Shown piece after piece: positions 1 to 64,000 of a stretch of DNA of 64,000 bases. The stretch spans positions 64,333 through 128,332 of the forward strand of contig PABP01000036.1 in assembly GCA_002699585.1 (NCBI GenBank). The letters run 5' to 3'. Under the pieces are notes generated by a model. It was not told where the DNA came from. It made no database searches and was given only the letters and a program-made list of their open reading frames with translations. Source of the DNA: Anaerolineaceae bacterium. Its GTDB lineage: Bacteria > Chloroflexota > Anaerolineae > Aggregatilineales > Phototrophicaceae. The translations under genes and the position numbers were made by a program. Positions within the stretch are counted from its first letter, which is position 1. Each line of letters starts with the position of its first letter.

Positions 1-557
1 AGGATGCCGATGCCAACAAAGGTCAGGATGCGTGGGACATCCTGCCATAGGAACTGGAACCACGTTTCCTGGCTATTGACCCAGGCAAAATCAATCGGGT
101 CCAGGCCGATGAGCGTCGGCAGGATATTGACGCCGCCGCGGGGTTGTAGCATCCAGCGCCAGATAGTGCCCGTCACCACAAAAGAGAGCGCCATCGGGAA
201 CAAGAATATCGTCCTGAATATCCCCTCTCCAGCCACCCTCTGGTCGAGCAAGATGGCTAAGAAAAGGCCCACCATAATACAGCCAGCGACGAAAAAAATC
301 GTAAAGAAGAAGGTATTCACCAGCGACACTCGAAAGCTGGACTCGGTGAAGCTGGTCATCAGGCGGACGTAGTTATCCAGGCCGACGTAACTGATCTCGA
401 CCGTTTCTGAGAGCGGCGGCTGAGCTGGATTCTCGCCCCAGTCCGTCATTGAGCTTTGGATAGCACGCCCAATAAAAAAGTAAACAAAAATGCCTAATAA
501 AATCAAAGAAGGTAATAACATCAAAAAGGCAATAGAGCGGTCGCGGTTATTTTTCAT
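1..557 (-). CDS. Sugar ABC transporter permease (partial, 3' end outside window)
   Basis: The first 185 codons of a MalF/UgpA-like inner-membrane permease are visible. The start is ATG at 557, reading MKNNRDRSIAFLMLLPSL, with a first membrane segment at about residues 9-30. A periplasmic-type loop follows (VGLDNYVRLM), then further membrane segments around residues 85-110 and 120-140. The gene is still open at position 1, so the EAA loop that contacts the ATPase lies outside. It sits downstream of the binding-protein gene at 958-2232 on the same strand with a stem-loop between them, so the two probably form one operon. The family is clear from the segment order and the loop motifs; the sugar is unknown. 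Confidence 0.85.
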   Translation of the reverse strand, partial: MKNNRDRSIAFLMLLPSLILLGIFVYFFIGRAIQSSMTDWGENPAQPPLSETVEISYVGLDNYVRLMTSFTESSFRVSLVNTFFFTIFFVAGCIMVGLFLAILLDQRVAGEGIFRTIFLFPMALSFVVTGTIWRWMLQPRGGVNILPTLIGLDPIDFAWVNSQETWFQFLWQDVPRILTFVGIGI

Positions 558-671
558 GGATCCCCCTTACTGGTGTGACCAACGGCTGTGTTCGTTGGCC
601 AGCAGGGTGTTATGGCCAGCATAAACTACGTCGTTTTTATCTATCCGAGAAATAGGCCAACCGATGATTTG

Positions 672-780
672 CTAGCCAGCCCCCTATCCTCAGTCCCTGC
701 CCTCCGAGGTGGAAGGATGCCTTTCTTAGCCCCTTGGTCGCAGGCACAAGTTCCCTCACATCATGCGGTGGGAATTTAAG
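672..780 (+). repeat. Dispersed intergenic repeat, copy A (diverged)
   Basis: This is one of three near full-length copies of a roughly 110-bp element, the others being at 31054-31170 (same strand) and 55720-55832 (opposite strand). Shared landmarks are CTAG near one end, CCCCTATCCTC, a GAGGTGGAAGGAT..CCTTTCT core, GGCACAAG, and CCCTCACATCAT..GGTGGGAATTTA near the other end. This copy is the most diverged and has lost part of the terminal GGGATTTAGG. It lies in the 400-bp gap 558-957, which otherwise holds only the stem-loop at 895-920. Confidence 0.7.
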
Positions 781-894
781 AAAGCGATTTTGAGTCGAAA
801 GTTTGTTGGATGCCCACTTATTTTTGAGGACATTTATCCGACAAACTGACACATCATCTATTTAACAGATAGAACCTTATCTCATAGATAGAAC

Positions 895-920
895 AAGGCC
901 CAGTCCGCAAACTGGGCCTC
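895..920 (-). terminator. Stem-loop after binding-protein gene
   Basis: A perfect 8-bp stem (GGCCCAGT / ACTGGGCC, 7 nt or less in the loop) lies 38 nt after the stop of the binding-protein gene. On the minus strand it is followed by TTGTTCT, a weak U-tract. It may act as a partial terminator or RNA-stabilising element between the binding protein and the permease at 557. Confidence 0.6.
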
Positions 921-957
921 GATGACCTACTAAATCAGTTGCATAACAAACTGATGA

Positions 958-2232
958 TTAGTAACCGCAGGCGGCATCCTGCAAGCAAACCGCTTGCATC
1001 GCCTGGACGGTGGCATTGGCATCGCCACTGGCCAGATAGATGTTCATGACTTCGTTGAAGTCATTCATGAAGCGTTCGTTTGCAGCCACGCCATGTGCCA
1101 GGGAACCAGCCAGATCATTGCTGGCCCAATCGGCGGCGGCGTCTTGCAGATAGGTGTTGTACAGGTCCGGGGCGGCGTCAACAGCATCAATACGCGCCGG
1201 GATGGAACCTTTGAGCGGGTTGAAAGCATTTTGGCCTTCTACCGAGCCAAGTACGGATAACCAAGCATTGGTTGCATCCGGGTTGTTTGCGCCAACCGGC
1301 AGGCCGAAGCTATCGGACAGCCACAGGAAGCTACCACTGGTCCCTGGGGAAGCAGCGTAACCATAGCCAACGCCCGGTTCCAGACCGAGGGTGGTGGTCA
1401 TGTACCCGGCAGCCCAGTCACCCATGATGTTGAAGGCGGCGTCGCCAGCAACAACGGCGTCAATCGCCTGCTGCCAGGACAAACCGGAAGCATCATCATT
1501 GATGTTCGAGCATTCTAGAACGCTACCGAAGGTTTCCCATACGCTCACCATTTCAGGGCCAGCGATGTCGAGGCCACCGGTCCAGAGGGCGTTGTAATTT
1601 TCCGCACCCAGGACACCGAGGGCAACACTTTCCCACAGGTGGTTGACGGTCCAAGCTTCGCCGACGATCAGCGGAACTACACCAGCTTCTTGGATAGTTG
1701 GGCAAACGGCCAGGAAGTCATCCCAGGTCGCGGGCACTTCGAAGCCCCATTCTTCAACATTCGCCGGGACATACCACATCACGTTGGAGCGGTGGATGTT
1801 CACGGGCACGCTGTAGATGCCACCTTCGTAGCTGATCTGATCGACCAACTGCGCCGGGAAAGCATCGAACCAGCCCTGCTCTTCGTAGAGCGAGGTCAGG
1901 TCTTCCATACGGTCAGCGACAACCCAGGTACCGGTCAGTTCTTGACCTGCGTGGACCTGGAAGCTATCGGGCGGATCGCCACCCAGCATGCGGGTCTTGA
2001 GGACAGCACGGGCGTTAACGCCAGAGCCACCGGTCACGGTCGCATTGACAACTTCTACACCAGGGTGCTGCTCAGAGAATAGAGCAATAAGGGCTTCCAG
2101 GGCTGGGCCTTCATCGCCTGCCCACCAGGAGAAAATTTCGAGTTCGCCGCTCAGATCATCCTGAGCGAAGACACCACCAACAAGCGACAGCATGAGAGCG
2201 GCCAACAAGACAATAACAAAAGTCTTTTTCAT
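958..2232 (-). CDS. Sugar ABC transporter substrate-binding protein
   Basis: A 424-aa extracellular binding protein of a CUT1 sugar importer. A Sec signal peptide is visible ([18 protein letters not shown], ending near VFA-QDD at residue 23). The mature part has the family pattern: [19 protein letters not shown] near the start, [16 protein letters not shown] at about 80-95, and a C-terminal repeat-rich helix region. The start is supported by GAGGAGT 8 nt upstream of the ATG. There is no lipobox cysteine at the cleavage region, so the protein may be anchored another way or float in the periplasm-like space. The permease at 557 follows. The order and the acidic, glycine-rich mature protein resemble glucose/oligosaccharide binding proteins, but the ligand cannot be read from sequence. 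Confidence 0.93.
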
Positions 2233-2418
2233 TGCGAGGTACTCCTCAAAGTACGGCTAAAAGATATAGTTCATTCATCCATCGTCCAGCAATCAACACA
2301 TAAAGTGTGATTGCACAGACTTTATTTTAACGTATTTGTGTCGTTAATCGCAGGTTATTACCAGCCATTCCTATTACAAACTGCACAAATTTGGACTGAG
2401 ATTTACGCAGATTTAGCG

Positions 2419-2451
2419 GAAAAAAGGCCCACTCAGCGTGAGGGGCCTTTG
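2419..2451 (-). terminator. Intrinsic terminator of the large two-gene unit
   Basis: On the minus strand the sequence reads AAAGGCCC, a 12-nt loop, then GGGCCTTTTTT, a GC stem followed directly by a U-run. It lies 35 nt after the stop of the gene at 2486-7282 and separates that gene from the binding-protein gene further downstream. Confidence 0.85.
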
Positions 2452-2485
2452 TGAAGGTTGTACAAGCGTGGTTTGGATGCCGTGC

Positions 2486-5400
2486 CTAGACCTCGATGGT
2501 ATCAGCGTAAACCAGGCGCGGTTGACGACTGCCGGAGTGCGTATAGAGCTTTTCTAGTTCCGTGATGACGACCCGATACTGCCCCGGTTCACGGTCGGCT
2601 GGCAGGCGGATGCGCCCACGCCACAACACGTTCTGGCTGCTATTGGTTTGCAGCACGTTGATCGGTGCACTGACGTTTGACCAGGCCAACTCATCATCCA
2701 GATCGGGGTCACGCTCCTGCACCTGCACGACGATTTCCGTGCCATCGTTGATGGGGGTCGCTATCGGCTGGTTACCATCGAAACCAGCGTGGTTATAAGC
2801 GGCAGATTCACGGTAGGTATAGCCGGAGACGACCAGGTTGATCGTATCGGCATCATACGGGTCCCAGGTGAGGATGGTTGAGCGATCCGGCGCGATCTGG
2901 GCGAAGTCCGCCAGCACAATCGGCGACAGGTGCATGCCATCAACAGACCAGGGTTGGAAGCGTACCAGTGCCAGCCGGACAAACGGCATATAAGGCACTT
3001 GCTCGCCCATGTAGATGTCGATATCGGAGAACCACAGACCGCGATCTTCGTTGTAGTGTACCGGGAAGCCGACGACCGTCACCGGATTATCGCCTGCGCC
3101 GACGTTGATCCCGTTCAGCTCCGGCACATGTAGATTCGACAGGGTGCGGACGCTGTTGGGGAAGTTATGGATATGCGGCAGCGGCGCGATATTTTCCGAC
3201 ACGCGGATGGGGTCGATGCCCCATTGGGTGATGTAGCGCTTGAGTGTATGGCGCTCGGCATTGGTCAGGTTGTACTCCGGCCACAGCACCACACCCAGCA
3301 GTTCGCCATCGCCGGATGAGAACCAGGGACGATCCATATAGACGCGCAGGCCGCCACCCTGGCGATAGCTGCCGATGATGTTGGTGGTTTCTTCACGCTT
3401 CCAGCCATAGGTCGGCAGCATGTAACGGACGCGCGGCGCAGCAGGCCGAGCCGAGCTAGGCACATGGACGCTGACCGTGTTGGTATCGCGGGTGAAGCCG
3501 CCTTCGACATCCGCCGGGAAGTACTCGCGGAAGCGCGAACCGGCTACGATGTGGTAGTCGATATGGCGGTGTTTGGTATCGCCAAATTCATGCTCTGGGG
3601 AAACACCCGGTTGGAACAGCACCCAATCCTGGTTTGGCTGATAGGAGCCGACATTCTGTGGGAAGCCATTTTTCAGTTTGGGACTTTTGAGCATACCGCC
3701 CACAAGCGAACTGATCTTGATCTCCTCGACAGCTTCCGAAGCCTGTTTGATCGTTGGGCCGGGTTCGTTGAGGTCATCAACGTCTTCCGTCCAGCGGGCC
3801 AGCAGGTTGAGCGTCAGTGTGCTTTTGCCATGTACTTCCACAATCGCGCTGAACTCGCTGTTGGTGTCGTCGGCGTCACGCTGGGCGATCATGGTCATGA
3901 TGCGCGGCTGGCCAATCGGCTGCTGCACGGCATGGACCATCGCTAGCTGGCGCGAAGGCGTCAGCATCCAGTGACCGCCTTCCAGAGCGTACTGCACACA
4001 ATCAACTACCTTCTTGGTCAGTGATTCCAGCAGCGCCGGGTTGGATAGCGCCAACTGGGTGCGGCTGTCGATATATTCGCGTATCCAGGCCCAAACGCCC
4101 ATCAGCTTGAGGTCATCGGCGTGCATATAGGTGCTGACCGGACGGCGGATGTCTTCCGCTTTGGGCAGGTAGACCGTCAGCACACGGGTGGCGTTGTCCC
4201 AGCTCGGTCGAGCGAAGGCACCGCTGGCGTGCTCCGCGATGGCGATGCGGAACGGCATATTGGCCAGCAAGCGGTCGAAGGCATCCGGCGGCATCATGGG
4301 CAGCTCGGTGCCGTTGTTGAAGTGAGAGAGCACTTCATCGACAGGCAGTGCCCGGTTGTAAACGCCCAGCATGTGGAACGTGCCCAACCAGGGACGGTTA
4401 CCCGTGACTTCATTGGCCAAAACCAGCAAGAAGGTCGCATCCCAGTTGGAGAAGTCGCCTGTGAGCGTGTCGCTAACGACGGCCACCCCATCGACATAGA
4501 GCGTGCGCGTCCCGGCCTGATCACGAGTGAAGACGAGATGCGTCAGGTTGGTGGTGGCGGTGCCATCAGGCGTGAACATCGTCGGCAGGCCATTGAGGTT
4601 ACCATCACTGGTGCGCAGGCGGGCCGCAAAACTGTGTTCAGCGTCATCGGCGCTGCCCGGTCCCTGGCCGACCAGCAGGTTGCGCAGGCTGGGATTAGCC
4701 GAGAGCGTCATCAGGCGCGCGGGACCGGATTGGCTATCACTGGCAGGCTGCACCCACATCTCGATGCTGACTTCGTTGGTGGCTTGTAGGGCAGCGATCA
4801 GGTCAGTCGGGGCGCTGCCGCTGCTGATGAGCGTGGCGGCGTCGATGGTCAGGGATTGGCTGCCCCAGGTGACGTTGGCCGGGTCGGCGATGGTCAGGTC
4901 AAGTGGGTTGGTGCTGCCGGAAACATCATGCACGACATCGCCCTCGCCCTCTTCAAAGGTATAGAGCGCCAGCAGGCCATCGGGATAAACCGGGTCTTCG
5001 GTCGGCAGGAATGGGATGTGGGTGGCTGTACCGGGACGCGGCAGCACACCGGGTACATGATCATAGATGAGCTGTCCGGCGCTGTTGACCTTGCCCCAGG
5101 TTTTTTCGGGCGTTCCAGGTAAATCGCGGATCGCGGCCCCCATCGCCAGCGGGTCCGGCAGATAGTTGAGGATCATCTGCGCATCCGGGATGATGGGCGT
5201 GCTGGTCTCATCGACATCGACCGGGTTGTCACGGCTAGAAATCAGGTTGTAGGTGGCCGGATCGTTTTTGAGGCGACCCTGCAAATCATCGAACGCGCCG
5301 TGCATTTCCGCCATGATGACGCTGGTCGGTGGAGCGGCGATGTGGCGCTCGTTGACATCGGTGCTGGGCGTTGTATCCAGGTCGAGGGCGCTATTGAAGC

Positions 5401-7282
5401 TGCGGATGACCATATGGCGAACCGATTCACCGGGGTCGTCTTCGGTGATGGCTTCCAACGGGAAGATCGACGGTGGGCTGAGGGGTTCATAACGATAGTA
5501 AATTTCCGGGTCCTCCGGGGCAGACAGGTCGTTGACAGCATCATTGAGCGACACACTGTTCCCGGCCAGGTCGGCCACACGGACGCGCATACGGTAGCCT
5601 GTGCCGAAGCGCAGGCGCGGTAGGCTGCGCGGCGCTGCCCGGAACTGCGTAATCAGCTTGAAAGGCATCATGGGCTGTGGCTCTGGGTCAACCGTCGGGC
5701 TGCCATCGCCCTGCTCACCGATGGTTTTGCCGGGGCGCGGTGCTACCAGGCTCCAGCCATCCCAGCGGAACATGGACTCGTGGATATAGAGATCGTCCGT
5801 CGCGGGCGGCTGGCCCTCTTCGGTTTCCGCGGCCTGGGACATACCCATCTGGGCAAAGCCTTCATCGGGCACATCTTCCATGACCAGATCCGTGCCTTCG
5901 ATGGTGTAATCACCGATGCGACGGCACAGCGAATGCCAATCCCGGCTGAGCGTATCCCACATATCGACGCGATAACCACGCAGCAAATCCTCTGCAAAGA
6001 AGAGGATTTCCATGCCCAGGCCAGCCGTCAGACGGTCGTTTTCCAGCTTGGTCTTGTTGAAGTGAGCATACATGATGAGGTCTTTGGCGGTTTCATTCAG
6101 CGAAAAGCCCGCCGAGCGAATGGTCGGGAAACCCTGATTGCGGGGCGTATCCGCCGCCAGCATGTTCTCGTTGTTGATGTTGTTGACGCCGTTGAAGAAG
6201 TTGGCCAGTTTAATGGCCGCGCCATCAACATCGACCTGCACCAGATCGAAGTTGGTTTCGTCCGGGTTGATGACCAACTGGCCGCGCTCGATAGCAGGTG
6301 TGGCACCTGGGCGCGGACGTGAGCGGAAGACACCCGTCGGCGGGTCCCATTCAACGGCTGTGCGCGGATGCTCGGAAATCAGGTTATTGGCGATGCGATC
6401 CTCACGCCACACGGGCGCGACCTGGATCGTAAGTGGATTAGCGGGCAGGTCGTCTATCGGGAAAGCGATGTCGATCACAAGACCGAGGCGGCGCATGAGC
6501 ACGGGGTAATCGCCCAATGACGAAATGACTTCGTGGAAGTCCATATAACGTTCGAAGTCTTCTTCCGTACTGGGCAGCGGCGGGGCCATGACCGTCTGGT
6601 TGGCTTTGTCTTCTTCCAGGGTGGTCGCCAGTTGGTTGGCCGGATAGTGGAACAGCAAAAGCTGCTGCATATCACGCACGGGATCGCCCGTGACGGCAGC
6701 AGTCGTAAAGCTGGCGAAATTTTCTGAAGGCAGGAAAGTCGTGTTATCCAGTCCGGCTTTCATCTCCGCACGCATACCGGATGCGATGTCCTTGTTAAAC
6801 GGGAAGCTGGGCACGGACACGGTGCCCCCGGTGGAATCCGGCTTGCGCCCACCGTAGACATCCGGCAGATCATTAGGCGACTCAAACCCGACCTGCTGGT
6901 AAATGGTCTTGATGTACTCGTGAATGCGCATGGTCGGGTAGGAGATGATGAGGTTGTCGGTGTAGTCGTTGTACGCGTAAGGCCGCACGAAGGTCTCATC
7001 ATCGAACATGCCCTCCCACCAACGCGGGCTGAGCACGTCACGGTCAAGCAGGCGAGCTTCAACGTCGTTGCCATCCAGGCGCACGACAAAGCCTTCCAGC
7101 ATATCGGCCACGACGCGCGTCCAGTGGCGCGTGATGCGATACAGACTCAGCGTATCGCCTTCGGTTTCCGGCGCTTCCAGCCGATGGGAGGCCACGACGG
7201 AGATACGCGCCACGCGGCGTCCGTTGTCCATGCGGGCGAACCCATTGGGTATTGCGGTCCATAGAACAGTCTCTGTTGCCAT
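2486..7282 (-). CDS. Very large uncharacterised protein with an internal LamG-like domain
   Basis: A 1598-aa protein of no function known to me. No signal peptide or clear membrane segment is visible at the N-terminus (MATETVLWTAIPNGFARM). Residues about 764-997 look like a LamG/concanavalin-type beta-sandwich: LLALYTFEEGEGDVVHDVSG, then VSIEMWVQPAS, HLVFTRDQAGTRTLYVDG, and LGVYNRALPVDEVLSHFNNG. The rest is mostly beta-rich, with Ig-like or fibronectin-like stretches near the end (ILTWDPYDADTINLVVSGY) and a closing strand DREPGQYRVVITELE. The start is backed by GGGGGAGAAG upstream. The gene lies 93 nt downstream of the equally large gene ending at 7376, so they are probably co-transcribed. 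The pair resembles large hypothetical protein pairs I associate with other soil bacteria, but that is memory, not evidence. A structural or scaffold role is only a guess. Confidence 0.85.
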   Translation of the reverse strand: MATETVLWTAIPNGFARMDNGRRVARISVVASHRLEAPETEGDTLSLYRITRHWTRVVADMLEGFVVRLDGNDVEARLLDRDVLSPRWWEGMFDDETFVRPYAYNDYTDNLIISYPTMRIHEYIKTIYQQVGFESPNDLPDVYGGRKPDSTGGTVSVPSFPFNKDIASGMRAEMKAGLDNTTFLPSENFASFTTAAVTGDPVRDMQQLLLFHYPANQLATTLEEDKANQTVMAPPLPSTEEDFERYMDFHEVISSLGDYPVLMRRLGLVIDIAFPIDDLPANPLTIQVAPVWREDRIANNLISEHPRTAVEWDPPTGVFRSRPRPGATPAIERGQLVINPDETNFDLVQVDVDGAAIKLANFFNGVNNINNENMLAADTPRNQGFPTIRSAGFSLNETAKDLIMYAHFNKTKLENDRLTAGLGMEILFFAEDLLRGYRVDMWDTLSRDWHSLCRRIGDYTIEGTDLVMEDVPDEGFAQMGMSQAAETEEGQPPATDDLYIHESMFRWDGWSLVAPRPGKTIGEQGDGSPTVDPEPQPMMPFKLITQFRAAPRSLPRLRFGTGYRMRVRVADLAGNSVSLNDAVNDLSAPEDPEIYYRYEPLSPPSIFPLEAITEDDPGESVRHMVIRSFNSALDLDTTPSTDVNERHIAAPPTSVIMAEMHGAFDDLQGRLKNDPATYNLISSRDNPVDVDETSTPIIPDAQMILNYLPDPLAMGAAIRDLPGTPEKTWGKVNSAGQLIYDHVPGVLPRPGTATHIPFLPTEDPVYPDGLLALYTFEEGEGDVVHDVSGSTNPLDLTIADPANVTWGSQSLTIDAATLISSGSAPTDLIAALQATNEVSIEMWVQPASDSQSGPARLMTLSANPSLRNLLVGQGPGSADDAEHSFAARLRTSDGNLNGLPTMFTPDGTATTNLTHLVFTRDQAGTRTLYVDGVAVVSDTLTGDFSNWDATFLLVLANEVTGNRPWLGTFHMLGVYNRALPVDEVLSHFNNGTELPMMPPDAFDRLLANMPFRIAIAEHASGAFARPSWDNATRVLTVYLPKAEDIRRPVSTYMHADDLKLMGVWAWIREYIDSRTQLALSNPALLESLTKKVVDCVQYALEGGHWMLTPSRQLAMVHAVQQPIGQPRIMTMIAQRDADDTNSEFSAIVEVHGKSTLTLNLLARWTEDVDDLNEPGPTIKQASEAVEEIKISSLVGGMLKSPKLKNGFPQNVGSYQPNQDWVLFQPGVSPEHEFGDTKHRHIDYHIVAGSRFREYFPADVEGGFTRDTNTVSVHVPSSARPAAPRVRYMLPTYGWKREETTNIIGSYRQGGGLRVYMDRPWFSSGDGELLGVVLWPEYNLTNAERHTLKRYITQWGIDPIRVSENIAPLPHIHNFPNSVRTLSNLHVPELNGINVGAGDNPVTVVGFPVHYNEDRGLWFSDIDIYMGEQVPYMPFVRLALVRFQPWSVDGMHLSPIVLADFAQIAPDRSTILTWDPYDADTINLVVSGYTYRESAAYNHAGFDGNQPIATPINDGTEIVVQVQERDPDLDDELAWSNVSAPINVLQTNSSQNVLWRGRIRLPADREPGQYRVVITELEKLYTHSGSRQPRLVYADTIEV

Positions 7283-7375
7283 AATTTTCTTCTCCCCCTC
7301 GCTGCGCTGACGCTGCGTCGATGCTGTGCGCCAGCGGCGATCTCATTTGCTGTGTGCCGTGTTTGCGGGTTGCGA

Positions 7376-10300
7376 TCAGGCGAAGGCTTCGCCGTACTCG
7401 AACCAGTCGCCCGGTTCCAGCATTTCGCTGAAGGTGGGGTCATCGGCATTGCCGCTGAACTTGCGCTCGACGGTCAGCTTGACGCTGGCGCTGAAGAACA
7501 GCACCTCGACTTTGACAGTAACGGTCGCGCGGCCTGTCAGCTTGGATTTGCCGCCTGCGAACTCTTTGTAGGACAGTTCCATGTAGAACTCGACCGAGAT
7601 GTTAATCAGGCCCAGAACGGACAGATTGCCATTGATACGCAGGTAGGCGGTTAGCTCAATGCGGTAAGGCGAATTGGCCAGCATGAAGTAGAAGCCCGCC
7701 ATGACGCTGACGCCGCCACTGGCAACGCCGATGTCGAAGGCGACACTGCCGCCGAATTCCAGGGCGATTTCCAGCATTTCCATGCCATCGGCACCCAGGG
7801 AAATGGCGAAAAAGCCACCACCACCGAACATCATGATCGTCAGGTTGAACGGGGCTTGCCGCTCCGATAGGTTGAAGCGCACGCGCATCTTATCTTCGAT
7901 GCCGCCACCAAAAGGCAGCGACAGGGCCGCACCCAGACCGACATCTTTGAGGGTGAACACGCCAATCGCCAGCGGCGGCAGTTGCAGCGTATAGCCAACT
8001 GTCACACCGGATGGGCTAATGTCCAGCACAGGTGGGTCGATGAAGGAGGCCGGGTCGAGGTATTTCTCCAGCTCGTTCAGGAACTTGAGCGGTCCGCCAA
8101 AGACGATGCCATCGGCTGGAATATCGACATGCACATCCAGCTTCTTGTTGTCTTCTTTTATGAAGCGCAACTGATTGAAGTTAATCATGATGACATCAGC
8201 GAAGTTGATAGCAAATGCCGTTAGCTCACCTTCGATTTTGGATGAGGGCGGCGCAGGGTTATCGAGATACTGCGTCAACAGAATGTCGATGGTCAGTTCG
8301 CTGGTACCACTTGGCTCGAAGGGACCGAAGGGCTGCACCTGCGGCTGCCACTTCATCGACGCTTCAATACGCTGCGGGACAGCGGGTGGCTCTGGAATGG
8401 GTTTGACGTTCAGCTTGGGCAACTGGTCGCTGAATCCAGCCCCGGCTGCCGCCTGGATGATGTCGAACAGGTCGATGCCACCCAGCAACTTGGCCGATAC
8501 GCCGTTGAAGAAATCGACCGGATCAAAGGTGCCACTGGCGATGTCGCTGAGCGTACCCGCGACGGGTCCCAAATCCTGGGAGAGGCCGCTCATGTTGATG
8601 TTGGGCGTCGTCAGGCCACCGGCTTGCTCGGCAGCGAATTCAATCGCCTTCTTGGCGACTAGCTCTGCAAAGACGCCACCCGCGTTAGCGGCTTCATCTA
8701 ACAAGCCCTGTGGATTTTCCAGATACTCCTGGAACAGCTTGATGGTCTGCATGCCCTGGCCACCGGCGATGGCATCCGCTGACGGAATGCGCACTTCAGC
8801 CACATCCATGAAGGGCACAAAGGGGAACATCGCTTGGCCATCATCCTGGCGCGCCAGGAAATACAGGCCTTCGGTATCGAGCAGGGTGTTGCCATCTTTA
8901 TTGGGGTTACGTTGGGCATAGGCCACACGCTGGTTAGGCACTTTGACGCGACGGGCGGTCGCGCCATGCACCGGATGGGTGGTATAGACGCCGTTAAGGG
9001 CATTGAACACAGGCGCTTCCAGCCCTGTGCCCAGGATGCCATGCGGCACGAAAATGCCGCCCGCATGGAAGTCAATGAGCTGGCCTTCTACGTCATGGGC
9101 TTGCATATGGAAGATGAAGGGCTTGCTGCCGACTTCGATCCAGTGAGCGCCGCTGTTATTGACGCCGATATATTCATTGGGTGCGATAGCATCCAGATTG
9201 GGCGTGATGAGCGTCTTGAAGCGGATCAGTTGGCGGAACGGATTTTCACGGCCATTGTGTTCAAAGCGGCCTGCACCATACGACTTTTCGCGCTCTTTGA
9301 TGACGATGAACGAGCGCTGGCGTAAATACGCGCCGACATTCTCGCCGGGTGGGGCTTCAAACTTGCGCTCGGTGATGGTGATTTTGACGGCTTTGTGGCC
9401 GAAGGGATAGATATACCCCAACTGGACCACACGCACATAATGATCGCGGCCCTGGGTGGCGACATGCCGCCAGTCGGTGACATCCAGCCCCAGGCCCAAT
9501 GTGGTCGGGATTTCTTCCACGTCCCATTGGCCGTGCAGCTTGGCGGCTGCACCCTGGGAAGTCAGCATGAACTGTTCAACGTCGATGGGTTCAGGATCGT
9601 AGTACTGCAAAATAGGAAGAATATCGTCAATGATGCCAGGGTCGATTTCCAGGTTGCCCGCTACCAAGTCATCCACTAAACGGGGCGAAAGGATGGGGGC
9701 ATCGTCGCCACCACGCCGAATGCGATTAATCAGGTTGCGGTCAATCTGCTCTGGCTCGCTGATGGCATTATCCGGCAGGCGGAACACGCGACGCGTGGTC
9801 GGGCCTTCCGGCGCGATGTAGGCATCACGCAATGACGGCGGGATTTCCGGGGTGATGTTTTCAATAAAGCTGACATCACCAAGCTCAAATGAAGGCGTGA
9901 TCGCGCCCCCTGGCTGGACGAAAGCCCCGGTCCAGATGCCGAAGTCGGACGACAGGCGTACGATTTGATGGCGCCAGTTGGGGATCAGCGTGGTGCGGAA
10001 ATCACCGGGATCGAGGCCCGCAGGCAGCGGCGGATCACCCGTTGCTTTGTAGTCCGGCGACCAGATGGCGCGTACCGTGCGCGTACTGGTATCGGCTTCA
10101 TCAACAATACCCTCCGAAAGCACACCCAGGCGCGTATGCCACAGTTCGGTGCGTCCGGCATAGGTCACTGGGTACAGGGCATGTGCCCATCCCGCCGTGT
10201 TGTTGGGCGAGAGCATCATGCGGTAAGGGAATTCGATGGCCGTCTGGGTGGCGGTGGGTTGCTGTGGGCGCGGGCGGTTGGCGAAGCCCAGCGGCGGATT

Positions 10301-10720
10301 GGGTGGCAGGGCATTGGCCGTCAGGCTGGGGTCGAACTGCGTCCAGTCCAGCAGGCTTTCAATCGTGTAATCGATGCTGTCTACGCCATCGGGCAGGGTA
10401 AATACCAGCCGCGATGGGCCTGCCATGCGTGCGCGAACGGGCGGTGGTGGTGGGTCTGAAGGTATGGCTTCTTCTATAAAGGCTTCTTCCGCGATGCTCT
10501 GGGGCTGCATGGACACAATGATGAAGGCTTCGCGGTCGGGCAGTATTCGTCGTAATTGGGGAACGCGCGTTTGTCCTTTAACCACGCGCAGGTTTATAAA
10601 ACGGAAATTTAAGTAGAGTAAATCTTCTCGGCGCAAGACGGTTGGCCCGCTGGGTGTCAGGCGAAAACGCAGCGGTGGCACCCGTCTTACCAAACGACGC
10701 TCAAGGTCGCGGTTGAACAT
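7376..10720 (-). CDS. Very large uncharacterised protein, beta-rich C-terminus
   Basis: About 1114 aa when started at ATG 10720 (MFNRDLERRLVRRVPPLRF). This start is preferred over an in-frame ATG at 10774 because an AGGAGGAGAGAGG tract lies just before it. No signal peptide is visible. A central motif, TELWHTRLGV (about residue 200), is distinctive. A helical part around residues 660-780 (AELVAKKAIEFAAEQAGG) precedes a long run of alternating hydrophobic beta strands from about 860 to 1090, with glycine patches (MMFGGGGFFAISLGADG). That part could form an elongated beta sheet or barrel; this is inference. It is the first gene of a two-gene unit with the 1598-aa protein. I do not recognise a function. 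The C-terminus ends in an acidic stretch (EMLEPGDWFEYGEAFA). Confidence 0.85.
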   Translation of the reverse strand: MFNRDLERRLVRRVPPLRFRLTPSGPTVLRREDLLYLNFRFINLRVVKGQTRVPQLRRILPDREAFIIVSMQPQSIAEEAFIEEAIPSDPPPPPVRARMAGPSRLVFTLPDGVDSIDYTIESLLDWTQFDPSLTANALPPNPPLGFANRPRPQQPTATQTAIEFPYRMMLSPNNTAGWAHALYPVTYAGRTELWHTRLGVLSEGIVDEADTSTRTVRAIWSPDYKATGDPPLPAGLDPGDFRTTLIPNWRHQIVRLSSDFGIWTGAFVQPGGAITPSFELGDVSFIENITPEIPPSLRDAYIAPEGPTTRRVFRLPDNAISEPEQIDRNLINRIRRGGDDAPILSPRLVDDLVAGNLEIDPGIIDDILPILQYYDPEPIDVEQFMLTSQGAAAKLHGQWDVEEIPTTLGLGLDVTDWRHVATQGRDHYVRVVQLGYIYPFGHKAVKITITERKFEAPPGENVGAYLRQRSFIVIKEREKSYGAGRFEHNGRENPFRQLIRFKTLITPNLDAIAPNEYIGVNNSGAHWIEVGSKPFIFHMQAHDVEGQLIDFHAGGIFVPHGILGTGLEAPVFNALNGVYTTHPVHGATARRVKVPNQRVAYAQRNPNKDGNTLLDTEGLYFLARQDDGQAMFPFVPFMDVAEVRIPSADAIAGGQGMQTIKLFQEYLENPQGLLDEAANAGGVFAELVAKKAIEFAAEQAGGLTTPNINMSGLSQDLGPVAGTLSDIASGTFDPVDFFNGVSAKLLGGIDLFDIIQAAAGAGFSDQLPKLNVKPIPEPPAVPQRIEASMKWQPQVQPFGPFEPSGTSELTIDILLTQYLDNPAPPSSKIEGELTAFAINFADVIMINFNQLRFIKEDNKKLDVHVDIPADGIVFGGPLKFLNELEKYLDPASFIDPPVLDISPSGVTVGYTLQLPPLAIGVFTLKDVGLGAALSLPFGGGIEDKMRVRFNLSERQAPFNLTIMMFGGGGFFAISLGADGMEMLEIALEFGGSVAFDIGVASGGVSVMAGFYFMLANSPYRIELTAYLRINGNLSVLGLINISVEFYMELSYKEFAGGKSKLTGRATVTVKVEVLFFSASVKLTVERKFSGNADDPTFSEMLEPGDWFEYGEAFA

Positions 10721-10762
10721 AGAGCATGGTCCTCTCTCCTCCTGCTTAATAAGCTTAAGCCT

Positions 10763-10835
10763 ATAAATGTACATTTATCAAATTATATTGCTTTATATTG
10801 TTGGGTTTTTACGATTTGTATGCGATTGCATACAA
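10763..10835 (-). promoter_or_regulatory. Probable promoter with two palindromes upstream of the large two-gene unit
   Basis: Reading the minus strand, a TATAAT box is at 10787-10782. A perfect 16-bp palindrome, ATAAATGTACATTTAT, lies at 10763-10778 where the transcript start would be. A second perfect inverted repeat, TTGTATGC-4nt-GCATACAA, lies at 10816-10835, upstream of where a -35 box should sit; no good -35 box is seen. The pattern suggests an activator site plus a repressor site, or two dimers of one regulator. The gap 10721-11391 otherwise holds the plus-strand promoter at 11110-11176 and a leader. Confidence 0.55.
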
Positions 10836-11109
10836 TTACACAGGCTCAACGTCCTATGAGGAAAGGCTATTGCATTGATGAATGAGGCTAAAAAACGTGC
10901 TACCGGGTGTAAATTTTATGAGATTTTTGGGCAGTTTTCCCAAAAAAATGCCATTTTTTAATGCAAATGTCGTGTAATTACGGCATAATGGGTTGTGGAG
11001 TTAGTTTGGAAGGTTATGTATTGTAAATAGATGTTTTAGCCTGCAATGCTTGCCCGACAAACAGAATAGTGTTGGTTTTTGAGAGACTTATTTTTTACTT
11101 AGAATCTGC

Positions 11110-11176
11110 TTGACATCGTTTCAGGTTTATGTTCTAATGACCCATGCATACGTATACATGAAATCGTATGTATACG
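11110..11176 (+). promoter_or_regulatory. Promoter and operator of the arabinan locus
   Basis: TTGACA at 11110-11115, a 17-nt spacer and TCTAAT at 11133-11138 form a good housekeeping promoter. Just downstream a perfect 9-bp inverted repeat, CGTATACAT-8nt-ATGTATACG, spans 11151-11176, with a further GCATACGTATAC overlap at its left. The position over the early transcript fits repression by a GntR- or LacI-type arabinose regulator. The leader to the ATG at 11392 is about 240 nt long. Confidence 0.65.
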
Positions 11177-11391
11177 GGCTGCGAGTTTTTCAAAACTGCA
11201 CAACCGACTTTACTGTAGGTGCTCGTGTGTTTGGGTTAAACACATGAGAAACAGTCAAGAAGGGAGGTAGATGTAGAAGCCCGCTCATAGTACACAAGTT
11301 ATTTTTGTCTTTGCAGCAAGCGGACTTCACAAACCCCAAAAATACAATGCACTATCTCAGAAGTCATGTTTTTATTCTAAGGAGCAAACAG

Positions 11392-12717
11392 ATGTTTAAA
11401 CGCCTCTCATTCGTTACGACGCTGGTCATCTTGGCCGCTCTTATTCTCGTTGTGCCTGTGATGGCACAAGACGAAGAACCGACTGCCGATGTTTCTGTTC
11501 TCGGTAGCGGTGACATTTCAATTTCATTCTGGAATGGTCTGACCGGTTCCGACGGCGTCACGCTGAACGAAATGCTGGCTAATTTCGTCGCCGAAAATCC
11601 TGAAATCACCGTCACCACAGAAATTGTGGCCTGGAACGACCTATATGCAAAACTACAGGCTGCATTTGTAGCCGGTAACCCGCCCGATGTCTTCATGCTG
11701 CATGCCAGTGAAGTACCGCAGTTCGGCAGCTACGGCGTCCTCAAAGATCTGGGCCCCTGGTACACCAGTGGTGGCGGTTGGTTCCCGGATGATGATATAT
11801 CCGAAAGCACCCTCAACGGCATGATGTACGAAGGTACGCTCGTCGCTATTCCGCTTGACAACCACGGTCGTGGTCTGTGGATCAATGTTGATATGTTCGA
11901 AGCCGCTGGCCTCGACCCCGACATGGACCCGCCAACCACCTATGAAGGTTGGGTTGACCTCTTCCAGCAATTGACTCTGGATGCCGATGGCAATAACGCC
12001 GCCAGCCCGGACTTCGATCCTGAGAACGTGGTTCAGTGGGGTTACGCTGTTGGTGAATGGCCGCGAGTGAACTTCCTGGGCGCATTGGCCCAACAAGGCG
12101 GCAGCCTGGTAAGCGAAGATGGCAGCACAGTTACGGTCAACTCCGAAGCTGGTATCACCGCCCTACAACAAGCTGTTGACCTGGTTTACGAATATAACGT
12201 CAGCCCGCCAGAAGCTGGCTTTGACACATGGAACGCATTTGGTGCTGGCACATTGGCTGTTATACCGACAGGCACCTGGTTCCGTAACCAAGCCGAAACT
12301 TTTAGTGACATCAACAGTCGCGCATGGCCGGCACCGCAATTCGGTCCAGAACCCGGTACGTGGTTTGGTGCACATGCATGGATGGTTCCTGCAAGCCTCG
12401 AAGGCGAAAAACTGGATGCCGTTGAAACCCTGATTCAGTGGGTCAGCGAAAACCAAGTTGCATGGGCAGCTTCCGGTCAGGTTCCGGCACGTTTGTCAGC
12501 ACAGGCTGCACTCGATGCTGACAACTATCCGTCGAACATCCTTCTTGGTCAAGGCTTCAGCGACTACGGCGTCCTGGACTATGGTCATGTGGCCATCCAG
12601 GAAATGTATGCTGCGCTCGATCCTGAACTCAGTGAAGCACTCAATGGTCTAAAGACTGTTGAAGAAGCACTGAATGATGCTGCTGAACGCATGCAGGCTG
12701 TCCTCGACCGCAACTAA
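11392..12717 (+). CDS. Sugar ABC transporter substrate-binding protein, arabinan locus
   Basis: A 441-aa CUT1 binding protein. The start at 11392 is chosen over an upstream in-frame start at 11305 because it gives an immediate signal peptide (MFKRLSFVTTLVILAALILV, cleavage near VMA-QDEE) and has AAGGAG 8 nt upstream. Family marks in the mature part include ISFWNGLTGSDGVTLNEML, a GNPPDVFMLHASEV segment and a C-terminal KTVEEALNDAAERMQAVLD helix. It is the first gene of the arabinan locus and is separated from the permease genes by a 262-nt gap holding a stem-loop. Arabinose oligosaccharides are the likely ligand, judged from the GH51 and GH43 genes downstream. Confidence 0.93.
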   Translation: MFKRLSFVTTLVILAALILVVPVMAQDEEPTADVSVLGSGDISISFWNGLTGSDGVTLNEMLANFVAENPEITVTTEIVAWNDLYAKLQAAFVAGNPPDVFMLHASEVPQFGSYGVLKDLGPWYTSGGGWFPDDDISESTLNGMMYEGTLVAIPLDNHGRGLWINVDMFEAAGLDPDMDPPTTYEGWVDLFQQLTLDADGNNAASPDFDPENVVQWGYAVGEWPRVNFLGALAQQGGSLVSEDGSTVTVNSEAGITALQQAVDLVYEYNVSPPEAGFDTWNAFGAGTLAVIPTGTWFRNQAETFSDINSRAWPAPQFGPEPGTWFGAHAWMVPASLEGEKLDAVETLIQWVSENQVAWAASGQVPARLSAQAALDADNYPSNILLGQGFSDYGVLDYGHVAIQEMYAALDPELSEALNGLKTVEEALNDAAERMQAVLDRN

Positions 12718-12744
12718 GAGCAAAAGTCAGCCATAGACCGGTAT

Positions 12745-12777
12745 GGGTTGGGCCAATATGGCCCAGCCCTACCTTTT
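12745..12777 (+). terminator. Stem-loop between binding protein and permease
   Basis: GGGTTGGGCC, a 5-nt loop, then GGCCCAGCCC, with one G-U pair in the stem and a TTTT four nt later. It lies 28 nt after the binding-protein stop. It is probably a leaky terminator or 3' stabiliser, since the permease genes that follow have no obvious strong promoter. Confidence 0.7.
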
Positions 12778-12979
12778 GCCTCTCTGTATCCAGGTAAACT
12801 TACTATTCTTTCTTGAAATTGATTCGACCGTTAGGCCAGGTCGTTTTTGAAAAGAATAGAACCAATAGTGTGACAACGAGAGTACAGAATCATGGTTTAT
12901 GCTGCCCTGCTGCTTGGTGGTTTGTACACGTTGCTTAGATAATTTATGAAATAGATAGAGTAAGGGATCAGACACGACC

Positions 12980-13915
12980 ATGTCTCAGTCCAGTACGATG
13001 ACAACCCCTGGAAGGCCCAAGCGCCGTTTCCCCTTTGAAATTGATTTGAAAAGGCGCGAGTGGATAGCAGCTTATCTATTCCTGGCACCCTTTCTGCTGT
13101 TTTTCAGCGTTTTCGTGGTTAGAGCCGTTATCGCTGCTGTGGAAATGAGTTTTTACGATTGGCAAATCCTAAGACCAACACGTCCGTTTGTTGGCCTAGA
13201 TAACTATAATGAATTGTTGAATGACGATGTTTGGTGGATTTCACTAAAGAACACGCTTGTATTTACCGTCATGACGGTCACGGGAACGACGATTTTGGGG
13301 CTGGTTTCAGCAGTGGCTGTTACGCGGCCTATCAAAGGTCAAGGCTTCTACCGTGTGTTGCTTTATATGCCCAGCCTGTTATCGGTAGGCGCTGTTGGCT
13401 TGATCTGGGTGTGGCTGCTGAATACACAGTTTGGCGTGATCAATTATATTCTTAGTTTTATTGGCATACGACCTATTAACTGGTTAGGCGAACCAGAACT
13501 GGTATTACCAGCACTGAGCCTGACCACAATCTGGTGGACTTTTGGCTTCCCGATGCTGATTTTCATCGCCGGTTTGCAGGCTATTCCACAGCAACTTTAC
13601 GAAGCGGCTCGCATCGACGGCGCAAATGGGTTGCAGATCTTCTTCAGAATTACCCTGCCTTTGTTGCGCCCGACGATCCTGTTTGTGACGGTTACGGGCG
13701 TTATCTCGCACTTCCAGGTATTTGGTCAGCCGCTCATCATGACGACGGGTGGACCGGGCCGATCATCTTATACGGTCATCTACTACCTGTATCAGATTGC
13801 CTGGACCGCTTTCCGAATGGGTTACGGCGCGGCAGTCGCAGTTGCCCTGGCCGTCATTATGGCCCTCATGACACTCTTCCAGTTCATTTTCATCAACCGC
13901 CGTGTTGAGTACTAA
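12980..13915 (+). CDS. Sugar ABC transporter permease, MalF/UgpA type
   Basis: A 311-aa membrane permease with about six membrane segments, the first at residues 31-52 (WIAAYLFLAPFLLFFSVFVV). The cytoplasmic loop that docks the ATPase is present: QLYEAARIDGANGLQIF followed by ITLPLLRP. AAGGGATC lies upstream of the ATG. It is followed 14 nt later by the second permease, so the two are translated together and form a heterodimeric channel. The ATPase subunit is not encoded nearby. Substrate is inferred from context to be arabino-oligosaccharide. Confidence 0.95.
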   Translation: MSQSSTMTTPGRPKRRFPFEIDLKRREWIAAYLFLAPFLLFFSVFVVRAVIAAVEMSFYDWQILRPTRPFVGLDNYNELLNDDVWWISLKNTLVFTVMTVTGTTILGLVSAVAVTRPIKGQGFYRVLLYMPSLLSVGAVGLIWVWLLNTQFGVINYILSFIGIRPINWLGEPELVLPALSLTTIWWTFGFPMLIFIAGLQAIPQQLYEAARIDGANGLQIFFRITLPLLRPTILFVTVTGVISHFQVFGQPLIMTTGGPGRSSYTVIYYLYQIAWTAFRMGYGAAVAVALAVIMALMTLFQFIFINRRVEY

Positions 13916-13929
13916 GGAGAATAATACTT

Positions 13930-14769
13930 ATGAATAACTTTTCCTTAGGCAAAAACGTGTGGTCATATGTCGTTTTGATTGGGATTTCCCTGTTCGTTAT
14001 CATGCCGCTGTCCGTGGCGGTTACGCAGTCGTTCATGACCAATCAGGAAGTCAACCGCTGGCCACCGAAGCTCATCCCAACAGAACCAACGTTGGACTCC
14101 TATGAGCAGGTGGTAACCCAGGAAGATATTCGCCTGGATCTGTGGCTGCGCAACAGCTTGATCGCTGCCTCTGGTTATACCCTTGCCGTACTCGTGCTGT
14201 GCGCACCGGCGGCTTACGCCTTTGCTCGCTTGAAGTTCCCCGGCAACAATATCATATTCGCCATCTTGCTGGTGACGATCATGATTCCACAGCAAGTCAC
14301 GCTGATCCCAAACTATTTGTTGATGCGTGACTTACAATGGTTGGATACATTTAACGCGCTGATTTTCCCGGGGGCGGCCAATGTGTTCGGGGTGTTCTTG
14401 CTGCGGCAGTTCTTCATCCAGATTCCAGCAGAACTGGAAGAAGCTGCGGTGCTGGATGGCGCCAGCTACTTCGGACGTTTCTGGCATGTCATCCTGCCAC
14501 TATCCACCAATGCGCTGGTGGCGCTGGGTATCTTCGTCTTCCTCGGCCACTACAACGACCTGTTCTGGCCGCTGATCGTGACCAACAGTTTGGAAACACG
14601 CACCCTGCCTGTTGGTTTGCAGGTATTGAACTCGTCGTACGCGGGCAACTTCCGCCCGATGGTGCTAGCTGGCGCGATACTGTCTACGATCCCGATTTTG
14701 ATTGTGTATATCCTGTTCCAGCGGCGCATCATCCAAGGCGTGATGCTCACGGGTATGGGTGGACGCTAA
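13930..14769 (+). CDS. Sugar ABC transporter permease, MalG type
   Basis: A 279-aa inner-membrane permease, partner of the preceding gene. The first membrane segment is at about residues 11-32, followed by the long MalG-type external loop (FMTNQEVNRWPPKLIPTEPT). The ATPase-docking loop reads ELEEAAVLDGASYFGRFWHV then ILPL, with VLDG in place of the usual RIDG. A clear TAAGGAG lies 12 nt before the ATG. The gene is followed by a stem-loop at 14784-14823 that probably ends the transporter transcript. Confidence 0.95.
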   Translation: MNNFSLGKNVWSYVVLIGISLFVIMPLSVAVTQSFMTNQEVNRWPPKLIPTEPTLDSYEQVVTQEDIRLDLWLRNSLIAASGYTLAVLVLCAPAAYAFARLKFPGNNIIFAILLVTIMIPQQVTLIPNYLLMRDLQWLDTFNALIFPGAANVFGVFLLRQFFIQIPAELEEAAVLDGASYFGRFWHVILPLSTNALVALGIFVFLGHYNDLFWPLIVTNSLETRTLPVGLQVLNSSYAGNFRPMVLAGAILSTIPILIVYILFQRRIIQGVMLTGMGGR

Positions 14770-14783
14770 ACCTTAATAAGCTT

Positions 14784-14823
14784 GGACCGGGCATCGTGTT
14801 GTTCGCATCAGATGTGCCCGGTC
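14784..14823 (+). terminator. Stem-loop after the arabinan permeases
   Basis: GACCGGGCATC and GATGTGCCCGGTC form a long GC-rich stem 15 nt after the permease stop. No tight U-run follows, though TTTTATTTTG appears about 20 nt later. It is a likely transcript end or stabiliser. The rest of the 337-nt gap to the GH51 gene holds the inverted repeat at 14895-14956. Confidence 0.65.
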
Positions 14824-14894
14824 TATCTCACTTCGTACGTTTTATTTTGTAAATAGTGATATATCCAAATCGAGGGGTGAGGACTCGGTTTAGG

Positions 14895-14956
14895 GTTTGT
14901 ATTGCATATTGGTGGTGCATGGACATAAGTAACACATGCACGGATGCGATACAAAC
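14895..14956. promoter_or_regulatory. Long-spaced inverted repeat upstream of GH51 gene
   Basis: GTTTGTATTGCAT (14895-14907) and ATGCGATACAAAC (14944-14956) are inverted copies with one mismatch, spaced 36 nt apart. The half-site resembles the TTGTATGC palindrome at 10816-10835. Such spacing would suit a looping dimer or two half-operators ahead of the arabinofuranosidase gene. No convincing promoter boxes were found. Confidence 0.35.
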
Positions 14957-15106
14957 GATGCCATATGAAGGACCGTTCTTATGAAGGGCCATTTTAGAGA
15001 ACTGCCCTAGCGCATAAGTAAGCCTTATCGTCACAAAAAACCGTTCACCAATTTGACGATTGATTTGTAACCACGTTTGTAACCACATATTTTAAGGACA
15101 AAATCC

Positions 15107-16615
15107 ATGTCACAATCTAACAATGCCAAGATCTTCATTGATACGCAGCGCGCGATCAGTGATATATCGCCTCTCCTTTTCAGTGGTTTCGCAGAGCACA
15201 TGGGACGTTGTATCTACGAAGGTATTTACGACCCGGCATCGCCGCATGCTGACGAAGCTGGCCTCCGCACCGACGTTATGGATGCCTTGCGCGACCTGAA
15301 CTTCCGGGCGATGCGCTACCCTGGCGGCAACTTCCTGAGTGGCTATAACTGGGAAGATGGCGTCGGCCCGGTTGACCAACGTCCAGCACGCCGTGATCTG
15401 GCGTGGCAATCCATCGAATCCAACGAATTCGGCACCAACGAGTTCATGGCATTCTGCAAGAAAATCAGCGTCGACCCGATGATGGCGGTCAATATGGGCA
15501 CCGGCACGATTCAGAGCGCGGCTAATCTGGTCGAGTACTGCAACGCGCCTGTCGGCACCAAGTACGCCAACCTGCGCGCCGAGCATGGTTTTGAAGACCC
15601 GTACAACGTCAAGTACTGGTGCATCGGCAACGAGATGGACGGTCCCTGGCAGATCGGCCACCTGGAAGCCGAAGATTACGGTAAGAAAGCCCGCGAAGCC
15701 GCCAAAATGATGAAGTGGCACGACCGCGACATCAAGCTGGTGCTGGCGGGTTCGTCGAACATCAACATGCCGACCTTCCCGGAATGGGACCGCACCGTGC
15801 TCGAAATCGCCTGGGACAATGTTGACTTCCATTCGATGCACTACTATGCCATGAATACGGAAGATGACACGCCTAGCTTCCTGGCGATGGCTGCTGAGTT
15901 CGAGAGTTTCGTCGATACGCTGTCGGCTGTGTTGCGTTATGTTAAGGCGCGCAATCGCTCCAAGCATGATGTCTATCTGTCATGGGACGAGTGGAACGTC
16001 TGGTACAAAGCACGCCTGACGAAGGATGTCGAAGGCGAATGGACAAAGGCCCCGCACCTGATCGAAGAAGTCTACAACCTGGAAGATGCGCTGGTCATCG
16101 CCCAGTGGATGAACGTCTTCCTGCGTAAGTCTGACGTGCTCAAGATGGCCGCGTTAGCCCAAGTCGTCAACGTCATCGCCCCGATCCTGACCACCACTGA
16201 AGGCTTGCTCAAGCAGTCGATTTACTATCCGTTCCAGTTGTTCAGCAACATGGCATCGGGCAAAGCGCTGGACGTGGTCGTCCGCTCGCCAATGTACGAA
16301 ACCAAGCAATTTGGCGATATGCCGGTGTTGGATGTCTCCGCATCCTATAACGAGGAAACGGGCAACAACGCCATTTTCATCGTCAACCGCAGCCAAACCG
16401 ACAGCATCACCATTGATGTGAACTGGCAGGATGCCAGCCCATCACAGGTCGTATCGGCTCATCAGCTATCCGGCACCGACCCCAAGGCGGCCAACAGCTT
16501 CGAGAATCCGAACGTCGTCGTGGCCACACCCATCAGCGCCCCAGATCTCGCAGATGGCAAGTCGACACTGGTTGTACCGCCGCTGTCCTTCACCGCATTG
16601 GAAGTGCGCGTCTAA
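15107..16615 (+). CDS. Alpha-L-arabinofuranosidase, GH51
   Basis: A 502-aa GH51 enzyme that releases terminal arabinofuranose from arabinan or arabino-oligosaccharides with retention of configuration. The (beta/alpha)8 barrel shows [20 protein letters not shown] at 69-88. The acid/base Glu is in CIGNEMDG (E176) and the nucleophile Glu in [10 protein letters not shown] (E295). A C-terminal beta domain follows, with EVRV at the end. No signal peptide is seen, so it acts in the cytoplasm on imported oligosaccharides. TTAAGGAC precedes the ATG. It is one of two GH51 genes here; this copy differs clearly from the one at 18321, including the shorter GNEMDG loop, so they may prefer different linkages or chain lengths. 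Confidence 0.93.
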
Positions 16616-16646
16616 GGAACAGCCCACAACCCGCATCACAAAAGAA

Positions 16647-16670
16647 CGGGGAGCGCCATGTGTGCTCCCC
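16647..16670 (+). terminator. Stem-loop after first GH51 gene
   Basis: GGGGAGC and GCTCCCC form a 7-bp stem 32 nt after the stop, without a strong U-run. It overlaps the region just before the GH43 ribosome site and may modulate read-through. Confidence 0.5.
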
Positions 16671-16696
16671 TGTTCATAATAAAGGGGATGCATTTT

Positions 16697-18199
16697 ATGC
16701 GTTATTCAAAAGCCACTTTTTTCCTCATCCTCACGCTCATGATGTCGCTGTCGGTGCTGGGCATCAGCCAGGGCCAAAGTGACGAAAACGGCCAACCCGG
16801 TATGCTCCGCAATCCACTTAATCCTTATGGGGGCGCTGACCCCTGGCTCACATACTACGATGGTTACTATTACCTGTCGGCAACGACCTGGCGCTCCGAG
16901 CTACTTATGAGCAAGTCCGAGACGCTAGCGGGCCTCAAGACGGCTATTCCTCAGCAAATTTATGCCGAAAGCGATCCTTCGCGCTGCTGCAACATGTGGG
17001 CACCGGAGTTTTATCTGCTGGATGGCCCTAATGGGCCGCGCTGGTATTTTTACTATTCGGCGGGGACATCGGGCACGCTCGATAACCAGCATACGCATGT
17101 GCTGGAGAGTGAAGGCACGGACCCGATGGGACCGTATCACTACAAGGCACGTCTGTATGACCCGACAAATGATGTCTGGGCGATTGATGGCAGCGTCCTG
17201 CAATTGGACGACCAACTGTATTTCCTGTTTTCATCCTGGGTGGGGCCAAACCAGTCAATGTTCATTGCAGAGATGAGCGATCCCTGGACGATTAGCGGCG
17301 CGCGCCATTTGATCTCGCAACCAACTTACGATTGGGAACGCGTAGGCGCCAATGTGAATGAGGGGCCAGTTGCCCTGTTCCACGAGGATGATCTGTTCAT
17401 CATTTATTCGGCGAGCACCTGCTCTGTGCCGGATTATAAGCTGGGCATGTTGACTTATAACGGCGGCGACCCATTGATGCAAAGCAGTTGGGAGAAGCAC
17501 CCGGAACCCGTCTTCCAGCAGTCACCGGAAAATGACGTGTTCGGGCCGGGGCATAACGGCTTCTTCATGTCGCCGGATGGGACTGAAAACTGGATCGTCT
17601 ACCATGCCAATGACAGCGCCGCCGGGGGCTGTGACGATGGCCGTACCACGCGCGTCCAGAAGTTCACCTGGAACGAAGATGGAACGCCCAACTTTGGCGA
17701 ACCGGTATCCACTGAAACGGAAATCGCCGCGCCGAGTGGCGACAATGGCATCGACCCGGTGCCGGACTTTGCCGAGCAGCCCAAGGTACGCTATCAGAAT
17801 TACACACACGAATTGGCTTTCCTGAGTCATAACGACGACATCGGTGCGATTGACATCGACCCGCGTCCGATTGCCGATTCACAGTTTTATATCTATCCAG
17901 GCTTTGCTGACGAAAACGCCGTGTCTATTCGGTCGATCAACATGCCCGCTCACTTCCTGATTCACGATGGCAATGTCATCAAATTTGCACCGAATGATGG
18001 CTCCGATGAATTCGCCCAAAAAGCCACCTGGAACACGATTCCAGGGCTGGCTGACGATGAGTGGATTTCCCTGGAACCTTACGACCAACCGGGTTGGGTC
18101 ATCAGCAGGCAGTTTGGCGTGACGGCGCTGGTGAAAGTCACGGACAGCCTGAACGAGCAGATGCGCGAATACGCGACGTTCCGTGAAGTTAGCGACTAA
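16697..18199 (+). CDS. Secreted GH43 arabinan-degrading enzyme with AbfB-like domain
   Basis: A 500-aa secreted enzyme when started at 16697, where AAAGGGG lies at a good distance and a signal peptide begins at once (MRYSKATFFLILTLMMSLSV). The GH43 five-bladed propeller has its three acidic residues: D48 in YGGADPW, D164 in WAIDGSV and E222 in VNEGP. CNMWAPEFYLLDG is also typical. Residues about 355-500 resemble an AbfB/CBM42 arabinose-binding beta-trefoil: SIRSINMPAHFLIH, ATWNTIPGL, WISLEPYDQPGWVI. Together these point to cutting arabinan or arabinosylated polymers outside the cell, feeding the importer. Upstream in-frame starts at 16658 and 16688 are less likely. Exact activity (endo-arabinanase or exo-enzyme) cannot be settled from sequence. 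Confidence 0.9.
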   Translation: MRYSKATFFLILTLMMSLSVLGISQGQSDENGQPGMLRNPLNPYGGADPWLTYYDGYYYLSATTWRSELLMSKSETLAGLKTAIPQQIYAESDPSRCCNMWAPEFYLLDGPNGPRWYFYYSAGTSGTLDNQHTHVLESEGTDPMGPYHYKARLYDPTNDVWAIDGSVLQLDDQLYFLFSSWVGPNQSMFIAEMSDPWTISGARHLISQPTYDWERVGANVNEGPVALFHEDDLFIIYSASTCSVPDYKLGMLTYNGGDPLMQSSWEKHPEPVFQQSPENDVFGPGHNGFFMSPDGTENWIVYHANDSAAGGCDDGRTTRVQKFTWNEDGTPNFGEPVSTETEIAAPSGDNGIDPVPDFAEQPKVRYQNYTHELAFLSHNDDIGAIDIDPRPIADSQFYIYPGFADENAVSIRSINMPAHFLIHDGNVIKFAPNDGSDEFAQKATWNTIPGLADDEWISLEPYDQPGWVISRQFGVTALVKVTDSLNEQMREYATFREVSD

Positions 18200-18320
18200 A
18201 CGCTTAACCATACCTCTAAAAGTCGCCTCGTCTCACCAAGCGGAGTTAATATAGGGGCAAGGTTCATTTTGAGATAAACAGCTATGCAGTTTTTATGATT
18301 TACAAGCTAAAGAGGACGCA

Positions 18321-19814
18321 ATGAACAAGATTACACTTAAAGGCAAAACCGAACTCGGTAAGATCAACAAGCACATCTATGGGCACTTCGCGGAGCACCT
18401 GGGCGCGTGTATTTATAACGGCATCTGGGTAGGCGAAGACTCCGACATTCCCAATATTCGCGGCATGCGCACGGACATCATCGAGGCGCTGAAGGCCATC
18501 AACGCGCCGAACCTGCGCTGGCCGGGTGGCTGCTTCGCCGATCAATATCACTGGCGTGATGGCATCGGCCCGCGTGACGAGCGCCCGCTGACGCTCAACA
18601 GCCATTGGGGCGATGCCCCGGAAACCAACGCCTTCGGCACGCATGAATTCATGGACCTATGCGAGCTGATCGGTGCGGACCCGTACATTGGCGGCAACGT
18701 CGGCAGCGGCACTGTTCAGGAAATGCGCGAGTGGATCGAGTACATCACGGCTGACCACGAAAGCGAAATGAGCAACCTGCGACGTGCAAATGGCCGTGAA
18801 AAAGCGTGGCCGATGCCCTTCTGGGGGATTGGTAACGAGAACTGGGGCTGTGGCGGCCATATGTCACCGGAGTTCTATGCCGACCTGTATCGTCAGTTCC
18901 ACACGCACATCAAGAATTACGGTGACACCCCCATGATGAAAATCGCCAGCGGCTACGGCGGCAGCGATACCGATGGCGAAGACCTGGCGGTGGTGATGGA
19001 TCGCCTGTATAACACGCGCTTCCCGGTCCGCACGGACGGCGTCAGCATCCATTACTATGTGTATCTGCGCAATGATGAGACGCAAAGAGCAGCCGAGTTC
19101 AGCACAGACCAATGGTTCGAAACGATGAAACTGGCCCATCACATCGACCATGTGATTGAAACCAACGATGCGGTCATCAGCGAGTATGACCCTGAGAAGA
19201 AAATCTGGCTGATTGTTGACGAGTGGGGCAACTGGTTCCAGGTGGAAGAAGGCCACAATCCGGCGTATCTCTACCAGCAGAATACGGTGCGCGATGCCGT
19301 TGTCGCGGCCCATACGCTGCATATCTTCCAGGATCACAATGATCGGGTGCAGATGGCCAACATCGCCCAGACGGTCAACGTGCTGCAAGCCATGATCCTG
19401 ACTGAAGGCGAGAAGATGCTGCTGACGCCGACCTACCACGTTTTCGACATGTTCAAAGGCCATCAAGATGCAACCCGGCTGGCATTGGATGTCGAAGCGG
19501 ATGATTACAGCAACGGCGAAGATACCCTGCCGGCGTTCAGCGCCAGTGCATCACAATCAGCATCCGGCGATGTGCTGCTGACGCTGTGCAACCTCAAGCC
19601 GGATGAAGCGCTGACGATCACCTGCGATGTGCAGGATTTGAACGTGGCTACCGTTGAAGGCATGGTACTGGCTGGCGAGGCCATGAACGCCCACAACACC
19701 TTCGATCAGCCGGAAAAAGTGGTGCCGACTGCCTTTAGTGGCGCAACGCTCGATGGCCAATCGTTGAGCATCGATCTGCCCGCCGGGGGCGTGGTCGCGC
19801 TGACGCTGCGTTAA
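18321..19814 (+). CDS. Alpha-L-arabinofuranosidase, GH51
   Basis: A 497-aa cytoplasmic GH51 arabinofuranosidase. It has the standard N-terminal signature IYGHFAEHLGACIYNGIWVG, the barrel motif LRWPGGCFADQYHWRDGIGP, acid/base Glu E173 in GIGNENWGCGG and nucleophile Glu E301 in LIVDEWGNWFQ. The closing beta domain ends in GGVVALTLR. AAGAGGAC lies 6 nt before the ATG. It is the last gene of the arabinan locus, 121 nt after the GH43 gene. It is the more canonical of the two GH51 paralogs and is of usual family length. It would finish breakdown of imported arabino-oligosaccharides to L-arabinose; no arabinose isomerase or kinase genes are in the window. Confidence 0.95.
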   Translation: MNKITLKGKTELGKINKHIYGHFAEHLGACIYNGIWVGEDSDIPNIRGMRTDIIEALKAINAPNLRWPGGCFADQYHWRDGIGPRDERPLTLNSHWGDAPETNAFGTHEFMDLCELIGADPYIGGNVGSGTVQEMREWIEYITADHESEMSNLRRANGREKAWPMPFWGIGNENWGCGGHMSPEFYADLYRQFHTHIKNYGDTPMMKIASGYGGSDTDGEDLAVVMDRLYNTRFPVRTDGVSIHYYVYLRNDETQRAAEFSTDQWFETMKLAHHIDHVIETNDAVISEYDPEKKIWLIVDEWGNWFQVEEGHNPAYLYQQNTVRDAVVAAHTLHIFQDHNDRVQMANIAQTVNVLQAMILTEGEKMLLTPTYHVFDMFKGHQDATRLALDVEADDYSNGEDTLPAFSASASQSASGDVLLTLCNLKPDEALTITCDVQDLNVATVEGMVLAGEAMNAHNTFDQPEKVVPTAFSGATLDGQSLSIDLPAGGVVALTLR

Positions 19815-19817
19815 TTT

Positions 19818-19860
19818 GGCCCTCACCCTAAATCCCTCTCCCCCAAGGAGAGGGACTTTG
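19818..19860 (-). repeat. Fragment of the dispersed intergenic repeat (copy D)
   Basis: The segment CCTCACCCTAAATCCCTCTC followed by CCCCAAGGAGAGGG matches the GGGGTGGGG-side end of the repeat at 55720-55832. It forms a CCCTCTCC/GGAGAGGG hairpin straight after the GH51 stop, where it might also serve as a transcript end. Confidence 0.55.
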
Positions 19861-19879
19861 CACTCTAGCTGTGTGACAT

Positions 19880-19905
19880 GTAGGGGCAATATATTGTGCC
19901 CCTAC
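19880..19905. repeat. GTAGGGGCA palindromic repeat
   Basis: GTAGGGGCA and TGCCCCTAC (with a small interior) form a near-perfect palindrome. It is the shortest of four related intergenic units in the window (also 21197-21246, 23583-23621 and 26943-26966). Confidence 0.7.
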
Positions 19906-20015
19906 GCATTTCGATGCTTCAGTTTGAGGCGTACCCCCAACCGTTGGGGGACAATCAGAAACGTTTTCAGGGGACAATAGATGTATTGTCCTTTTTGTAT
20001 TGGATTGGGCACATC

Positions 20016-20546
20016 ATGAAGCGCAAAAACCAGACCTCAAAGCTCCTCAGATTTGGCACATTTGACTTGCAGTTCGATGGCATCACTCCACATGAGTACA
20101 TCGAGAAGATGCAGGATAAAAAGCGATTGAGTGCCAACAACATCAAAATACAAAACCCAACTGGTAAGAACCGTGATGTCGATGCATTGGGACCTGACAC
20201 ACCGTTTGTTCTGGAAGCAGGTGATAAGGGTGAAATCTATGCTGTTGGCCATGTTACACAGGATGCGTATGCAGATACCCATGTGTACGGCCATATCAGC
20301 ATCGGGTACGAGTTTTTCGTCTCATTCCTCTTGGCCCTAACGTTTATTTATCTATTTTTAGGGGTAAGCGGTTCGGGAAGTTTAGAAATCTATCCGGCCT
20401 ATTTTTTGATTCTATGCTTGGTGCTCTGTAGTCACCTCTTCGATGCAAAAAGGCAGCTGATTAAGCATCTGGAAGAACCACAAGATAACCTGATTCGACC
20501 ACTGAAAATAAAGCCGCGTACAGAGAACAGGTATCTGGACGTCTAA
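20016..20546 (+). CDS. Uncharacterised small membrane protein, tandem paralog 1
   Basis: A 176-aa protein of unknown function, started at ATG 20016 to match its neighbour (MKRKNQTSKLLRFGTFDLQF). An upstream in-frame start at 19896 exists but runs into the repeat region. The N-terminal 100 residues are soluble and contain ITPHEYIEKMQDKKRL. Two close membrane segments occur at about 101-124 (FVSFLLALTFIYLFLG) and 126-143, and a charged tail follows. The next gene (20612) shares the pattern LxFGxFDLxFxxITPxEYIxxMQD, the GHVTQDxxxxTxVxGxIxI segment and the paired helices, so this is a tandem duplication. No family is recognised. Base composition is somewhat AT-richer than the flanking genes. Confidence 0.7.
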   Translation: MKRKNQTSKLLRFGTFDLQFDGITPHEYIEKMQDKKRLSANNIKIQNPTGKNRDVDALGPDTPFVLEAGDKGEIYAVGHVTQDAYADTHVYGHISIGYEFFVSFLLALTFIYLFLGVSGSGSLEIYPAYFLILCLVLCSHLFDAKRQLIKHLEEPQDNLIRPLKIKPRTENRYLDV

Positions 20547-20611
20547 GCACAGCATACAACATGGCGATTCAGTCGATTTAGAGCCGCCTTTTCGCAGAGA
20601 GCTAACCAAAA

Positions 20612-21154
20612 ATGAAGAAGAAAAAACATCCATCCACTTTCCTGAAGTTCGGGGAATTTGATTTGGCGTTTGAATCCATAACTCCTGGTGAATACATCCA
20701 GAACATGCAGGATGAAGCGCGGCTGCGCTACAGGGACATTAAGCTGCTACACCTGCAAGCGGACAACCCAATAAAGTCCGAAGATGGTGCATGCCATGTC
20801 CCATTTACGCTAGAAATGTGGTCCAAAGCCAGCTTATACGCAACTGGGGAAGTTACACAAGATATGCATGGCCATACGCGAGTCCATGGTTACATTCATA
20901 TCAGCCGTGAGTTATTGGCTTTCACTACCACCAATATCGTAGCGGCTGTTCTTGCCGTTTTCAGTGGCCATCCGATCATGGTTTTGATGGTGTGGGCTGT
21001 TGTTATGCTGATTCTTTATAGTGTTATGTACGTCAGTTTTCTATACATGAGAGACATGCTGCTAGAGCACTTGCAGGACCCAAGGCATTTGATAATCAAG
21101 CCAGAGCAACGTCAGTCAGAACAACGACTTAAGAAACTTCAAACAGAAAACTGA
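20612..21154 (+). CDS. Uncharacterised small membrane protein, tandem paralog 2
   Basis: A 180-aa paralog of the preceding protein (MKKKKHPSTFLKFGEFDLAF). It shares FGEFDLAFESITPGEYIQNM, then GEVTQDMHGHTRVHGYIHIS, two membrane segments at about 109-150 and a lysine/arginine-rich tail ending KLQTEN. The shared N-terminal block is soluble and could be a small cytoplasmic or surface-sensing domain; polarity was not determined. The gap to the first paralog is 65 nt and no good ribosome site is seen. Function unknown. Confidence 0.7.
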   Translation: MKKKKHPSTFLKFGEFDLAFESITPGEYIQNMQDEARLRYRDIKLLHLQADNPIKSEDGACHVPFTLEMWSKASLYATGEVTQDMHGHTRVHGYIHISRELLAFTTTNIVAAVLAVFSGHPIMVLMVWAVVMLILYSVMYVSFLYMRDMLLEHLQDPRHLIIKPEQRQSEQRLKKLQTEN

Positions 21155-21196
21155 CTATCTGGGACAAGTTGACATTTGATCGCAAGAAAAGTTGAT

Positions 21197-21246
21197 GTAG
21201 GGGTTTTGCAGGCAAAACCCAAGGGCATAGCGTGCTATGCCCCTAC
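21197..21246. repeat. Two-hairpin GTAGGGG palindromic repeat
   Basis: The unit opens GTAGGGGTTTTGCAGGCAAAA and closes GGGCATAGCGTGCTATGCCC-CTAC. Inner hairpins TTTTGC..GCAAAA and GGGCATAG..CTATGCCC lie inside the outer GTAGGGG..CCCCTAC pairing. It is homologous in reverse orientation to the unit at 23583-23621. It sits in the 257-nt gap before the gene at 21412. Confidence 0.7.
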
Positions 21247-21411
21247 AACCTGCACAATTTAGCATCCTAAATACCATGATCTGGCAAGTGTCAACAGAAC
21301 TTAAAGAAAATCACAAAGCTAAAAGCCCGTGCCATCTCTATAGACCACTGTGCGGCAGCGCCGCCCCACATTCGTTAAAATGGACGTGATCCACTTATTG
21401 GAGAAATGTTC

Positions 21412-22347
21412 ATGCAAGAGATACGTGATTTCTTGAGTAAAAACAATCTGCCTGCTGGCGATTTGTATGATCTGCCGACATCGACCAAGCGCTTCCCGGA
21501 TGGCGCACAATATCGCCTGGAAATCCCCAGCGTAGAAGGGCCACGCGCCCTGGCGGCAGTCATCGACGAGGCAAAACAGCGCGGCATCCATATTCATCGT
21601 GTGTCACAGGGCAGCGGCATCATGATGTTGACGGACGACGATCTGCGCGAAATGGCACGTCTGGGTGCCGAAGCCCAGATGGAAGTCAGCCTGTTTGTGG
21701 GGCCACGTGCCGGTTGGGATGTCAGTGCGCAGGCGATGTCCTCGGCGGGGCGCAACCTGGGCGCACGTCTGCGGGGCATGGATCAGGTCGTCTACGCTAC
21801 CGCCGATATTCAGCGGGCAGTCGAGTTCGGCATTCGCTCCGTGCTGGTGGCGGATGAGGGCCAGCTCTGGCTGGTCAACGAGATGAAGCAAGAGAGTCTG
21901 TTACCCGCTGACCTCGTCGTCAAAATTTCCGTGCAGATGGCCGCCGCCAACCCCATTTCCATCCGCATGATGGAGCAGCTCGGCGCGGGAACGTACAACA
22001 CGCCCACCGACTTATCGCTGCCGCAGTTGGCGGCGATCCGTGCTGCCACCCATTTACCGCTCGATATTTACGTAGAAGTGCCGGATAACTTCGGCGGCTT
22101 TGTACGCCATTATGAAGTGCCGGAAATCATCCGGCTAGTATCGCCGGTATACGTCAAACTGGGCGTGCGCAATTCACCGGATATTTACCCCAGTGGCCTG
22201 CACATTGAAGATTTAGCCGTTAAACTAGCCCGTGAGCGCGTCCGGCGGGCTTCATTGGTCCAGGCATTGATTGACCGTTACGCACCCGATGCCGTTCGTT
22301 CCGCACCGGGCGCAGCCGATCTTGGTATCCCGCAACCCAATAGCTAA
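21412..22347 (+). CDS. TIM-barrel-like protein, possible U32-peptidase relative
   Basis: A 311-aa protein started at ATG 21412, eight nt after TTGGAG; an ATG at 21406 is too close to that site. The strand/helix rhythm fits a TIM barrel: RLEIPSVEGP, IHIHRVSQGSGIMML, EVSLFVGPRAGW, LVVKISVQM, LDIYVEVPDNFGGF and VYVKLGVRN. It has some likeness to proteins annotated as U32-type peptidases, but the usual collagenase-like motifs are not evident, so the function is open. It is 12 nt upstream of an enolase-superfamily dehydratase, with a new AAGGAG between, so the two work together, perhaps in sugar-acid breakdown as lyase or isomerase. Confidence 0.6.
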   Translation: MQEIRDFLSKNNLPAGDLYDLPTSTKRFPDGAQYRLEIPSVEGPRALAAVIDEAKQRGIHIHRVSQGSGIMMLTDDDLREMARLGAEAQMEVSLFVGPRAGWDVSAQAMSSAGRNLGARLRGMDQVVYATADIQRAVEFGIRSVLVADEGQLWLVNEMKQESLLPADLVVKISVQMAAANPISIRMMEQLGAGTYNTPTDLSLPQLAAIRAATHLPLDIYVEVPDNFGGFVRHYEVPEIIRLVSPVYVKLGVRNSPDIYPSGLHIEDLAVKLARERVRRASLVQALIDRYAPDAVRSAPGAADLGIPQPNS

Positions 22348-22359
22348 GGAGCTAGCATC

Positions 22360-23538
22360 ATGAAAATAACCAACGTCACCCCAATGGTGCTAGGCACGCC
22401 CTGGCGCAACCTGTTGTTCGTCAAAGTGGAGACCGATGAGGGGCTGGTCGGTGTGAGCGAAGCACGCCCACTAGGCCGCACCGACGCTGTCATCGGCTAC
22501 CTGAAGCAAGCTGTACCGCGTTACGTCCTGGGTGCTGATCCGTTTGAGGTTGAGCGCCTGACGCACCGCATGTATTTAGAAGATTATGGCCGCGCGGGTG
22601 AAATCGTCATGACCGGGTTGGCTGTCATCGAAATTGCCTGCTGGGACATCATGGGCAAAGCGCTCGGCCAGCCTGTGTATCGCCTACTGGGTGGGGCCGT
22701 GCATGATCGCATCAAAGCCTATGCCAATGGCTGGTATACTGTCGAACGCACACCGGATGATTTCCATGCTGCTGCCCGTAAAGTGGTCGATTTTGGCTAC
22801 AAAGGCCTCAAGTTTGACCCGTTCGGTGCAGGCTTTTATGAACTATCGCGCGAGGAAAAGAACAAGGCGATTTCCCTGGTGGAGGCCGTGCGCGATGCGG
22901 TCGGTGATGATGTGGAAATCCTGATTGAAATGCACGGGCGCTTCAACCCGCCAACAGCTGTCGAGATGGCCAAAGACCTGGCGCAGTTCAAGCCCTCGTG
23001 GTACGAAGAACCCATCCCGCCGGAAAATCTCAAAGCGCTGCGCAGCGTCAAAGAAGCGATCATGCCCTATGGTGTGCCTGTCGCTACGGGTGAACGCATC
23101 CACACGCCGCATGAATTCCGTGACCTGTTCGAGTACGAAGCGGCAGACATCATTCAGGTGGACATCACCCACTTTGGCGGCCTGCTGAATACCAAGAAGT
23201 TGGCTGGCACTGCCGAAATGTATTACATGCTGATGGCCCCGCACAACGTCGGCGGCCCGGTATCGACGGCGGCAGCGCTGCACTTCGGCTTCTCGACGCA
23301 TAATTTCAAGATTTTGGAGCACTTTAACGACTTCGCGGATGCCTTCGTCAAGGACGCGGCACCGGGCCTACCACCTGTGGTTGATGGCTACTTCGGCCTG
23401 CCGACTGGCCCTGGCCTGGGCCTGGAGTTGAATGAGGACTTCATCGCCGAACATCCGCGCCGTGAGGATTACCGCCACTTCAATCTATATGAAGAAGGCT
23501 GGCACAAACGCGCCCAGGACAAGAACGAATCCTCATAA
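22360..23538 (+). CDS. Enolase-superfamily dehydratase, mandelate racemase group
   Basis: A 392-aa member of the mandelate racemase/muconate lactonising group, likely a sugar-acid dehydratase of the galactonate/gluconate type. Visible marks: LVGVSEARPLGR near the start, AVIEIACWDIMGKALGQPVY (about 90-109), GLKFDPFG, ILIEMHGRFN (about 185), WYEEPIPPEN (about 214), VATGERIHTPHEF (about 243) and MAPHNVGGP (about 290). The second and third metal ligands (EEP, GER) fit; the first position has Glu (IEMH) where family members usually have Asp. Histidines at EMHGR and PHN fit acid/base roles. TAAGGAG lies before the ATG. Substrate is unknown; the arabinan and galactosamine neighbours suggest a pentonate or hexonate. 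Confidence 0.88.
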   Translation: MKITNVTPMVLGTPWRNLLFVKVETDEGLVGVSEARPLGRTDAVIGYLKQAVPRYVLGADPFEVERLTHRMYLEDYGRAGEIVMTGLAVIEIACWDIMGKALGQPVYRLLGGAVHDRIKAYANGWYTVERTPDDFHAAARKVVDFGYKGLKFDPFGAGFYELSREEKNKAISLVEAVRDAVGDDVEILIEMHGRFNPPTAVEMAKDLAQFKPSWYEEPIPPENLKALRSVKEAIMPYGVPVATGERIHTPHEFRDLFEYEAADIIQVDITHFGGLLNTKKLAGTAEMYYMLMAPHNVGGPVSTAAALHFGFSTHNFKILEHFNDFADAFVKDAAPGLPPVVDGYFGLPTGPGLGLELNEDFIAEHPRREDYRHFNLYEEGWHKRAQDKNESS

Positions 23539-23582
23539 ACGCGCTGATTTGGGGGCTTCAGCGAGAGATGCTTACGGACACA

Positions 23583-23621
23583 GTAGGGGCATTGCCCTGG
23601 TTTGGCAGGCCAAACCGCTAC
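23583..23621. repeat. GTAGGGGC palindromic repeat (diverged)
   Basis: GTAGGGGCATTGCCCTGG, then GTTTGG..CCAAAC and a closing CGCTAC. In reverse orientation it aligns with the unit at 21197-21246. It sits between two convergent genes and may help end transcription. Confidence 0.6.
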
Positions 23622-23636
23622 GTTACGAGCATCAGG

Positions 23637-24569
23637 TTAATCTGGCTCGAAGCCCTCATGAATCAGCATACGCGCCAAGCTGCGCACCGAGGCATAGGGA
23701 ATGTAGCCATGCTCCCAGGAGCGCGTATAGGCATCTTCGATTTGCTCCGGTCGCAACGTGTAATCGACCACTAGCACCAGATTGTCAGCATCAACCCACT
23801 GGTCGAGCATGGCCTCGCGCTGGGCGGTCCAATCTTCGTAACTAGGTTCATTATCGCGCGGATAGCCATAATGCAGGCTTTCCACCAAGACGCCCGTGAC
23901 AGCTTCCATATAGCCGGATTCCGGGTAGCGCAGCGGGATGTCCTCGCCGTTGATGGTGAACACGCCAAAATCGGGTGAACGCTCCTCAGCGTGGGCGGCA
24001 ATGGCCATCACAAAATCAACCATTTCCGCATAGGCCGTATCGCGGCCTTTTTCTTCCTCGTAGTACGTGGCCGCATCGACACGATCCAGCAGCACGCCAT
24101 CGAAGCCCATGTCAATAATGCGGTCGATATAGGCATCCTCGCCCGTCAGGATGATCTCCTGCCAATCGGGGTCCCAGTACTGCACCCAGACATCCCCCGC
24201 CCATGTGCCATCGGGTTCATCGGCCCAATGCGGCCAGAACTCACTGTCGCGCCGCCAGTCGGTCTGCCAATAGTATTGGAAGGTCGCGGCCTGACCGATG
24301 CTCATATAAGCGACCACCAGCTTATCGCCGCCTTCGCTGTGGCGCAGCGCTTCGATGTTCTCCCGGCTGCTCCCCGCCAGGGCGATGTCGGCGATGACCA
24401 GATCGTAGGCGGTCGGGGCAAGGCGATTAGCACGGGCGCGCTGTATCTGGATGATGTAGTCATTGACCGCGCCCCAATCGCGGTGCGGGGCCTCGTCGCT
24501 GCCCTGGGCGAATGCATTGCTGCCAAGGAGCAAAAAAACACCCAGTAGAAGCCAGATTTTTCGTTTCAT
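23637..24569 (-). CDS. Secreted GH114-like (TM1410-type) putative glycosidase
   Basis: A 310-aa protein with a signal peptide (MKRKIWLLLGVFLLLGSNAFA-QGS). The body is a TIM barrel of the GH114/TM1410-like group, sometimes called endo-alpha-1,4-polygalactosaminidase: DLVIADIALAGSS, LVVAYMSIGQA, WVQYWDPDWQEII and a strand-end acid in GFDGVLLDRVDA (about residue 180). The start has AAGGAGC 11 nt upstream. It is the last gene of a minus-strand operon behind two permeases and a binding protein, so it would cut an extracellular amino-sugar polymer for that importer. Function is inferred from the family; only few members have been tested. A second, more typical GH114 gene lies at 32228. Confidence 0.75.
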   Translation of the reverse strand: MKRKIWLLLGVFLLLGSNAFAQGSDEAPHRDWGAVNDYIIQIQRARANRLAPTAYDLVIADIALAGSSRENIEALRHSEGGDKLVVAYMSIGQAATFQYYWQTDWRRDSEFWPHWADEPDGTWAGDVWVQYWDPDWQEIILTGEDAYIDRIIDMGFDGVLLDRVDAATYYEEEKGRDTAYAEMVDFVMAIAAHAEERSPDFGVFTINGEDIPLRYPESGYMEAVTGVLVESLHYGYPRDNEPSYEDWTAQREAMLDQWVDADNLVLVVDYTLRPEQIEDAYTRSWEHGYIPYASVRSLARMLIHEGFEPD

Positions 24570-24589
24570 GGTGATTCGCTCCTTTTCTT

Positions 24590-24632
24590 GGACCCCACCC
24601 CTGTTTCCCCTCCCCGAAGGAGAGGGGACCCG
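24590..24632 (-). repeat. Fragment of the dispersed intergenic repeat (copy E)
   Basis: GACCCCACCCCTGTTTCCCC then TCCCCGAAGGAGAGGGGAC matches one end of the element at 55720-55832 and copy D at 19818. The CCCCTCCCC/GGAGAGGGG pairing makes a hairpin between a permease and the GH114 gene of the same operon. Confidence 0.55.
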
Positions 24633-24691
24633 AATAAGCGCAGTTGGTCGTCATGCAGACAATAGAATAGGGTCTGACTGCTAGCTGCTGT

Positions 24692-25576
24692 TTACTTAAA
24701 GCCGCTGAGTGTAAAGCCGCGCACGACCCAGCGTTGCAGGAACAAATACACCACCAGGATCGGCATGACCACCAGCACGGAAGCCGCTAATTGCAGGCCC
24801 ATGTTGCTGGTATGGCGGTCGTTGTACCACGTCAGAATGATGGGCAGCGTGCGCACATCAACATCACGCAGCACGATGAGAGGCCATAAATAGGCGTTCC
24901 AGTTGAGGATGAAGACCAGCGTGCCGTAAGTCGCCAGCGCGGGCAAAATCTGTGGCAGGATGATGCGCCAGTAAATATGCCACTCGGAAGCGCCATCCAC
25001 TCGCGCCGCGTCGAGCAACTCATCGGGAATGGTCGAGATGAACTGGCGCATGAGGAAGATACCGAAGGCATCAAACCAACTGAGCGCGACCATGCCCCAT
25101 AAATTGTTGGTCAAATCAAATTGCAACAAGATCAAATACGAGGGAATCATCGTGAGCTGGAAGGGAATCATCATCGTGCCCAGGATGTAGACGTACATCA
25201 AGCGCTTAAAACGGAAGTTGAACTTGGCGAAGACGTAGCCAAACAGCGAACTACTGAGCGTCAGCGTGATCACGTTGCCGATGGCGACAAAGGCACTATT
25301 GAAATAGAAGCGCTCCAGCGGCAGCGATTCGTCATTGAAGATGGTCAGGTAATTCTCAAATGTAAATTCTTCCGGGAAGAAGGTACGGTTGATCGGATCG
25401 ACAATTTCCGCATGGGATTTAAACGAGGCCAGAATCGTCCAGACGAAGGGCGTCAGGGTGATGATGCAGCCGATAATCAGGATGACATAAACGATTGTTT
25501 TTTCCCGTAGAGGGGCGAAACGGCGCGGATGGGCATTTTGTTGTTCCAGGCGAGCAGTATACGTTTTCGCAGCCAT
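24692..25576 (-). CDS. Sugar ABC transporter permease, MalG type
   Basis: A 294-aa permease with a cytoplasmic N-terminus and a first membrane segment at about 29-50 (YVILIIGCIITLTPFVWTIL). The ATPase-docking loop reads ELLDAARVDGASEWHIYWRI then ILPQILP, and the protein ends in the typical RWVVRGFTLSGFK. GGGAG lies before the ATG and overlaps the end of the upstream permease gene (3 nt gap), so the pair is tightly coupled. Context with GH114, SIS and PfkB genes suggests galactosamine-type oligosaccharides as cargo. Confidence 0.95.
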   Translation of the reverse strand: MAAKTYTARLEQQNAHPRRFAPLREKTIVYVILIIGCIITLTPFVWTILASFKSHAEIVDPINRTFFPEEFTFENYLTIFNDESLPLERFYFNSAFVAIGNVITLTLSSSLFGYVFAKFNFRFKRLMYVYILGTMMIPFQLTMIPSYLILLQFDLTNNLWGMVALSWFDAFGIFLMRQFISTIPDELLDAARVDGASEWHIYWRIILPQILPALATYGTLVFILNWNAYLWPLIVLRDVDVRTLPIILTWYNDRHTSNMGLQLAASVLVVMPILVVYLFLQRWVVRGFTLSGFK

Positions 25577-25579
25577 TGT

Positions 25580-26806
25580 CTAATACTCCCAATCTGAGCG
25601 CAGCACACGCGACTGAATCAGCGTGATGATCGCCACCATGCCGAACATCACCAGCGAAATAGCCGCTGCCCAGCCCATCTTCTCGTAGCGGAAGGCGTTT
25701 TCGTAAATATCGAGCACCAGCACGCGCGTCGGACTGCTGTCCGGTCGACCTGGACCACCTTGGGTCATCACCTGGATGATGTCGAACACCTGGAACGAGG
25801 AAATCACCGTCAGGACGGATGTCACCATAATGGTGGGCCGCAGCAGTGGTAGCGTGACGTTCCAGAACACCTGCGTTGAACTGGCCCCATCGACGCAGGC
25901 GGCATCTTTCAAGCTATCCGGTATGCCCTGCAAGGCCGCGATGAAAATCACCAGGTTATAGCCGAAGTCCTGCCACAAATAGGCGATAACGACCGCCACT
26001 AGCGCGGCAGGCATCCCTAATACCGTAGCACGCTGGTCTTGCAGCCACGCCACCGGGGGAACGCCTAACGTGCCAATGACATCGTTCAGCAGGCCATACT
26101 GTGCATGGAAGATATAGCCCCACATGATGGCCACACCCACGCTAGACGTCACCACTGGCAAAAAGTAAATCGTCCTGAAAACGGGCTTGAGGAACTTATG
26201 CACCGACTCGATCATCACTGCCAGCGGGATGGTAATCAGCATGTTCAGGGGCAGCACCATGACCGTGAAGGCCAGCGTATTGCCCAGGCTGTTACGGAAT
26301 GTGCGACCGTCGCGGGCAGCGCTCATCATCGTCTCGAAATGCTGGAATCCAACGAAAGGGTTATCGCCACCCAGGCCCAGGATCGGCCCACCGACCTCGC
26401 GCGGGCTGTATTCAAAGAAAGCCAGGACCAGCGCCCACAACAGCGGGAACACGCTCAATACCAGCAAATAAAACATCAGCGGCGTGATCGTCCCGGCGAC
26501 AAAACCGCGATTTTGCAGGCTGATTTTGGTTGTTTCCGGGACCAGGAACCACAGTGGGATCAACAGCACCAGGCCACCCAACATGCTAACCCACCCGGCC
26601 AGGTCGGGCGCGACCGGGAACAGGGTCGTCAGCAGCAGATAGCCAAATATCTGCCCGGACCCTATCCCGACGACCAGACCAATGAACGCCCCTTGCCAGG
26701 GCGAGCGGTTCTTACGATCAAAGATCAGGGGGGTGATGCCACTTCCAACGACGGCCCAGATCATGAGCCAATACAGGCGAATGGCCTGGATATCAATCCC
26801 ATCCAT
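25580..26806 (-). CDS. Sugar ABC transporter permease with N-terminal membrane extension
   Basis: A 408-aa permease, about 100 residues longer than the usual MalF/UgpA-type protein. The core starts near residue 110 (LMFYLLVLSVFPLLWALVLA) and has the docking loop SLKDAACVDGASSTQVFWNV then TLPLLRP. Before it lie three additional hydrophobic segments at about 13-29, 36-60 and 70-90 (WVSMLGGLVLLIPLWFLV). These could be an extra membrane domain, as MalF of enteric bacteria also carries N-terminal additions, but this one does not look homologous. The extension is in frame and has no internal stop, so it is not an artefact of a wrong start alone. It pairs with the following permease gene. Confidence 0.92.
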   Translation of the reverse strand: MDGIDIQAIRLYWLMIWAVVGSGITPLIFDRKNRSPWQGAFIGLVVGIGSGQIFGYLLLTTLFPVAPDLAGWVSMLGGLVLLIPLWFLVPETTKISLQNRGFVAGTITPLMFYLLVLSVFPLLWALVLAFFEYSPREVGGPILGLGGDNPFVGFQHFETMMSAARDGRTFRNSLGNTLAFTVMVLPLNMLITIPLAVMIESVHKFLKPVFRTIYFLPVVTSSVGVAIMWGYIFHAQYGLLNDVIGTLGVPPVAWLQDQRATVLGMPAALVAVVIAYLWQDFGYNLVIFIAALQGIPDSLKDAACVDGASSTQVFWNVTLPLLRPTIMVTSVLTVISSFQVFDIIQVMTQGGPGRPDSSPTRVLVLDIYENAFRYEKMGWAAAISLVMFGMVAIITLIQSRVLRSDWEY

Positions 26807-26942
26807 AGCGTTAACTTTTCCATCGTAAGCGGCTAGGCGTCAAAATGACGTGCCGCGCAGTATCGGGCTTTGGAAATAATACGGACGTGCTAACTCTTGA
26901 TTTCAGGTGCATTTTTGTAAGATAGGCCGCTTTGTCAAAGCT

Positions 26943-26966
26943 GGGCACGACATGTCATGCCCCTAC
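26943..26966. repeat. GGGCA palindromic repeat (partial)
   Basis: GGGCACGACATGTCATGCCC followed by CTAC: a hairpin of the same family as the unit at 19880, with the opening GTAG lost. It lies in the 280-nt gap 26807-27086 between a binding-protein gene and its permease. Confidence 0.6.
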
Positions 26967-27033
26967 GACTGCACCCTCGCCTAACGATCTCGCACCTATC
27001 AGCCTGCAAAAGTCAACAGAACCGCATTTTCGA

Positions 27034-27065
27034 AAAAGGGAAGGTAACCTGGGTCACCTTCCCTT
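27034..27065 (-). terminator. Terminator-like stem-loop between binding protein and permease
   Basis: On the minus strand AAGGGAAGGTGACC and GGTTACCTTCCCTT pair as a long stem and are followed by TTTTTC. It lies 21 nt after the binding-protein stop and is the most complete intrinsic terminator of the five stem-loops that follow binding-protein genes. Permease expression would need read-through or an own promoter in 26807-27030. Confidence 0.8.
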
Positions 27066-27086
27066 GATAGACAGTCAGATAGGCGC

Positions 27087-28349
27087 TTAGTCGAAGGAAG
27101 CGTTGCTATCTTCTTCCATGTAGAGCATGGCATCTTCGACCGTCAGCAGACCTTGCAGCATGTCGAGCACAGTCGGGTAGATGATGTCGTAGAAAATCAG
27201 GTCGCGGTCGGGCATGTCGCCGAGGTAGCTACCGTACTGCAATTCAGGCAGGACGGGTTCCAGCCAGGGCAGGGCTTCCAGCAGTTGCGAGCTGTACATA
27301 TCGTCTTCCACCAACTCACGCAGGGCCGGGATCGTGCCTGAAGTCATATTCCAGCCAAGGGCATTTTCAGCATTGGCTGTCGCAAACTGCACGAAGTCCC
27401 AGGCAACTTCCGCATTGGGGGTATTGCCGGAGACAGTCAGGCCCCAGCCGCTATCTGCCGCGAAGCTCGGTTCTTCACCGAATGAGGGCAGCGCCACATA
27501 GTCGAATTCACCAAATTCGGGGAAGTCGCCCAGGCCATACTGAACGGCCCAGGGGCCAATCAGGACCATCGCGGCTTGTTCTGTGAAGAAGGCATCGCCA
27601 CCCCAGTTGGAGGAATCATTGAACAGGACCGGGTCGATAATGCCCGCATCCACCATGGCTTTCATCTGGTTGAGGGTGGCTTCGGCTGCCGGGGTATTGA
27701 AGGCAAAACCAGTCATGTCTTCGTTCCAGAAGCTGCCGTCGTTCTGCAAGATGCCAGCCAGCAGCGAGAAAACGATGGCATCGGCATTGGTGAAGTGGTA
27801 GCCGGTGACGCTCATCTGGCCATCTTCGCCAACCTGCGTCAGCGCTTCGGCATCGGCCATGAAGTCTTCCCAGGTTTCCCAGACGGGCGGGTATTCCAGG
27901 CCAGCGGCTTCGAACATGGCTTTGTTGGTCAGGACCGCGCCATATTCCAGGTTGAATTCCTGCGGCAGGCCGTAGGTTTCACCATCGCAGGTGTAGCCGT
28001 CCATCGGTGCGTCAAAGAACAGCGACGTATCGACCAGTTCACCGGGCATCGCTGCCAGACGGTCGGAGTAGCTGCAAACCCAGGTGCCGAACAGCGCCAT
28101 AATGTCGGCTTCGTCACCAGCCGGGAGAGCTGTCTGTAGGGTCTGGATATAAAGATCGTATTCAAACGTTTCCATTTCAATGGTGACGTTGGGGTTTTCG
28201 GCTTCATAGGCGTCGATCAAAGCCTGCATGCCCTCGTTGAAAGCACCTTCCTGGTGCGCCCACAAGCGCAACGTAACCTCATCCTGGGCGCTCACCATCC
28301 CAAAGCTCAAGACAAAAAGCGCGACAAAAACGGTAAGTAATTTCTTCAT
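27087..28349 (-). CDS. Sugar ABC transporter substrate-binding protein
   Basis: A 420-aa CUT1 binding protein. The signal peptide is MKKLLTVFVALFVLSFGMVSA-QDEV. Mature-part marks are LRLWAHQEGAFNEGMQALID, VTIEMETFEYDLYIQTLQTA, and AEVAWDFVQFATANAENALG near the C-terminus. GAGGGG lies 8 nt before the ATG. A 140-nt leader upstream contains an exact AAGGAGGTGA with no start codon at a proper distance (see findings). It lies between the SIS-domain gene and the two permeases of the putative amino-sugar operon. Its ligand is likely an oligosaccharide from the GH114 enzymes, by context only. Confidence 0.93.
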   Translation of the reverse strand: MKKLLTVFVALFVLSFGMVSAQDEVTLRLWAHQEGAFNEGMQALIDAYEAENPNVTIEMETFEYDLYIQTLQTALPAGDEADIMALFGTWVCSYSDRLAAMPGELVDTSLFFDAPMDGYTCDGETYGLPQEFNLEYGAVLTNKAMFEAAGLEYPPVWETWEDFMADAEALTQVGEDGQMSVTGYHFTNADAIVFSLLAGILQNDGSFWNEDMTGFAFNTPAAEATLNQMKAMVDAGIIDPVLFNDSSNWGGDAFFTEQAAMVLIGPWAVQYGLGDFPEFGEFDYVALPSFGEEPSFAADSGWGLTVSGNTPNAEVAWDFVQFATANAENALGWNMTSGTIPALRELVEDDMYSSQLLEALPWLEPVLPELQYGSYLGDMPDRDLIFYDIIYPTVLDMLQGLLTVEDAMLYMEEDSNASFD

Positions 28350-28489
28350 GGTTCAATCCCCTCATAGATTAGCGATCATTACGATTGATTAGGCGAAAAC
28401 CGTCTTCTCAATGGTGATCTGGGTCACCTCCTTGTGCCAGATATCCGGCTGCTACAGCTTGCTTTTCAGGCGATTGCTATCACTCGCTC

Positions 28490-29521
28490 TTAGCCCTCAA
28501 TCCCGTCTTCCAAATTTACGACCGCTGTCAGGTTGCGCGGGTTATCCGGGTCGAGGCCCTTCTGGATAGACCGTGAGAATGCCAACCACTGGATCATGGG
28601 CAGGTATTGCACCAGCGAGGGATAAGCCGTGCTGCTATCGACCACATAGTCGGCGGCTTGGTTGGGAGCGATACAAATGGTCGTCGCACCCAATGCCTTC
28701 ATTTCATCCAGCACCCGGCGTTCGGCGTCGTAGTTCTCATCACCCAGCAGCCCGACCACAACCGTCTGCTGATCGACCATCGACATGGGGCCATGCCGGA
28801 ATTCCATCGGGTGGTAGGCCTCGGCATAGGTCAGCGACATCTCTTTCATCTTGAGCATGGCTTCTTCCGCTAGGCCAAAGCGCGAACCGCTGCCCAGGTA
28901 GAAATACTGCGTGTAGGTCTCAGGATTGCTGTAGGGTGCCACATAATCGGCGAGGCTCTGAATATCAGCCTTGCTGCGGTTGACGCTCGTATCGGCGTAA
29001 GATTGGCCACCGACAATGCGAATGAATCCCTCAGCCAGCACGGTCATTGCGGAAAAGGAGCGCGTCTGGGCTACACTTTCTTCCTGGCCAGCCGGGGCGA
29101 TGAGTTCCAGGGTAGCGAATTTGTTAAGTGGGCGATCCCCATAGTTGGCGATGGTCACAATATGGTCGCCGTATTTGTTTTTGAAGGCCTGCGCCGCCTG
29201 CACCGTTTCGGTGGTTTCTGCGGAACGCGAGATTGTCACCAGCAGCGGCGTGCTGTCTTTAGCATAGACCGCTTCCGGGTGAAAGATCAACTCCGAGGCC
29301 GGAACAGCCCGTGACGCGATGCCTGTCGTGGCTTGCATCAGGTTGGCGGCGATGATCGACAGATAATGCGTCGAGCCACAGCCGGTAAAGATTACATAGT
29401 CGTAGTTGCCGTTTTGCCAAAAAGTCCGTATCGCTGCCTCATTGGCTTTGACAACCTCAACGGCGTTGGTCCAGGCATCGACCTGGGTTGCAATTTCATT
29501 TTGCGTGTGTGCCCCGCGCAT
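28490..29521 (-). CDS. SIS-domain sugar-phosphate isomerase/deaminase
   Basis: A 343-aa protein with two SIS domains, like AgaS and the isomerase half of GlmS. Visible marks: IFTGCGSTHYLSIIAANL (about 45-62), LLVTISRSAETTETVQAAQA (about 93-112), IANYGDRPLNKFA and, in the second domain, GSGSRFGLAEEAMLKMKEMS with AEAYHPMEFRHGPMSM (about 235-250). There is no glutaminase domain, so it would convert an amino-sugar phosphate rather than make one, for example galactosamine-6-phosphate to a ketose phosphate. AGGAAGG lies before the ATG. It is the first gene of the minus-strand operon and is divergent from the GH4 gene. Confidence 0.85.
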   Translation of the reverse strand: MRGAHTQNEIATQVDAWTNAVEVVKANEAAIRTFWQNGNYDYVIFTGCGSTHYLSIIAANLMQATTGIASRAVPASELIFHPEAVYAKDSTPLLVTISRSAETTETVQAAQAFKNKYGDHIVTIANYGDRPLNKFATLELIAPAGQEESVAQTRSFSAMTVLAEGFIRIVGGQSYADTSVNRSKADIQSLADYVAPYSNPETYTQYFYLGSGSRFGLAEEAMLKMKEMSLTYAEAYHPMEFRHGPMSMVDQQTVVVGLLGDENYDAERRVLDEMKALGATTICIAPNQAADYVVDSSTAYPSLVQYLPMIQWLAFSRSIQKGLDPDNPRNLTAVVNLEDGIEG

Positions 29522-29622
29522 AGTTGCCTTCCTGTAAGTAAGCTCGTCTTGAGCGCCATATGACGTCTTGCGCTCACTATTGAGCGTTTCTGTCTAATTT
29601 GATTAATTTAACACTAATTTTG

Positions 29623-29651
29623 TTGACTTTCAAGCAGTCTGACTCTAAAAT
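29623..29651 (+). promoter_or_regulatory. Promoter for the GH4 gene
   Basis: TTGACT at 29623-29628, 17-nt spacer, TAAAAT at 29646-29651, 54 nt before the start at 29706. The 184-nt divergent gap is AT-rich and also shows two TCTAAT..TTGATTAA-like stretches that could serve the minus-strand SIS gene. Confidence 0.65.
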
Positions 29652-29705
29652 CAGTCAAATTCAATCGAACTTAATCACAAAAACGTTCACTAAGGCATGT
29701 GCAAA

Positions 29706-31016
29706 ATGACCAAAATCTCGTTTATCGGTGCAGGCAGTGCCGTGTTTACGTACGAAGTCATGACCGATATTCTCATGACACCGGGCCTGGATGAGGGCAC
29801 CATGGCCCTGGTCGATATTGACGCCGAGCGCCTGGAACTGGCCCACAAAATCACTGAGCGCGTCGTTGAAATCAGTGGTCGCAACTGGACTGTGGAAGCT
29901 TCGGTCGACCGTACCCAGGTTATGCAGGACAGCGATTACGTCATCAATACGATTGAAGTGGCGGGGCTGGCCAACGTCCGGCATGACTTCGATATTCCCA
30001 TGAAGTACGGCGTCAACCAGTGCATTGGCGACACGATTGGCCCAGGCGGCATCTTTAAGGCGCTACGTACACTACCCTCATGGATCGACATCCTTGACGA
30101 TACGGAACGGCTAGCGCCGGATGCCCTCGTCATGAACTACACTAACCCCATGTCGCTGACCTGCCTGACGGGCATTCGGGCTTCTACATTACCGATTGTC
30201 GGCCTGTGCCATTCGATTCAGCATACGTCCCAGGAACTGGCGGGTTATCTGGGTGTGCCGCACCGTGAACTCAAGTACCGGGCGGCGGGCATCAACCACC
30301 TGGCATGGCTGGTGGAACTGACCCACAACGGCGAGGATATGTACCCGCTGCTGCGCGAAAAAGCCAATGATCCGGCCATCTATGAGCAAGACCCGATCCG
30401 CTTTGAGACCATGCTGCACCTGGGCGCGTTCCCGACAGAGAGCAGCGGCCACTCTTCGGAATACACGCCTTACTTCCGCAAGCGGCCTGATCTGGTCGAG
30501 AAGTACACACGACCGGAATACCTGGGCGAGACAGGCTTCTATGCCAATAACTGGCCGACATGGCGCAAAGAATCCGACGAGTGGATTCAGAAGATGCTAA
30601 GCGGCGAAGAAGAAATCGAGATGAAGCGCGGACCGGAATATGCGTCTTACATCATTGAGGCCATCGAGCAAGACAAACCCGCAGTGATCTATGGCAACGT
30701 CTATAATACGGGGCTGATTACCAACCTGCCCTATGATGGCGTGGTCGAAGTGGCTTGTCTGGTCAATGGCGATGGCATCCAGCCGACATTCTATGGCGAC
30801 CTGCCGACCCAACTCGCGGCCCTCGATCAGCAGCACATGGCCGTTCATGATCTGGTAGCGACGGCTGTGCTGGAAGGCGACCGCGAAGCGGCCTTCTATG
30901 CGCTGATGCTGGACCCGCTAACAGCAGCCGTTTGTTCCCCGGCGGAAATTCGCCAGATGTTCGATGAAATGGCCAGTGTCCAAGCTGAATATCTGCCAGA
31001 CTGGATGCAGAAATAG
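29706..31016 (+). CDS. GH4 family NAD-dependent glycosidase
   Basis: A 436-aa enzyme of the GH4 family, which uses NAD and a divalent metal to cleave alpha- or beta-glycosides by oxidation and elimination at C3. The start at 29706 is preferred because AAGG is at a usable distance (the ATG at 29697 is too close). The nucleotide-binding motif is ISFIGAGSAVFTYEVM at 4-19. NYTNPM (144-149), GLCHSIQHT (metal Cys C168) and GINHLAW (metal His H198) are the diagnostic motifs. It resembles alpha-galactosidase MelA more than the 6-phospho-glucosidases by GLCHS and by the lack of PTS genes. In this context it may act on alpha-linked galacto- or galactosamine-type sugars. Confidence 0.9.
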   Translation: MTKISFIGAGSAVFTYEVMTDILMTPGLDEGTMALVDIDAERLELAHKITERVVEISGRNWTVEASVDRTQVMQDSDYVINTIEVAGLANVRHDFDIPMKYGVNQCIGDTIGPGGIFKALRTLPSWIDILDDTERLAPDALVMNYTNPMSLTCLTGIRASTLPIVGLCHSIQHTSQELAGYLGVPHRELKYRAAGINHLAWLVELTHNGEDMYPLLREKANDPAIYEQDPIRFETMLHLGAFPTESSGHSSEYTPYFRKRPDLVEKYTRPEYLGETGFYANNWPTWRKESDEWIQKMLSGEEEIEMKRGPEYASYIIEAIEQDKPAVIYGNVYNTGLITNLPYDGVVEVACLVNGDGIQPTFYGDLPTQLAALDQQHMAVHDLVATAVLEGDREAAFYALMLDPLTAAVCSPAEIRQMFDEMASVQAEYLPDWMQK

Positions 31017-31053
31017 CAAAGTCTCTATCTGAGAAACCAGTTAGTTTATTGGC

Positions 31054-31170
31054 CTAGCTTGACCCCTATCCTCGGTCCTTTCCCCATGAGGGGCAAGGAG
31101 GCCTTTCTGAGCTACTTGGCCGCAGACAAAGGTCCGCTCACATCACGGGGAAGGGATTTAGGAGTGGGGT
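31054..31170 (+). repeat. Dispersed intergenic repeat, copy B
   Basis: A near full-length copy: CTAG, GACCCCTATCCTCGGTCCTT, GGAGGCCTTTCTGAG, GGCCGCAGACAAAGG, CCGCTCACATCACGGGGAAG and GGATTTAGGAGTGGGG. It fills most of the 269-nt gap between the GH4 and kinase genes. The left CCCCATGAGGGGC can fold on itself. Confidence 0.75.
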
Positions 31171-31285
31171 TCCCAGCTAAAAATTTGCTAGCATATATGG
31201 CTGAGCCTAGGAAGATTTTTGTCCAACAGATTGACCCTAATCGATATGCTATTTCTCGACTAGATACACAATCAGGTAATTGACT

Positions 31286-32221
31286 ATGACACGACTTCTC
31301 GTAGCAGGTGAACTCAACGCCGATCTGGTCATGACGGGGCTGCCGTCGCTGCCGGTGCTGGGCCAGGAATTAATCGGCGATGGCTTTAAGCAGGTGATGG
31401 GCAGTTCGTCGGCGATTACAGCGGCGCGGCTGGCGGCGCTAGGTGCGGATGTCGATTTCGCAGGGGTTGTCGGTAATGACGACCTGGGGACTTTCGTGCT
31501 CGATCAGTTGCAGGGTTTTGGCGTCAATGTGGCGAACGTCCAGCGTGTGGATGTGCCGACAGGCGTTACTATCGCCCTGACCTACAGCCACGACCGCGCC
31601 CTGCTGACCTTCCCCGGTACGATTGAAGCCTACGATGGCAGCGACCTGACTACCCAGCAACTCAGCCACTATGATCACCTGCATGTGGGATCCTACTTTT
31701 TGCAAAAGGGATTGCAGCCGTACCTGGCGCGCATCTTCAAGTTGGCCCAGGAACAGGGCGTCACGACGTCGCTTGACCTCGGCTGGGACCCCAACAATAC
31801 ATGGCTGCGGAATCCTTATCTGCTGTCGGTGCTGCGATTTACGGATTACTTTGTTCCCAATGAGGATGAAGTCAACGCGCTGACGGATGGCAGTAAGCAA
31901 CCGCAGCAGTTGGCCCAGCACGTCAAGGGCACACTGATCGTCAAACATGGCAGCCAAGGCGCAGCGACTTATGACAAGTTCCGTAAATGCTTGTCTGTGC
32001 CGACCTATCCGGTTGAGGTGGTCGATACGACGGGCGCCGGTGATGCTTTCAATGCGGGGCTGCTCTATGGGCGCATTGTAGAAGATCTGCCGCTGGAACA
32101 GGCGATGCAGTTCGCGGCAGCTTGCGGCGCCCAAGCTGTGACACAGGTCGGCGGTGCAACGAACGCCCCCAGTGCCCAGGCAGTCCGTAAGCTGATGACC
32201 GAGTGGCCATCGAAAGGATAG
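31286..32221 (+). CDS. PfkB-family sugar kinase
   Basis: A 311-aa ribokinase-like carbohydrate kinase. The start at ATG 31286 (MTRLLVAGELNADLVM) has AGGTAA seven nt upstream; a TTG six nt earlier is in frame but less likely. The N-terminal substrate-side motif is GELNADLVMTGLPSLPVLGQ with VMGSSSAITAARLAALGADV (about 39-58). The C-terminal anion-hole/base motif is VDTTGAGDAFNAGLLYGR (about 247-264) with the catalytic Asp in GAGD. Its neighbours GH4 and GH114 suggest phosphorylation of an imported galactose-type sugar or a tagatose-phosphate-like intermediate. It is followed by the GH114 gene 6 nt downstream. Confidence 0.92.
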   Translation: MTRLLVAGELNADLVMTGLPSLPVLGQELIGDGFKQVMGSSSAITAARLAALGADVDFAGVVGNDDLGTFVLDQLQGFGVNVANVQRVDVPTGVTIALTYSHDRALLTFPGTIEAYDGSDLTTQQLSHYDHLHVGSYFLQKGLQPYLARIFKLAQEQGVTTSLDLGWDPNNTWLRNPYLLSVLRFTDYFVPNEDEVNALTDGSKQPQQLAQHVKGTLIVKHGSQGAATYDKFRKCLSVPTYPVEVVDTTGAGDAFNAGLLYGRIVEDLPLEQAMQFAAACGAQAVTQVGGATNAPSAQAVRKLMTEWPSKG

Positions 32222-32227
32222 GAAATC

Positions 32228-33052
32228 ATGCTGTGGATCGTCCGTATCATTGGCGTAGTGCTGCTGGCGGATCTGCTGGCAATCGTCACCCGCGCGCTGA
32301 CGCCCACCCCCACGCCGGAACCATCCTGGTGGCAACCATCCCCTGGCACCACATGGCAGTGGCAGCTCAATGGCGAGGTCAATACACGTTACGATGTGCA
32401 GATGTACGACATCGACCTGTTCGATACCCCTCAAGAAACCATCGACAAGCTGCATGAAGACGGCAGGGTTGTCATTTGCTACTTCAGCGCTGGAACTTAT
32501 GAAGATTGGCGACCCGATGTGGACGACTTCCCTGAGGCGATCCTCGGCAAGCCACTGGAAGATTGGCCCGGTGAGCGCTATCTGAACATTCGCCAACTGG
32601 ACCTGATTAAGCCCATCATGGAAGCTCGCCTCGATCTGGCCGTCGAAAAAGGCTGCGAAGGCGTCGAGCCGGATAACGTCGATGCCTATACCAACGATAC
32701 TGGCTTTGACCTCACGCCGGAGGATCAACTGGCGTATAACCGTTGGCTGGCACAGGCGGCGCACGAACGGGGCCTGTCGATTGGGCTGAAGAACGATGGC
32801 GATCAGGTCGAGCAGCTCGTGGATGACTTCGATTGGGCGCTGGTTGAGGAATGCTTCCAATTTGGCTTTTGTGACCAATTTCTGCCCTTCATCGAACAAG
32901 GGAAGGCCGTGTTCGGCGTGGAGTACATCGAAGGGGGCCTTGAGCGCGCAGATTACTGTCCGCAGGCCAACGCGATGGGTTATTCCTGGCTGACCAAGAC
33001 GCTTGATCTGGGGGATATGCCACCGAATGCCTGCTTCGACTATACTGAGTAA
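32228..33052 (+). CDS. GH114 endo-alpha-1,4-polygalactosaminidase-like protein
   Basis: A 274-aa GH114-type glycosidase. An N-terminal hydrophobic stretch (MLWIVRIIGVVLLADLLAIV) is a signal peptide or anchor, followed by a proline/threonine linker (TPTPTPEPS). The barrel holds VQMYDIDLFDTP, VVICYFSAGTYEDWRPDV and the diagnostic strand-end CEGVEPDNVDAYTNDTG (acidic pair E/D near residue 148). LSIGLKNDGDQVEQL and CFQFGFCDQF are also typical. AAGGATAGG lies before the ATG, and the gene is coupled to the PfkB kinase by a 6-nt gap. Galactosaminan hydrolysis is the tested activity in this family; here it is inferred. Confidence 0.85.
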   Translation: MLWIVRIIGVVLLADLLAIVTRALTPTPTPEPSWWQPSPGTTWQWQLNGEVNTRYDVQMYDIDLFDTPQETIDKLHEDGRVVICYFSAGTYEDWRPDVDDFPEAILGKPLEDWPGERYLNIRQLDLIKPIMEARLDLAVEKGCEGVEPDNVDAYTNDTGFDLTPEDQLAYNRWLAQAAHERGLSIGLKNDGDQVEQLVDDFDWALVEECFQFGFCDQFLPFIEQGKAVFGVEYIEGGLERADYCPQANAMGYSWLTKTLDLGDMPPNACFDYTE

Positions 33053-33075
33053 AAAGACAACGAGGCGACATCATT

Positions 33076-33945
33076 ATGAAATTTGGCCTGCAACTGCCCA
33101 ACTTCGGCCCCTTCTCGGAGGTGGACCGTCTGCTAGCGATGGCCCAGGAAGCCGAGGCCGCTGGATGGGATGGTTTTTTCCTGTGGGACCATGTTGCGAT
33201 TCCAGAGCGCATGGCCGATAGCATGACGGTGCTGGCGGCCATCGCCGCTGTGACATCCCGCATCAAAATCGGGCCAATGATAACGGGTCCAGCGCGGCGG
33301 CGTCCCTGGAAGCTGGCACGTGAAGCGACCACTATCGACCACGTTTCGAATGGGCGCTTCGTGCTGGGCATTGGCCTGGGCGCGGAACCGCGCGATTTTG
33401 ATAACGTGGGCGAGGTCGTGGCGGCTAAACCACGCGCTAAGAAAATGGACGAAGCCCTGGCCATCATGGATGCGCTCTGGCAGGGCGAGACAGTCAACCA
33501 TCACAGCGACTACTTCGACATAGACGACCTGCGCTTTGAACCGCGCCCGGTTCAGCAGCCGCGTGTGCCTATCTGGGTCGCTGGCTTGTGGCCGAATAAG
33601 CCGCCTATGCGCCGTGCCGCCCGTTGGGATGCGGCTTTCCCCATTGGTAATGGCTACACGCTCTCACCAGATGATTGGCGCGATGTCGTGGCTTATGTCA
33701 ATCAGCACCGCAGCGACACCAGCACCGATTACGACTTTGTGCATTCCGGCATTACCCCGGCTGATGCCAGCGCCGCCCAGGCGACTGTCGCGCCTTATGC
33801 AGACGCAGGCGTTACCTGGTGGCTGGAAGACATCAGCCCGGTGCGCGTCGGTTGGGATTTAGGCGACGATTGGCCCGAACCCTGGCCCGTTGACCAGATC
33901 ACGGACCGCATCGCCGCCGGACCACCCCAACTGAGCGAACCCTAA
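33076..33945 (+). CDS. Luciferase-like (LLM) flavin- or F420-dependent oxidoreductase
   Basis: A 289-aa single-domain barrel of the luciferase-like monooxygenase group. Marks are MKFGLQLPNFGPFSEVDRLL at the start, GWDGFFLWDHV (about 34-44), the strand IKIGPMITGPARRRPWKLAR, and ISNGRFVLGIGLG-type residues (HVSNGRFVLGIGLGAEPRDF, about 92-111). These fit a flavin or deazaflavin cofactor site. It follows the GH114 gene with a 23-nt gap and may be co-transcribed, though a link to sugar use is not obvious. The substrate is unknown. It converges with the SH3b protein gene downstream. Confidence 0.88.
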   Translation: MKFGLQLPNFGPFSEVDRLLAMAQEAEAAGWDGFFLWDHVAIPERMADSMTVLAAIAAVTSRIKIGPMITGPARRRPWKLAREATTIDHVSNGRFVLGIGLGAEPRDFDNVGEVVAAKPRAKKMDEALAIMDALWQGETVNHHSDYFDIDDLRFEPRPVQQPRVPIWVAGLWPNKPPMRRAARWDAAFPIGNGYTLSPDDWRDVVAYVNQHRSDTSTDYDFVHSGITPADASAAQATVAPYADAGVTWWLEDISPVRVGWDLGDDWPEPWPVDQITDRIAAGPPQLSEP

Positions 33946-33966
33946 TTGATGCCCCACAGCGGCAAC

Positions 33967-34713
33967 TTATTCTTCGGCGCTGCGCTCATCATAAGGCGGA
34001 ACTTCAATCGTGCCACCTGTGCGCAGTAAGCAGACCTGCTGCCAACGGTAGCGCACGGGCGAATTGGTCCAGTAGGGTGCGACACGCCAGGTATAAGTAC
34101 CCTCTTCACGCGGCAGATCTTCCAGCAGGATGACGGCTTCGGTCGTTTCGCTATCAAACGCACGGCGCACGCCTTCCGGCGAGATGACGATGACGCTGTA
34201 GACATTGGCCCCTGGCAAACCGGGATATGTGACCGTAATTTCCTGACGTCCACCATAGAAATCCCCTGCGGACTGGCTGTAAGGCCCTTGCGGCCACTGC
34301 TCGCAAAGATCGATCGCCAGGTCGAAAACATCCGGCACCCGGCCATTGGCATCACGCGGGAGCAAGCGGCCAATTGGCGGGATGCTGTTGAAAGCGATAC
34401 TGGTCCGCAGCAGGCGGGCATAAATCCAGGCGCGGCTGCTGCCATAGTCGATCTGCAACCACTGGCGACCATCCCAGCGATTGAAAAAGTCCCCGGAGCG
34501 GCCATAGACCACGACCGAGGCATTCAGTGGCAGTTGGCCGATGGTCGGATAGGCGAAATCGGGGCCAGTGCGCACATCGGCCAGATCGACCGTCACCAGA
34601 CCGTAGATGGCCTCGGCTACGGGCTGCGGTGACGGCGGCGTTTCTTCATCCTGGGCCAGCGCGACCACCCCCGGCAGAATAAAGATCCATATCAGCAAAA
34701 ACAGTTTTTTCAT
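33967..34713 (-). CDS. Exported protein with bacterial SH3 domain
   Basis: A 248-aa secreted protein. The start is ATG 34713 because GTGGAGCC lies just before it and the signal peptide then begins at once (MKKLFLLIWIFILPGVVALA-QDE); an upstream in-frame ATG at 34737 is not needed. An SH3b domain follows a PPSPQP linker at about residues 36-100: GLVTVDLADVRTGPDFAYPT, VVVYGRSGDFFNRW and WLQIDYGSSRAWIYARLL. The second half is beta-rich with VILLEDLPREEGTYTWRVAP, resembling a fibronectin-like fold, with two cysteines (LCEQW and QVCLL) that could pair. SH3b domains commonly bind peptidoglycan or proteins outside the cell. Role here unknown. Confidence 0.85.
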   Translation of the reverse strand: MKKLFLLIWIFILPGVVALAQDEETPPSPQPVAEAIYGLVTVDLADVRTGPDFAYPTIGQLPLNASVVVYGRSGDFFNRWDGRQWLQIDYGSSRAWIYARLLRTSIAFNSIPPIGRLLPRDANGRVPDVFDLAIDLCEQWPQGPYSQSAGDFYGGRQEITVTYPGLPGANVYSVIVISPEGVRRAFDSETTEAVILLEDLPREEGTYTWRVAPYWTNSPVRYRWQQVCLLRTGGTIEVPPYDERSAEE

Positions 34714-34998
34714 ATCAGGCTCCACGATAGACATCACACCTGAACCTATTATGGCAATAAATAACAGACTGCGGCGTAACGTGGGCCGGACGTGTAGTGA
34801 GCATATGGGAATCGTCTGATTGGCGAAGGCATCCTACTCATTCGCTATGAGCAAAGTTGAGCCACTCACCTGTAGCGACCTTAAAAATAGTGCGAATAAT
34901 GAGTGCCGATAGCAGGGGAATATCCCTTTTTGTAGACGTTCACAGGCATCTGCACATCAGCCCTGACAATCGGGCATAAAATAAGGGATAATAATTGG

Positions 34999-35065
34999 TT
35001 GACAATGCACCCATTTTGATCTATTTTCCGTGTAAGCGCCTACATTTTGCAGTAGACTATGTAGG
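34999..35065 (+). promoter_or_regulatory. Promoter and operator of the LacI-type regulator gene
   Basis: TTGACA (34999-35004), 17-nt spacer and TATTTT (35022-35027) form the promoter. Immediately after is TGTAAGCGCCTACA (35031-35044), one base from the classical LacI/CcpA-like palindrome TGTAAGCGCTTACA. CCTACAT/ATGTAGG (35039-35045 and 35059-35065) adds a second inverted pair. The place over the transcript start fits self-repression. The rest of the gap 34714-34998 shows nothing else of note. Confidence 0.65.
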
Positions 35066-35113
35066 TTGTGTTTATTGAAATGACTATCCGCGTCTCCGGT
35101 TGATGCATAACTT

Positions 35114-36142
35114 ATGCAAGAACGCAAAAAAGCCTCTCAGCAAGTCACCATATACGATGTTGCCCGCGCAGCAGGCGTGTCCGACGCGACTGTATCGCGT
35201 GTTTTTAATAACAAGAACAACGTGCGAGAGTCCACCCGGGAACGGGTTTTACAAGCTGCAAAAAAACTGGGTTATGTCGCTAACCTGCAGGCACGGATAC
35301 TGGCAGGGGGCAAGTCGCATATTATTGGGCTGCTGGTCCCTGGTTTAGATAACGCCTATATGGCGGAAATCGTCCGTGGGATTGACATCGAGCTGGGACA
35401 CGCCAATTACGAGATGATCCTGTATACGACGCGGCGGCGTGGTGGCAATGAGGCCAGCTATTTGCAATACATTGCCAACAGTCTATCCGCTGGCTTGCTG
35501 CTGGTCGTGCCTCTGCTGTCTCCTAAATACCTGGAAATACTCAGTGATCTCGAATACCCTTATGTGTTGATCGACGAAATTGACGAGCAAAACAACAGCT
35601 TTTCCGTTGATGCGACCAACTGGCAGGGGGCCTATGATGCAACCGAGTATCTCATCGGATTGGGACATCGGCGGATTGCGTTCATCAAAGGCATCGTAGG
35701 TTTGCACAGCAGTGATGATCGCGTGCAGGGTTACAAAGCCGCGCTCAAAGCGCATGGGATCCCTGTACGCGACGATTACATCGTCGAAGGCGACTATATG
35801 CAGCCATCAGGTTATGATAAGACCTTCCCGTTGATGGCCCTGCCGACACCCCCCACAGCCATCTTCGCCGCCAATGACCATATGGCGCTGGGTGTAATGG
35901 ATGCCATCCGTGAACTGGGCATGGACATCCCGAATGACATTTCCATTGTCGGTTTTGATGACATTCCGCAAGCATCAACGACCCACCCCAAACTGACAAC
36001 GGTCCTACAACCCCTGGAGCAGATGGGGCGCGAGGGTGTCCGGCTGCTGCTTGAACAATTACAGTATCCCGATCGCCCACCCAGGCGGTTGACACTGCCG
36101 ACCCAACTTATCGTTCGCGATTCTTGCCGACCGCTTGCATAG
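35114..36142 (+). CDS. LacI-family transcriptional regulator
   Basis: A 342-aa repressor of the LacI/GalR family. The helix-turn-helix is at about 12-31 (TIYDVARAAGVSDATVSRV) and the hinge helix at about 50-65 with NLQARILAGGK. The effector domain is a type I periplasmic-binding fold: IIGLLVPGLDNAYMAEIVRG, YVLIDEIDEQNNSFSVDA, HRRIAFIKGIVGLHSSDDRV, AIFAANDHMALGVMDAIREL and ISIVGFDDIPQASTTHPKLT. In the hinge the ARIL sequence replaces the usual ARxL/ARSL. Its own promoter carries a LacI-type palindrome. The xylose isomerase gene lies 118 nt downstream, so xylose control is possible, but no copy of the operator was seen there. Confidence 0.93.
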   Translation: MQERKKASQQVTIYDVARAAGVSDATVSRVFNNKNNVRESTRERVLQAAKKLGYVANLQARILAGGKSHIIGLLVPGLDNAYMAEIVRGIDIELGHANYEMILYTTRRRGGNEASYLQYIANSLSAGLLLVVPLLSPKYLEILSDLEYPYVLIDEIDEQNNSFSVDATNWQGAYDATEYLIGLGHRRIAFIKGIVGLHSSDDRVQGYKAALKAHGIPVRDDYIVEGDYMQPSGYDKTFPLMALPTPPTAIFAANDHMALGVMDAIRELGMDIPNDISIVGFDDIPQASTTHPKLTTVLQPLEQMGREGVRLLLEQLQYPDRPPRRLTLPTQLIVRDSCRPLA

Positions 36143-36260
36143 ATCATAGAGAACAGAAAGGTGGTAATTTCGGAATTTGATCACCGCGCTAAAATAGAGG
36201 CAATACGGCTTTTAATATAAGGCCCCTAATACAAGATTTACACTATATAAGGACTCACTC

Positions 36261-37427
36261 ATGTCTAATTACGACCCGAAACCCGAAGATAAATTTACTT
36301 TTGGCCTATGGACCGTCGGCAACGTCGGCGGCGACCCGTTCGGCCATGCGACCCGTAACCCTATCAGCCCGCCGGAAATCGTGCATATGCTGGCTGAAGT
36401 CGGCGCGTGGGGTGTGAACTTCCACGACAATGACCTGGTTCCGATTGATGCCACACCCGCCGAGCGCGACCAGATCGTCAGCGACTTCAAGAAGGCCCTG
36501 GATGAAACTGGTCTTGTCGTGCCTATGGCGACGACTGACCTGTTCAAAGACCCGGCCTTTAAGGACGGTGCGTTCACCAGCAATGACCCCAAAGTGCGGG
36601 CCTACGCCTTGCAAAAGACCATCAATGCCATTGACCTGGGCGTTGAACTGGGTGCAACGACTTACGTATTCTGGGGTGGGCGCGAAGGCGTCGAAACCGA
36701 CAGCAGCAAGAAGACGCTGGATGCCATTAAGTGGTTCCAGGATGCGCTGAACTTCCTGAGCGAGTACGTCATCGACCAGGGCTATGACCTGAAATTCGCC
36801 ATCGAACCCAAGCCGAACGAACCGCGCAGCAACATCTTCCTGCCGACCGTCGGCGAAGCACTGGGCTTCATCGGCACGCTGGATCACCCGGAAATGGTCG
36901 GTGTGAACCCGGAAGTGGCCCATGAGCATATGTCCGGCCTGAACTTCCTACACGGTGTCGCGATGGCCTACAGCCAGGGCAAATTGTTCCATATCGACCT
37001 GAATGACCAGCTTTATGGCCGCTATGATCAGGACTTCCGCTTTGGTAGCGTCATGCCCAAGCAAGCCTTCTATCTAGTGAAGTTCCTGGAAGATGTGGGC
37101 TATGATGGCAGCCGTCACTTTGACGCACATGCTTTCCGCAGCAGCAACTACGGCGACGTCAAATACTTCGCTCGTGGCTGCATGCGCACCTATCTGATCC
37201 TCAAAGAGAAGGCCGCACAGTTCAACCAGGATGCTGAAATCCAGGCATTGCTGGCGGAAATCCAGGCGGGCGATGAAAGTCTGGCTTACCTGAGCAGCGG
37301 TTACAGCGCGGATGCACTCAGCAAATTGCGGGCCACCGAATTTGACCGTGCCGCTCTCGGCGCGCGCGACCTGCCCTATGAACAACTCGATCAGCTCACG
37401 ATTGAGCTATTGATGGGCGTGCGCTAA
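36261..37427 (+). CDS. xylA: Xylose isomerase
   Basis: A 388-aa cytoplasmic enzyme converting D-xylose to D-xylulose (also D-glucose to D-fructose). The short class I (Streptomyces-like) form is indicated by length and by [19 protein letters not shown] near the start. The active-site His is H55 with D58 in [25 protein letters not shown] and [20 protein letters not shown] (about 182-201, with the metal-bridging Glu and Lys) are diagnostic, followed by LFHIDLNDQ and the [10 protein letters not shown] stretch. AAGGACT lies before the ATG. A strong terminator follows at 37445. No xylulose kinase gene is adjacent; a GH31 and a GH15-like gene converge from the other side. Confidence 0.96.
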
Positions 37428-37444
37428 ATTCTATCTTCCAAGAG

Positions 37445-37478
37445 AAAAGGCGGGATGCTGGCGCATCTCGCCTTTTTT
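37445..37478. terminator. Bidirectional intrinsic terminator
   Basis: AAAAGGCGGGATG, a short loop, CATCTCGCCTTTTTT: a stable stem with A-run on one side and T-run on the other. It lies between the convergent xylose isomerase and GH15-like genes and can serve both. Confidence 0.88.
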
Positions 37479-37487
37479 ATTTCCTGG

Positions 37488-38606
37488 TCAGTCTGTTTGC
37501 TGTAAGGCATGCAGAACAATAAGATATTTGGCATGGGTCCATAGCAGCGGATTGGCAATCTCACCACGTCGGGCGACCCAGTATTCATAGTAGCTGGGCG
37601 CTAGCATGACATCGTTGACCTGCTCCGGTAGATTGCCTTGTTCATCAGCGTGGGACTGTGCCCAACTGAGCAGTTCTTGCGCGGCGACGTTATCACCCAC
37701 CTGGGTTTTGTACCATGCCAGCCACAATCCCAGCAGCACCCATGGACCACCCCCATAATAGGTGTCTTCCAGGTGGCGATGGACGCCATGACCCTCAGCA
37801 AGCAGATCGCGCTCGATGCGGGCGACGGTGGACTGCATCAACGGATCATCGGGGGCCAGCAAGCCATCAACGGGCAAAGCGACCAACAGCAAATTGGCAT
37901 CGACCCCATCCAGCCCAACCGACTTGGCCAGTTCGCCAGATGGTGTCAGGCCCTTTTCCATGATGAAAGCATGAATAGCCGTGCGGGTGGGTTCCGTTTG
38001 TAAAGTTGGGATCAGGCGTTGAGCGGCACCCAGGCCCGCGTAAATTGCTGCCAGGGTGCTGATGTGGACATCGTCGCTGCGTTCTTCCCAACAGTCATAA
38101 CAAGGATGCTGCCAGACCGCCGACAGATAGCTCACAGTTAGTTCGATAGCCTGTGCCCAGCCGGAGGGCAGCGGCACAATCTGGCTTATATCAACGTATT
38201 GAGCGACGGACCAGAGCCAGATAGCCGGACCATCAAGCTGGAACTCCGGCCAGTCATCCGGGCCAGCCTCGCCGCCATCTTCATAGCGAGCATTGAGCGT
38301 ATCGGCCAGGACAAGTGGTTGGCCCTGCTGGGCACGGTCGATGGTGCGCTCTAAGGCCTCGGCACGGTCGTTGATCATCTGTGCGCACCAGTCATGGAAG
38401 CGAGCCGCACTGTGCCACTGGCTGGATTCACTTGGAGCGGCTTGGTTGAGGCCATCAAGCGTCAGGGCATAGGCGATGAAAGCGCCATCCCGAAACCACG
38501 AATAACGATAATCCGGCATAGTGGGACAGGCCAGATAGCCGCCTGCTGGCTGTTGATTATCTAAGATGACGCGCAGGCTATGGTCATGAAGCGAAGGATG
38601 CGTCAT
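37488..38606 (-). CDS. GH15-like (glucoamylase-type) glycoside hydrolase
   Basis: A 372-aa (alpha/alpha)6-barrel protein with GH15 marks: MPDYRYSWFRDGAFIAYALT (about 31-50, equivalent of the YxYxWPRDA motif), EFQLDGPAIWLWSVAQYVD (about 120-138), CWEERSDDVHISTLAAIYAG (about 175-194, with the likely general acid Glu in WEE) and NPLLWTHAKYLIVLHAL at the end. Typical bacterial glucoamylases are near 600-700 aa with an N-terminal beta domain, which is missing here. No signal peptide, so the enzyme works on imported oligosaccharides. Its start overlaps the stop of the GH31 gene by 4 nt (ATGA), so the two are translated as a pair. Alpha-glucan or isomalto-type substrates are likely but not proven. 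Confidence 0.82.
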   Translation of the reverse strand: MTHPSLHDHSLRVILDNQQPAGGYLACPTMPDYRYSWFRDGAFIAYALTLDGLNQAAPSESSQWHSAARFHDWCAQMINDRAEALERTIDRAQQGQPLVLADTLNARYEDGGEAGPDDWPEFQLDGPAIWLWSVAQYVDISQIVPLPSGWAQAIELTVSYLSAVWQHPCYDCWEERSDDVHISTLAAIYAGLGAAQRLIPTLQTEPTRTAIHAFIMEKGLTPSGELAKSVGLDGVDANLLLVALPVDGLLAPDDPLMQSTVARIERDLLAEGHGVHRHLEDTYYGGGPWVLLGLWLAWYKTQVGDNVAAQELLSWAQSHADEQGNLPEQVNDVMLAPSYYEYWVARRGEIANPLLWTHAKYLIVLHALQQTD

Positions 38607-40828
38607 TGGGATAGAGTCCTCAGTTGGTGGACGATGTCTTCGTCGAGACTACCGGGTGCATAAAATACGGGAATACGATTCAGCGGCGCATCAACGACGA
38701 GCGATAATTCGCCTTCGTAGGTCGTGCCATCCCACAGGCTGATCCAACGGCCCTGGGGCAAATAGCAGGTCGATTGCGACTGGTCAGGTTCCACGACCGG
38801 GCAAACGAGCAAACTGCGACCCAAATAATACTGATAGGGTGATGCCTGCGGCTCGGTCAGTTGCAGGGCACGCATCATCGGCTGGCCGGATTCGGCGCTG
38901 TATTGGGCTTCCTGCCAGATATAGGGCATGAGTGCCTGCCGGACCTGAGCGAAGAAGCGGAACGTTTCTACAACGGATTCATCGCCTGTTCGCTCCTGAA
39001 TATTCCAGGGCGTGCGATCCTGCTTGGGGTGCGTGACCGGGTTGTATTCCGAGTGGTACTGCATCACCGGGCAGAAAGCAGCCATCGCCGTACCGCGCAG
39101 GTACAACTCAGCAGTCGGAATCGGACCGCTGAAGCCGCCCAAATCCCAACCCCAGAAGGCAATGCCGGAAATACCCGCAGACAACCCTGCCAGGATCGAA
39201 TGACGGTAGGCATCCCAGGTGGAATTTTCATCACCGGCCCAATGCAGCGGGGCGCGCTGCGAGCCAATGAACCCGGCACGGCTGAATGTCACAGCTTCGC
39301 GTTTGCTATTGGAAAAATCATAATAGGCTTGTGTATAGCGCTGTGGATATTCATTCCACAGTTCGTCACTCTGGCGACCATCGGCAAAATGCAGTTGGGT
39401 GCTCCAAATGTGCTCGCCACCATCGGTCTTGAAGCCATCCACGCCCACGTCTTCCAATAAGTAGGCGCGTTTATTGAACCACCAATCGCGTTCAGCGGCG
39501 TTGGTTGGGTCGAATACGTAGCTATCGCGGAACCAGAAAGGCCGCAGTTTATACAGGCTGCCATCGGCGTGTTTGACGCCAAAACCGGACTGCTCATAAT
39601 GGGTGCGGTCGGCATCGTGCTGAGGGTGGGGTTCTTCGATGGCTTTCACGACCGGAATTTGCCACAGGACGAGTTTAATGCCGTTGTCATGCAGATAGTC
39701 GGCCATCGCTTTGGGATTGGGCCACCTGCCGCCTTCAGGAAAACGGAAATCGTCATAGCGGAAGGACTCGCCACCGGGACAGGTGTCATACTCGGCGTCG
39801 TTCCATATGTAGAAAGTGGTTTCATCACTCCAGGCTTCGATGACCAATACCGAGGGCTGAATGCCTAGTTCCAGCGAAGTGCGCACTTCTTCTTCCACAC
39901 GGGCCTGATTGTTCCACTCGTTGGCGCTCATCCACAGGCCGAACGACCACTGCGGCGGCAGCACCATTGGCCCGGTCGAGCGGGCGAATTGACCAATAAT
40001 GGCAAAGGGGTCATCATCGGTGAACCAGGTCAGGTCGAGCGATTCATCATCGCCCAGATCAGCTTCCAGAGTCCAGGACTGATCGTCACTGGCGGCGAGG
40101 TCAAACTGCATCCAACGGCTGCTATTGACGAGCAGGCCATAGCCCGCCGAGGACAGCAAAAAGGGAATCGGCATGTAGGTGCGTTTGCCCTGATCTTTGT
40201 ACTGCTCATAAACGCGCACATCGAGCACATTGCCGCGCTGATTGAGAGCATTGAAGCGCTCGCCCAGGCCATAAAAACGCTCGTCGGGTGGGCAGGTAAA
40301 CGTGATGCGGACGCGGCGTGCGTGCTGGCCATCGTTCAACCAGGCGACTTCGGCAATAGATGGTGCGCCTGTGGGCTGTGAGCCTGTCGCGGTGGTGCGG
40401 TTGATAATCATATGCTGCTGATCGAGTGACCAGCCCCCGCCCTGCTCCCAGGCATGGCCCGTAAGCTGGAACTCTTCGCTAAGCTGGCCATCGGCTTCGA
40501 CCCAGTAAGTCAGTGTTTGACCGTGTGCCGGGGCGACAAGGTTCGCTTGCCATACATCCTGATCGATGCGGACCATGCGCTCCAGGAATTCCGCGCCGAC
40601 GCCTTCCTCTTGCTTGGCCTGCCAATCGGCTTGATGAATGGCGGCTACTATGGGCTGAGCCTGGTCACCGATGCGCTGATGGACGCGCACGTTTTTGGCA
40701 GCGCCGGAGGGTCGAATCACAATGCCAACAGTAAACGGCTCATTCGCCAGTGGTTGGCGCGGAAAACGCTCTTCAGGCAGTTGTTCGTAAGGATGTTCTT
40801 GCCCCATTGGATTGTGAATGATTTGCAT
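38603..40828 (-). CDS. GH31 alpha-glycosidase
   Basis: A 741-aa intracellular GH31 enzyme. The order is an N-terminal beta domain to about 125, a second beta-sandwich to about 270 (FYGLGERFNALNQRGN), then the barrel from WSFGLWMSANEW (295). The nucleophile Asp is D469 in VDGFKTDGGEHIW, and the acid/base Asp is D533 in HWAGDENSTWD. A C-terminal beta domain follows. The motif KTDGGE differs from the KTDFGE of many alpha-xylosidases, so alpha-glucosidase or another specificity is possible. AGGTTAAACAC precedes the ATG. It is 121 nt downstream of the binding-protein gene of the ROK-controlled importer, and its product would hydrolyse what that importer brings in. Confidence 0.93.
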   Translation of the reverse strand: MQIIHNPMGQEHPYEQLPEERFPRQPLANEPFTVGIVIRPSGAAKNVRVHQRIGDQAQPIVAAIHQADWQAKQEEGVGAEFLERMVRIDQDVWQANLVAPAHGQTLTYWVEADGQLSEEFQLTGHAWEQGGGWSLDQQHMIINRTTATGSQPTGAPSIAEVAWLNDGQHARRVRITFTCPPDERFYGLGERFNALNQRGNVLDVRVYEQYKDQGKRTYMPIPFLLSSAGYGLLVNSSRWMQFDLAASDDQSWTLEADLGDDESLDLTWFTDDDPFAIIGQFARSTGPMVLPPQWSFGLWMSANEWNNQARVEEEVRTSLELGIQPSVLVIEAWSDETTFYIWNDAEYDTCPGGESFRYDDFRFPEGGRWPNPKAMADYLHDNGIKLVLWQIPVVKAIEEPHPQHDADRTHYEQSGFGVKHADGSLYKLRPFWFRDSYVFDPTNAAERDWWFNKRAYLLEDVGVDGFKTDGGEHIWSTQLHFADGRQSDELWNEYPQRYTQAYYDFSNSKREAVTFSRAGFIGSQRAPLHWAGDENSTWDAYRHSILAGLSAGISGIAFWGWDLGGFSGPIPTAELYLRGTAMAAFCPVMQYHSEYNPVTHPKQDRTPWNIQERTGDESVVETFRFFAQVRQALMPYIWQEAQYSAESGQPMMRALQLTEPQASPYQYYLGRSLLVCPVVEPDQSQSTCYLPQGRWISLWDGTTYEGELSLVVDAPLNRIPVFYAPGSLDEDIVHQLRTLSQ

Positions 40829-40899
40829 GTGTGTTTAACCTGTTTTTGCGTATGAGGGTATGCGTTATTAAAAGCGTCGTTATTAAGGGCTTTCATGAA

Positions 40900-40937
40900 A
40901 AAGAAAAGGGGCGGACCACCCGTAAGCGGTCGCCCCT
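40900..40937 (-). terminator. Terminator after the ROK-operon binding-protein gene
   Basis: On the minus strand AGGGGCGACC, an 11-nt loop region and GGTCCGCCCC are followed by TTTTCTTTTT. It lies 13 nt after the binding-protein stop, between it and the GH31 gene, so GH31 expression needs read-through or a weak promoter in 40829-40900. Confidence 0.82.
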
Positions 40938-40949
40938 ATAAAAACGAAC

Positions 40950-42173
40950 CTAGTCGAGCAGGCTGTCGATTTCTTCTTTAGCCATATCGAGGGCTTCCTG
41001 AGCGGTCAGTTCACCATCAACCACGCGCTGAATGAGGGCATTGACCCCATCCTGCATTTCGTTCTGGCGGACGATGACCGGCGGCGTTACCGGGCTTTCC
41101 AGGGCCTGGAACACGGCTTCGCGGTTTTCCGGCGGGGTCTGTTCCAGGTAGGACTCGAAGTATTCCGGCTTATCCAGCGCGGGCAGTTCCCAGGAGCTGT
41201 TCACGCGGACGGTAGCGGCGACTTCGCTGGAGGTCAGGAATTCGACCCAGGCAGCGGCGGCTTCCGGGTTGGAGGTCGATGAGGAGACACCGACGCCATT
41301 GGCGAAGAAGTGATGGGCATGCTGATTGATCATTGGCTCTAGCTGAACATCCCAGGCGAAGTCGGCTTCTTCAAACGCACCGAACATCCAGATACCTGTG
41401 ACAATCATGCCAAGCTTGCCGCTGAGGAACAGTTCGGAATCCGAAACGCCGGATAGCTGGGCGGCGGTCGGCATCAGGCCATCGTTCATCACGCTGACCA
41501 TCCATTCCAGTGTTTCCACACAGGCTGGTGAGTTGATGAGTGATTCAGTGCCCTCTTCGTTGAGGAATTCACATTCGCCATTCTGGGCAGCTTTTTTGTA
41601 GAACTCCCAGAATTGGACCGGGGAGAACAGGCCCCATGTATCGTCACCGAGGGCTCTGATGGCTTCCGCGGCGGCAGTAGCATCGTCCCAGGTCCATTCA
41701 GCGGTTGGGTAGTCGATGCCAGCGGCATCAAACAGATCGGCATTGTAGTACATCAACACCGTCGAGAAGGTTTCCGGCAGGGCGAGCTGTTGGCCATCAT
41801 AGCTGAAGGCTTCCAGAGCGCGTGGGTAGAACGGCGCATCTTCGCTGACCATGGCGGACAGGTCGAGCAGGGTGCCATTGGCGGCATAGGTGACGAAGTT
41901 CTCGTAATTCAGTTCGAAGACGTCAGGCGCATCGCCACTGGCGACACCCGCCTGCAATAGCGTGAAGTAATCGGCAAAAGGTGCGGTTTCCACTTCAATA
42001 GCGATGCCTGGGTTTTCTTCCTGGAAGGCGGCGATGATGGTGTCCAGGTCTTCCAGATGATCCGGGGCGGCTGAGAAAGTGAAATAGCGAATGGTGGTTT
42101 CCTGCGCGGACGTCACGCCTACGAGCGAGACAAGCAGCAGAACCATACTTATGAACAGTGCACTACGTTTCAT
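40950..42173 (-). CDS. Sugar ABC transporter substrate-binding protein
   Basis: A 407-aa CUT1 binding protein. The start at 42173 (MKRSALFISMVLLLVSLVGV, cleaved near TSA-QET) is preferred to an in-frame start at 42272 because AAAGGAAAC lies before it and the earlier part is not signal-like. The mature protein has IRYFTFSAAPDHLEDLDTII, SGDAPDVFELNYENFVTYAA and a C-terminal helix GELTAQEALDMAKEEIDSLL. In this operon the gene follows its two permeases, the reverse of the order in the other clusters. The ligand is probably an alpha-glucoside or xyloside, inferred from GH31 and GH15 downstream. Confidence 0.93.
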   Translation of the reverse strand: MKRSALFISMVLLLVSLVGVTSAQETTIRYFTFSAAPDHLEDLDTIIAAFQEENPGIAIEVETAPFADYFTLLQAGVASGDAPDVFELNYENFVTYAANGTLLDLSAMVSEDAPFYPRALEAFSYDGQQLALPETFSTVLMYYNADLFDAAGIDYPTAEWTWDDATAAAEAIRALGDDTWGLFSPVQFWEFYKKAAQNGECEFLNEEGTESLINSPACVETLEWMVSVMNDGLMPTAAQLSGVSDSELFLSGKLGMIVTGIWMFGAFEEADFAWDVQLEPMINQHAHHFFANGVGVSSSTSNPEAAAAWVEFLTSSEVAATVRVNSSWELPALDKPEYFESYLEQTPPENREAVFQALESPVTPPVIVRQNEMQDGVNALIQRVVDGELTAQEALDMAKEEIDSLLD

Positions 42174-42255
42174 TTGTTGTTTCCTTTCAAAAACAATTTT
42201 GTATCCAATCTGAACAAGCGCATTTCGTCGCTTGACGAAACCAAAGTTTAAGGCC

Positions 42256-43104
42256 CTACCCTTTGATGCCACCGGAAATAATGCCGCTGATGAACCAGCG
42301 CTGCGCGAACATGTAGATCAGCAAGATGGGCAGCACGGTAACGACCGCCCCTGCCATGACCATGTTCCATTCGGTCAGGGCGCGCGGGCTGGCTTGCAAG
42401 GTCGCTAAGGCAACCGGCAGCGTCATGACGACATCGCGGCGGGCGACAAACAGCGGCCACAGGTAGGCGTTCCACAGGCCCATGAAGCTAAAGACGGCCA
42501 GGGTCGCCAGGGCGGGTTGGGATAGGGGTAGGATGATCCGCCAGAAGATGGTGAAGTAATTCGCCCCATCAACAAAGGCGGCTTCTTCAAAGTCCTTGGG
42601 CAAGCCCAAGAAGGACTGGCGCAGCAGAAATGTCCCAAAGGCGCTGAACAACGGCGGGACAATCAGGGCCATGTAGCTGTTGATCCAGCCCAGGGAGCGC
42701 ACCAGGATAAACTGCGGGATGACCAGCACGACCGAGGGAATCATCATGGTGACGAGATACAGTAGGAAGACCGTATTGCGACCGCGCCACTGCATGCGGG
42801 CGAAGGCAAAAGCAGCCATAGCCGCCACGATAATCTGGCCAATGGTGCCGACAACAGCCACAAACATGCTGTTGAAAAAAGTCCGGCCCAGGTCGATGCG
42901 CTCAGCAAGGCCCGTGTAGCTCTCCAGCGTGACCGGATTTGGGAAGAGTTCCGGCGGCGTTTGCAGGATGTATTCCTGCGACTTAAGCGAGGAACTCAGC
43001 ATCCAGGCGAAGGGCAGCACCATAACGACGATCAGCAGGAGCATACCCGCATACATAAATACTCGGCGTGCAAAACCCGGTTGCATTTGATTATTCGACT
43101 TCAT
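42256..43104 (-). CDS. Sugar ABC transporter permease, MalG type
   Basis: A 282-aa permease with a first membrane segment at about 12-32 (FMYAGMLLLIVVMVLPFAWM). The ATPase-docking loop is DFEEAAFVDGANYFTIFWRI then ILPLSQP. The C-terminus is RWFISGIISGGIKG. Its start overlaps the end of the upstream permease gene by 14 nt, which suggests coupled translation of a heterodimer. Confidence 0.95.
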   Translation of the reverse strand: MKSNNQMQPGFARRVFMYAGMLLLIVVMVLPFAWMLSSSLKSQEYILQTPPELFPNPVTLESYTGLAERIDLGRTFFNSMFVAVVGTIGQIIVAAMAAFAFARMQWRGRNTVFLLYLVTMMIPSVVLVIPQFILVRSLGWINSYMALIVPPLFSAFGTFLLRQSFLGLPKDFEEAAFVDGANYFTIFWRIILPLSQPALATLAVFSFMGLWNAYLWPLFVARRDVVMTLPVALATLQASPRALTEWNMVMAGAVVTVLPILLIYMFAQRWFISGIISGGIKG

Positions 43105-44005
43105 AGTACACCCACCGATTTTGCAGTCGTAACTGGACGAACGTGATGATGAATATCAGGACGAAGAGCACCCAGGACATGGCCGAGGCATAACCCATGC
43201 GGTTGTAGCTGAAGGCGTTCTTGACGACTTCGGTGACGATCACCTCTAATTGGCGATCCGCGGCGCTGTCGCGCATGGGCATCAACCACACCTGATCGAA
43301 TATCTGGAAGTAGTTAATTAATAGGGTGATGGCGACGAAGAACATGGTCGGCGTCAGCAGGGGGAGCGTGATATGGCGCAGTTGGCGCCAGCGGTTGGCC
43401 CCATCAATGCGGGCGGCTTCGTAGAAGGTTTCCGAGATGGATTGCAGGCCGCCGATATAGAGCAGGGCAATGTAGCCGACATCTTTCCATACGCTGGTGA
43501 TGACCATCGCAATCAGGGCCGTTTGTGGCTCGAACAACCAGGCGGGGCCATCAATGCCAATCACCTCCAGGCCATAATTCACCAGGCCGAAACTGGGGTT
43601 GAAGATCCACTTCCAGATGAGGGATACCACCACCCAGGACGCGACAACCGGCAAAAAAGTCGCGGTGCGCACGACGACCATGCCGCGCAGCTTCTGGTTG
43701 AGGAACAAGGCCAGGAACAGCCCCAGGATGAATACGGCGGGTACATACAGCACAATAAAGTTGAGCGTATAACCTAATGCACGCCAGAAATCCTGGTCAT
43801 TGAGCAATTCCTGAAAATTGGCCAGCCCGACGAATTCCGGCGGCGTCAGCAGGTTCCATTCCTGGAAAGCGAGCCAGAACGAGGAAATAATCGGGTAGAC
43901 GATGAAAACGAGCAGGCCAACCAGGCTGGGCGCCAGGAAGAATATGACCCATTTCCATTTTTGCCATCCCTTTAAACCGGGCACAATAACGCTTCTTTCA
44001 TTCAA
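43091..44005 (-). CDS. Sugar ABC transporter permease, MalF/UgpA type
   Basis: About 304 aa with six membrane segments (WVIFFLAPSLVGLLVFIVYP at about 19-38). The docking loop is TFYEAARIDGANRWRQLRHI then TLPLLTP. The start is uncertain: the longest in-frame start is TTG at 44005 (MNERSVIVPGLKGW), and a GTG seven codons later is possible; no strong ribosome site is seen. The first codons lie inside the ROK operator at 43996-44017, so repressor binding would block both transcription and initiation. It is 31 nt downstream of the ROK gene. Confidence 0.92.
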   Translation of the reverse strand: MNERSVIVPGLKGWQKWKWVIFFLAPSLVGLLVFIVYPIISSFWLAFQEWNLLTPPEFVGLANFQELLNDQDFWRALGYTLNFIVLYVPAVFILGLFLALFLNQKLRGMVVVRTATFLPVVASWVVVSLIWKWIFNPSFGLVNYGLEVIGIDGPAWLFEPQTALIAMVITSVWKDVGYIALLYIGGLQSISETFYEAARIDGANRWRQLRHITLPLLTPTMFFVAITLLINYFQIFDQVWLMPMRDSAADRQLEVIVTEVVKNAFSYNRMGYASAMSWVLFVLIFIITFVQLRLQNRWVYYEVE

Positions 44006-44017
44006 TGAAATAACTTG
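43996..44017 (-). promoter_or_regulatory. ROK operator at the first permease gene
   Basis: TTTCATTCAATGAAATAACT followed by TG repeats with three mismatches the sequence at 45232-45253 just before the ROK gene (TTTCATTCAGTGAAGTAAGT then TG). The core TTCATTCAxTGAA is a palindrome. It covers the start of the permease gene. Confidence 0.7.
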
Positions 44018-44035
44018 CTCAAAAAAATACGTTCT

Positions 44036-45226
44036 TTAGGCGCTGGCCTTGGACGCGACCAGGGGCGATTCAAAGACTTTGCCAATCACCAGGCTGGCCG
44101 CCCCTCGGACCCAGGCCTGTTCGTCGGTGGGTTCGATGATGATTTCGACGCCCTCCGCCAGACCATCGAAGACGTAAGTCTGCATGGCCTCCATCATAGG
44201 CTTGAGGCGATAGTCACCTGCGATGAGTCCCTCGCCACTGATGATAATGAGCGGCGGGTGGAGCAGGTTAATCAGGGTGGCCAATCCGACACCCAGATAA
44301 TGGCCGCTATCGGCCAAAGCGGTAATAGCCGTTTCATCACCGGATTGGGCGCGTTCGAGCACATCTTCGAGGCGCTTGCCGGAGGCATCGCCATTGAAAG
44401 TGGCATCAATGACAGCGTGGTCGGCGGCATTGGCTTCTAGCGTACCTGCGCCTGCCCCATGCTGTTGTTCTTTATCCATGTTGACGATGATGTGACCGAT
44501 TTCACCAGCACCGCCACCCAATCCCTGATACAACTGCCCGGCCAGCATCATACCCATACCGATACCGCGCCCGACTGTAAAGACAACGAAATCTGCATGA
44601 AAGCGCCCGGCCCCAAACAGATACTCGCTGAGGGTGAGCGTATTGACATCGTTTTCTACGTAGGTGGGCAGGTTAATCTGGTCTTCTAGTAATTTGGCCA
44701 AGGGCAGGTTGCGCCAACCGGAATAGGGCGAATAGAGCACCGAACCCGTATGTGGGTCGACGACGCCCGCTACGCCGATACCGACGCCCAGCATCTTTTC
44801 TCTGGAGATGCCGCTGGCGCGGATGGCATCGTCGATGGCTTTAGTGACCTGCGCGATGGCATCCTGGCTGGTATTGCTCTTGATATGTCGATCTTCATGC
44901 TGAATGATGCGCGCTTCCATATCCGTGATGGCGCAGACGACGCGATCTTCCATGAGTTTGACGCCCACAGCATAGCCTGCACGCGGATTGAGCCGTAAGA
45001 AAGTCTGACGGCGGCCCCCGGTGAATTCGCTTTCGCCTGTTTCAAGCAGCCAGTTGTTATTGAGCAGATCAGTCGTGATCTGGGAAACAGCCCCAGTACT
45101 CAAGCCAGAGTACCCCACGAGTTGGGTCCGTGATAGTTGGCCTTCACGGCGGATGGCGTTAAGAATCAAGCTGCGATTCATCGCCTTGATGAGATTTCGG
45201 TTGCCGCGAATAAAGGACTGAGACAT
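44036..45226 (-). CDS. ROK-family transcriptional regulator
   Basis: A 396-aa repressor of the ROK (NagC/XylR/Mlc-like) family. An N-terminal winged helix at about 15-75 reads NAIRREGQLSRTQLVGYSGL and STGAVSQITTDLLNN. The sugar-kinase-like domain follows, with the phosphate loop GVGIGVAGVVDPHTG (about 148-162), the ENDVNTLTLSEYLFGAG stretch (about 193) and VFTVGRGIGMGMMLAGQLYQ. The four-residue zinc motif of some ROK members (CGxxGCxE) is not present: here GGGAGEIGHIIV is followed by GAGAGTLEAN. So this may be a zinc-less variant. It is the first gene of the importer operon it likely controls, and its operator lies at both ends of the gene. Confidence 0.92.
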   Translation of the reverse strand: MSQSFIRGNRNLIKAMNRSLILNAIRREGQLSRTQLVGYSGLSTGAVSQITTDLLNNNWLLETGESEFTGGRRQTFLRLNPRAGYAVGVKLMEDRVVCAITDMEARIIQHEDRHIKSNTSQDAIAQVTKAIDDAIRASGISREKMLGVGIGVAGVVDPHTGSVLYSPYSGWRNLPLAKLLEDQINLPTYVENDVNTLTLSEYLFGAGRFHADFVVFTVGRGIGMGMMLAGQLYQGLGGGAGEIGHIIVNMDKEQQHGAGAGTLEANAADHAVIDATFNGDASGKRLEDVLERAQSGDETAITALADSGHYLGVGLATLINLLHPPLIIISGEGLIAGDYRLKPMMEAMQTYVFDGLAEGVEIIIEPTDEQAWVRGAASLVIGKVFESPLVASKASA

Positions 45227-45231
45227 TCTTT

Positions 45232-45287
45232 TTTCATTCAGTGAAGTAAGTTGCCCCTAGCGTAAACATTTTCTCGTTTTCTGTCAA
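45232..45287 (-). promoter_or_regulatory. ROK promoter and operator
   Basis: On the minus strand TTGACA (45287-45282), 17-nt spacer and TACGCT (45264-45259) precede the operator TTTCATTCAGTGAAGTAAGT-TG (45253-45232), which reaches to 6 nt before the start. Position suggests self-repression. Confidence 0.7.
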
Positions 45288-45358
45288 GGAATTGAAAGAA
45301 GATGAAACTGGTTGGCTGCATGCGAGCTCCAACATAGGATGAGCAGTACATCATTTGT

Positions 45359-45409
45359 TTGACAAAAAGTCGCACTTGGTTATAATCTGTTTGAGAACGT
45401 TCTCATTAA
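45359..45409 (+). promoter_or_regulatory. Promoter and operator of the second LacI-type regulator
   Basis: TTGACA (45359-45364), 16-nt spacer, TATAAT (45381-45386), then TTGAGAACGTTCTCATTAA (45391-45409), a palindrome centred on AACGTT. The same box recurs at 46481-46498. The consensus promoter with an operator over the start point fits strong, repressible expression. Confidence 0.85.
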
Positions 45410-45426
45410 CGTGAGCGGGATGGGAA

Positions 45427-46443
45427 ATGGCGAAACGCCCGACAATCATTGACGTCGCAAAACTGGCTGGTGTCTCCAAAGCTACTGTTGGGCGCGTGAT
45501 TAACGGGCAGAACGATATTGTGAGCGAAGACACCCGCTCGCGCGTCATGCATGCCGTGAAACAGCTCGGCTATGAACGTAATGCGGTCGCTGGCAGTTTG
45601 CGGACGGATCGCACGTTTATGATCGCACTGGCGATACCGGACATCACCAACCCGTTCTGGCCAGAAGTGGCACGCGGGGTACAGGATGCCATTGAGGCAC
45701 AGGGTTATGCGACGGTGACAGTCAATACCGATTGGCAGCCGGAGCGTGAGCAAAAGTACCTGACAATGGTCCGGCGAAATCGGTTTGATGGCTTAATTGT
45801 GAACCCGATTGAGGCATCGCGCACGGATTTGTTGAATATACACATTCCGGTCGTGATCCTGGGCAGCGGGGGTTATTACCCTGATATGGACAGCGTCGGC
45901 AGCGATACAGCGGCTGGCGTGGACACTGCGCTGAATCATTTGCTGGAATTGGGCCATCGGCGCATCGCACTGATTACAGGGCGACCCTCGCGCAACAATA
46001 GAGTTCGGTCGCGGCATGATGCGTACGTGGCGTTCCATGCCAAACATAATTTGCAGATCAATCAAGATCTTATTATTGAAAAAGATTTTTCAGAGCACTC
46101 AGGTTACGAAGCAATGCACCAATTATTGCACTTAGACAATCCCCCAACGGCTGTTTTCGCAGCTAACGATATTCTGGCGATTGGCGCGCTAAAAGGGGCA
46201 CAGGCGCTGGATTGGCACGTCCCGGAAGATGTGTCTATTGTTGGGATGGATGATATTTACGCCGCCGCTACCACATCACCGTCACTAACGACCATCATAA
46301 AACCCAAGTACGAAACAGGCGTGAAAGCCGCTGAATATCTGTTAGCGCGCATGTCTGGAGACAACATCGACCAGGGGAGGCATATTCTTTTGCCTTGTGA
46401 ACTGGCCGTTCGTGGGTCAACGGCCCCACCCCGAGATATTTGA
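45427..46443 (+). CDS. LacI-family transcriptional regulator of the ADP-ribosylglycohydrolase operon
   Basis: A 338-aa LacI/GalR-type repressor. The helix-turn-helix is at about 6-26 (TIIDVAKLAGVSKATVGRVI), the hinge near 50-60 (NAVAGSLRT). The effector-binding core has IALAIPDITNPFWPEVARGV, GLIVNPIEASRTDLLNIHIP, HRRIALITGRPSRNNRVRSR, AVFAANDILAIGALKGAQAL and VSIVGMDDIYAAATTSPSLT. A matching palindrome before this gene and before the next one makes the target set clear: itself and the operon 46519-55682. The inducing ligand is probably a product of that pathway, such as a ribose-type sugar, by inference. Confidence 0.94.
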   Translation: MAKRPTIIDVAKLAGVSKATVGRVINGQNDIVSEDTRSRVMHAVKQLGYERNAVAGSLRTDRTFMIALAIPDITNPFWPEVARGVQDAIEAQGYATVTVNTDWQPEREQKYLTMVRRNRFDGLIVNPIEASRTDLLNIHIPVVILGSGGYYPDMDSVGSDTAAGVDTALNHLLELGHRRIALITGRPSRNNRVRSRHDAYVAFHAKHNLQINQDLIIEKDFSEHSGYEAMHQLLHLDNPPTAVFAANDILAIGALKGAQALDWHVPEDVSIVGMDDIYAAATTSPSLTTIIKPKYETGVKAAEYLLARMSGDNIDQGRHILLPCELAVRGSTAPPRDI

Positions 46444-46454
46444 AAATCGGATAC

Positions 46455-46475
46455 AGAAGACTTCGTCTTTTTTTG
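46455..46475 (+). terminator. Small intrinsic terminator after the LacI gene
   Basis: AAGAC-TTC-GTCTT with a T-run of seven. A short but complete hairpin 13 nt after the stop; it isolates the regulator from the operon that starts behind the next operator. Confidence 0.7.
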
Positions 46476-46480
46476 CCATC

Positions 46481-46498
46481 AATGAGAACGTTCTCATT
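46481..46498. promoter_or_regulatory. LacI operator before the ADP-ribosylglycohydrolase operon
   Basis: A perfect 18-bp palindrome, AATGAGAACGTTCTCATT, 20 nt before the ATG at 46519. It shares 17 of 18 bases with the box at 45391. Promoter boxes were not clear, since the terminator U-run overlaps where a -10 box would be. Confidence 0.85.
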
Positions 46499-46518
46499 AA
46501 GAACACTGAAAGCTTATT

Positions 46519-47505
46519 ATGTTGACAAAAAGAACGCTTACACAAGAAGAAAAAGCCAAATTAGTGGATCGTGCAAAGGGCTGTTTGCTCGGTCTGGCGG
46601 TCGGGGATGCCTTCGGTGACATTGGTCGTCACCAGGATTATCGGGCGCGGTATGGCATCGTGACCGACTTGCACGAGGGCGCACGCAGCACCGACGATAC
46701 CGAATTCGCCGTGCTGACGGCCCAAACCCTGATCGACTGCGGCGGCAACCTGACGACGGACGCCCTGCTGGCTGCTTGGCAAAAGTACATCATTGGCCAG
46801 GGCGGCATGTTCGACCGGGGCGGCAAGCCGTTATACGGAGCTGTCGCTAATTTAGAGCGCGGCATCCGTCCGCCGCTTTCTGGCAGCGATAACGTGCAAA
46901 ACAACGACGATGGTGCGGCCATGCGCATTGCCCCTATTGGCATCGTCTGTGCAGGCGACCCGGACCTGGCCGTCAAAATGGCCAAGATTGAGTCCGAAAT
47001 CAGCCATGAGCGCGATGGCATCTGGGCAGCGCAGGCGGTTGCCGCCAGCGTGGCAGTCGCCATGACGGGTGCATCGGTCGATGACATCATCCAGGCCGGG
47101 ATTGACGTTATCCCAGAAGATAGCTGGTTAGGCCGCGCAATGGCGCGAGCGATGGCCATCTGCGATGAAAACCCAGATATTCTCGATGCCTTCCAGCCTT
47201 TACACGAAGACCTCTGGACGCCGGTTCACTCGATGGCCGCAGAAGCCGTTCCCCAGGCGTATGCTGTCCTCAAGCTGACAAAAGGCGATTTTAAGACAGG
47301 CATGATCTGGTCGGGCAATTTTGGCCGCGATGCCGATACGATCAGTGCGTTAGTAGGGGCGATCTTAGGTGCGCTGCACGGTACGGCCGTAATACCACCC
47401 GCCTGGATCGAAAAAGTCGACCAGCCCGCAGGCGTTTGCCTGCACTTCGCCGCCGAAAAATCCATGCAGTCGCTGGCGGTGCAACTCGTCGACCTCATAA
47501 GTTAG
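46519..47505 (+). CDS. ADP-ribosylglycohydrolase-fold protein, copy 1
   Basis: A 328-aa all-helical protein of the ADP-ribosylglycohydrolase (DraG/ARH) family. Family members use two metal ions to cut ADP-ribose or other ribosyl bonds. The first metal motif is LLGLAVGDAFGDIG with STDDTEF (T58-T61), the second GNFGRDADTISALVGAILGA (about 266-285, D271 and D273). There is no signal peptide, so the protein is cytoplasmic. It is the first gene after the LacI operator and precedes the binding-protein gene by 65 nt. It is close to copy 2 (50725) in length and motif order. Given the importer, the substrate may be a taken-up ribosyl- or furanosyl-compound rather than protein ADP-ribose; this is inference. 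Confidence 0.9.
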   Translation: MLTKRTLTQEEKAKLVDRAKGCLLGLAVGDAFGDIGRHQDYRARYGIVTDLHEGARSTDDTEFAVLTAQTLIDCGGNLTTDALLAAWQKYIIGQGGMFDRGGKPLYGAVANLERGIRPPLSGSDNVQNNDDGAAMRIAPIGIVCAGDPDLAVKMAKIESEISHERDGIWAAQAVAASVAVAMTGASVDDIIQAGIDVIPEDSWLGRAMARAMAICDENPDILDAFQPLHEDLWTPVHSMAAEAVPQAYAVLKLTKGDFKTGMIWSGNFGRDADTISALVGAILGALHGTAVIPPAWIEKVDQPAGVCLHFAAEKSMQSLAVQLVDLIS

Positions 47506-47569
47506 GTAGTCCTGCATACGCGATTTGCGTGTGCTTATTTAATCTAAGTAGTGTTTTAGGAGAAAAATC

Positions 47570-48862
47570 ATGCGAGGAAAATCCAGATTTTTGGCCCTGA
47601 CGATGATTTTGTTGCTGGTGATGTCCCAACTTGGGAGCGCACTGGCACAGGATAGCGTCACAATCGAGTGGTGGAGCGTGGCAGGTAATGAACTGCCGCA
47701 GGAAGCACAAGAAGCCATCGTTACCGCATTTGAAGCCGAACACCCTGACATTCAGGTTAACCTGACCATCTTGCCGGAATCTGGCTACGACGAGCGCATG
47801 ACGACCACGCTTGGCGCGGGCGAAGGTGCCCCGGACGTCGCCCTGTTCTGGAATGCCAACTGGTACGCGCAGACGCTCGACCTGACCCCTTACCTGGAAG
47901 CTGACCCAGACCTAAGCCCCGAAGATTACTTCGAGAACTTCTGGATTAACTGGGCCACCTGGGGCGACAAGGTCGTCGGTTTGCCGTTGGGCGTCGGTGC
48001 GAACTTCGTGATGTACAACAAAGCTGTCTTTGATGAAGCTGGTGTGGACTACCCAACTGCTGACTGGACGCCTGAAGAGTACATCGAAGTTGCCAAAGCC
48101 GTGACCGATACAGAAGTCCGCCGCTGGGGTGGCGACCGTCCGCGTGGCCCATACCGCGCCATCTGGATGAACTACGGGGCCTTCCCTTATAGTGATGACA
48201 GCACAATGGTTGATGGTTACTTCAACAGTGAAGCCTCCATCGCCGCTTACGAATGGCTGTGGGACCTGGTCGACAGTGGTGCAACACCGACCCCGGCAGA
48301 CATCGAAATCCTGGGTACAGAAGGCACGGGTCCGATTGACCTGTTCCTGGCAGGCCGCTTGGCTATGGCTACCCTGAACCAGGGCCATATGCTCATCGCC
48401 GTGGACGAAGGCGTGGACTTCGGTATTGTCCCGGAACCGGGCTTTGTCGACAGCCAACGTTTCGTTAACGCCTGGTCACTGACCGCTTCTATCTGGAGTG
48501 GCACAGAAAATCCTGATGAAGCCTATGAATTCCTGAGCTTCTTCGCAGGGCCAGAAGGTCAACGCATCCTGATGGAACAGGGCACGCTGTTCCCGGCGCT
48601 GCCCGCCGTTTTGGATGAGTATGAAAATGCTGACACCGACTACGCGCAAGCCTTCTTCTCCGTGCTAGAAGACACACAGGTCGCTGAGTGGACCGCTGGA
48701 CATCCCTGCTGGCGTGGTGCTGTCATCCGCAGCGTCCAGGACGTTTGGGATCTGATCAACCTCGGTGAAATCAGCCGTGACGAAGTAACCACCACCATCA
48801 ATGACTATATTGACGAAGCGCAAGCTTCGCTCGAAGAGTGCACCCCGCGTCTGGGTGGCTAA
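47570..48862 (+). CDS. Sugar ABC transporter substrate-binding protein, ARH operon
   Basis: A 430-aa CUT1 binding protein. The signal peptide is MRGKSRFLALTMILLLVMSQ, cleaved near ALA-QDS. Mature-part marks: VTIEWWSVAGNELPQEAQEA, QVNLTILPESGYDERM, GEGAPDVALFWNANWYAQTL and the C-terminal IRSVQDVWDLINLGEISRDE. TTAGGAG lies 8 nt before the ATG. There are cysteines in the last third (HPCWRG and LEECTPR) that may form a disulfide, which is not usual for this family. It is in the middle of the LacI-controlled operon. Its ligand is unknown, and likely the key to the function of the four glycohydrolase genes. Confidence 0.93.
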   Translation: MRGKSRFLALTMILLLVMSQLGSALAQDSVTIEWWSVAGNELPQEAQEAIVTAFEAEHPDIQVNLTILPESGYDERMTTTLGAGEGAPDVALFWNANWYAQTLDLTPYLEADPDLSPEDYFENFWINWATWGDKVVGLPLGVGANFVMYNKAVFDEAGVDYPTADWTPEEYIEVAKAVTDTEVRRWGGDRPRGPYRAIWMNYGAFPYSDDSTMVDGYFNSEASIAAYEWLWDLVDSGATPTPADIEILGTEGTGPIDLFLAGRLAMATLNQGHMLIAVDEGVDFGIVPEPGFVDSQRFVNAWSLTASIWSGTENPDEAYEFLSFFAGPEGQRILMEQGTLFPALPAVLDEYENADTDYAQAFFSVLEDTQVAEWTAGHPCWRGAVIRSVQDVWDLINLGEISRDEVTTTINDYIDEAQASLEECTPRLGG

Positions 48863-48877
48863 TCTACATGTCATTTA

Positions 48878-48904
48878 AGAGCCGGGGCCCCGTGCCCTGG
48901 CTCT
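48878..48904 (+). terminator. Stem-loop between binding protein and permease, ARH operon
   Basis: AGAGCC and GGCTCT enclose a GGGGCCCC-rich inner part, 16 nt after the binding-protein stop and 22 nt before the permease start. No U-run follows, so it is likely an RNA stabiliser or attenuator. Confidence 0.65.
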
Positions 48905-48926
48905 CCCTTCTTGGAGCACACGACTT

Positions 48927-49832
48927 ATGTTGTCCACATGGCGTGCAATGAACCCGATGGCACGGCGCGAAGCATTGGAAGGTTATACGGCCCTGATACC
49001 CTGGGTGATCGGTTTCCTTATCTTCACGACTTTCCCCATCATCATGTCGATCTACCTGAGTTTTACGGAGTGGACCATCATCGAGCCGCCGACCTGGATC
49101 GGTCTGGCCAACTACGAGCGCATGTTCACCCGTGATCCGCTGTTCTGGCAGTCGCTGAAAGTGACGCTGCTGTTCGTCGCCTTTTCTTTACCGCTTAAGC
49201 TGGTATTGGGGCTGATGCTGGCGTTGCTGCTGAATATCAAAGTGCCGGGGATGAACTTCTTCCGCACAGTCTTTTACCTGCCTGCCGTGATTTCCGGCGT
49301 GGCGGTGGCGCTCATGTGGATGTGGCTGCTGCAACCGGATACAGGTGTCGCCAATACCCTGCTGGCGGCCATCGGCATCCAGGGACCGAACTGGTTCTGG
49401 GATCGAGACTGGGCGTTGCCTTCTGTGGCGCTAATGAGCATCTGGAAAGTTGGCGGCAGCGCGATCATTTATCTCGCTGGTTTGCAGAATATTCCGCCGC
49501 ACCTGTATGAAGCGGCAAAAATCGATGGGGCCAATCGCTGGCACAGCTTCTGGGGCATCACGCTACCCTTATTGACGCCGACTCTGTTCTTCCAACTATT
49601 GATTGAACTGATTGATTCTTTCAAGGTCTTTACAGAAGCCTTCGTTATTACACAGGGTGGGCCATTAAAAGCCACATACTTTTACCTGTATTACTTCTAT
49701 GAAGAGGGCTTCCGCAACTTCAATATGGGGTATGCATCGGGGCTGGCACTCGTCCTGGTGGTCATCATCATCCTGATTACCGTTTTCTTAAACTTTACAT
49801 CTAAGCGGTGGGTTTATTATGAATCAGACTAA
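48927..49832 (+). CDS. Sugar ABC transporter permease, MalF/UgpA type, ARH operon
   Basis: A 301-aa permease. The first membrane segment is at about 19-42 (ALIPWVIGFLIFTTFPIIMS). The docking loop is HLYEAAKIDGANRWHSFWGI then TLPLLTP. CTTGGAGC lies before the ATG. It overlaps the next permease by 14 nt, as in the ROK-controlled importer, and the two ends (RWVYYESD and RWVYYEVE) are alike. Confidence 0.95.
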   Translation: MLSTWRAMNPMARREALEGYTALIPWVIGFLIFTTFPIIMSIYLSFTEWTIIEPPTWIGLANYERMFTRDPLFWQSLKVTLLFVAFSLPLKLVLGLMLALLLNIKVPGMNFFRTVFYLPAVISGVAVALMWMWLLQPDTGVANTLLAAIGIQGPNWFWDRDWALPSVALMSIWKVGGSAIIYLAGLQNIPPHLYEAAKIDGANRWHSFWGITLPLLTPTLFFQLLIELIDSFKVFTEAFVITQGGPLKATYFYLYYFYEEGFRNFNMGYASGLALVLVVIIILITVFLNFTSKRWVYYESD

Positions 49833-50721
49833 TCCCGCACTTGCCCAACCAGCGCACAACAAACGCAAAAACAACGACGGTATCGACTGGCAGCGCGTCC
49901 AACGCTGGGTCGGCACGGCCCTGGTTTATGTGTTGATGACCACTCTAGCGCTCATCTTCATGATTCCGCTGCTATGGATGCTATCGACCTCGCTCAAGAC
50001 GCGCCCAGAAATTTTCGCGTGGCCGCCGGAATGGGTCCCAGCTGTGCCGCAGTGGGGCAATTATGCCGATGCCTTCAACAGCTACCCGCTGGGGCGCTTT
50101 ATGGCCAACAGCATGATCCTGGTGATTGGCAATACGATTGGCGAACTGGTTTCTGTGCCGTTGATCGCCTATGCCTTCGCGCGGCTGCGCTTCCCTGGCA
50201 AGTCGATTTTGTTTGTGCTGATGCTCAGCCCGATGATGATTCCCGGCCATATTCGCCTGATCCCGCTGTACTCGGCCTATTTGCGCCTGGATATGGTCGG
50301 TACCTATTGGCCGCTGATTTTGCCATCGTTCTTCGGCAACCCGTTTTTCATCTTCCTGATGGTGCAGTATATGCGCACGATTCCGCGAGATTTGGATGAA
50401 GCCGCCCGCATCGACGGGGCCGGAACGTGGACCATTCTGTACCGGATCATTCTGCCGCTGTGTATCCCTGCGCTGACGATCATCGTGGTGTTCACCTTCC
50501 TGTGGACCTGGAACGACTTCTTGCAGCCTTTGATTTACCTATCGGACTTCGAGACATATCCGATCTCGGTGGGGTTGGCCTTCTTCCAGGGGCGCTACAG
50601 TGTGGAATGGAATATGTTCATGGCGGCGACGTTGATTTCGATCTTGCCGATCCTGGTGTTGTACTTCTTCGCCCAGAAGCAGCTCATCGGCGGTCTATCG
50701 ACACTGGGCCTGAAAGGTTAG
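49819..50721 (+). CDS. Sugar ABC transporter permease, MalG type, ARH operon
   Basis: A 300-aa permease with a charged N-terminal tail (NKRKNNDGIDWQRVQRWVGT) before the first membrane segment at about 34-56. The docking loop is DLDEAARIDGAGTWTILYRI then ILPLCIP. The C-terminus KQLIGGLSTLGLKG is typical. It is followed 3 nt later by copy 2 of the ADP-ribosylglycohydrolase genes, so import and hydrolysis are tightly linked. Confidence 0.95.
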   Translation: MNQTNPALAQPAHNKRKNNDGIDWQRVQRWVGTALVYVLMTTLALIFMIPLLWMLSTSLKTRPEIFAWPPEWVPAVPQWGNYADAFNSYPLGRFMANSMILVIGNTIGELVSVPLIAYAFARLRFPGKSILFVLMLSPMMIPGHIRLIPLYSAYLRLDMVGTYWPLILPSFFGNPFFIFLMVQYMRTIPRDLDEAARIDGAGTWTILYRIILPLCIPALTIIVVFTFLWTWNDFLQPLIYLSDFETYPISVGLAFFQGRYSVEWNMFMAATLISILPILVLYFFAQKQLIGGLSTLGLKG

Positions 50722-50724
50722 TCC

Positions 50725-51711
50725 ATGCAACTTGAATCCCTGCGCGACAAAGCGCGTGGCAGTCTGCTGGGGGCGGCCATCGGTGATGCGATGGGTGCGC
50801 CCTGCGAGGGCATGAGCGCCCAGGCCATCCGCGAGCAGTACGGCGTGATTACCGATTTCCTGACCGATGAAATCAGTGGGACGGATGATACCGACTTCAC
50901 GCTGTTCAACGCGCATATCTTGCAGACATACGGCGTCAAGGTGACGTCCGAGCAGATCGAATATGAATGGCGCGATAAGCTGCTGAGTGGCAAATACTAC
51001 TATCGGCCCGGTGGCTTCAGCGATGTGATTTCCACGCGCAACCTGGAAGCGGGTTTGCAGCCGCCACAGTCGGGCGCGTTTAATCATCAAATGTGGAGCG
51101 ATGGGGTGGCGATGGCCATCAGCGCGGCAGGGATTGCCTGCCCTGGCGACCCGGCCCAGGCGGCGCAGGTCGCCCATAAGCTGGGCAGCATTTCCAATGC
51201 GCGTGATGGCATTTACACGGCGCAAGCAGTAGCCGCTGCCATCAGCATGGCGATGGTGGATGCCACGCCCATTGATATGATCGAAGCAGCGCTGGCCAAT
51301 GTGCCGCAAGATAGCTGGACCTATCGGGCGATGCTGCGCGCGCAGCAAGTCGCTAAAGATGCCGCCGACCTGGAAGAAGCGCTCATATTGGCTGATGAAC
51401 GGCTGGTGGTGCATTACTGGCCCTGGGCTGACTTGACAACCGAAGCGGTCCCGGTGGCGTTTGCCGTTTTCCTGGCAGCGCAAGGCGAGTTCGTCAAAGC
51501 GGTCCCGGCAGGGGTCCGCATTGGCCGTGATGCCGATACGATTGGCGCGATTGTCGGCTGTTTGGCCGGGGCCTATGGCGGCACAGAGGCGATCCCGCAA
51601 GAGTGGCGCGAGCGCGTGCAGGCATCGACCGGGCGCTGCATTGGCTATGTGGCCAATCGCCAGATTACGGACATCGCGGATGAACTGGTAAAGAAGGCGA
51701 CGAACGCATGA
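50725..51711 (+). CDS. ADP-ribosylglycohydrolase-fold protein, copy 2
   Basis: A 328-aa ARH-fold protein. The first metal motif is LLGAAIGDAMGAPCEGM with GTDDTDF (T53-T56), the second VRIGRDADTIGAIVGCLAGA. Both metal sites look intact. The N-terminal glutamate usual after GDAxG is present here (CEG), while copy 1 has DIG instead. AAAGG lies before the ATG. The start is 3 nt after the permease stop, and the stop overlaps the next gene by 4 nt. It likely acts in the cytoplasm on the imported compound. Confidence 0.9.
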   Translation: MQLESLRDKARGSLLGAAIGDAMGAPCEGMSAQAIREQYGVITDFLTDEISGTDDTDFTLFNAHILQTYGVKVTSEQIEYEWRDKLLSGKYYYRPGGFSDVISTRNLEAGLQPPQSGAFNHQMWSDGVAMAISAAGIACPGDPAQAAQVAHKLGSISNARDGIYTAQAVAAAISMAMVDATPIDMIEAALANVPQDSWTYRAMLRAQQVAKDAADLEEALILADERLVVHYWPWADLTTEAVPVAFAVFLAAQGEFVKAVPAGVRIGRDADTIGAIVGCLAGAYGGTEAIPQEWRERVQASTGRCIGYVANRQITDIADELVKKATNA

Positions 51712-52772
51712 CCAAGCCACACTCGACGGATTTACGCAGCCGATTTTTAGGGGCCATGTACGGGCTGGCTTATGGCGATGCCATCAGCTTCCCGGCCTTG
51801 TTTCATCGCTTTCAGTCGTCAGGAATTCCCCGGCGGCGTCACAATTTTTTATGGCGAGAAAATGGCGACCTGGATAACAAAAACATCACACGCCTGATGC
51901 TGCCCTTCACACATCGGATGGCGGCCAGCAATCTGGAACCCTCGCCGACCGATGACACCGAATTCGCCCTATTGAGCCTGAAAGCGCTGCTTAACGAGAA
52001 GGAAAGCCCGACTCAGGCGACGTTTGTGCGCATCTGGCAGGATGAGGTGCTGCCGCACGCCGATGAGGTCCGCAGCAGCTTTTCCGAGCGCTCGGCGATT
52101 GAGAACTTCAAGATGGGGTTACAGCCCCCGGCGACCGGTAATGACAATCCGCTGCATTACGAAGACAGCGCTGTAGCGCGGGCGGTACCGATTGGGCTGT
52201 TCTGCGCCGGGTCGCCAGAGAAGGCAGCAGAATTGGCCGCGCTCGATGCGCAGATCACGCAGGCGGAAGATGGTATTTATGCCGCCCAGGGGATGGCAGC
52301 GGCTATCGCGGTGCTGGCAGGTGGTGGCCCACTGACAGAAGCACTCCAACAAGCACGGGCACAGTTCCCGGCGGATAGCTGGATTGCTCACGGCGATCAA
52401 AAGGCGCGAGAAGCACTCGCCCAGGCGGAGAGGCCGCAGGATATGGCGCTGCTGCTATCGAAAAGTGTCATCAACACGGTGTATTCGTATGGCTCGGCAG
52501 CACCAGAGACCTTCCCGGCAGCGCTGGCGATTGTCGAAGCGTGTGATGGCGACCTGCAAACAGCTTGTTCTGTGGCTAATGCGATTGCCAAATCCGCTGA
52601 TTCAGTCCCGGCGATGGTCGGGGCGCTCTGTGGCTGCTACCAGGGCGTGGATGTCATCAGCCCCATGTGGCGCGATGCCTTATCGACCTGCCGCGGATTG
52701 TGCTTACCGTCAATGGAAGGGGCCAATCTGGAAGAACTGACCCTGCAATTATTGGCGCAAGTCCCGGATTGA
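51708..52772 (+). CDS. ADP-ribosylglycohydrolase-fold protein, copy 3, degenerate C-terminal site
   Basis: A 354-aa ARH-fold protein. The N-terminal metal motif PTDDTEF (T81-T84) is intact, though the preceding loop is longer by about 25 residues and rich in Arg, Asn and His (PRRRHNFLWRENGDLDNKNI). The C-terminal motif reads ANAIAKSADSVPAMVGALCG, where the other copies have GRDADTI: the first Asp of that pair is replaced by Ser and the Thr by Ser. So one metal ion may be bound weakly or not at all. It may be a non-catalytic partner of copy 2, to which it is joined by a 4-nt ATGA overlap, or it may have changed its chemistry. Confidence 0.88.
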   Translation: MTKPHSTDLRSRFLGAMYGLAYGDAISFPALFHRFQSSGIPRRRHNFLWRENGDLDNKNITRLMLPFTHRMAASNLEPSPTDDTEFALLSLKALLNEKESPTQATFVRIWQDEVLPHADEVRSSFSERSAIENFKMGLQPPATGNDNPLHYEDSAVARAVPIGLFCAGSPEKAAELAALDAQITQAEDGIYAAQGMAAAIAVLAGGGPLTEALQQARAQFPADSWIAHGDQKAREALAQAERPQDMALLLSKSVINTVYSYGSAAPETFPAALAIVEACDGDLQTACSVANAIAKSADSVPAMVGALCGCYQGVDVISPMWRDALSTCRGLCLPSMEGANLEELTLQLLAQVPD

Positions 52773-53566
52773 TGGCTGTTTTTATGTCATACGCTGTGGG
52801 TCCGACACCGTTTTTCCATTGTCAAGCTGATGCACGCTTCGCATACTGTCTGCATGTGCCAGCTTCCCCACAAACGCTATGCGTCTATGTACATGGCACG
52901 GAACGTGATGCCAGCCATTACCGCGATCATCTGCGGGCCTTTGCTGAGAAAAACCAGGTCCTGATTGTCGCGCCGCTGTTCCCAGCGGGCCTATACGACG
53001 CGCAGGACTTAGATAACTACAAGTATCTGTTGTATCAGGGCGTGCGCTATGACCATGTGCTACTGAGTATGCTCGACGAGGTGCACTCGACGTATCACAT
53101 TGGCGAAGATCGTTTTTTGCTAGGTGGATTTTCCGGCGGGGCGCAGTTCGCCCAACGCTTCACTTATTTGCACCCAGAGCGCTTACGCGCCGTGTCATTG
53201 GCTGCACCAGGGCGCGTCACCCTGTTGGATGACCGTTTTGACTGGTGGCCAGGGACGCGCAACGTCAAAGCGCTGTTTGGGCAACGTATCGACATGACCG
53301 CCTTGCGCACTGTTCCGGTGCAGTTGGTCATCGGCAAGCAGGACAACGAAGATATTACTATCAAGAAAGGCAATCGCTATTGGGCAGATGGGGCAAATCA
53401 AGCGGGTACAACCCGTCTTGAGCGCAGTCAGGCGCTTTATCACCACTACCAGCAGCAAAGCATCCCGGTACACTATTCCACAGTTGATGACTGTGGCCAT
53501 GAGTGGCTACCGTTGATGCCACCGATTCTTGACTTCTATCAGAGTATCTTAAAAGAACCTGCATAA
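52772..53566 (+). CDS. Alpha/beta hydrolase
   Basis: A 264-aa serine hydrolase started at ATG 52772, where TGATG makes the end of copy 3 and this start overlap by one base. An in-frame start inside copy 3 exists but is unlikely. The fold marks are VYVHGTERDASHYRDHL (oxyanion region about 38-54), LLGGFSGGAQFAQRF with nucleophile S121, VIGKQDNED with acid D191, and DDCGHEWLP with H243. The nucleophile elbow is GFSGG rather than GxSxG with a basic residue. It might cleave an ester (acetyl or feruloyl type) from the imported glycoside. No signal peptide, so cytoplasmic. Confidence 0.88.
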   Translation: MAVFMSYAVGPTPFFHCQADARFAYCLHVPASPQTLCVYVHGTERDASHYRDHLRAFAEKNQVLIVAPLFPAGLYDAQDLDNYKYLLYQGVRYDHVLLSMLDEVHSTYHIGEDRFLLGGFSGGAQFAQRFTYLHPERLRAVSLAAPGRVTLLDDRFDWWPGTRNVKALFGQRIDMTALRTVPVQLVIGKQDNEDITIKKGNRYWADGANQAGTTRLERSQALYHHYQQQSIPVHYSTVDDCGHEWLPLMPPILDFYQSILKEPA

Positions 53567-53576
53567 AGGAACACAC

Positions 53577-55682
53577 ATGAGCAACCCTTCACTGCCTATG
53601 GATTACGAACAGCGCGTGTATGCCGGATGGCTGGGTAAATGCATCGGCGTGCGATTTGGTGCCCCCATCGAAAACTGGACCTACGAAGAGATCAAACAAA
53701 ACCTGGGTGAGTTGGAGACCTATATCGGTGAAGACCCGCATAAGGTGTTCAAACCTGATGACGACACCAATGTGCCTATGATTTTCATCCGCGCCTTTGA
53801 AGACTTTGATGTGGGCGGCGACATCACGCCACAACAGGTCGCTGATACGCTGCTGAACTACATCGGCGATGAGCACGGCACATTCTGGTGGGGCGGCTAC
53901 GGCATGTCCACCGAACATACGGCCTATCTCAATCTGGCTAATGGCATCCCTGCACCCCGTTCGGGGTCGATTGCCCAGAATGGCGCGACCGTCGCTGAGC
54001 AAATCGGTGGCCAGATCTTTAGCGACATCTGGGGGCTGATCGCACCGAATAACCCCAAGCTGGCAGCCGATATGGCCGAAGCCGCGGCTTCTGTGTCGCA
54101 TGGGGGCAATGGCGTCTATGGCGGACGCTTCGTGGCGGCGCTGGTCAGTGCGGCTTTTTCCGAGAGCGACCCCCGTCGCCTTATTGAAATTGCGCTGGAA
54201 CAAGTGCCCGATGGCAGCGACTATCAGCGCGTCATCCAGGCGATGCTTGATTATCACGCGGACCAGCCGGATGACTGGCACGCCGCTTTCGCCCATCTGA
54301 AAGCCAATTTTGGCTATGATCGCTATGGTGGCCTGGTGCATATCATCCCCAACGCCGGGGTGATCGCCCTGGGCTTGCTGTATGGCGAAGGTGATTTTTC
54401 CAAGACGATTGCCATCACCAATATGTGCGGTTGGGATACCGACTGCAATGTCGGCAATGTGGGCGCGATCATGGGTGTGGCCGTGGGTGTGGATGGCATC
54501 GAAAGCAAATGGCGTGCGCCAATCAACGATCTGCTGATTGCAACGGGCGTCATCGGTACGCGCGACCTGATGACCCTACCGCAATGCACCGATTTGCTGG
54601 TCAAGGTCGGCCATAAGCTGGCGGGTGAAGCGCCGATAGCACCGCGCCCACGCTACCACTTCGCCTATCCGGGCAGCACGAATAACTTCCTGGCGGAGGG
54701 CATTGGCCGGGGCCGACCGATCCACTTAGGGCAAAAACTGGTCGATAGCGAACCCACCCTGCAAATGGCTATCCGCAAGCTGAACAAAAAAGGCGAAGTT
54801 CGCCTGTCAACACGCACGTTTTACCGTCCCTCGGAACTGAGCAGCAATTACTATGGCGCGGAGTTCACGCCGCTGATTTTCCCAGGTCAGACGATTACGG
54901 CGACGGTATATCTACCGGATGACGCGCCGGAAACGCTGAAAGCGGGCCTGTTCGTGCGCGATGACAATCACAATGCGATCTATCAGGCGACGGGTGAAGA
55001 TTTGCAGCCGGGACAGTGGCATACATTGACCTATACGGTGCCAGAACTGACCGATGCTTGTCTATCGGAAGTGGGCATCGTGCTACGGAACGTCGGCCCA
55101 GAATGGACAGTCGGGTCTATCTGCCTGGGGACGCTGGATTGGGAGGGTACGCCCAACTGGACGACGACCTTCGCTAAGGAGCGCCGGATAACGGATACGA
55201 TCAGCCAGTGGACGCGGTTGCGCGGCTATTGGCGGCTGGAAGATGGCGCTTGCGCGGGCAGCGGCATCGGCAAAAGTGAACTGTATACGGGTGATGTCAC
55301 CTGGACGGATTATGCGGTCGAAGCTGACGTTGTGCCCGTCATTGGCGATCATCACTATATCAATGTGCGCGTCCAGGGGGCGCTGCGCAGCTATGCTTTT
55401 GGGCTAGCACCCGACAACACGGTTGCGCTCTACAAGAACGATAAGGGCTACAGCGAAGTCGCTACTGCCCCATTCGACTGGTCCGAGGGGGAAACCTACA
55501 CGCTGGCGGTCCAGACCAACGGCGACACGCTGATGGCGACTGTGACCGATGCGAAGGGTCAGTCGCAATCGCTGACGTGGCAGGATGAGGAGCAGGCTTA
55601 TCTGCATGGTCAGATCGGGTTGAGTACCTGGGATGGCAGCCACACGCGCTATCTGCGGGTCCGTGTACAGCCGCTTGATTAG
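53577..55682 (+). CDS. ADP-ribosylglycohydrolase-fold protein, copy 4, with C-terminal beta domains
   Basis: A 701-aa protein with three parts. Residues 1-360 are an ARH domain of a different branch: VYAGWLGKCIGVRFGAPIEN, KPDDDTNVPMIF (D61-T64) and NMCGWDTDCNVGNVGAIMGV (about 281-300), a CGWDTDCN form of the second metal motif. Residues about 380-540 are a jelly-roll-like region (STRTFYRPSELSSNYYGAEF). Residues about 540-701 look like a concanavalin-type sandwich (GYWRLEDGACAGSGIGKSEL, then HYINVRVQG, then QIGLSTWDGSHTRYLRVRVQ). AAAGGAAC lies before the ATG. No signal peptide is seen, so a sugar-binding role would have to be cytoplasmic unless export is non-classical. It is the last gene of the operon. 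Confidence 0.88.
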   Translation: MSNPSLPMDYEQRVYAGWLGKCIGVRFGAPIENWTYEEIKQNLGELETYIGEDPHKVFKPDDDTNVPMIFIRAFEDFDVGGDITPQQVADTLLNYIGDEHGTFWWGGYGMSTEHTAYLNLANGIPAPRSGSIAQNGATVAEQIGGQIFSDIWGLIAPNNPKLAADMAEAAASVSHGGNGVYGGRFVAALVSAAFSESDPRRLIEIALEQVPDGSDYQRVIQAMLDYHADQPDDWHAAFAHLKANFGYDRYGGLVHIIPNAGVIALGLLYGEGDFSKTIAITNMCGWDTDCNVGNVGAIMGVAVGVDGIESKWRAPINDLLIATGVIGTRDLMTLPQCTDLLVKVGHKLAGEAPIAPRPRYHFAYPGSTNNFLAEGIGRGRPIHLGQKLVDSEPTLQMAIRKLNKKGEVRLSTRTFYRPSELSSNYYGAEFTPLIFPGQTITATVYLPDDAPETLKAGLFVRDDNHNAIYQATGEDLQPGQWHTLTYTVPELTDACLSEVGIVLRNVGPEWTVGSICLGTLDWEGTPNWTTTFAKERRITDTISQWTRLRGYWRLEDGACAGSGIGKSELYTGDVTWTDYAVEADVVPVIGDHHYINVRVQGALRSYAFGLAPDNTVALYKNDKGYSEVATAPFDWSEGETYTLAVQTNGDTLMATVTDAKGQSQSLTWQDEEQAYLHGQIGLSTWDGSHTRYLRVRVQPLD

Positions 55683-55719
55683 GATGTAGCCATCGAACAA
55701 TGGCCATTTTGTGAACGAA

Positions 55720-55832
55720 ACCCCACCCCTAAATCCCCTCCCCATGAGGTGAGGGGACTTGTGCCTGCTATCAGATAATGCAGAAAGGTATCCTTCCACC
55801 TCATGGGGGAAGGACCGAGGATAGGGGTCTAG
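55720..55832 (-). repeat. Dispersed intergenic repeat, copy C
   Basis: A full-length copy in reverse orientation. On the minus strand it starts CTAGACCCCTATCCTCGG, goes through CATGAGGTGGAAGGAT, ACCTTTCTGC and GCAGGCACAAGTCCCCTCAC, and ends ATTTAGGGGTGGGG. Both halves fold into hairpins (CCCCTC..GAGGGG; CCTTCCACC..GGGGGAAGG). It fills most of the gap between the ARH operon and the citrate lyase genes. Confidence 0.78.
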
Positions 55833-55877
55833 AAAACATGCGATTAAGAGACATACAGTCAAAAGAAGTGATCGAAC

Positions 55878-57404
55878 ATGGCACGTTTACATGAATATCA
55901 GGGCAAGGCGATTTTTGCGCAGTATGGCCTAACGATTCCGCAGGGGCGGGTGGCGACAAGCGCCGAAGAAGCCCGCGACATCGCCAGCGAAATAAATGCT
56001 CCCGTTGTGGTCAAAGCGCAGATATGGGTGACAGGCCGCGCAGGTAAGGGATTGGTTCAGTTCGCTGAAACGCCGGACCAAGCATACAAGGCAGCGGCAA
56101 GCCTGCTGGGTAAGCAGGTCGATAACTTTACGATTGAGCGCGTTATGGTCGAGCAGCAGGTAGCCTTCGACCGTGAGTTTTACCTGGGCCTGATTATTGA
56201 TGATCGGGAACGGGCACCCGTTGTGATTTTCAGCAGCGTGGGCGGCACGGGCATTGAGGACATCGCGCGGGAACACCCCGGCAAACTAGCACGGCATACG
56301 GTCGATATTCGCTATGGGCTGCGCGATTTTGAAGCGCGTGACTTATGTCGACGGGTAGGCATCAACGGCAAGCTGATGATGCAGCTCAGCAAGACCATGC
56401 TGAATTTTTATGCCGCCGCGCGCGGCATGGAAGCGCGTTCCGCTGAAATCAACCCGCTGGTGTTCACTGAGGCGGGTGAGCTGATAGCCGTCGATGCCCG
56501 TTTCACCGTCGATGATTACGCCGTTTTCCGGCACAAAGAGCTGGACGTGGAGATCGCGCGTGAGTTCGACCGTCCGCCGACCCCGCTGGAGAAAATCGCC
56601 TGGGACATCGAGAAAAACGACTATCGCGGCACGTTCTACTTCATCCAGATGGAAACCGATTTTCAGAAGGGCGACGGTGTCATCGGCTTTCATGGAGCGG
56701 GCGGTGGCGGCAGCATGATGAACATGGATGCCCTGCTGCGGCACGGCTTCAAGATTGCAAACTTCGTCGATACCAGCGGCAACCCTCCGGCCAGCAAAGT
56801 CTATCGGGCAGCGCGGATTATCCTCAGCCAGCAAGGCATCGACGGTTACTATGCGGGGGGCAGCGGTGTCGCCAGCCAGGAGCAATTTCACTCGGCGCGA
56901 GGGCTGGTCAAAGCCTTCATGGACGCCCAACTGAATGTCCCCGGCGTCATCCGGCTGGGGGGCAATGCGGAAGAATACGCCATCGAGATTCTGGAACGGG
57001 CCAATGGCAGCTTCCCCGCACCCGTCAAAGGCTATGGGCGCGATGATGCCCCCGACTTTTGTGCGCAGCAGCTTGAAAACATGATCGAGCAGTATGAGCC
57101 GGTTGCTGACCCTGCCCCGCGTGATGTACCGGAGGCTGAAGAACCCTACAGCTTTGAGACAGTGACAGGCGGCACGGTGACGTTCGACCATGCCCGCTGC
57201 CGGGATTGTGAGAGCAAAATTTGCATTGAAACGTGCGTACCCAAGATTCTCTCGCTGGAGGGGGATGTCCCAGTGCTGAACATCGGCCAGGATGCCGCCA
57301 AACGCGGCGGATGCACGGAATGTCTGGCGTGTGAAGTTGAGTGCCATTTCCTGGGGAACAAGGGCGGGTTTATCCAACTGCCAATAGAAGGGCTGGATCG
57401 CTAA
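55878..57404 (+). CDS. ATP-citrate-lyase/succinyl-CoA-synthetase-like small subunit with C-terminal ferredoxin-like domain
   Basis: A 508-aa protein. Residues 1-230 form an ATP-grasp domain (LHEYQGKAIFAQYGLTIPQG, VVVKAQIWVTGRAGKG, the EINPLVF metal site at 190-196). Residues 235-380 are a flavodoxin-like CoA-ligase domain (GAGGGGSMMNMDALL, VDTSGNPPASKVYRAARI). This matches the small subunit of ATP citrate lyase or SucC. Beyond residue 430 is an extra 75-residue domain with eight cysteines: C441, C444, C449, C453 and C479, C482, C485, C489 (the last four spaced CxxCxxCxxxC). This could hold two iron-sulfur clusters, like FixX-type ferredoxins. The next gene, overlapping by one base, is the large subunit. 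The extra domain suggests coupling to electron transfer. Confidence 0.88.
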   Translation: MARLHEYQGKAIFAQYGLTIPQGRVATSAEEARDIASEINAPVVVKAQIWVTGRAGKGLVQFAETPDQAYKAAASLLGKQVDNFTIERVMVEQQVAFDREFYLGLIIDDRERAPVVIFSSVGGTGIEDIAREHPGKLARHTVDIRYGLRDFEARDLCRRVGINGKLMMQLSKTMLNFYAAARGMEARSAEINPLVFTEAGELIAVDARFTVDDYAVFRHKELDVEIAREFDRPPTPLEKIAWDIEKNDYRGTFYFIQMETDFQKGDGVIGFHGAGGGGSMMNMDALLRHGFKIANFVDTSGNPPASKVYRAARIILSQQGIDGYYAGGSGVASQEQFHSARGLVKAFMDAQLNVPGVIRLGGNAEEYAIEILERANGSFPAPVKGYGRDDAPDFCAQQLENMIEQYEPVADPAPRDVPEAEEPYSFETVTGGTVTFDHARCRDCESKICIETCVPKILSLEGDVPVLNIGQDAAKRGGCTECLACEVECHFLGNKGGFIQLPIEGLDR

Positions 57405-59113
57405 TGGCCATATTGATCGATGAAACCAAGCGCGTGATCGTGCAGGGCATCACCGGGCGCGAAGGCATGGCCCGTACCCGTCTGATGCAGGGTTATGGCA
57501 CGCAGGTTGTCGGCGGGGTGACACCGGGTAAAGGCGGCCAGATGGTCGAAGGTGTGCCCGTATTCGATACCGTCGCCGAAGCCTGGGATACGCTCGGCCC
57601 GATAGACATCAGCGTGCTCTTTATTCCCGCGCCGCTGGTGAGCAACGCAGCCATCGAAGCGCTGGATGCAGGTGTCAAGCTGCTGGTGATCGTGCCGGAC
57701 CGTGTGCCCATATATGACGTACTGGAAATCGCGGCTTTCGCTGAGGAAAAAGACGCGGCTTTCATTGGGCCGAACACGCTCGGCCTGCTCAGTCCGGGCA
57801 AAGGCGTGCTGGGGATGATGGGCGGCCAAGCCAGCAGCGCCCGCGACTGGTTTTTCCCAGGGCCAGTGGGCATCACCAGCCGCAGCGGTGGCATCACCAC
57901 CAGTATCGCCTACTACCTGGCACAGGCGGGACTGGGCGCTTCGACGGTGGTGCATGTGGGCGGCGATGCAGTCATTGGGATGCCGCATGCGCGGGTGCTC
58001 AAGCACTTTGAAGCTGACCCGCAGACCGAAGTCGTGGTCATGTTCGGGGAAATTGGCACATCGCAGGAAGAAGAAGCGGCTGATCTGATCGAACGTGGCG
58101 AATTCACTAAGCCGCTGGTGGCCTATATCGGCGGCAAAGCAGCCAAAGAAGGCACCCGCTTCAGTCATGCCGGGGCCATCATCGAAGGTGGGCGCGGCAC
58201 ACATGAAGGCAAGGTCAAGCGGCTGCGCGAAGTCGGTGCGACGATTGTGGATGCCTTCGATGATATTCCCAGAGTCACGGGCGAAGTACTGGAAAAGCAT
58301 CGTAAAACGCACAGCCAGCGCGTGTCGTCATCGACTATAGAGAAAAAAGCCACCAGCGAATTGCATTGGACCACCGCCATCACCGACATTCAGCCGGGGA
58401 GCATTCGGCTGCGCGGGCATGACATCACCGAACTCATGGACGACCTAACCTTCAGCCAGACGATTTATCTGCTGCTGACCGGGGAAATGCCCTCACAACA
58501 AGTAGGCCAGGTGCTGGATGCTATCCTGGTATCTTCCATCGATCATGGGGCGACACCCCCTTCGACCCTGGCCGCACGAACTGCTGCCAGCACAGGCGCA
58601 CCGATCAACGCGGCGCTGTCGGCGGGGCTGCTGAGCATCAATCAGCATCATGGTGGGGCGATTGAAGCCTGTATGCGCGTGATTTTGGAAGCGCAACACC
58701 TTGCAGAAACAGAATCCTTAACTGCGGAAGACGCCGCTAATCAGCTTGTGGCAGCCTATAAAGCCGAGAAAAAACGGCTGCCAGGGTTTGGTCATCGGGT
58801 GCATGCGACCGACCCACGCGCGGTACGTTTGTTCGCGATTGCGGATGAAGCAGGCATCGCGGGGGAAGGTGTCGGCATGGTACGGGCGCTAGAGACGGCA
58901 CTGAATGCCAGCAGCAGCAAACACCTACCGATCAATGTTGATGGGGCGATTGCCGCCCTACTGGTTGACCTGGGTATTCCGGCAGAACTGGGCAACACGT
59001 TTTTCATGATGGCACGGGTGCCGGGGCTGGTGAGCCACATTTACGAAGAAAAGACCCATCAGCGACCCATGCGCAAAATTCACCCGACTGATCACAGCTA
59101 CGATGGTCCGTAG
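57404..59113 (+). CDS. ATP-citrate-lyase-like large subunit (CoA-ligase plus citrate synthase-like domain)
   Basis: A 569-aa protein started at ATG 57404, within the TAATG that ends the previous gene. Residues 1-300 are SucD-like: LIDETKRVIVQGITGREGMA, GVTPGKGGQ, and the phosphohistidine region RFSHAGAII with H255. Residues about 320-569 are a citrate synthase/citryl-CoA lyase domain: LHWTTAITDIQPGSIRLRGH, histidine H381 in IDHGATPPS, H464 in GFGHRVHATDP and acid D513 region NVDGAI. All expected catalytic groups are visible. It would cleave citrate (or a close analogue) to acetyl-CoA and oxaloacetate with ATP and CoA. ATP citrate lyase is known in the reductive TCA cycle and in supplying acetyl-CoA for biosynthesis. 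Other acyl-CoA substrates remain possible. Confidence 0.87.
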   Translation: MAILIDETKRVIVQGITGREGMARTRLMQGYGTQVVGGVTPGKGGQMVEGVPVFDTVAEAWDTLGPIDISVLFIPAPLVSNAAIEALDAGVKLLVIVPDRVPIYDVLEIAAFAEEKDAAFIGPNTLGLLSPGKGVLGMMGGQASSARDWFFPGPVGITSRSGGITTSIAYYLAQAGLGASTVVHVGGDAVIGMPHARVLKHFEADPQTEVVVMFGEIGTSQEEEAADLIERGEFTKPLVAYIGGKAAKEGTRFSHAGAIIEGGRGTHEGKVKRLREVGATIVDAFDDIPRVTGEVLEKHRKTHSQRVSSSTIEKKATSELHWTTAITDIQPGSIRLRGHDITELMDDLTFSQTIYLLLTGEMPSQQVGQVLDAILVSSIDHGATPPSTLAARTAASTGAPINAALSAGLLSINQHHGGAIEACMRVILEAQHLAETESLTAEDAANQLVAAYKAEKKRLPGFGHRVHATDPRAVRLFAIADEAGIAGEGVGMVRALETALNASSSKHLPINVDGAIAALLVDLGIPAELGNTFFMMARVPGLVSHIYEEKTHQRPMRKIHPTDHSYDGP

Positions 59114-59179
59114 TTGTGCGTGCGATCACCTATTTCAACAACTTATGAGGATAAAAGCGGCCCTGCCCTCTGGACAGAA

Positions 59180-60529
59180 TCAGGCAGAGACAGGGGCATC
59201 CAGGTCGATTTTCCCAAAGCGCTTGATGGTGTCCCGCACACGGCCCCGACTGCGCCAGTAGGCAATCGGCCCATAAAGCCAGCCACGCATCTCGTTGCGC
59301 TGCAGCTCCTTGGGGAAATTGGACTTGCGTTGGGCTTTTCTGGCTGCGCTGCTGCCGAACATCTCCCGGATAATACGCGGAAGCAGTTTGACGACATGCA
59401 AGATGTATTGCGGGTTATGGATGACGAAGCGCAGCCCCGATGCGGTGAAGGCCACGCCGTAATCATAGGTCTGACGCTGCAAATAGGCATAGTCGCGGCG
59501 GTGAAAGTGATAAACGATTGCCCCCGGTTCATAGGCAATGCTATAGCCTTTCATCACCACCCGGAGGTAGAGTTCGGTATCCTCACCACTCTTCGCCAAT
59601 GAACCGGGACCCAGGGCCGGGTCGAAGCCGTTTAACTCGCGCAAGATCGCCGTCCGGTAGGCCATGTTGACACACGCGGCGAAGTTCATCGAGTTGAAGG
59701 GATACAGCGAGCTATCCAATGGTTGGTCATGGATATTGTGGACAATCGGCTCGTAGCCAATGCTAAAGGTATTGAACTGCTCAAAGAGTTCCTGCGCTTC
59801 CGTTTCCATTTCCGCAGGTAGGGTGATGCCACTGACGCCACCAATCTTCTCGTCGCGGGCAAAAGCCTGGGCAATCGCGGTGACCCAGTGCTGGTCCACA
59901 ATCACGTCATCATCCGTATAGGCGAGGATTTCCCCACGCGCTTCTTGAATGGCCCGGTTACGTGCCCAGGCCGCGCCGGGGCGATCTTCGCGTATATAGC
60001 GCAGAAACGGAATATGGCCATAATGCCGCTCTACAAGCTGCTGCGTTTCGTCATTGCTAGGCGCATTGTCCACGAGGACGATCTCGTAATTTGGGTAGGC
60101 TTGGTTCACCAGGGAGGCTAGACAAACATGGAGTTGGTCGCCTCTGTCGCGGGTGGCGATAGCGACAGAAACGAAAGGCGGATGGTTTTGTAGGAAGGCC
60201 GCGCGCTCTTTTAAGACGGTCGGTTCTGCAACCTGTTGAATACCACTCGAAGGCAGTTCTGTGATTTCTTCCAGCCCGTTTTGACGTAAGCGATGGTTGA
60301 TCTGCTCGTGCAGTTGCGCGTAAATCTGGGGCGCATAAGTATCAGGAGAAAGTGACGCATCCGGCAAGGCCAGTTCGACCATGCCAACAGGAATAGTATA
60401 TAAGCGAACGAGCACCTGTGCGCGCGTGTAACGCTGGCCGGATTCATTTGTGGCCTGGAGGATTGGCAGCGTTTCACTCAGTTCAACTTCCTGGAGTTTG
60501 GCAGGCTGCCAGTCTGAATTTAGCACCAT
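59180..60529 (-). CDS. Glycosyltransferase family 2
   Basis: A 449-aa GT2 enzyme. The N-terminal 110 residues are an additional domain with no family I can name (a helix LHEQINHRLRQNGLEEITEL). The GT-A domain starts at FVSVAIATRDRGDQLHVCL (about 118), with YEIVLVDNAPSNDET (about 148), the nucleotide/metal motif ILAYTDDDVIVD (about 200) and KSGEDTELYLRVVMKGY (about 310) carrying the catalytic base region. No membrane segment is obvious, although the C-terminal IIREMFGSSAARKAQRKSNF is basic and could touch the membrane. GTGGGAT lies before the ATG. Its neighbours after the AT-rich gap are membrane proteins that may belong to an exopolysaccharide system. Confidence 0.92.
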   Translation of the reverse strand: MVLNSDWQPAKLQEVELSETLPILQATNESGQRYTRAQVLVRLYTIPVGMVELALPDASLSPDTYAPQIYAQLHEQINHRLRQNGLEEITELPSSGIQQVAEPTVLKERAAFLQNHPPFVSVAIATRDRGDQLHVCLASLVNQAYPNYEIVLVDNAPSNDETQQLVERHYGHIPFLRYIREDRPGAAWARNRAIQEARGEILAYTDDDVIVDQHWVTAIAQAFARDEKIGGVSGITLPAEMETEAQELFEQFNTFSIGYEPIVHNIHDQPLDSSLYPFNSMNFAACVNMAYRTAILRELNGFDPALGPGSLAKSGEDTELYLRVVMKGYSIAYEPGAIVYHFHRRDYAYLQRQTYDYGVAFTASGLRFVIHNPQYILHVVKLLPRIIREMFGSSAARKAQRKSNFPKELQRNEMRGWLYGPIAYWRSRGRVRDTIKRFGKIDLDAPVSA

Positions 60530-61435
60530 GTTTACTATCCCACTTCACTCATCATAGCAATAGGCTTTGCTTGGTTATAAATTGGCTTCTCTAATCCTGA
60601 TCTACTCTCACAGGGCCTAAAAAAGCGCTCCTCAAAAACAGCGGCCCAGTCATAGACGAAATGAATGCCCAAGAAACCGCATAGATTTTTTTGGTGGGAA
60701 GTAAGTAAAGTCATTTTATTGTGAAATGCACATCAAAGGTGTTCTGGGAACTTATTGTCTATTATAGCATCGTTATCGATTATAAAGATAACATCCGAGA
60801 CTTATTTAGTTGAAATCATAATGGGTTTTAAGGATTTTTTTAATTTAGCTTTTACTGGTGGCCCGCGCCGTGAAAATCACTTCATAATGCGGATCGCGTG
60901 GCTAAAGGCCTGCAACGTGTGGAAGTCACTAAAATCGATCTTGCCAACGGGCGGATAAGCCAATATGCATTTGACATGCATGTAACGATGATACCCTTTG
61001 CTAACATCAATATATCTTGATATGAATCAGCGTAGTTGATTTAGCAACATCTTTCCCTTACAGTAGCAGTCTCTTCTACTTAATGCACAAATATACTTTA
61101 AACGTGAATCTAAATAGCAATGGGTAGTATACCTTGGTGAATTGCCCTTAGCAGATCGTTTTGTCTTTTAATTGACCGTCGTTGGGCATGGACATAGACT
61201 ATCTACGATCTAGCCTTAACGAACTTGCCATGCGACAATAGTAATGTTTGGCAATGAAAGCGACATGAGCGTAAATACTCAGGTTGTATGAGCCAATAAG
61301 CATATCGTGTAGATCGTAGATGATAACGGGCTACGCGCTACATCTACAGACAAGAGTTCGACATTTTGCAGTACGATATATCATGATGTGACATAGACAA
61401 GGAACCACTGCGTGGCAAAGGTGAGCACAACGTAG
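60530..61435. other. AT-rich intergenic stretch, no confident gene
   Basis: About 900 nt, clearly richer in A and T than the flanks. No tRNA, long repeat or convincing promoter was seen. A 45-codon reading frame (60822-60959, plus strand, MGFKDFFNLAFTGGPRRENH at the start) stands out because its second half is GC-richer like true coding DNA; it has no good ribosome site and could be a remnant of a lost gene. TGCATTTGACATGCATG at about 60965 is a small imperfect palindrome. The region could hold the promoters for both flanking genes. Confidence 0.4.
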
Positions 61436-63433
61436 ATGTCAGATACAAACAGACTGCAAAATACATCACTTCCTATCTATGGCACGGCTGCAACGAGAAC
61501 GCCATTAGGCACCCGTATCCGGTCGTTCATCATGAGCGAGGATTTCCTAGCGTTTGCGATCCTGATCGCTGCGTTCTTGCTATGGGGATTATCCGTGCCC
61601 CAAATTGATGAGCGCAATATTGACCATCTGGGCATTGTATCAGCACTCACGCCGATGAGTTTCCTCGGCATGGGGTTGATGAATGTTGGCTTTGTGCTGC
61701 TGGTGCGGCGCGAGCACTCCCCGGATTGGTTAAAATTGGCCTATGTGCTTGTATTGATATTGATGCTGTATGGCATCACTGCGCTCATCGAAGAATACCC
61801 ACGCTTTTCAGTGAATTATTTCCATGTGGGTTTCGCAGAGCATATTTCGCGCACAGGCGAATTGGCAACTGGCTTTGATGCCCGCTTTAGTTGGCCCGGT
61901 TTTTTCGCCTTCACGGCCTTCCTGATGGATATTGCCAAGCTCGACGTCCTGGATACCTTCCCTCTCCTGATGTGGTCGCATGTCCTGTTCAACCTGCTGT
62001 ACCTTGTTCCCGTCTGGATGATCTCAGTGGCGTTGACGGAAAACAGGCGACAGGCGTGGTTCGCTACGTGGTTCTTCTTTTTAACGAACTGGATTGGCCA
62101 GGATTATTTTTCGCCACAGGGGATGGCGTTCCTGTTTTACCTTGTCATTGCAGCCATCCTCGTGCGCTGGTTTAAGGGCTGGGATGTGCCGTTTGAAACG
62201 CAAGTCAAGCGCATCCAGGCCACCAGCCAAGGCTGGTATCCACGCTTACAACGCCTAGCCGATTTTGTATTCCGAACGCGCTGGACCCGTTGGATTGCCA
62301 AAGTCTTTATTTCGCCGGACCCACCGAACGAAGCGAGTACGCCCTCGCAGCGGGCCGGATTGATGTTGATTATTGTGTTGCTGTTTGCGGCGATTGTTTC
62401 TAGCCATCAACTCACACCCTTTTTTATGCTCTCAACCCTGGCTGGATGGGTCGTTTTTAACCGCATCAAGCGCATGTACTATCTGCCCATTTTATTGGCG
62501 GTGATGGTCGGTGCGTGGATTAGCTTCATGACGGTCGATTTCATGGCAGGCAATGTGGTGGGATTACTGCAAAGTATCGGTCGTGTCCAGGAAGCTATTG
62601 CGCCCAGCACCAGTCAAAACGCCATAACTGTATCAGCAGAGCGCACGCTCATCATTCGCAGCCGGCTTTTTATGTCCGCCATGATCTGGGGACTAGCGGG
62701 TCTTTCCGCATTGTGGCGACTCTATAGGAAGCAGCGCATCGATTGGACGGTATTGATTGCTGCTGGTGCGCCCTTCCCGATGGCAATTTTACAGAGTTAT
62801 GGCGGCGAGATGCTATTGCGCGTGTATATGTTCGCGCTGCCATTCATGTCGATCATGATCGCCTACTGGTTCCCGTTCAAAGTGCCACGTTTAAGCCGCC
62901 TTCTGACTGCTTTCCTAATCGTCTTTTTGACGCTGAATCTTGGCCTGTTTTTGCTGACACGTCACGGCAATGAAGAGATGGATTACGTCACGCGGGAAGA
63001 ATTTGAAGGATTTGAGTATCTTTATAGCATCGCACCCTTGGGGTCAGCAATGATCTCTGTTCAGGAGAGTATGCCCTATCGCTACCGCTATGAGGTGGAT
63101 TATATCTACGGGCCATATGAAGAACTCTTCAATACGCCTGAATTGTTGCGTGGGCTGGCCAAGCAAATTGAAGACGAATTCGGCGGGATTAGTTTTATCC
63201 TCGTTACGCGCTCGGCAACGGTGACAGCCGAGCTGCTCTATGGTATGCCGGAGGACTGGGGAGAAGACTTTGCAGCAGAAATCCACAACCGTGATGATTT
63301 TGTCGTCCTATGGGAAAACCGCGATATGCAAATCAGTGTAATGGATGACTCCAACTATTGGACCGTATTTGCCGATGCGCCCCATGAGGATGCACCCACA
63401 CAAGATGAATCCCAACAAGATGAGTCTCCATAA
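61436..63433 (+). CDS. Polytopic membrane protein, possible GT-C-like, function unknown
   Basis: A 665-aa protein with about 11-13 membrane segments, the first at about 37-53 (FLAFAILIAAFLLWGLSV). A loop before the fourth segment holds FHVGFAEHISRTGELATG, and NWIGQDYFSPQGMAFLFYLV with SSHQLTPFFMLSTLAGW lie in the middle. These resemble conserved motifs of hypothetical GT-C-like membrane proteins that I recall beside exopolysaccharide genes; no catalytic residues can be proven. A soluble C-terminal domain of about 150 residues follows the last segment (DYVTREEFEGFEYLYSIAPL) and ends in a Gln/Asp-rich tail. It is followed by a short membrane protein gene one nt downstream. Confidence 0.75.
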   Translation: MSDTNRLQNTSLPIYGTAATRTPLGTRIRSFIMSEDFLAFAILIAAFLLWGLSVPQIDERNIDHLGIVSALTPMSFLGMGLMNVGFVLLVRREHSPDWLKLAYVLVLILMLYGITALIEEYPRFSVNYFHVGFAEHISRTGELATGFDARFSWPGFFAFTAFLMDIAKLDVLDTFPLLMWSHVLFNLLYLVPVWMISVALTENRRQAWFATWFFFLTNWIGQDYFSPQGMAFLFYLVIAAILVRWFKGWDVPFETQVKRIQATSQGWYPRLQRLADFVFRTRWTRWIAKVFISPDPPNEASTPSQRAGLMLIIVLLFAAIVSSHQLTPFFMLSTLAGWVVFNRIKRMYYLPILLAVMVGAWISFMTVDFMAGNVVGLLQSIGRVQEAIAPSTSQNAITVSAERTLIIRSRLFMSAMIWGLAGLSALWRLYRKQRIDWTVLIAAGAPFPMAILQSYGGEMLLRVYMFALPFMSIMIAYWFPFKVPRLSRLLTAFLIVFLTLNLGLFLLTRHGNEEMDYVTREEFEGFEYLYSIAPLGSAMISVQESMPYRYRYEVDYIYGPYEELFNTPELLRGLAKQIEDEFGGISFILVTRSATVTAELLYGMPEDWGEDFAAEIHNRDDFVVLWENRDMQISVMDDSNYWTVFADAPHEDAPTQDESQQDESP

Positions 63434-63434
63434 G

Positions 63435-63830
63435 ATGCGCATCAATGGAAGTCGACCCCAGCTATCGACGTGGTTCTGGCTGCTCGCGATCCCCTTTTCG
63501 ATGATCGCAGCGGGGCTAGTGCAGCAAAACTCCGTGCAAACCACATTGCCGCTCACGCTGTTCCGCATCGTGACGATGTGGTATGTGCTGGTCATACCGG
63601 GTATGACGCTGGTCAAGCTGTTGCAGCTCAGGCAAACGCATATTGAGTGGATGTTGGCCATTGTCATTAGCATTTGCGTCAATATGCTGATGACCGAACT
63701 CATGATTTATCTGCATGCGTATTTTCCAAAAGTGGTGCTGGCCCTGGTCCTGATTATCAACCTGCTGGCGTGGTTGGCTTTATTATGGATTACATTCCGA
63801 AGAGGGCGTCATGACGACACTGCTCAATAG
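63435..63830 (+). CDS. Small membrane protein
   Basis: A 131-aa protein with four hydrophobic segments (STWFWLLAIPFSMIAAGL, TMWYVLVIPGMTLVKLL, WMLAIVISICVNMLMTELMI, VVLALVLIINLLAWLALLWI). The start is not certain: ATG 63435, one base after the upstream stop, is chosen for coupling, while an ATG at 63420 and a longer in-frame one at 63345 also exist. It ends in a basic tail (RRGRHDDTAQ). The next gene overlaps it by 20 nt. It may be a helper of the polytopic protein. Function unknown. Confidence 0.6.
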   Translation: MRINGSRPQLSTWFWLLAIPFSMIAAGLVQQNSVQTTLPLTLFRIVTMWYVLVIPGMTLVKLLQLRQTHIEWMLAIVISICVNMLMTELMIYLHAYFPKVVLALVLIINLLAWLALLWITFRRGRHDDTAQ

Positions 63831-64000
63831 AGAAACGATGGATACGATCCAGGCGCTTAATTACGATCAGTTTTCGACATCGCTGGGGCTAGTTGTAATC
63901 GGCTTGCTATTGGCCATCCTGACTTTGAGTGCCGTCGTTAGCTCTAACGAAGCGTCACCTAGCCTGCGTTGGGTGCGGCTTTGCAGCGGCGTGGTCGTGG
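63811..64000 (+). CDS. Membrane protein (partial, 3' end outside window)
   Basis: The first 63 codons of a gene open to the right edge, reading MTTLLNRETMDTIQALNYDQ, then a membrane segment GLVVIGLLLAILTLSAVV at about 26-43. AGAGGG lies 4 nt before the ATG. The start overlaps the previous gene by 20 nt, so it is in the same operon. Family not recognised. Confidence 0.6.
   Translation, partial: MTTLLNRETMDTIQALNYDQFSTSLGLVVIGLLLAILTLSAVVSSNEASPSLRWVRLCSGVVV

Follow-up and report, generated by a model that had tools for sequence, protein, structure and literature searches.

A LacI-controlled sugar-import operon of Anaerolineae pairs ADP-ribosylglycohydrolase-fold proteins with predicted citrate-cleaving enzymes: a candidate system for ribosyl-citrate catabolism

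Introduction

Why would a sugar-import operon encode four proteins of the ADP-ribosylglycohydrolase (ARH) fold, and what compound could such an operon consume? The window analyzed here, a 64,000-nucleotide stretch of contig PABP01000036.1 from an Anaerolineaceae bacterium, contains an operon of this kind under a LacI-family repressor. A preliminary description had proposed that it serves an imported ribosyl- or furanosyl-compound, perhaps derived from ADP-ribose and relieved of an ester group by an accompanying hydrolase, and had let the operon end at the fourth ARH gene. Two predicted citrate-cleaving genes, the ATP-citrate-lyase-like pair ACLb and ACLa, follow, and this pair is the best clue to the substrate. 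From sequence comparison we propose, at about even chances of being right, that the operon, controlled by LacI, serves the catabolism of an imported compound containing at least one ribose-type furanosyl unit and citrate.

Results

All genes of the operon lie on the + strand. It begins with the LacI-family repressor (45427..46443; PF00356 and PF13377) and ARH1, a predicted ARH-fold hydrolase (46519..47505), followed by a CUT1-type sugar ABC importer solute-binding protein (47570..48862; PF01547, 97 bits) and two permeases with PF00528 matches, the MalF/UgpA-like permease A (48927..49832; UgpA-like below the NCBIfam cut-off) and the MalG/UgpE-like permease B (49819..50721; GlcU/UgpE-like below the NCBIfam cut-off). 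Then come ARH2 (50725..51711), ARH3 (51708..52772), an esterase-like alpha/beta hydrolase (52772..53566; best start ATG at 52772, with a TGATG overlap with ARH3) and ARH4 (53577..55682). Up to this gene the order and positions first described hold, and the overlaps or short gaps measure -14 to 75 nt. The operon does not stop at 55682, because ACLb (55878..57404) and ACLa (57404..59113) follow, the ACLa start overlapping the ACLb stop by 1 nt. In the window 195 nt separate ARH4 from ACLb, a gap that would allow ACLb a promoter of its own. The pair (55878-59113) is very probably part of the LacI/ARH operon. A survey of other genomes found the gene order conserved in relatives, which argues that the arrangement is not due to chance.

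A sigma-70-type consensus promoter, TTGACA-16-TATAAT (45359..45386, + strand), matches at 12 of 12 positions and lies directly 5' of the first of two copies of the predicted LacI operator TGAGAACGTTCTCA, an exact palindrome (45392..45405); the second copy, likewise an exact palindrome, lies 5' of ARH1 (46483..46496). The promoter scan returned 7 sites against 7.9 in shuffled sequences, the remaining sites scoring 9 of 12. Apart from the two operators flanking LacI, the 6.7 Mb assembly contains no exact copy. Of 28 genomes, 27 have the pattern TGRGAACGTTCYCA, compared with 2 for the reversed control pattern, and in 25 of the 28 the operator is located at the operon. The sole operator site of G027 (C306) and of G046 (C1156), and the third site of G011 (C209), lie away from operon genes. 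A wider LacI regulon was considered and rejected, the exact operator being absent beyond the operon in G000. The G027 stretch on C306 includes importer genes and a further LacI-like gene, with identities of 24-38%.

The make-up of a CUT1 importer is present, with an SBP_bac_1 binding protein, whose N-terminus is signal-peptide-like by eye, and two MalF/MalG-type permeases, and a sugar-import operon under a LacI repressor is supported. The closest solved structures to the binding protein are sugar-binding or related proteins for various sugars. No ABC ATPase was found among the genes scanned (45427-59113); the importer presumably shares an ATPase encoded elsewhere in the genome. The alpha/beta hydrolase of the window has no Pfam family match at 0.001 and resembles PHA-depolymerase-type esterases only below NCBIfam cut-offs; relatives with 45-49% identity are found in L042 and L043. 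An esterase-type gene recurs in related operons, and some sister operons have a putative secreted esterase, which makes the ester part of the suggestion that the hydrolase removes an ester group plausible.

Four ARH-fold genes are indeed present, ARH1 to ARH4 scoring 170, 177, 143 and 185 bits against PF03747, which has a gathering cut-off of 26.2 bits. The two-metal site, made up of a TDDT-like and a DxDT/DTDC-like half with the roles familiar from ARH proteins, is complete in ARH1 (STDDT and GRDADT), ARH2 (GTDDT and GRDADT, intact in 12 of 12 alignment rows) and ARH4 (DDDT and WDTDC). The site is incomplete in ARH3, where the usual GRDADT is replaced by KSADS, and K[SA]ADS is present in all 11 rows, out of 12, that cover the position. 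The count of four ordinary ARH enzymes fails at this protein, which lacks the usual C-terminal metal motif; with its altered metal site conserved, ARH3 may be no ordinary hydrolase. The ARH1 model (pLDDT 84) gave Foldseek matches to MJ1187, DraG and the known ADP-ribosylhydrolase ARH3. In ARH4, the ARH domain (residues 17-309) is followed by C-terminal beta-sandwich modules, and the resemblance of this C-terminal part to CBM66 is only a hint, coming from a low-confidence model (mean pLDDT 57). The window ARHs miss the NCBIfam equivalog cut-offs, the best scores being 60.9 against 337.05 for DraG and 59.9 against 490 for Tri1. Recent tandem duplication was rejected as the origin of the set, because ARH1, ARH2 and ARH3 each group with their own orthologues (95-100% ultrafast bootstrap) in a tree of 71 rows that drew long-branch warnings on several distant rows; the ARH4 group splits from the other three, yet contains ungrouped rows. 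A different ARH, with 27% identity, fills the ARH1 slot in G011 and G287.

ACLb, an ATP-grasp protein resembling the beta subunit of succinyl-CoA synthetase (PF08442, 171 bits), ends in a ferredoxin-like tail with eight Cys, and in ACLa a ligase resembling the alpha subunit of that synthetase is fused to a citryl-CoA lyase domain (PF02629, PF00549 and PF00285). The lyase domain exceeds the cut-offs of three NCBIfam citryl-CoA lyase models (NF004866, 254.7/245; NF004869, 247.2/212; NF004868, 198.1/193), does not reach those of three further models, and has citryl-CoA lyase 6hxp as its top solved match. The citryl-CoA lyase His, His and Asp, which we take to be catalytic, and two Arg, the Arg329 and Arg401 equivalents that presumably bind the oxaloacetate part, are conserved wherever covered in an alignment of 20 rows obtained from 22 loci requested. 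The ligase parts of both subunits score best against succinyl-CoA synthetases, yet fall below the succinate-CoA ligase family cut-offs. A plain succinyl-CoA synthetase at 55878-59113 was rejected on these scores and on the fused citrate-synthase domain.

Could the acid be something other than citrate? The released acid, which the lyases would then cleave, might be an analogue of citrate (2-methylcitrate, an alkylcitrate, hydroxycitrate or citramalate), with the remaining pathway unchanged. Citrate-synthase-type enzymes differ in the acyl part that they accept, and the low ligase scores are matched in the sister locus L228, where CitF (477.9/501.45 bits), CitE (253.8/443.4) and CitD (38.5/63.5) miss the NCBIfam equivalog cut-offs for citrate lyase. 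However, the conservation of both Arg equivalents in all covered rows speaks against citramalate, the alternative operons use the CitF family, and the lyase domains lie above citryl-CoA lyase cut-offs. An analogue in place of citrate seems rather improbable to us.

The proposed reading is supported by the company that the pair keeps. Among 98 genomes of the window's own family, ARH4 (>60% identity) and full-length-type ACLb occur in the same 14, and ACLb adjoins ARH4 in all 14, the window included. At 11 of the 13 loci measured, the two genes are -4 to 17 nt apart. ACLa is present in 10 of the 14, and the contigs of the others stop before its position. In G096 and G002 the ACLb beside ARH4 is partial and more ACLb sequence lies on another contig, and in L048 ACLb is split into two pieces. 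ARH4 itself is missing from L110, which has ARH1, ARH2, ARH3 and the ACL pair.

Outside the family, in other families of Anaerolineae, a citrate-cleaving set accompanies 11 of 12 assessable ARH1 operons (10 of 11 without G325, where LacI-ARH1 and CitDE-CitF lie on separate contigs and were treated as one operon by inference). Six of these have CitF with CitD-CitE, and five have an acyl-CoA synthetase with an ATP-grasp protein, accompanied by a citryl-CoA lyase wherever the contig is long enough; G332 is counted although its contig stops ahead of any lyase gene. Three different citrate-cleaving enzyme sets, the ACL pair among them, therefore interchange within one operon type. G302 and G227 were left out of the count since their contigs end early, and the lower-identity ARH1 matches G303, G323 and G333 were outside the comparison. 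G251 has the operon and operators on a contig without a citrate enzyme, the more distant ARH1 loci G340, G139 and G260 showed no citrate gene in the stretches read, and the short contig of G118 shows no citrate gene beside its ARH2, ARH3 and ARH4. A further ARH4 operon, in G287 (L269), has CitDE-CitF. Among 400 genomes drawn from the phylum, ARH1 at E 1e-45 gave four matches, all within the class.

Citrate enzymes might also be present merely for the cell's own citrate. The importer would then bring in a citrate-free ribosyl or furanosyl compound, and the citrate enzymes would be co-regulated for acetyl-CoA supply or overflow. ATP-citrate lyases are a source of acetyl-CoA in other organisms, and Agrobacterium and Deinococcus have ARH operons with a sugar importer and ribokinase but without citrate genes. 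The ACL genes also have a life apart from ARHs: the pair occurs without them in Verrucomicrobia, ACLb without ARHs is found in L112, L113, L115 and Phycisphaerales as well, and in the Anaerolineae MAG locus L108 a 69% identical ACLb has no other operon gene within 21.5 kb. In some Chloroflexota the ACL pair, and likewise CitDE/CitF, stand beside aconitase and isocitrate dehydrogenase relatives, which fits with citrate as the substrate of both. Against a role in general citrate metabolism, each of the 27 other ARH loci lacks a citrate enzyme, and 15 of these loci have permease matches; 7 of 8 CitF loci outside ARH operons have no match to these transporter genes (four of the 7 on contigs of <9 kb; the eighth, G147, was left out); and the three citrate-cleaving sets recur in one operon type under an operon-local operator. 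We consider this account unlikely, though it deserves more weight than the citrate analogue. Chance neighbourhood of ARHs and citrate enzymes is ruled out by the co-occurrence, the adjacency and the control counts.

The sister-operon CitF lies above the Pfam PF04223 cut-off and is accompanied by CitD- and CitE-family domains. CitG was found in 0 of 16 genomes searched, six of them CitF-bearing, and CitX in 0 of the 6 CitF genomes, so that classical activation of citrate lyase may not occur there. These absences would fit a different role for the ARHs, whose relatives cleave alpha-ribosyl bonds of the kind contained in the prosthetic group of citrate lyase: they might cut such a bond in a molecule of the ADP-ribose type or the prosthetic-group type, the phosphoribosyl dephospho-CoA group of citrate lyase being one example, and the link to citrate enzymes would then be one of regulation or maturation. 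However, operons of the ACL kind and of the acyl-CoA synthetase kind show no acyl-carrier gene and still have ARHs and the importer, and we hold this role to be very improbable.

Although the window's operon has no ribokinase, two sister operons have one above a curated cut-off, and G178, G380 and G118 have a nucleoside-hydrolase-family gene. These genes make a ribosyl or furanosyl substrate probable, as first suggested; nothing found points to ADP-ribose itself. Of the three named LacI/importer/ARH operons from other phyla, two also have an annotated ribokinase. The combination of ARH, sugar importer and ribokinase thus occurs in other bacteria too and is not new by itself.

Discussion

How might a compound of ribose-type sugar and citrate be consumed? 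From gene content we infer the release of citrate from the imported compound, the action of the ARHs on it as ribosidases, and every substrate assignment. An esterase would trim the compound; in the window this would be the alpha/beta hydrolase, and in sister operons the putative secreted esterase. The binding protein and two permeases would take it in, using an ATPase encoded elsewhere, and ARH1 and ARH4 would hydrolyse its furanosyl bonds, together with ARH2 and its partner ARH3 in the operons that have them. The ribose-type sugar set free would be phosphorylated, for which some relatives have a ribokinase in the operon, and the citrate would be activated by ACLb/ACLa with ATP and CoA and cleaved into acetyl-CoA plus oxaloacetate.

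This type of operon, carried by some uncultured Chloroflexota bacteria, points to an as yet undescribed natural compound made from a ribose-like sugar and citrate. In its fullest form, which we put forward tentatively and at slightly less than even chances, the proposal is that an unrecognised natural ribosyl-citrate (an ester, a glycoside or an oligomer) is so common that several families of Anaerolineae eat it, using a branch of the ARH fold that has turned into ribosidases, with the metal-site-altered ARH3 as a partner, and, depending on the lineage, one of three recruited citrate-cleaving enzymes. We know of no natural ribosyl-citrate compound. No report of one was found in the literature, and no account of an operon combining ARHs with citrate enzymes, although most subscription journals were not covered and this absence is weak evidence; passages of PMC10434189, PMC11833690, PMC4431377 and PMC3482391 do not treat the gene set.

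That three enzyme sets fill one operon slot points to a product with a clarity unusual for genomic evidence, and it makes the idea testable with few purified proteins. If true, an undescribed environmental metabolite is predicted, and ADP-ribosylhydrolase-fold proteins would have a role in carbohydrate catabolism, with ribose and citrate as a testable product pair. Such genes are now named for a reaction that is perhaps not theirs, and the answer may help annotation of the operons with ARH4-type proteins and importers that Agrobacterium, Nitratireductor and Deinococcus carry on plasmids.

Those plasmid operons are like the window in having LacI, two permeases, a binding protein, a smaller ARH and an ARH4-type protein (a 700-residue ARH, 34-37% identity). 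They differ from the window in that no citrate-cleaving gene was found over the stretches read, and of the three, two have an annotated ribokinase and two a UgpC ATPase, neither of which is in the window's operon; we know of no tested function for them. An ARH-family protein is also found among nucleoside or ribose use genes in E. coli yegTUV and in the rus ribose operon of Bacteroides thetaiotaomicron, which differ from the window in having other transporters, one ARH and no known citrate enzymes. With DraG, ARH1 and ARH3 of the known ADP-ribosylhydrolases, the window ARHs have the fold in common and, in three of four, the metal motifs; they differ from DraG and Tri1 in scores far under the equivalog cut-offs and in their sugar-importer setting. 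The ACL pair consists of the same kinds of ligase and citrate-synthase-type lyase domains as the ATP-citrate lyase and the citryl-CoA synthetase/citryl-CoA lyase of the reductive TCA cycle (PDB 6hxj, 6hxq and 6hxp), and is set apart by its place in a sugar-import operon and by the eight-Cys tail on its beta-like subunit. Citrate lyase CitDEF has its counterparts in the CitF and CitD-CitE of the sister operons, where CitD is fused to CitE in genomes in which neither CitG nor CitX was found.

Organization and control of the operon

What do the genes of this operon describe? Together they would describe the import of a compound, the removal of furanosyl units by the ARH-fold hydrolases and the cleavage of citrate, and we infer every one of these reactions from genomic evidence. 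The main rival reading is that the citrate meant is the cell's own. In the window (G000:C5:64333-128332, from a 6.7 Mb assembly), every gene of the preliminary description is present, in the order given and on a single strand. The operon as first drawn (46519-55682) was right in gene content but too short, since two more genes come after ARH4: ACLb (55878-57404), an ATP-grasp subunit resembling succinyl-CoA synthetase beta, and ACLa (57404-59113), in which a synthetase-alpha-like part is fused to a citrate-synthase-type lyase. ACLb runs into ACLa through a TAATG overlap, the permease genes share 14 nt and ARH2 shares 4 nt with ARH3; the alpha/beta hydrolase most probably begins at the ATG at 52772, which overlaps the end of ARH3 by one base.

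A consensus promoter with 12/12 matches (45359-45386) is directly followed by the 14-base palindrome TGAGAACGTTCTCA (45392-45405), and a second copy lies upstream of ARH1 (46483-46496). These are the only exact copies in the 6.7 Mb assembly, and either TGAGAACGTTCTCA or the variant TGGGAACGTTCCCA is found at the operon in 25 of the 28 relatives' genomes searched. An exact operator pattern also occurs at site 7535 of L299 (G027:C306), apart from the operon; this is another sugar-import region, and it contains two further LacI-like genes. The adjacent divergent operon of the window (37488-45226, minus strand) is, as read from translations, a sugar operon with two glycosidase-like genes, a binding protein, two permeases and a ROK-type regulator.

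Predicted citrate-cleaving genes

ARH4 was detected at 60% identity or above in 14 of the 98 genomes of the window's own family (Phototrophicaceae) searched, and full-length-type ACLb (best piece at least 62%) in the same 14. In every one of these genomes (the window, L014 and L038-L049) the two genes are adjacent, ACLb of L038 being represented by its first 50 residues at a contig end. Of 13 loci in which the gap between them was measured, 11 have -4 to 17 nt; it is 154 nt in L041 and 195 nt in the window, whose longer gap is therefore an exception. The window gap (55683-55877) contains an imperfect inverted repeat, read by eye, and resembles a small inserted repeat element. ACLa comes next in 10 own-family loci, all those whose contigs extend that far. 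ACLb also occurs without any ARH, namely in L108 (an Anaerolineae MAG), L112, L113, L115, Verrucomicrobia and Phycisphaerales, and L110 has ARH1, ARH2, ARH3, ACLb and ACLa and lacks ARH4. The ACL pair is therefore an enzyme of general use, recruited to the operon and not bound to it. At loci L116-L154, which belong to many Verrucomicrobia and some Phycisphaerales, ACLb and ACLa are paired and ARH genes are absent.

A search with ARH1 (E 1e-25) across 298 genomes of the class gave matches in 25, at 59-100% identity in 18, of which 14 lie outside the own family. With G302 and G227 left out for contigs that end too early, 12 remain, and the operon contains a citrate-cleaving set in 11 of these. 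CitF with a CitD-CitE fusion is found in G231, G127, G212, G113, G248 and G325, and an ADP-forming acyl-CoA synthetase with an ATP-grasp protein and a citryl-CoA-lyase-type enzyme in G178, G191, G380 and G153; the contig of G332 ends before the lyase of the latter set, yet G332 is counted. Together with the ACL pair of the own family, this operon type thus shows three citrate-cleaving sets. The operon parts of G325 are on different contigs, and the count without it is 10/11. The one miss is G251, in whose operon no such set was found. As a control, 27 further ARH loci of the window's genome and its family were compared; 15 of these show permease matches, and none of the 27 has a citrate-cleaving set. 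G287, found via CitF, is a further ARH4 operon with CitDE-CitF. CitF scores above cut-off in 15 of the 298 genomes, in seven of them within ARH operons, and the CitF loci outside these operons (seven of eight examined, four contigs being short) gave no matches to the operon's transporter genes. The chance of sharing at least six genomes, given 18 and 15 of 298, is 7e-5 if kinship of the genomes is ignored. Some sister operons include beta-propeller genes (BNR, Kelch).

The lyase domains of the window and of L227 exceed the cut-offs of three curated citryl-CoA lyase subfamilies, and among solved structures each is closest to citryl-CoA lyase 6hxp. Two His, one Asp and the Arg positions are kept wherever the 20 aligned rows cover them; going by citrate synthase, we take the His and Asp residues to be catalytic and the Arg residues to hold the oxaloacetate part. 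The CitF, CitE and CitD parts of L228 fall below the citrate lyase equivalog cut-offs. The CitF sets are at L219, L222, L228, L229, L231 and L234, and the CitD-CitE fusions keep a Ser-Asp site. Neither CitG (PF01874) nor CitX (PF03802) was detected in any of the six genomes with CitF, so the prosthetic group must be either missing or supplied by a different route. The ATP-grasp subunit has an eight-Cys ferredoxin-like tail; in the rows compared from Verrucomicrobia and Phycisphaerales, most of these Cys have been lost.

Gene neighbourhoods also agree with citrate as substrate. Away from ARHs, the ACL pair of L112 lies beside aconitase-family genes and a relative of isocitrate or homoisocitrate dehydrogenase, L113 and L115 share this neighbourhood by sequence clustering, and in L263 CitDE/CitF lies beside aconitase-family genes and an isocitrate/isopropylmalate dehydrogenase-family gene; all four are Chloroflexota operons. 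L112 also has an HD-domain gene. In both settings, with and without ARHs, unrelated enzyme sets replace one another; a shared reaction explains this best.

The four ARHs

The model of ARH1 has the expected fold (pLDDT 84), with structures of MJ1187, DraG, Tri1 and the ADP-ribosylhydrolase ARH3 as best matches. Both metal motifs are kept in 27/27 ARH1 rows (at least 48% identity) and in 12/12 ARH2 rows; in ARH4, WDTDC is kept in 25/25 covered rows and DDDT in 22/24. ARH3 has K[SA]ADS in all 11 covered rows. In each of the 12 genomes with either ARH2 or ARH3 the other was present as well, which makes ARH3 a possible partner of ARH2. A recent-copy origin for ARH1-ARH4 is rejected by the tree: they are old, separate groups. 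In G011 and G287 a different small ARH occupies the ARH1 place. ARH4 carries C-terminal beta-sandwich modules, CBM66-like in a poor model; CBM66 binds fructofuranose. Four ARH4-like genes stand in tandem at L069 (G088:C69). At L232 (4724-8761, minus strand), the neighbours of ARH2-ARH3-ARH4 are genes for a cytidylyltransferase-family protein, a DHDPS-family aldolase and a BNR propeller, together with one that matches UbiD weakly; the combination is reminiscent of nonulosonic acid metabolism.

A probable ribose-type sugar and related plasmid operons

Evidence for a ribose-type sugar comes from the sister operons. The G231 operon encodes a ribokinase (363.9 bits against the TIGR02152 cut-off of 299.65), as does that of G113 (315.2 bits against the same cut-off, and below a second ribokinase model). 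A nucleoside-hydrolase-family gene is present in the G178 and G380 operons and, by tblastn, at the G118 ARH locus. A PF00756 esterase follows ACLa in eight of the 10 own-family loci showing that place, and its start appears signal-peptide-like in L040, read by eye; a relative lies inside the L222 operon. The esterase is absent from L039 and from the window, which has another alpha/beta hydrolase in its place.

Like the window, annotated plasmids outside the phylum bring together LacI, an importer, a smaller ARH and an ARH4-type ARH. A ribokinase, not listed in Nitratireductor, belongs to the plasmid operons of Deinococcus aetherius and Agrobacterium, and a Paracoccus plasmid combines an ARH with a PfkB kinase and ABC genes.
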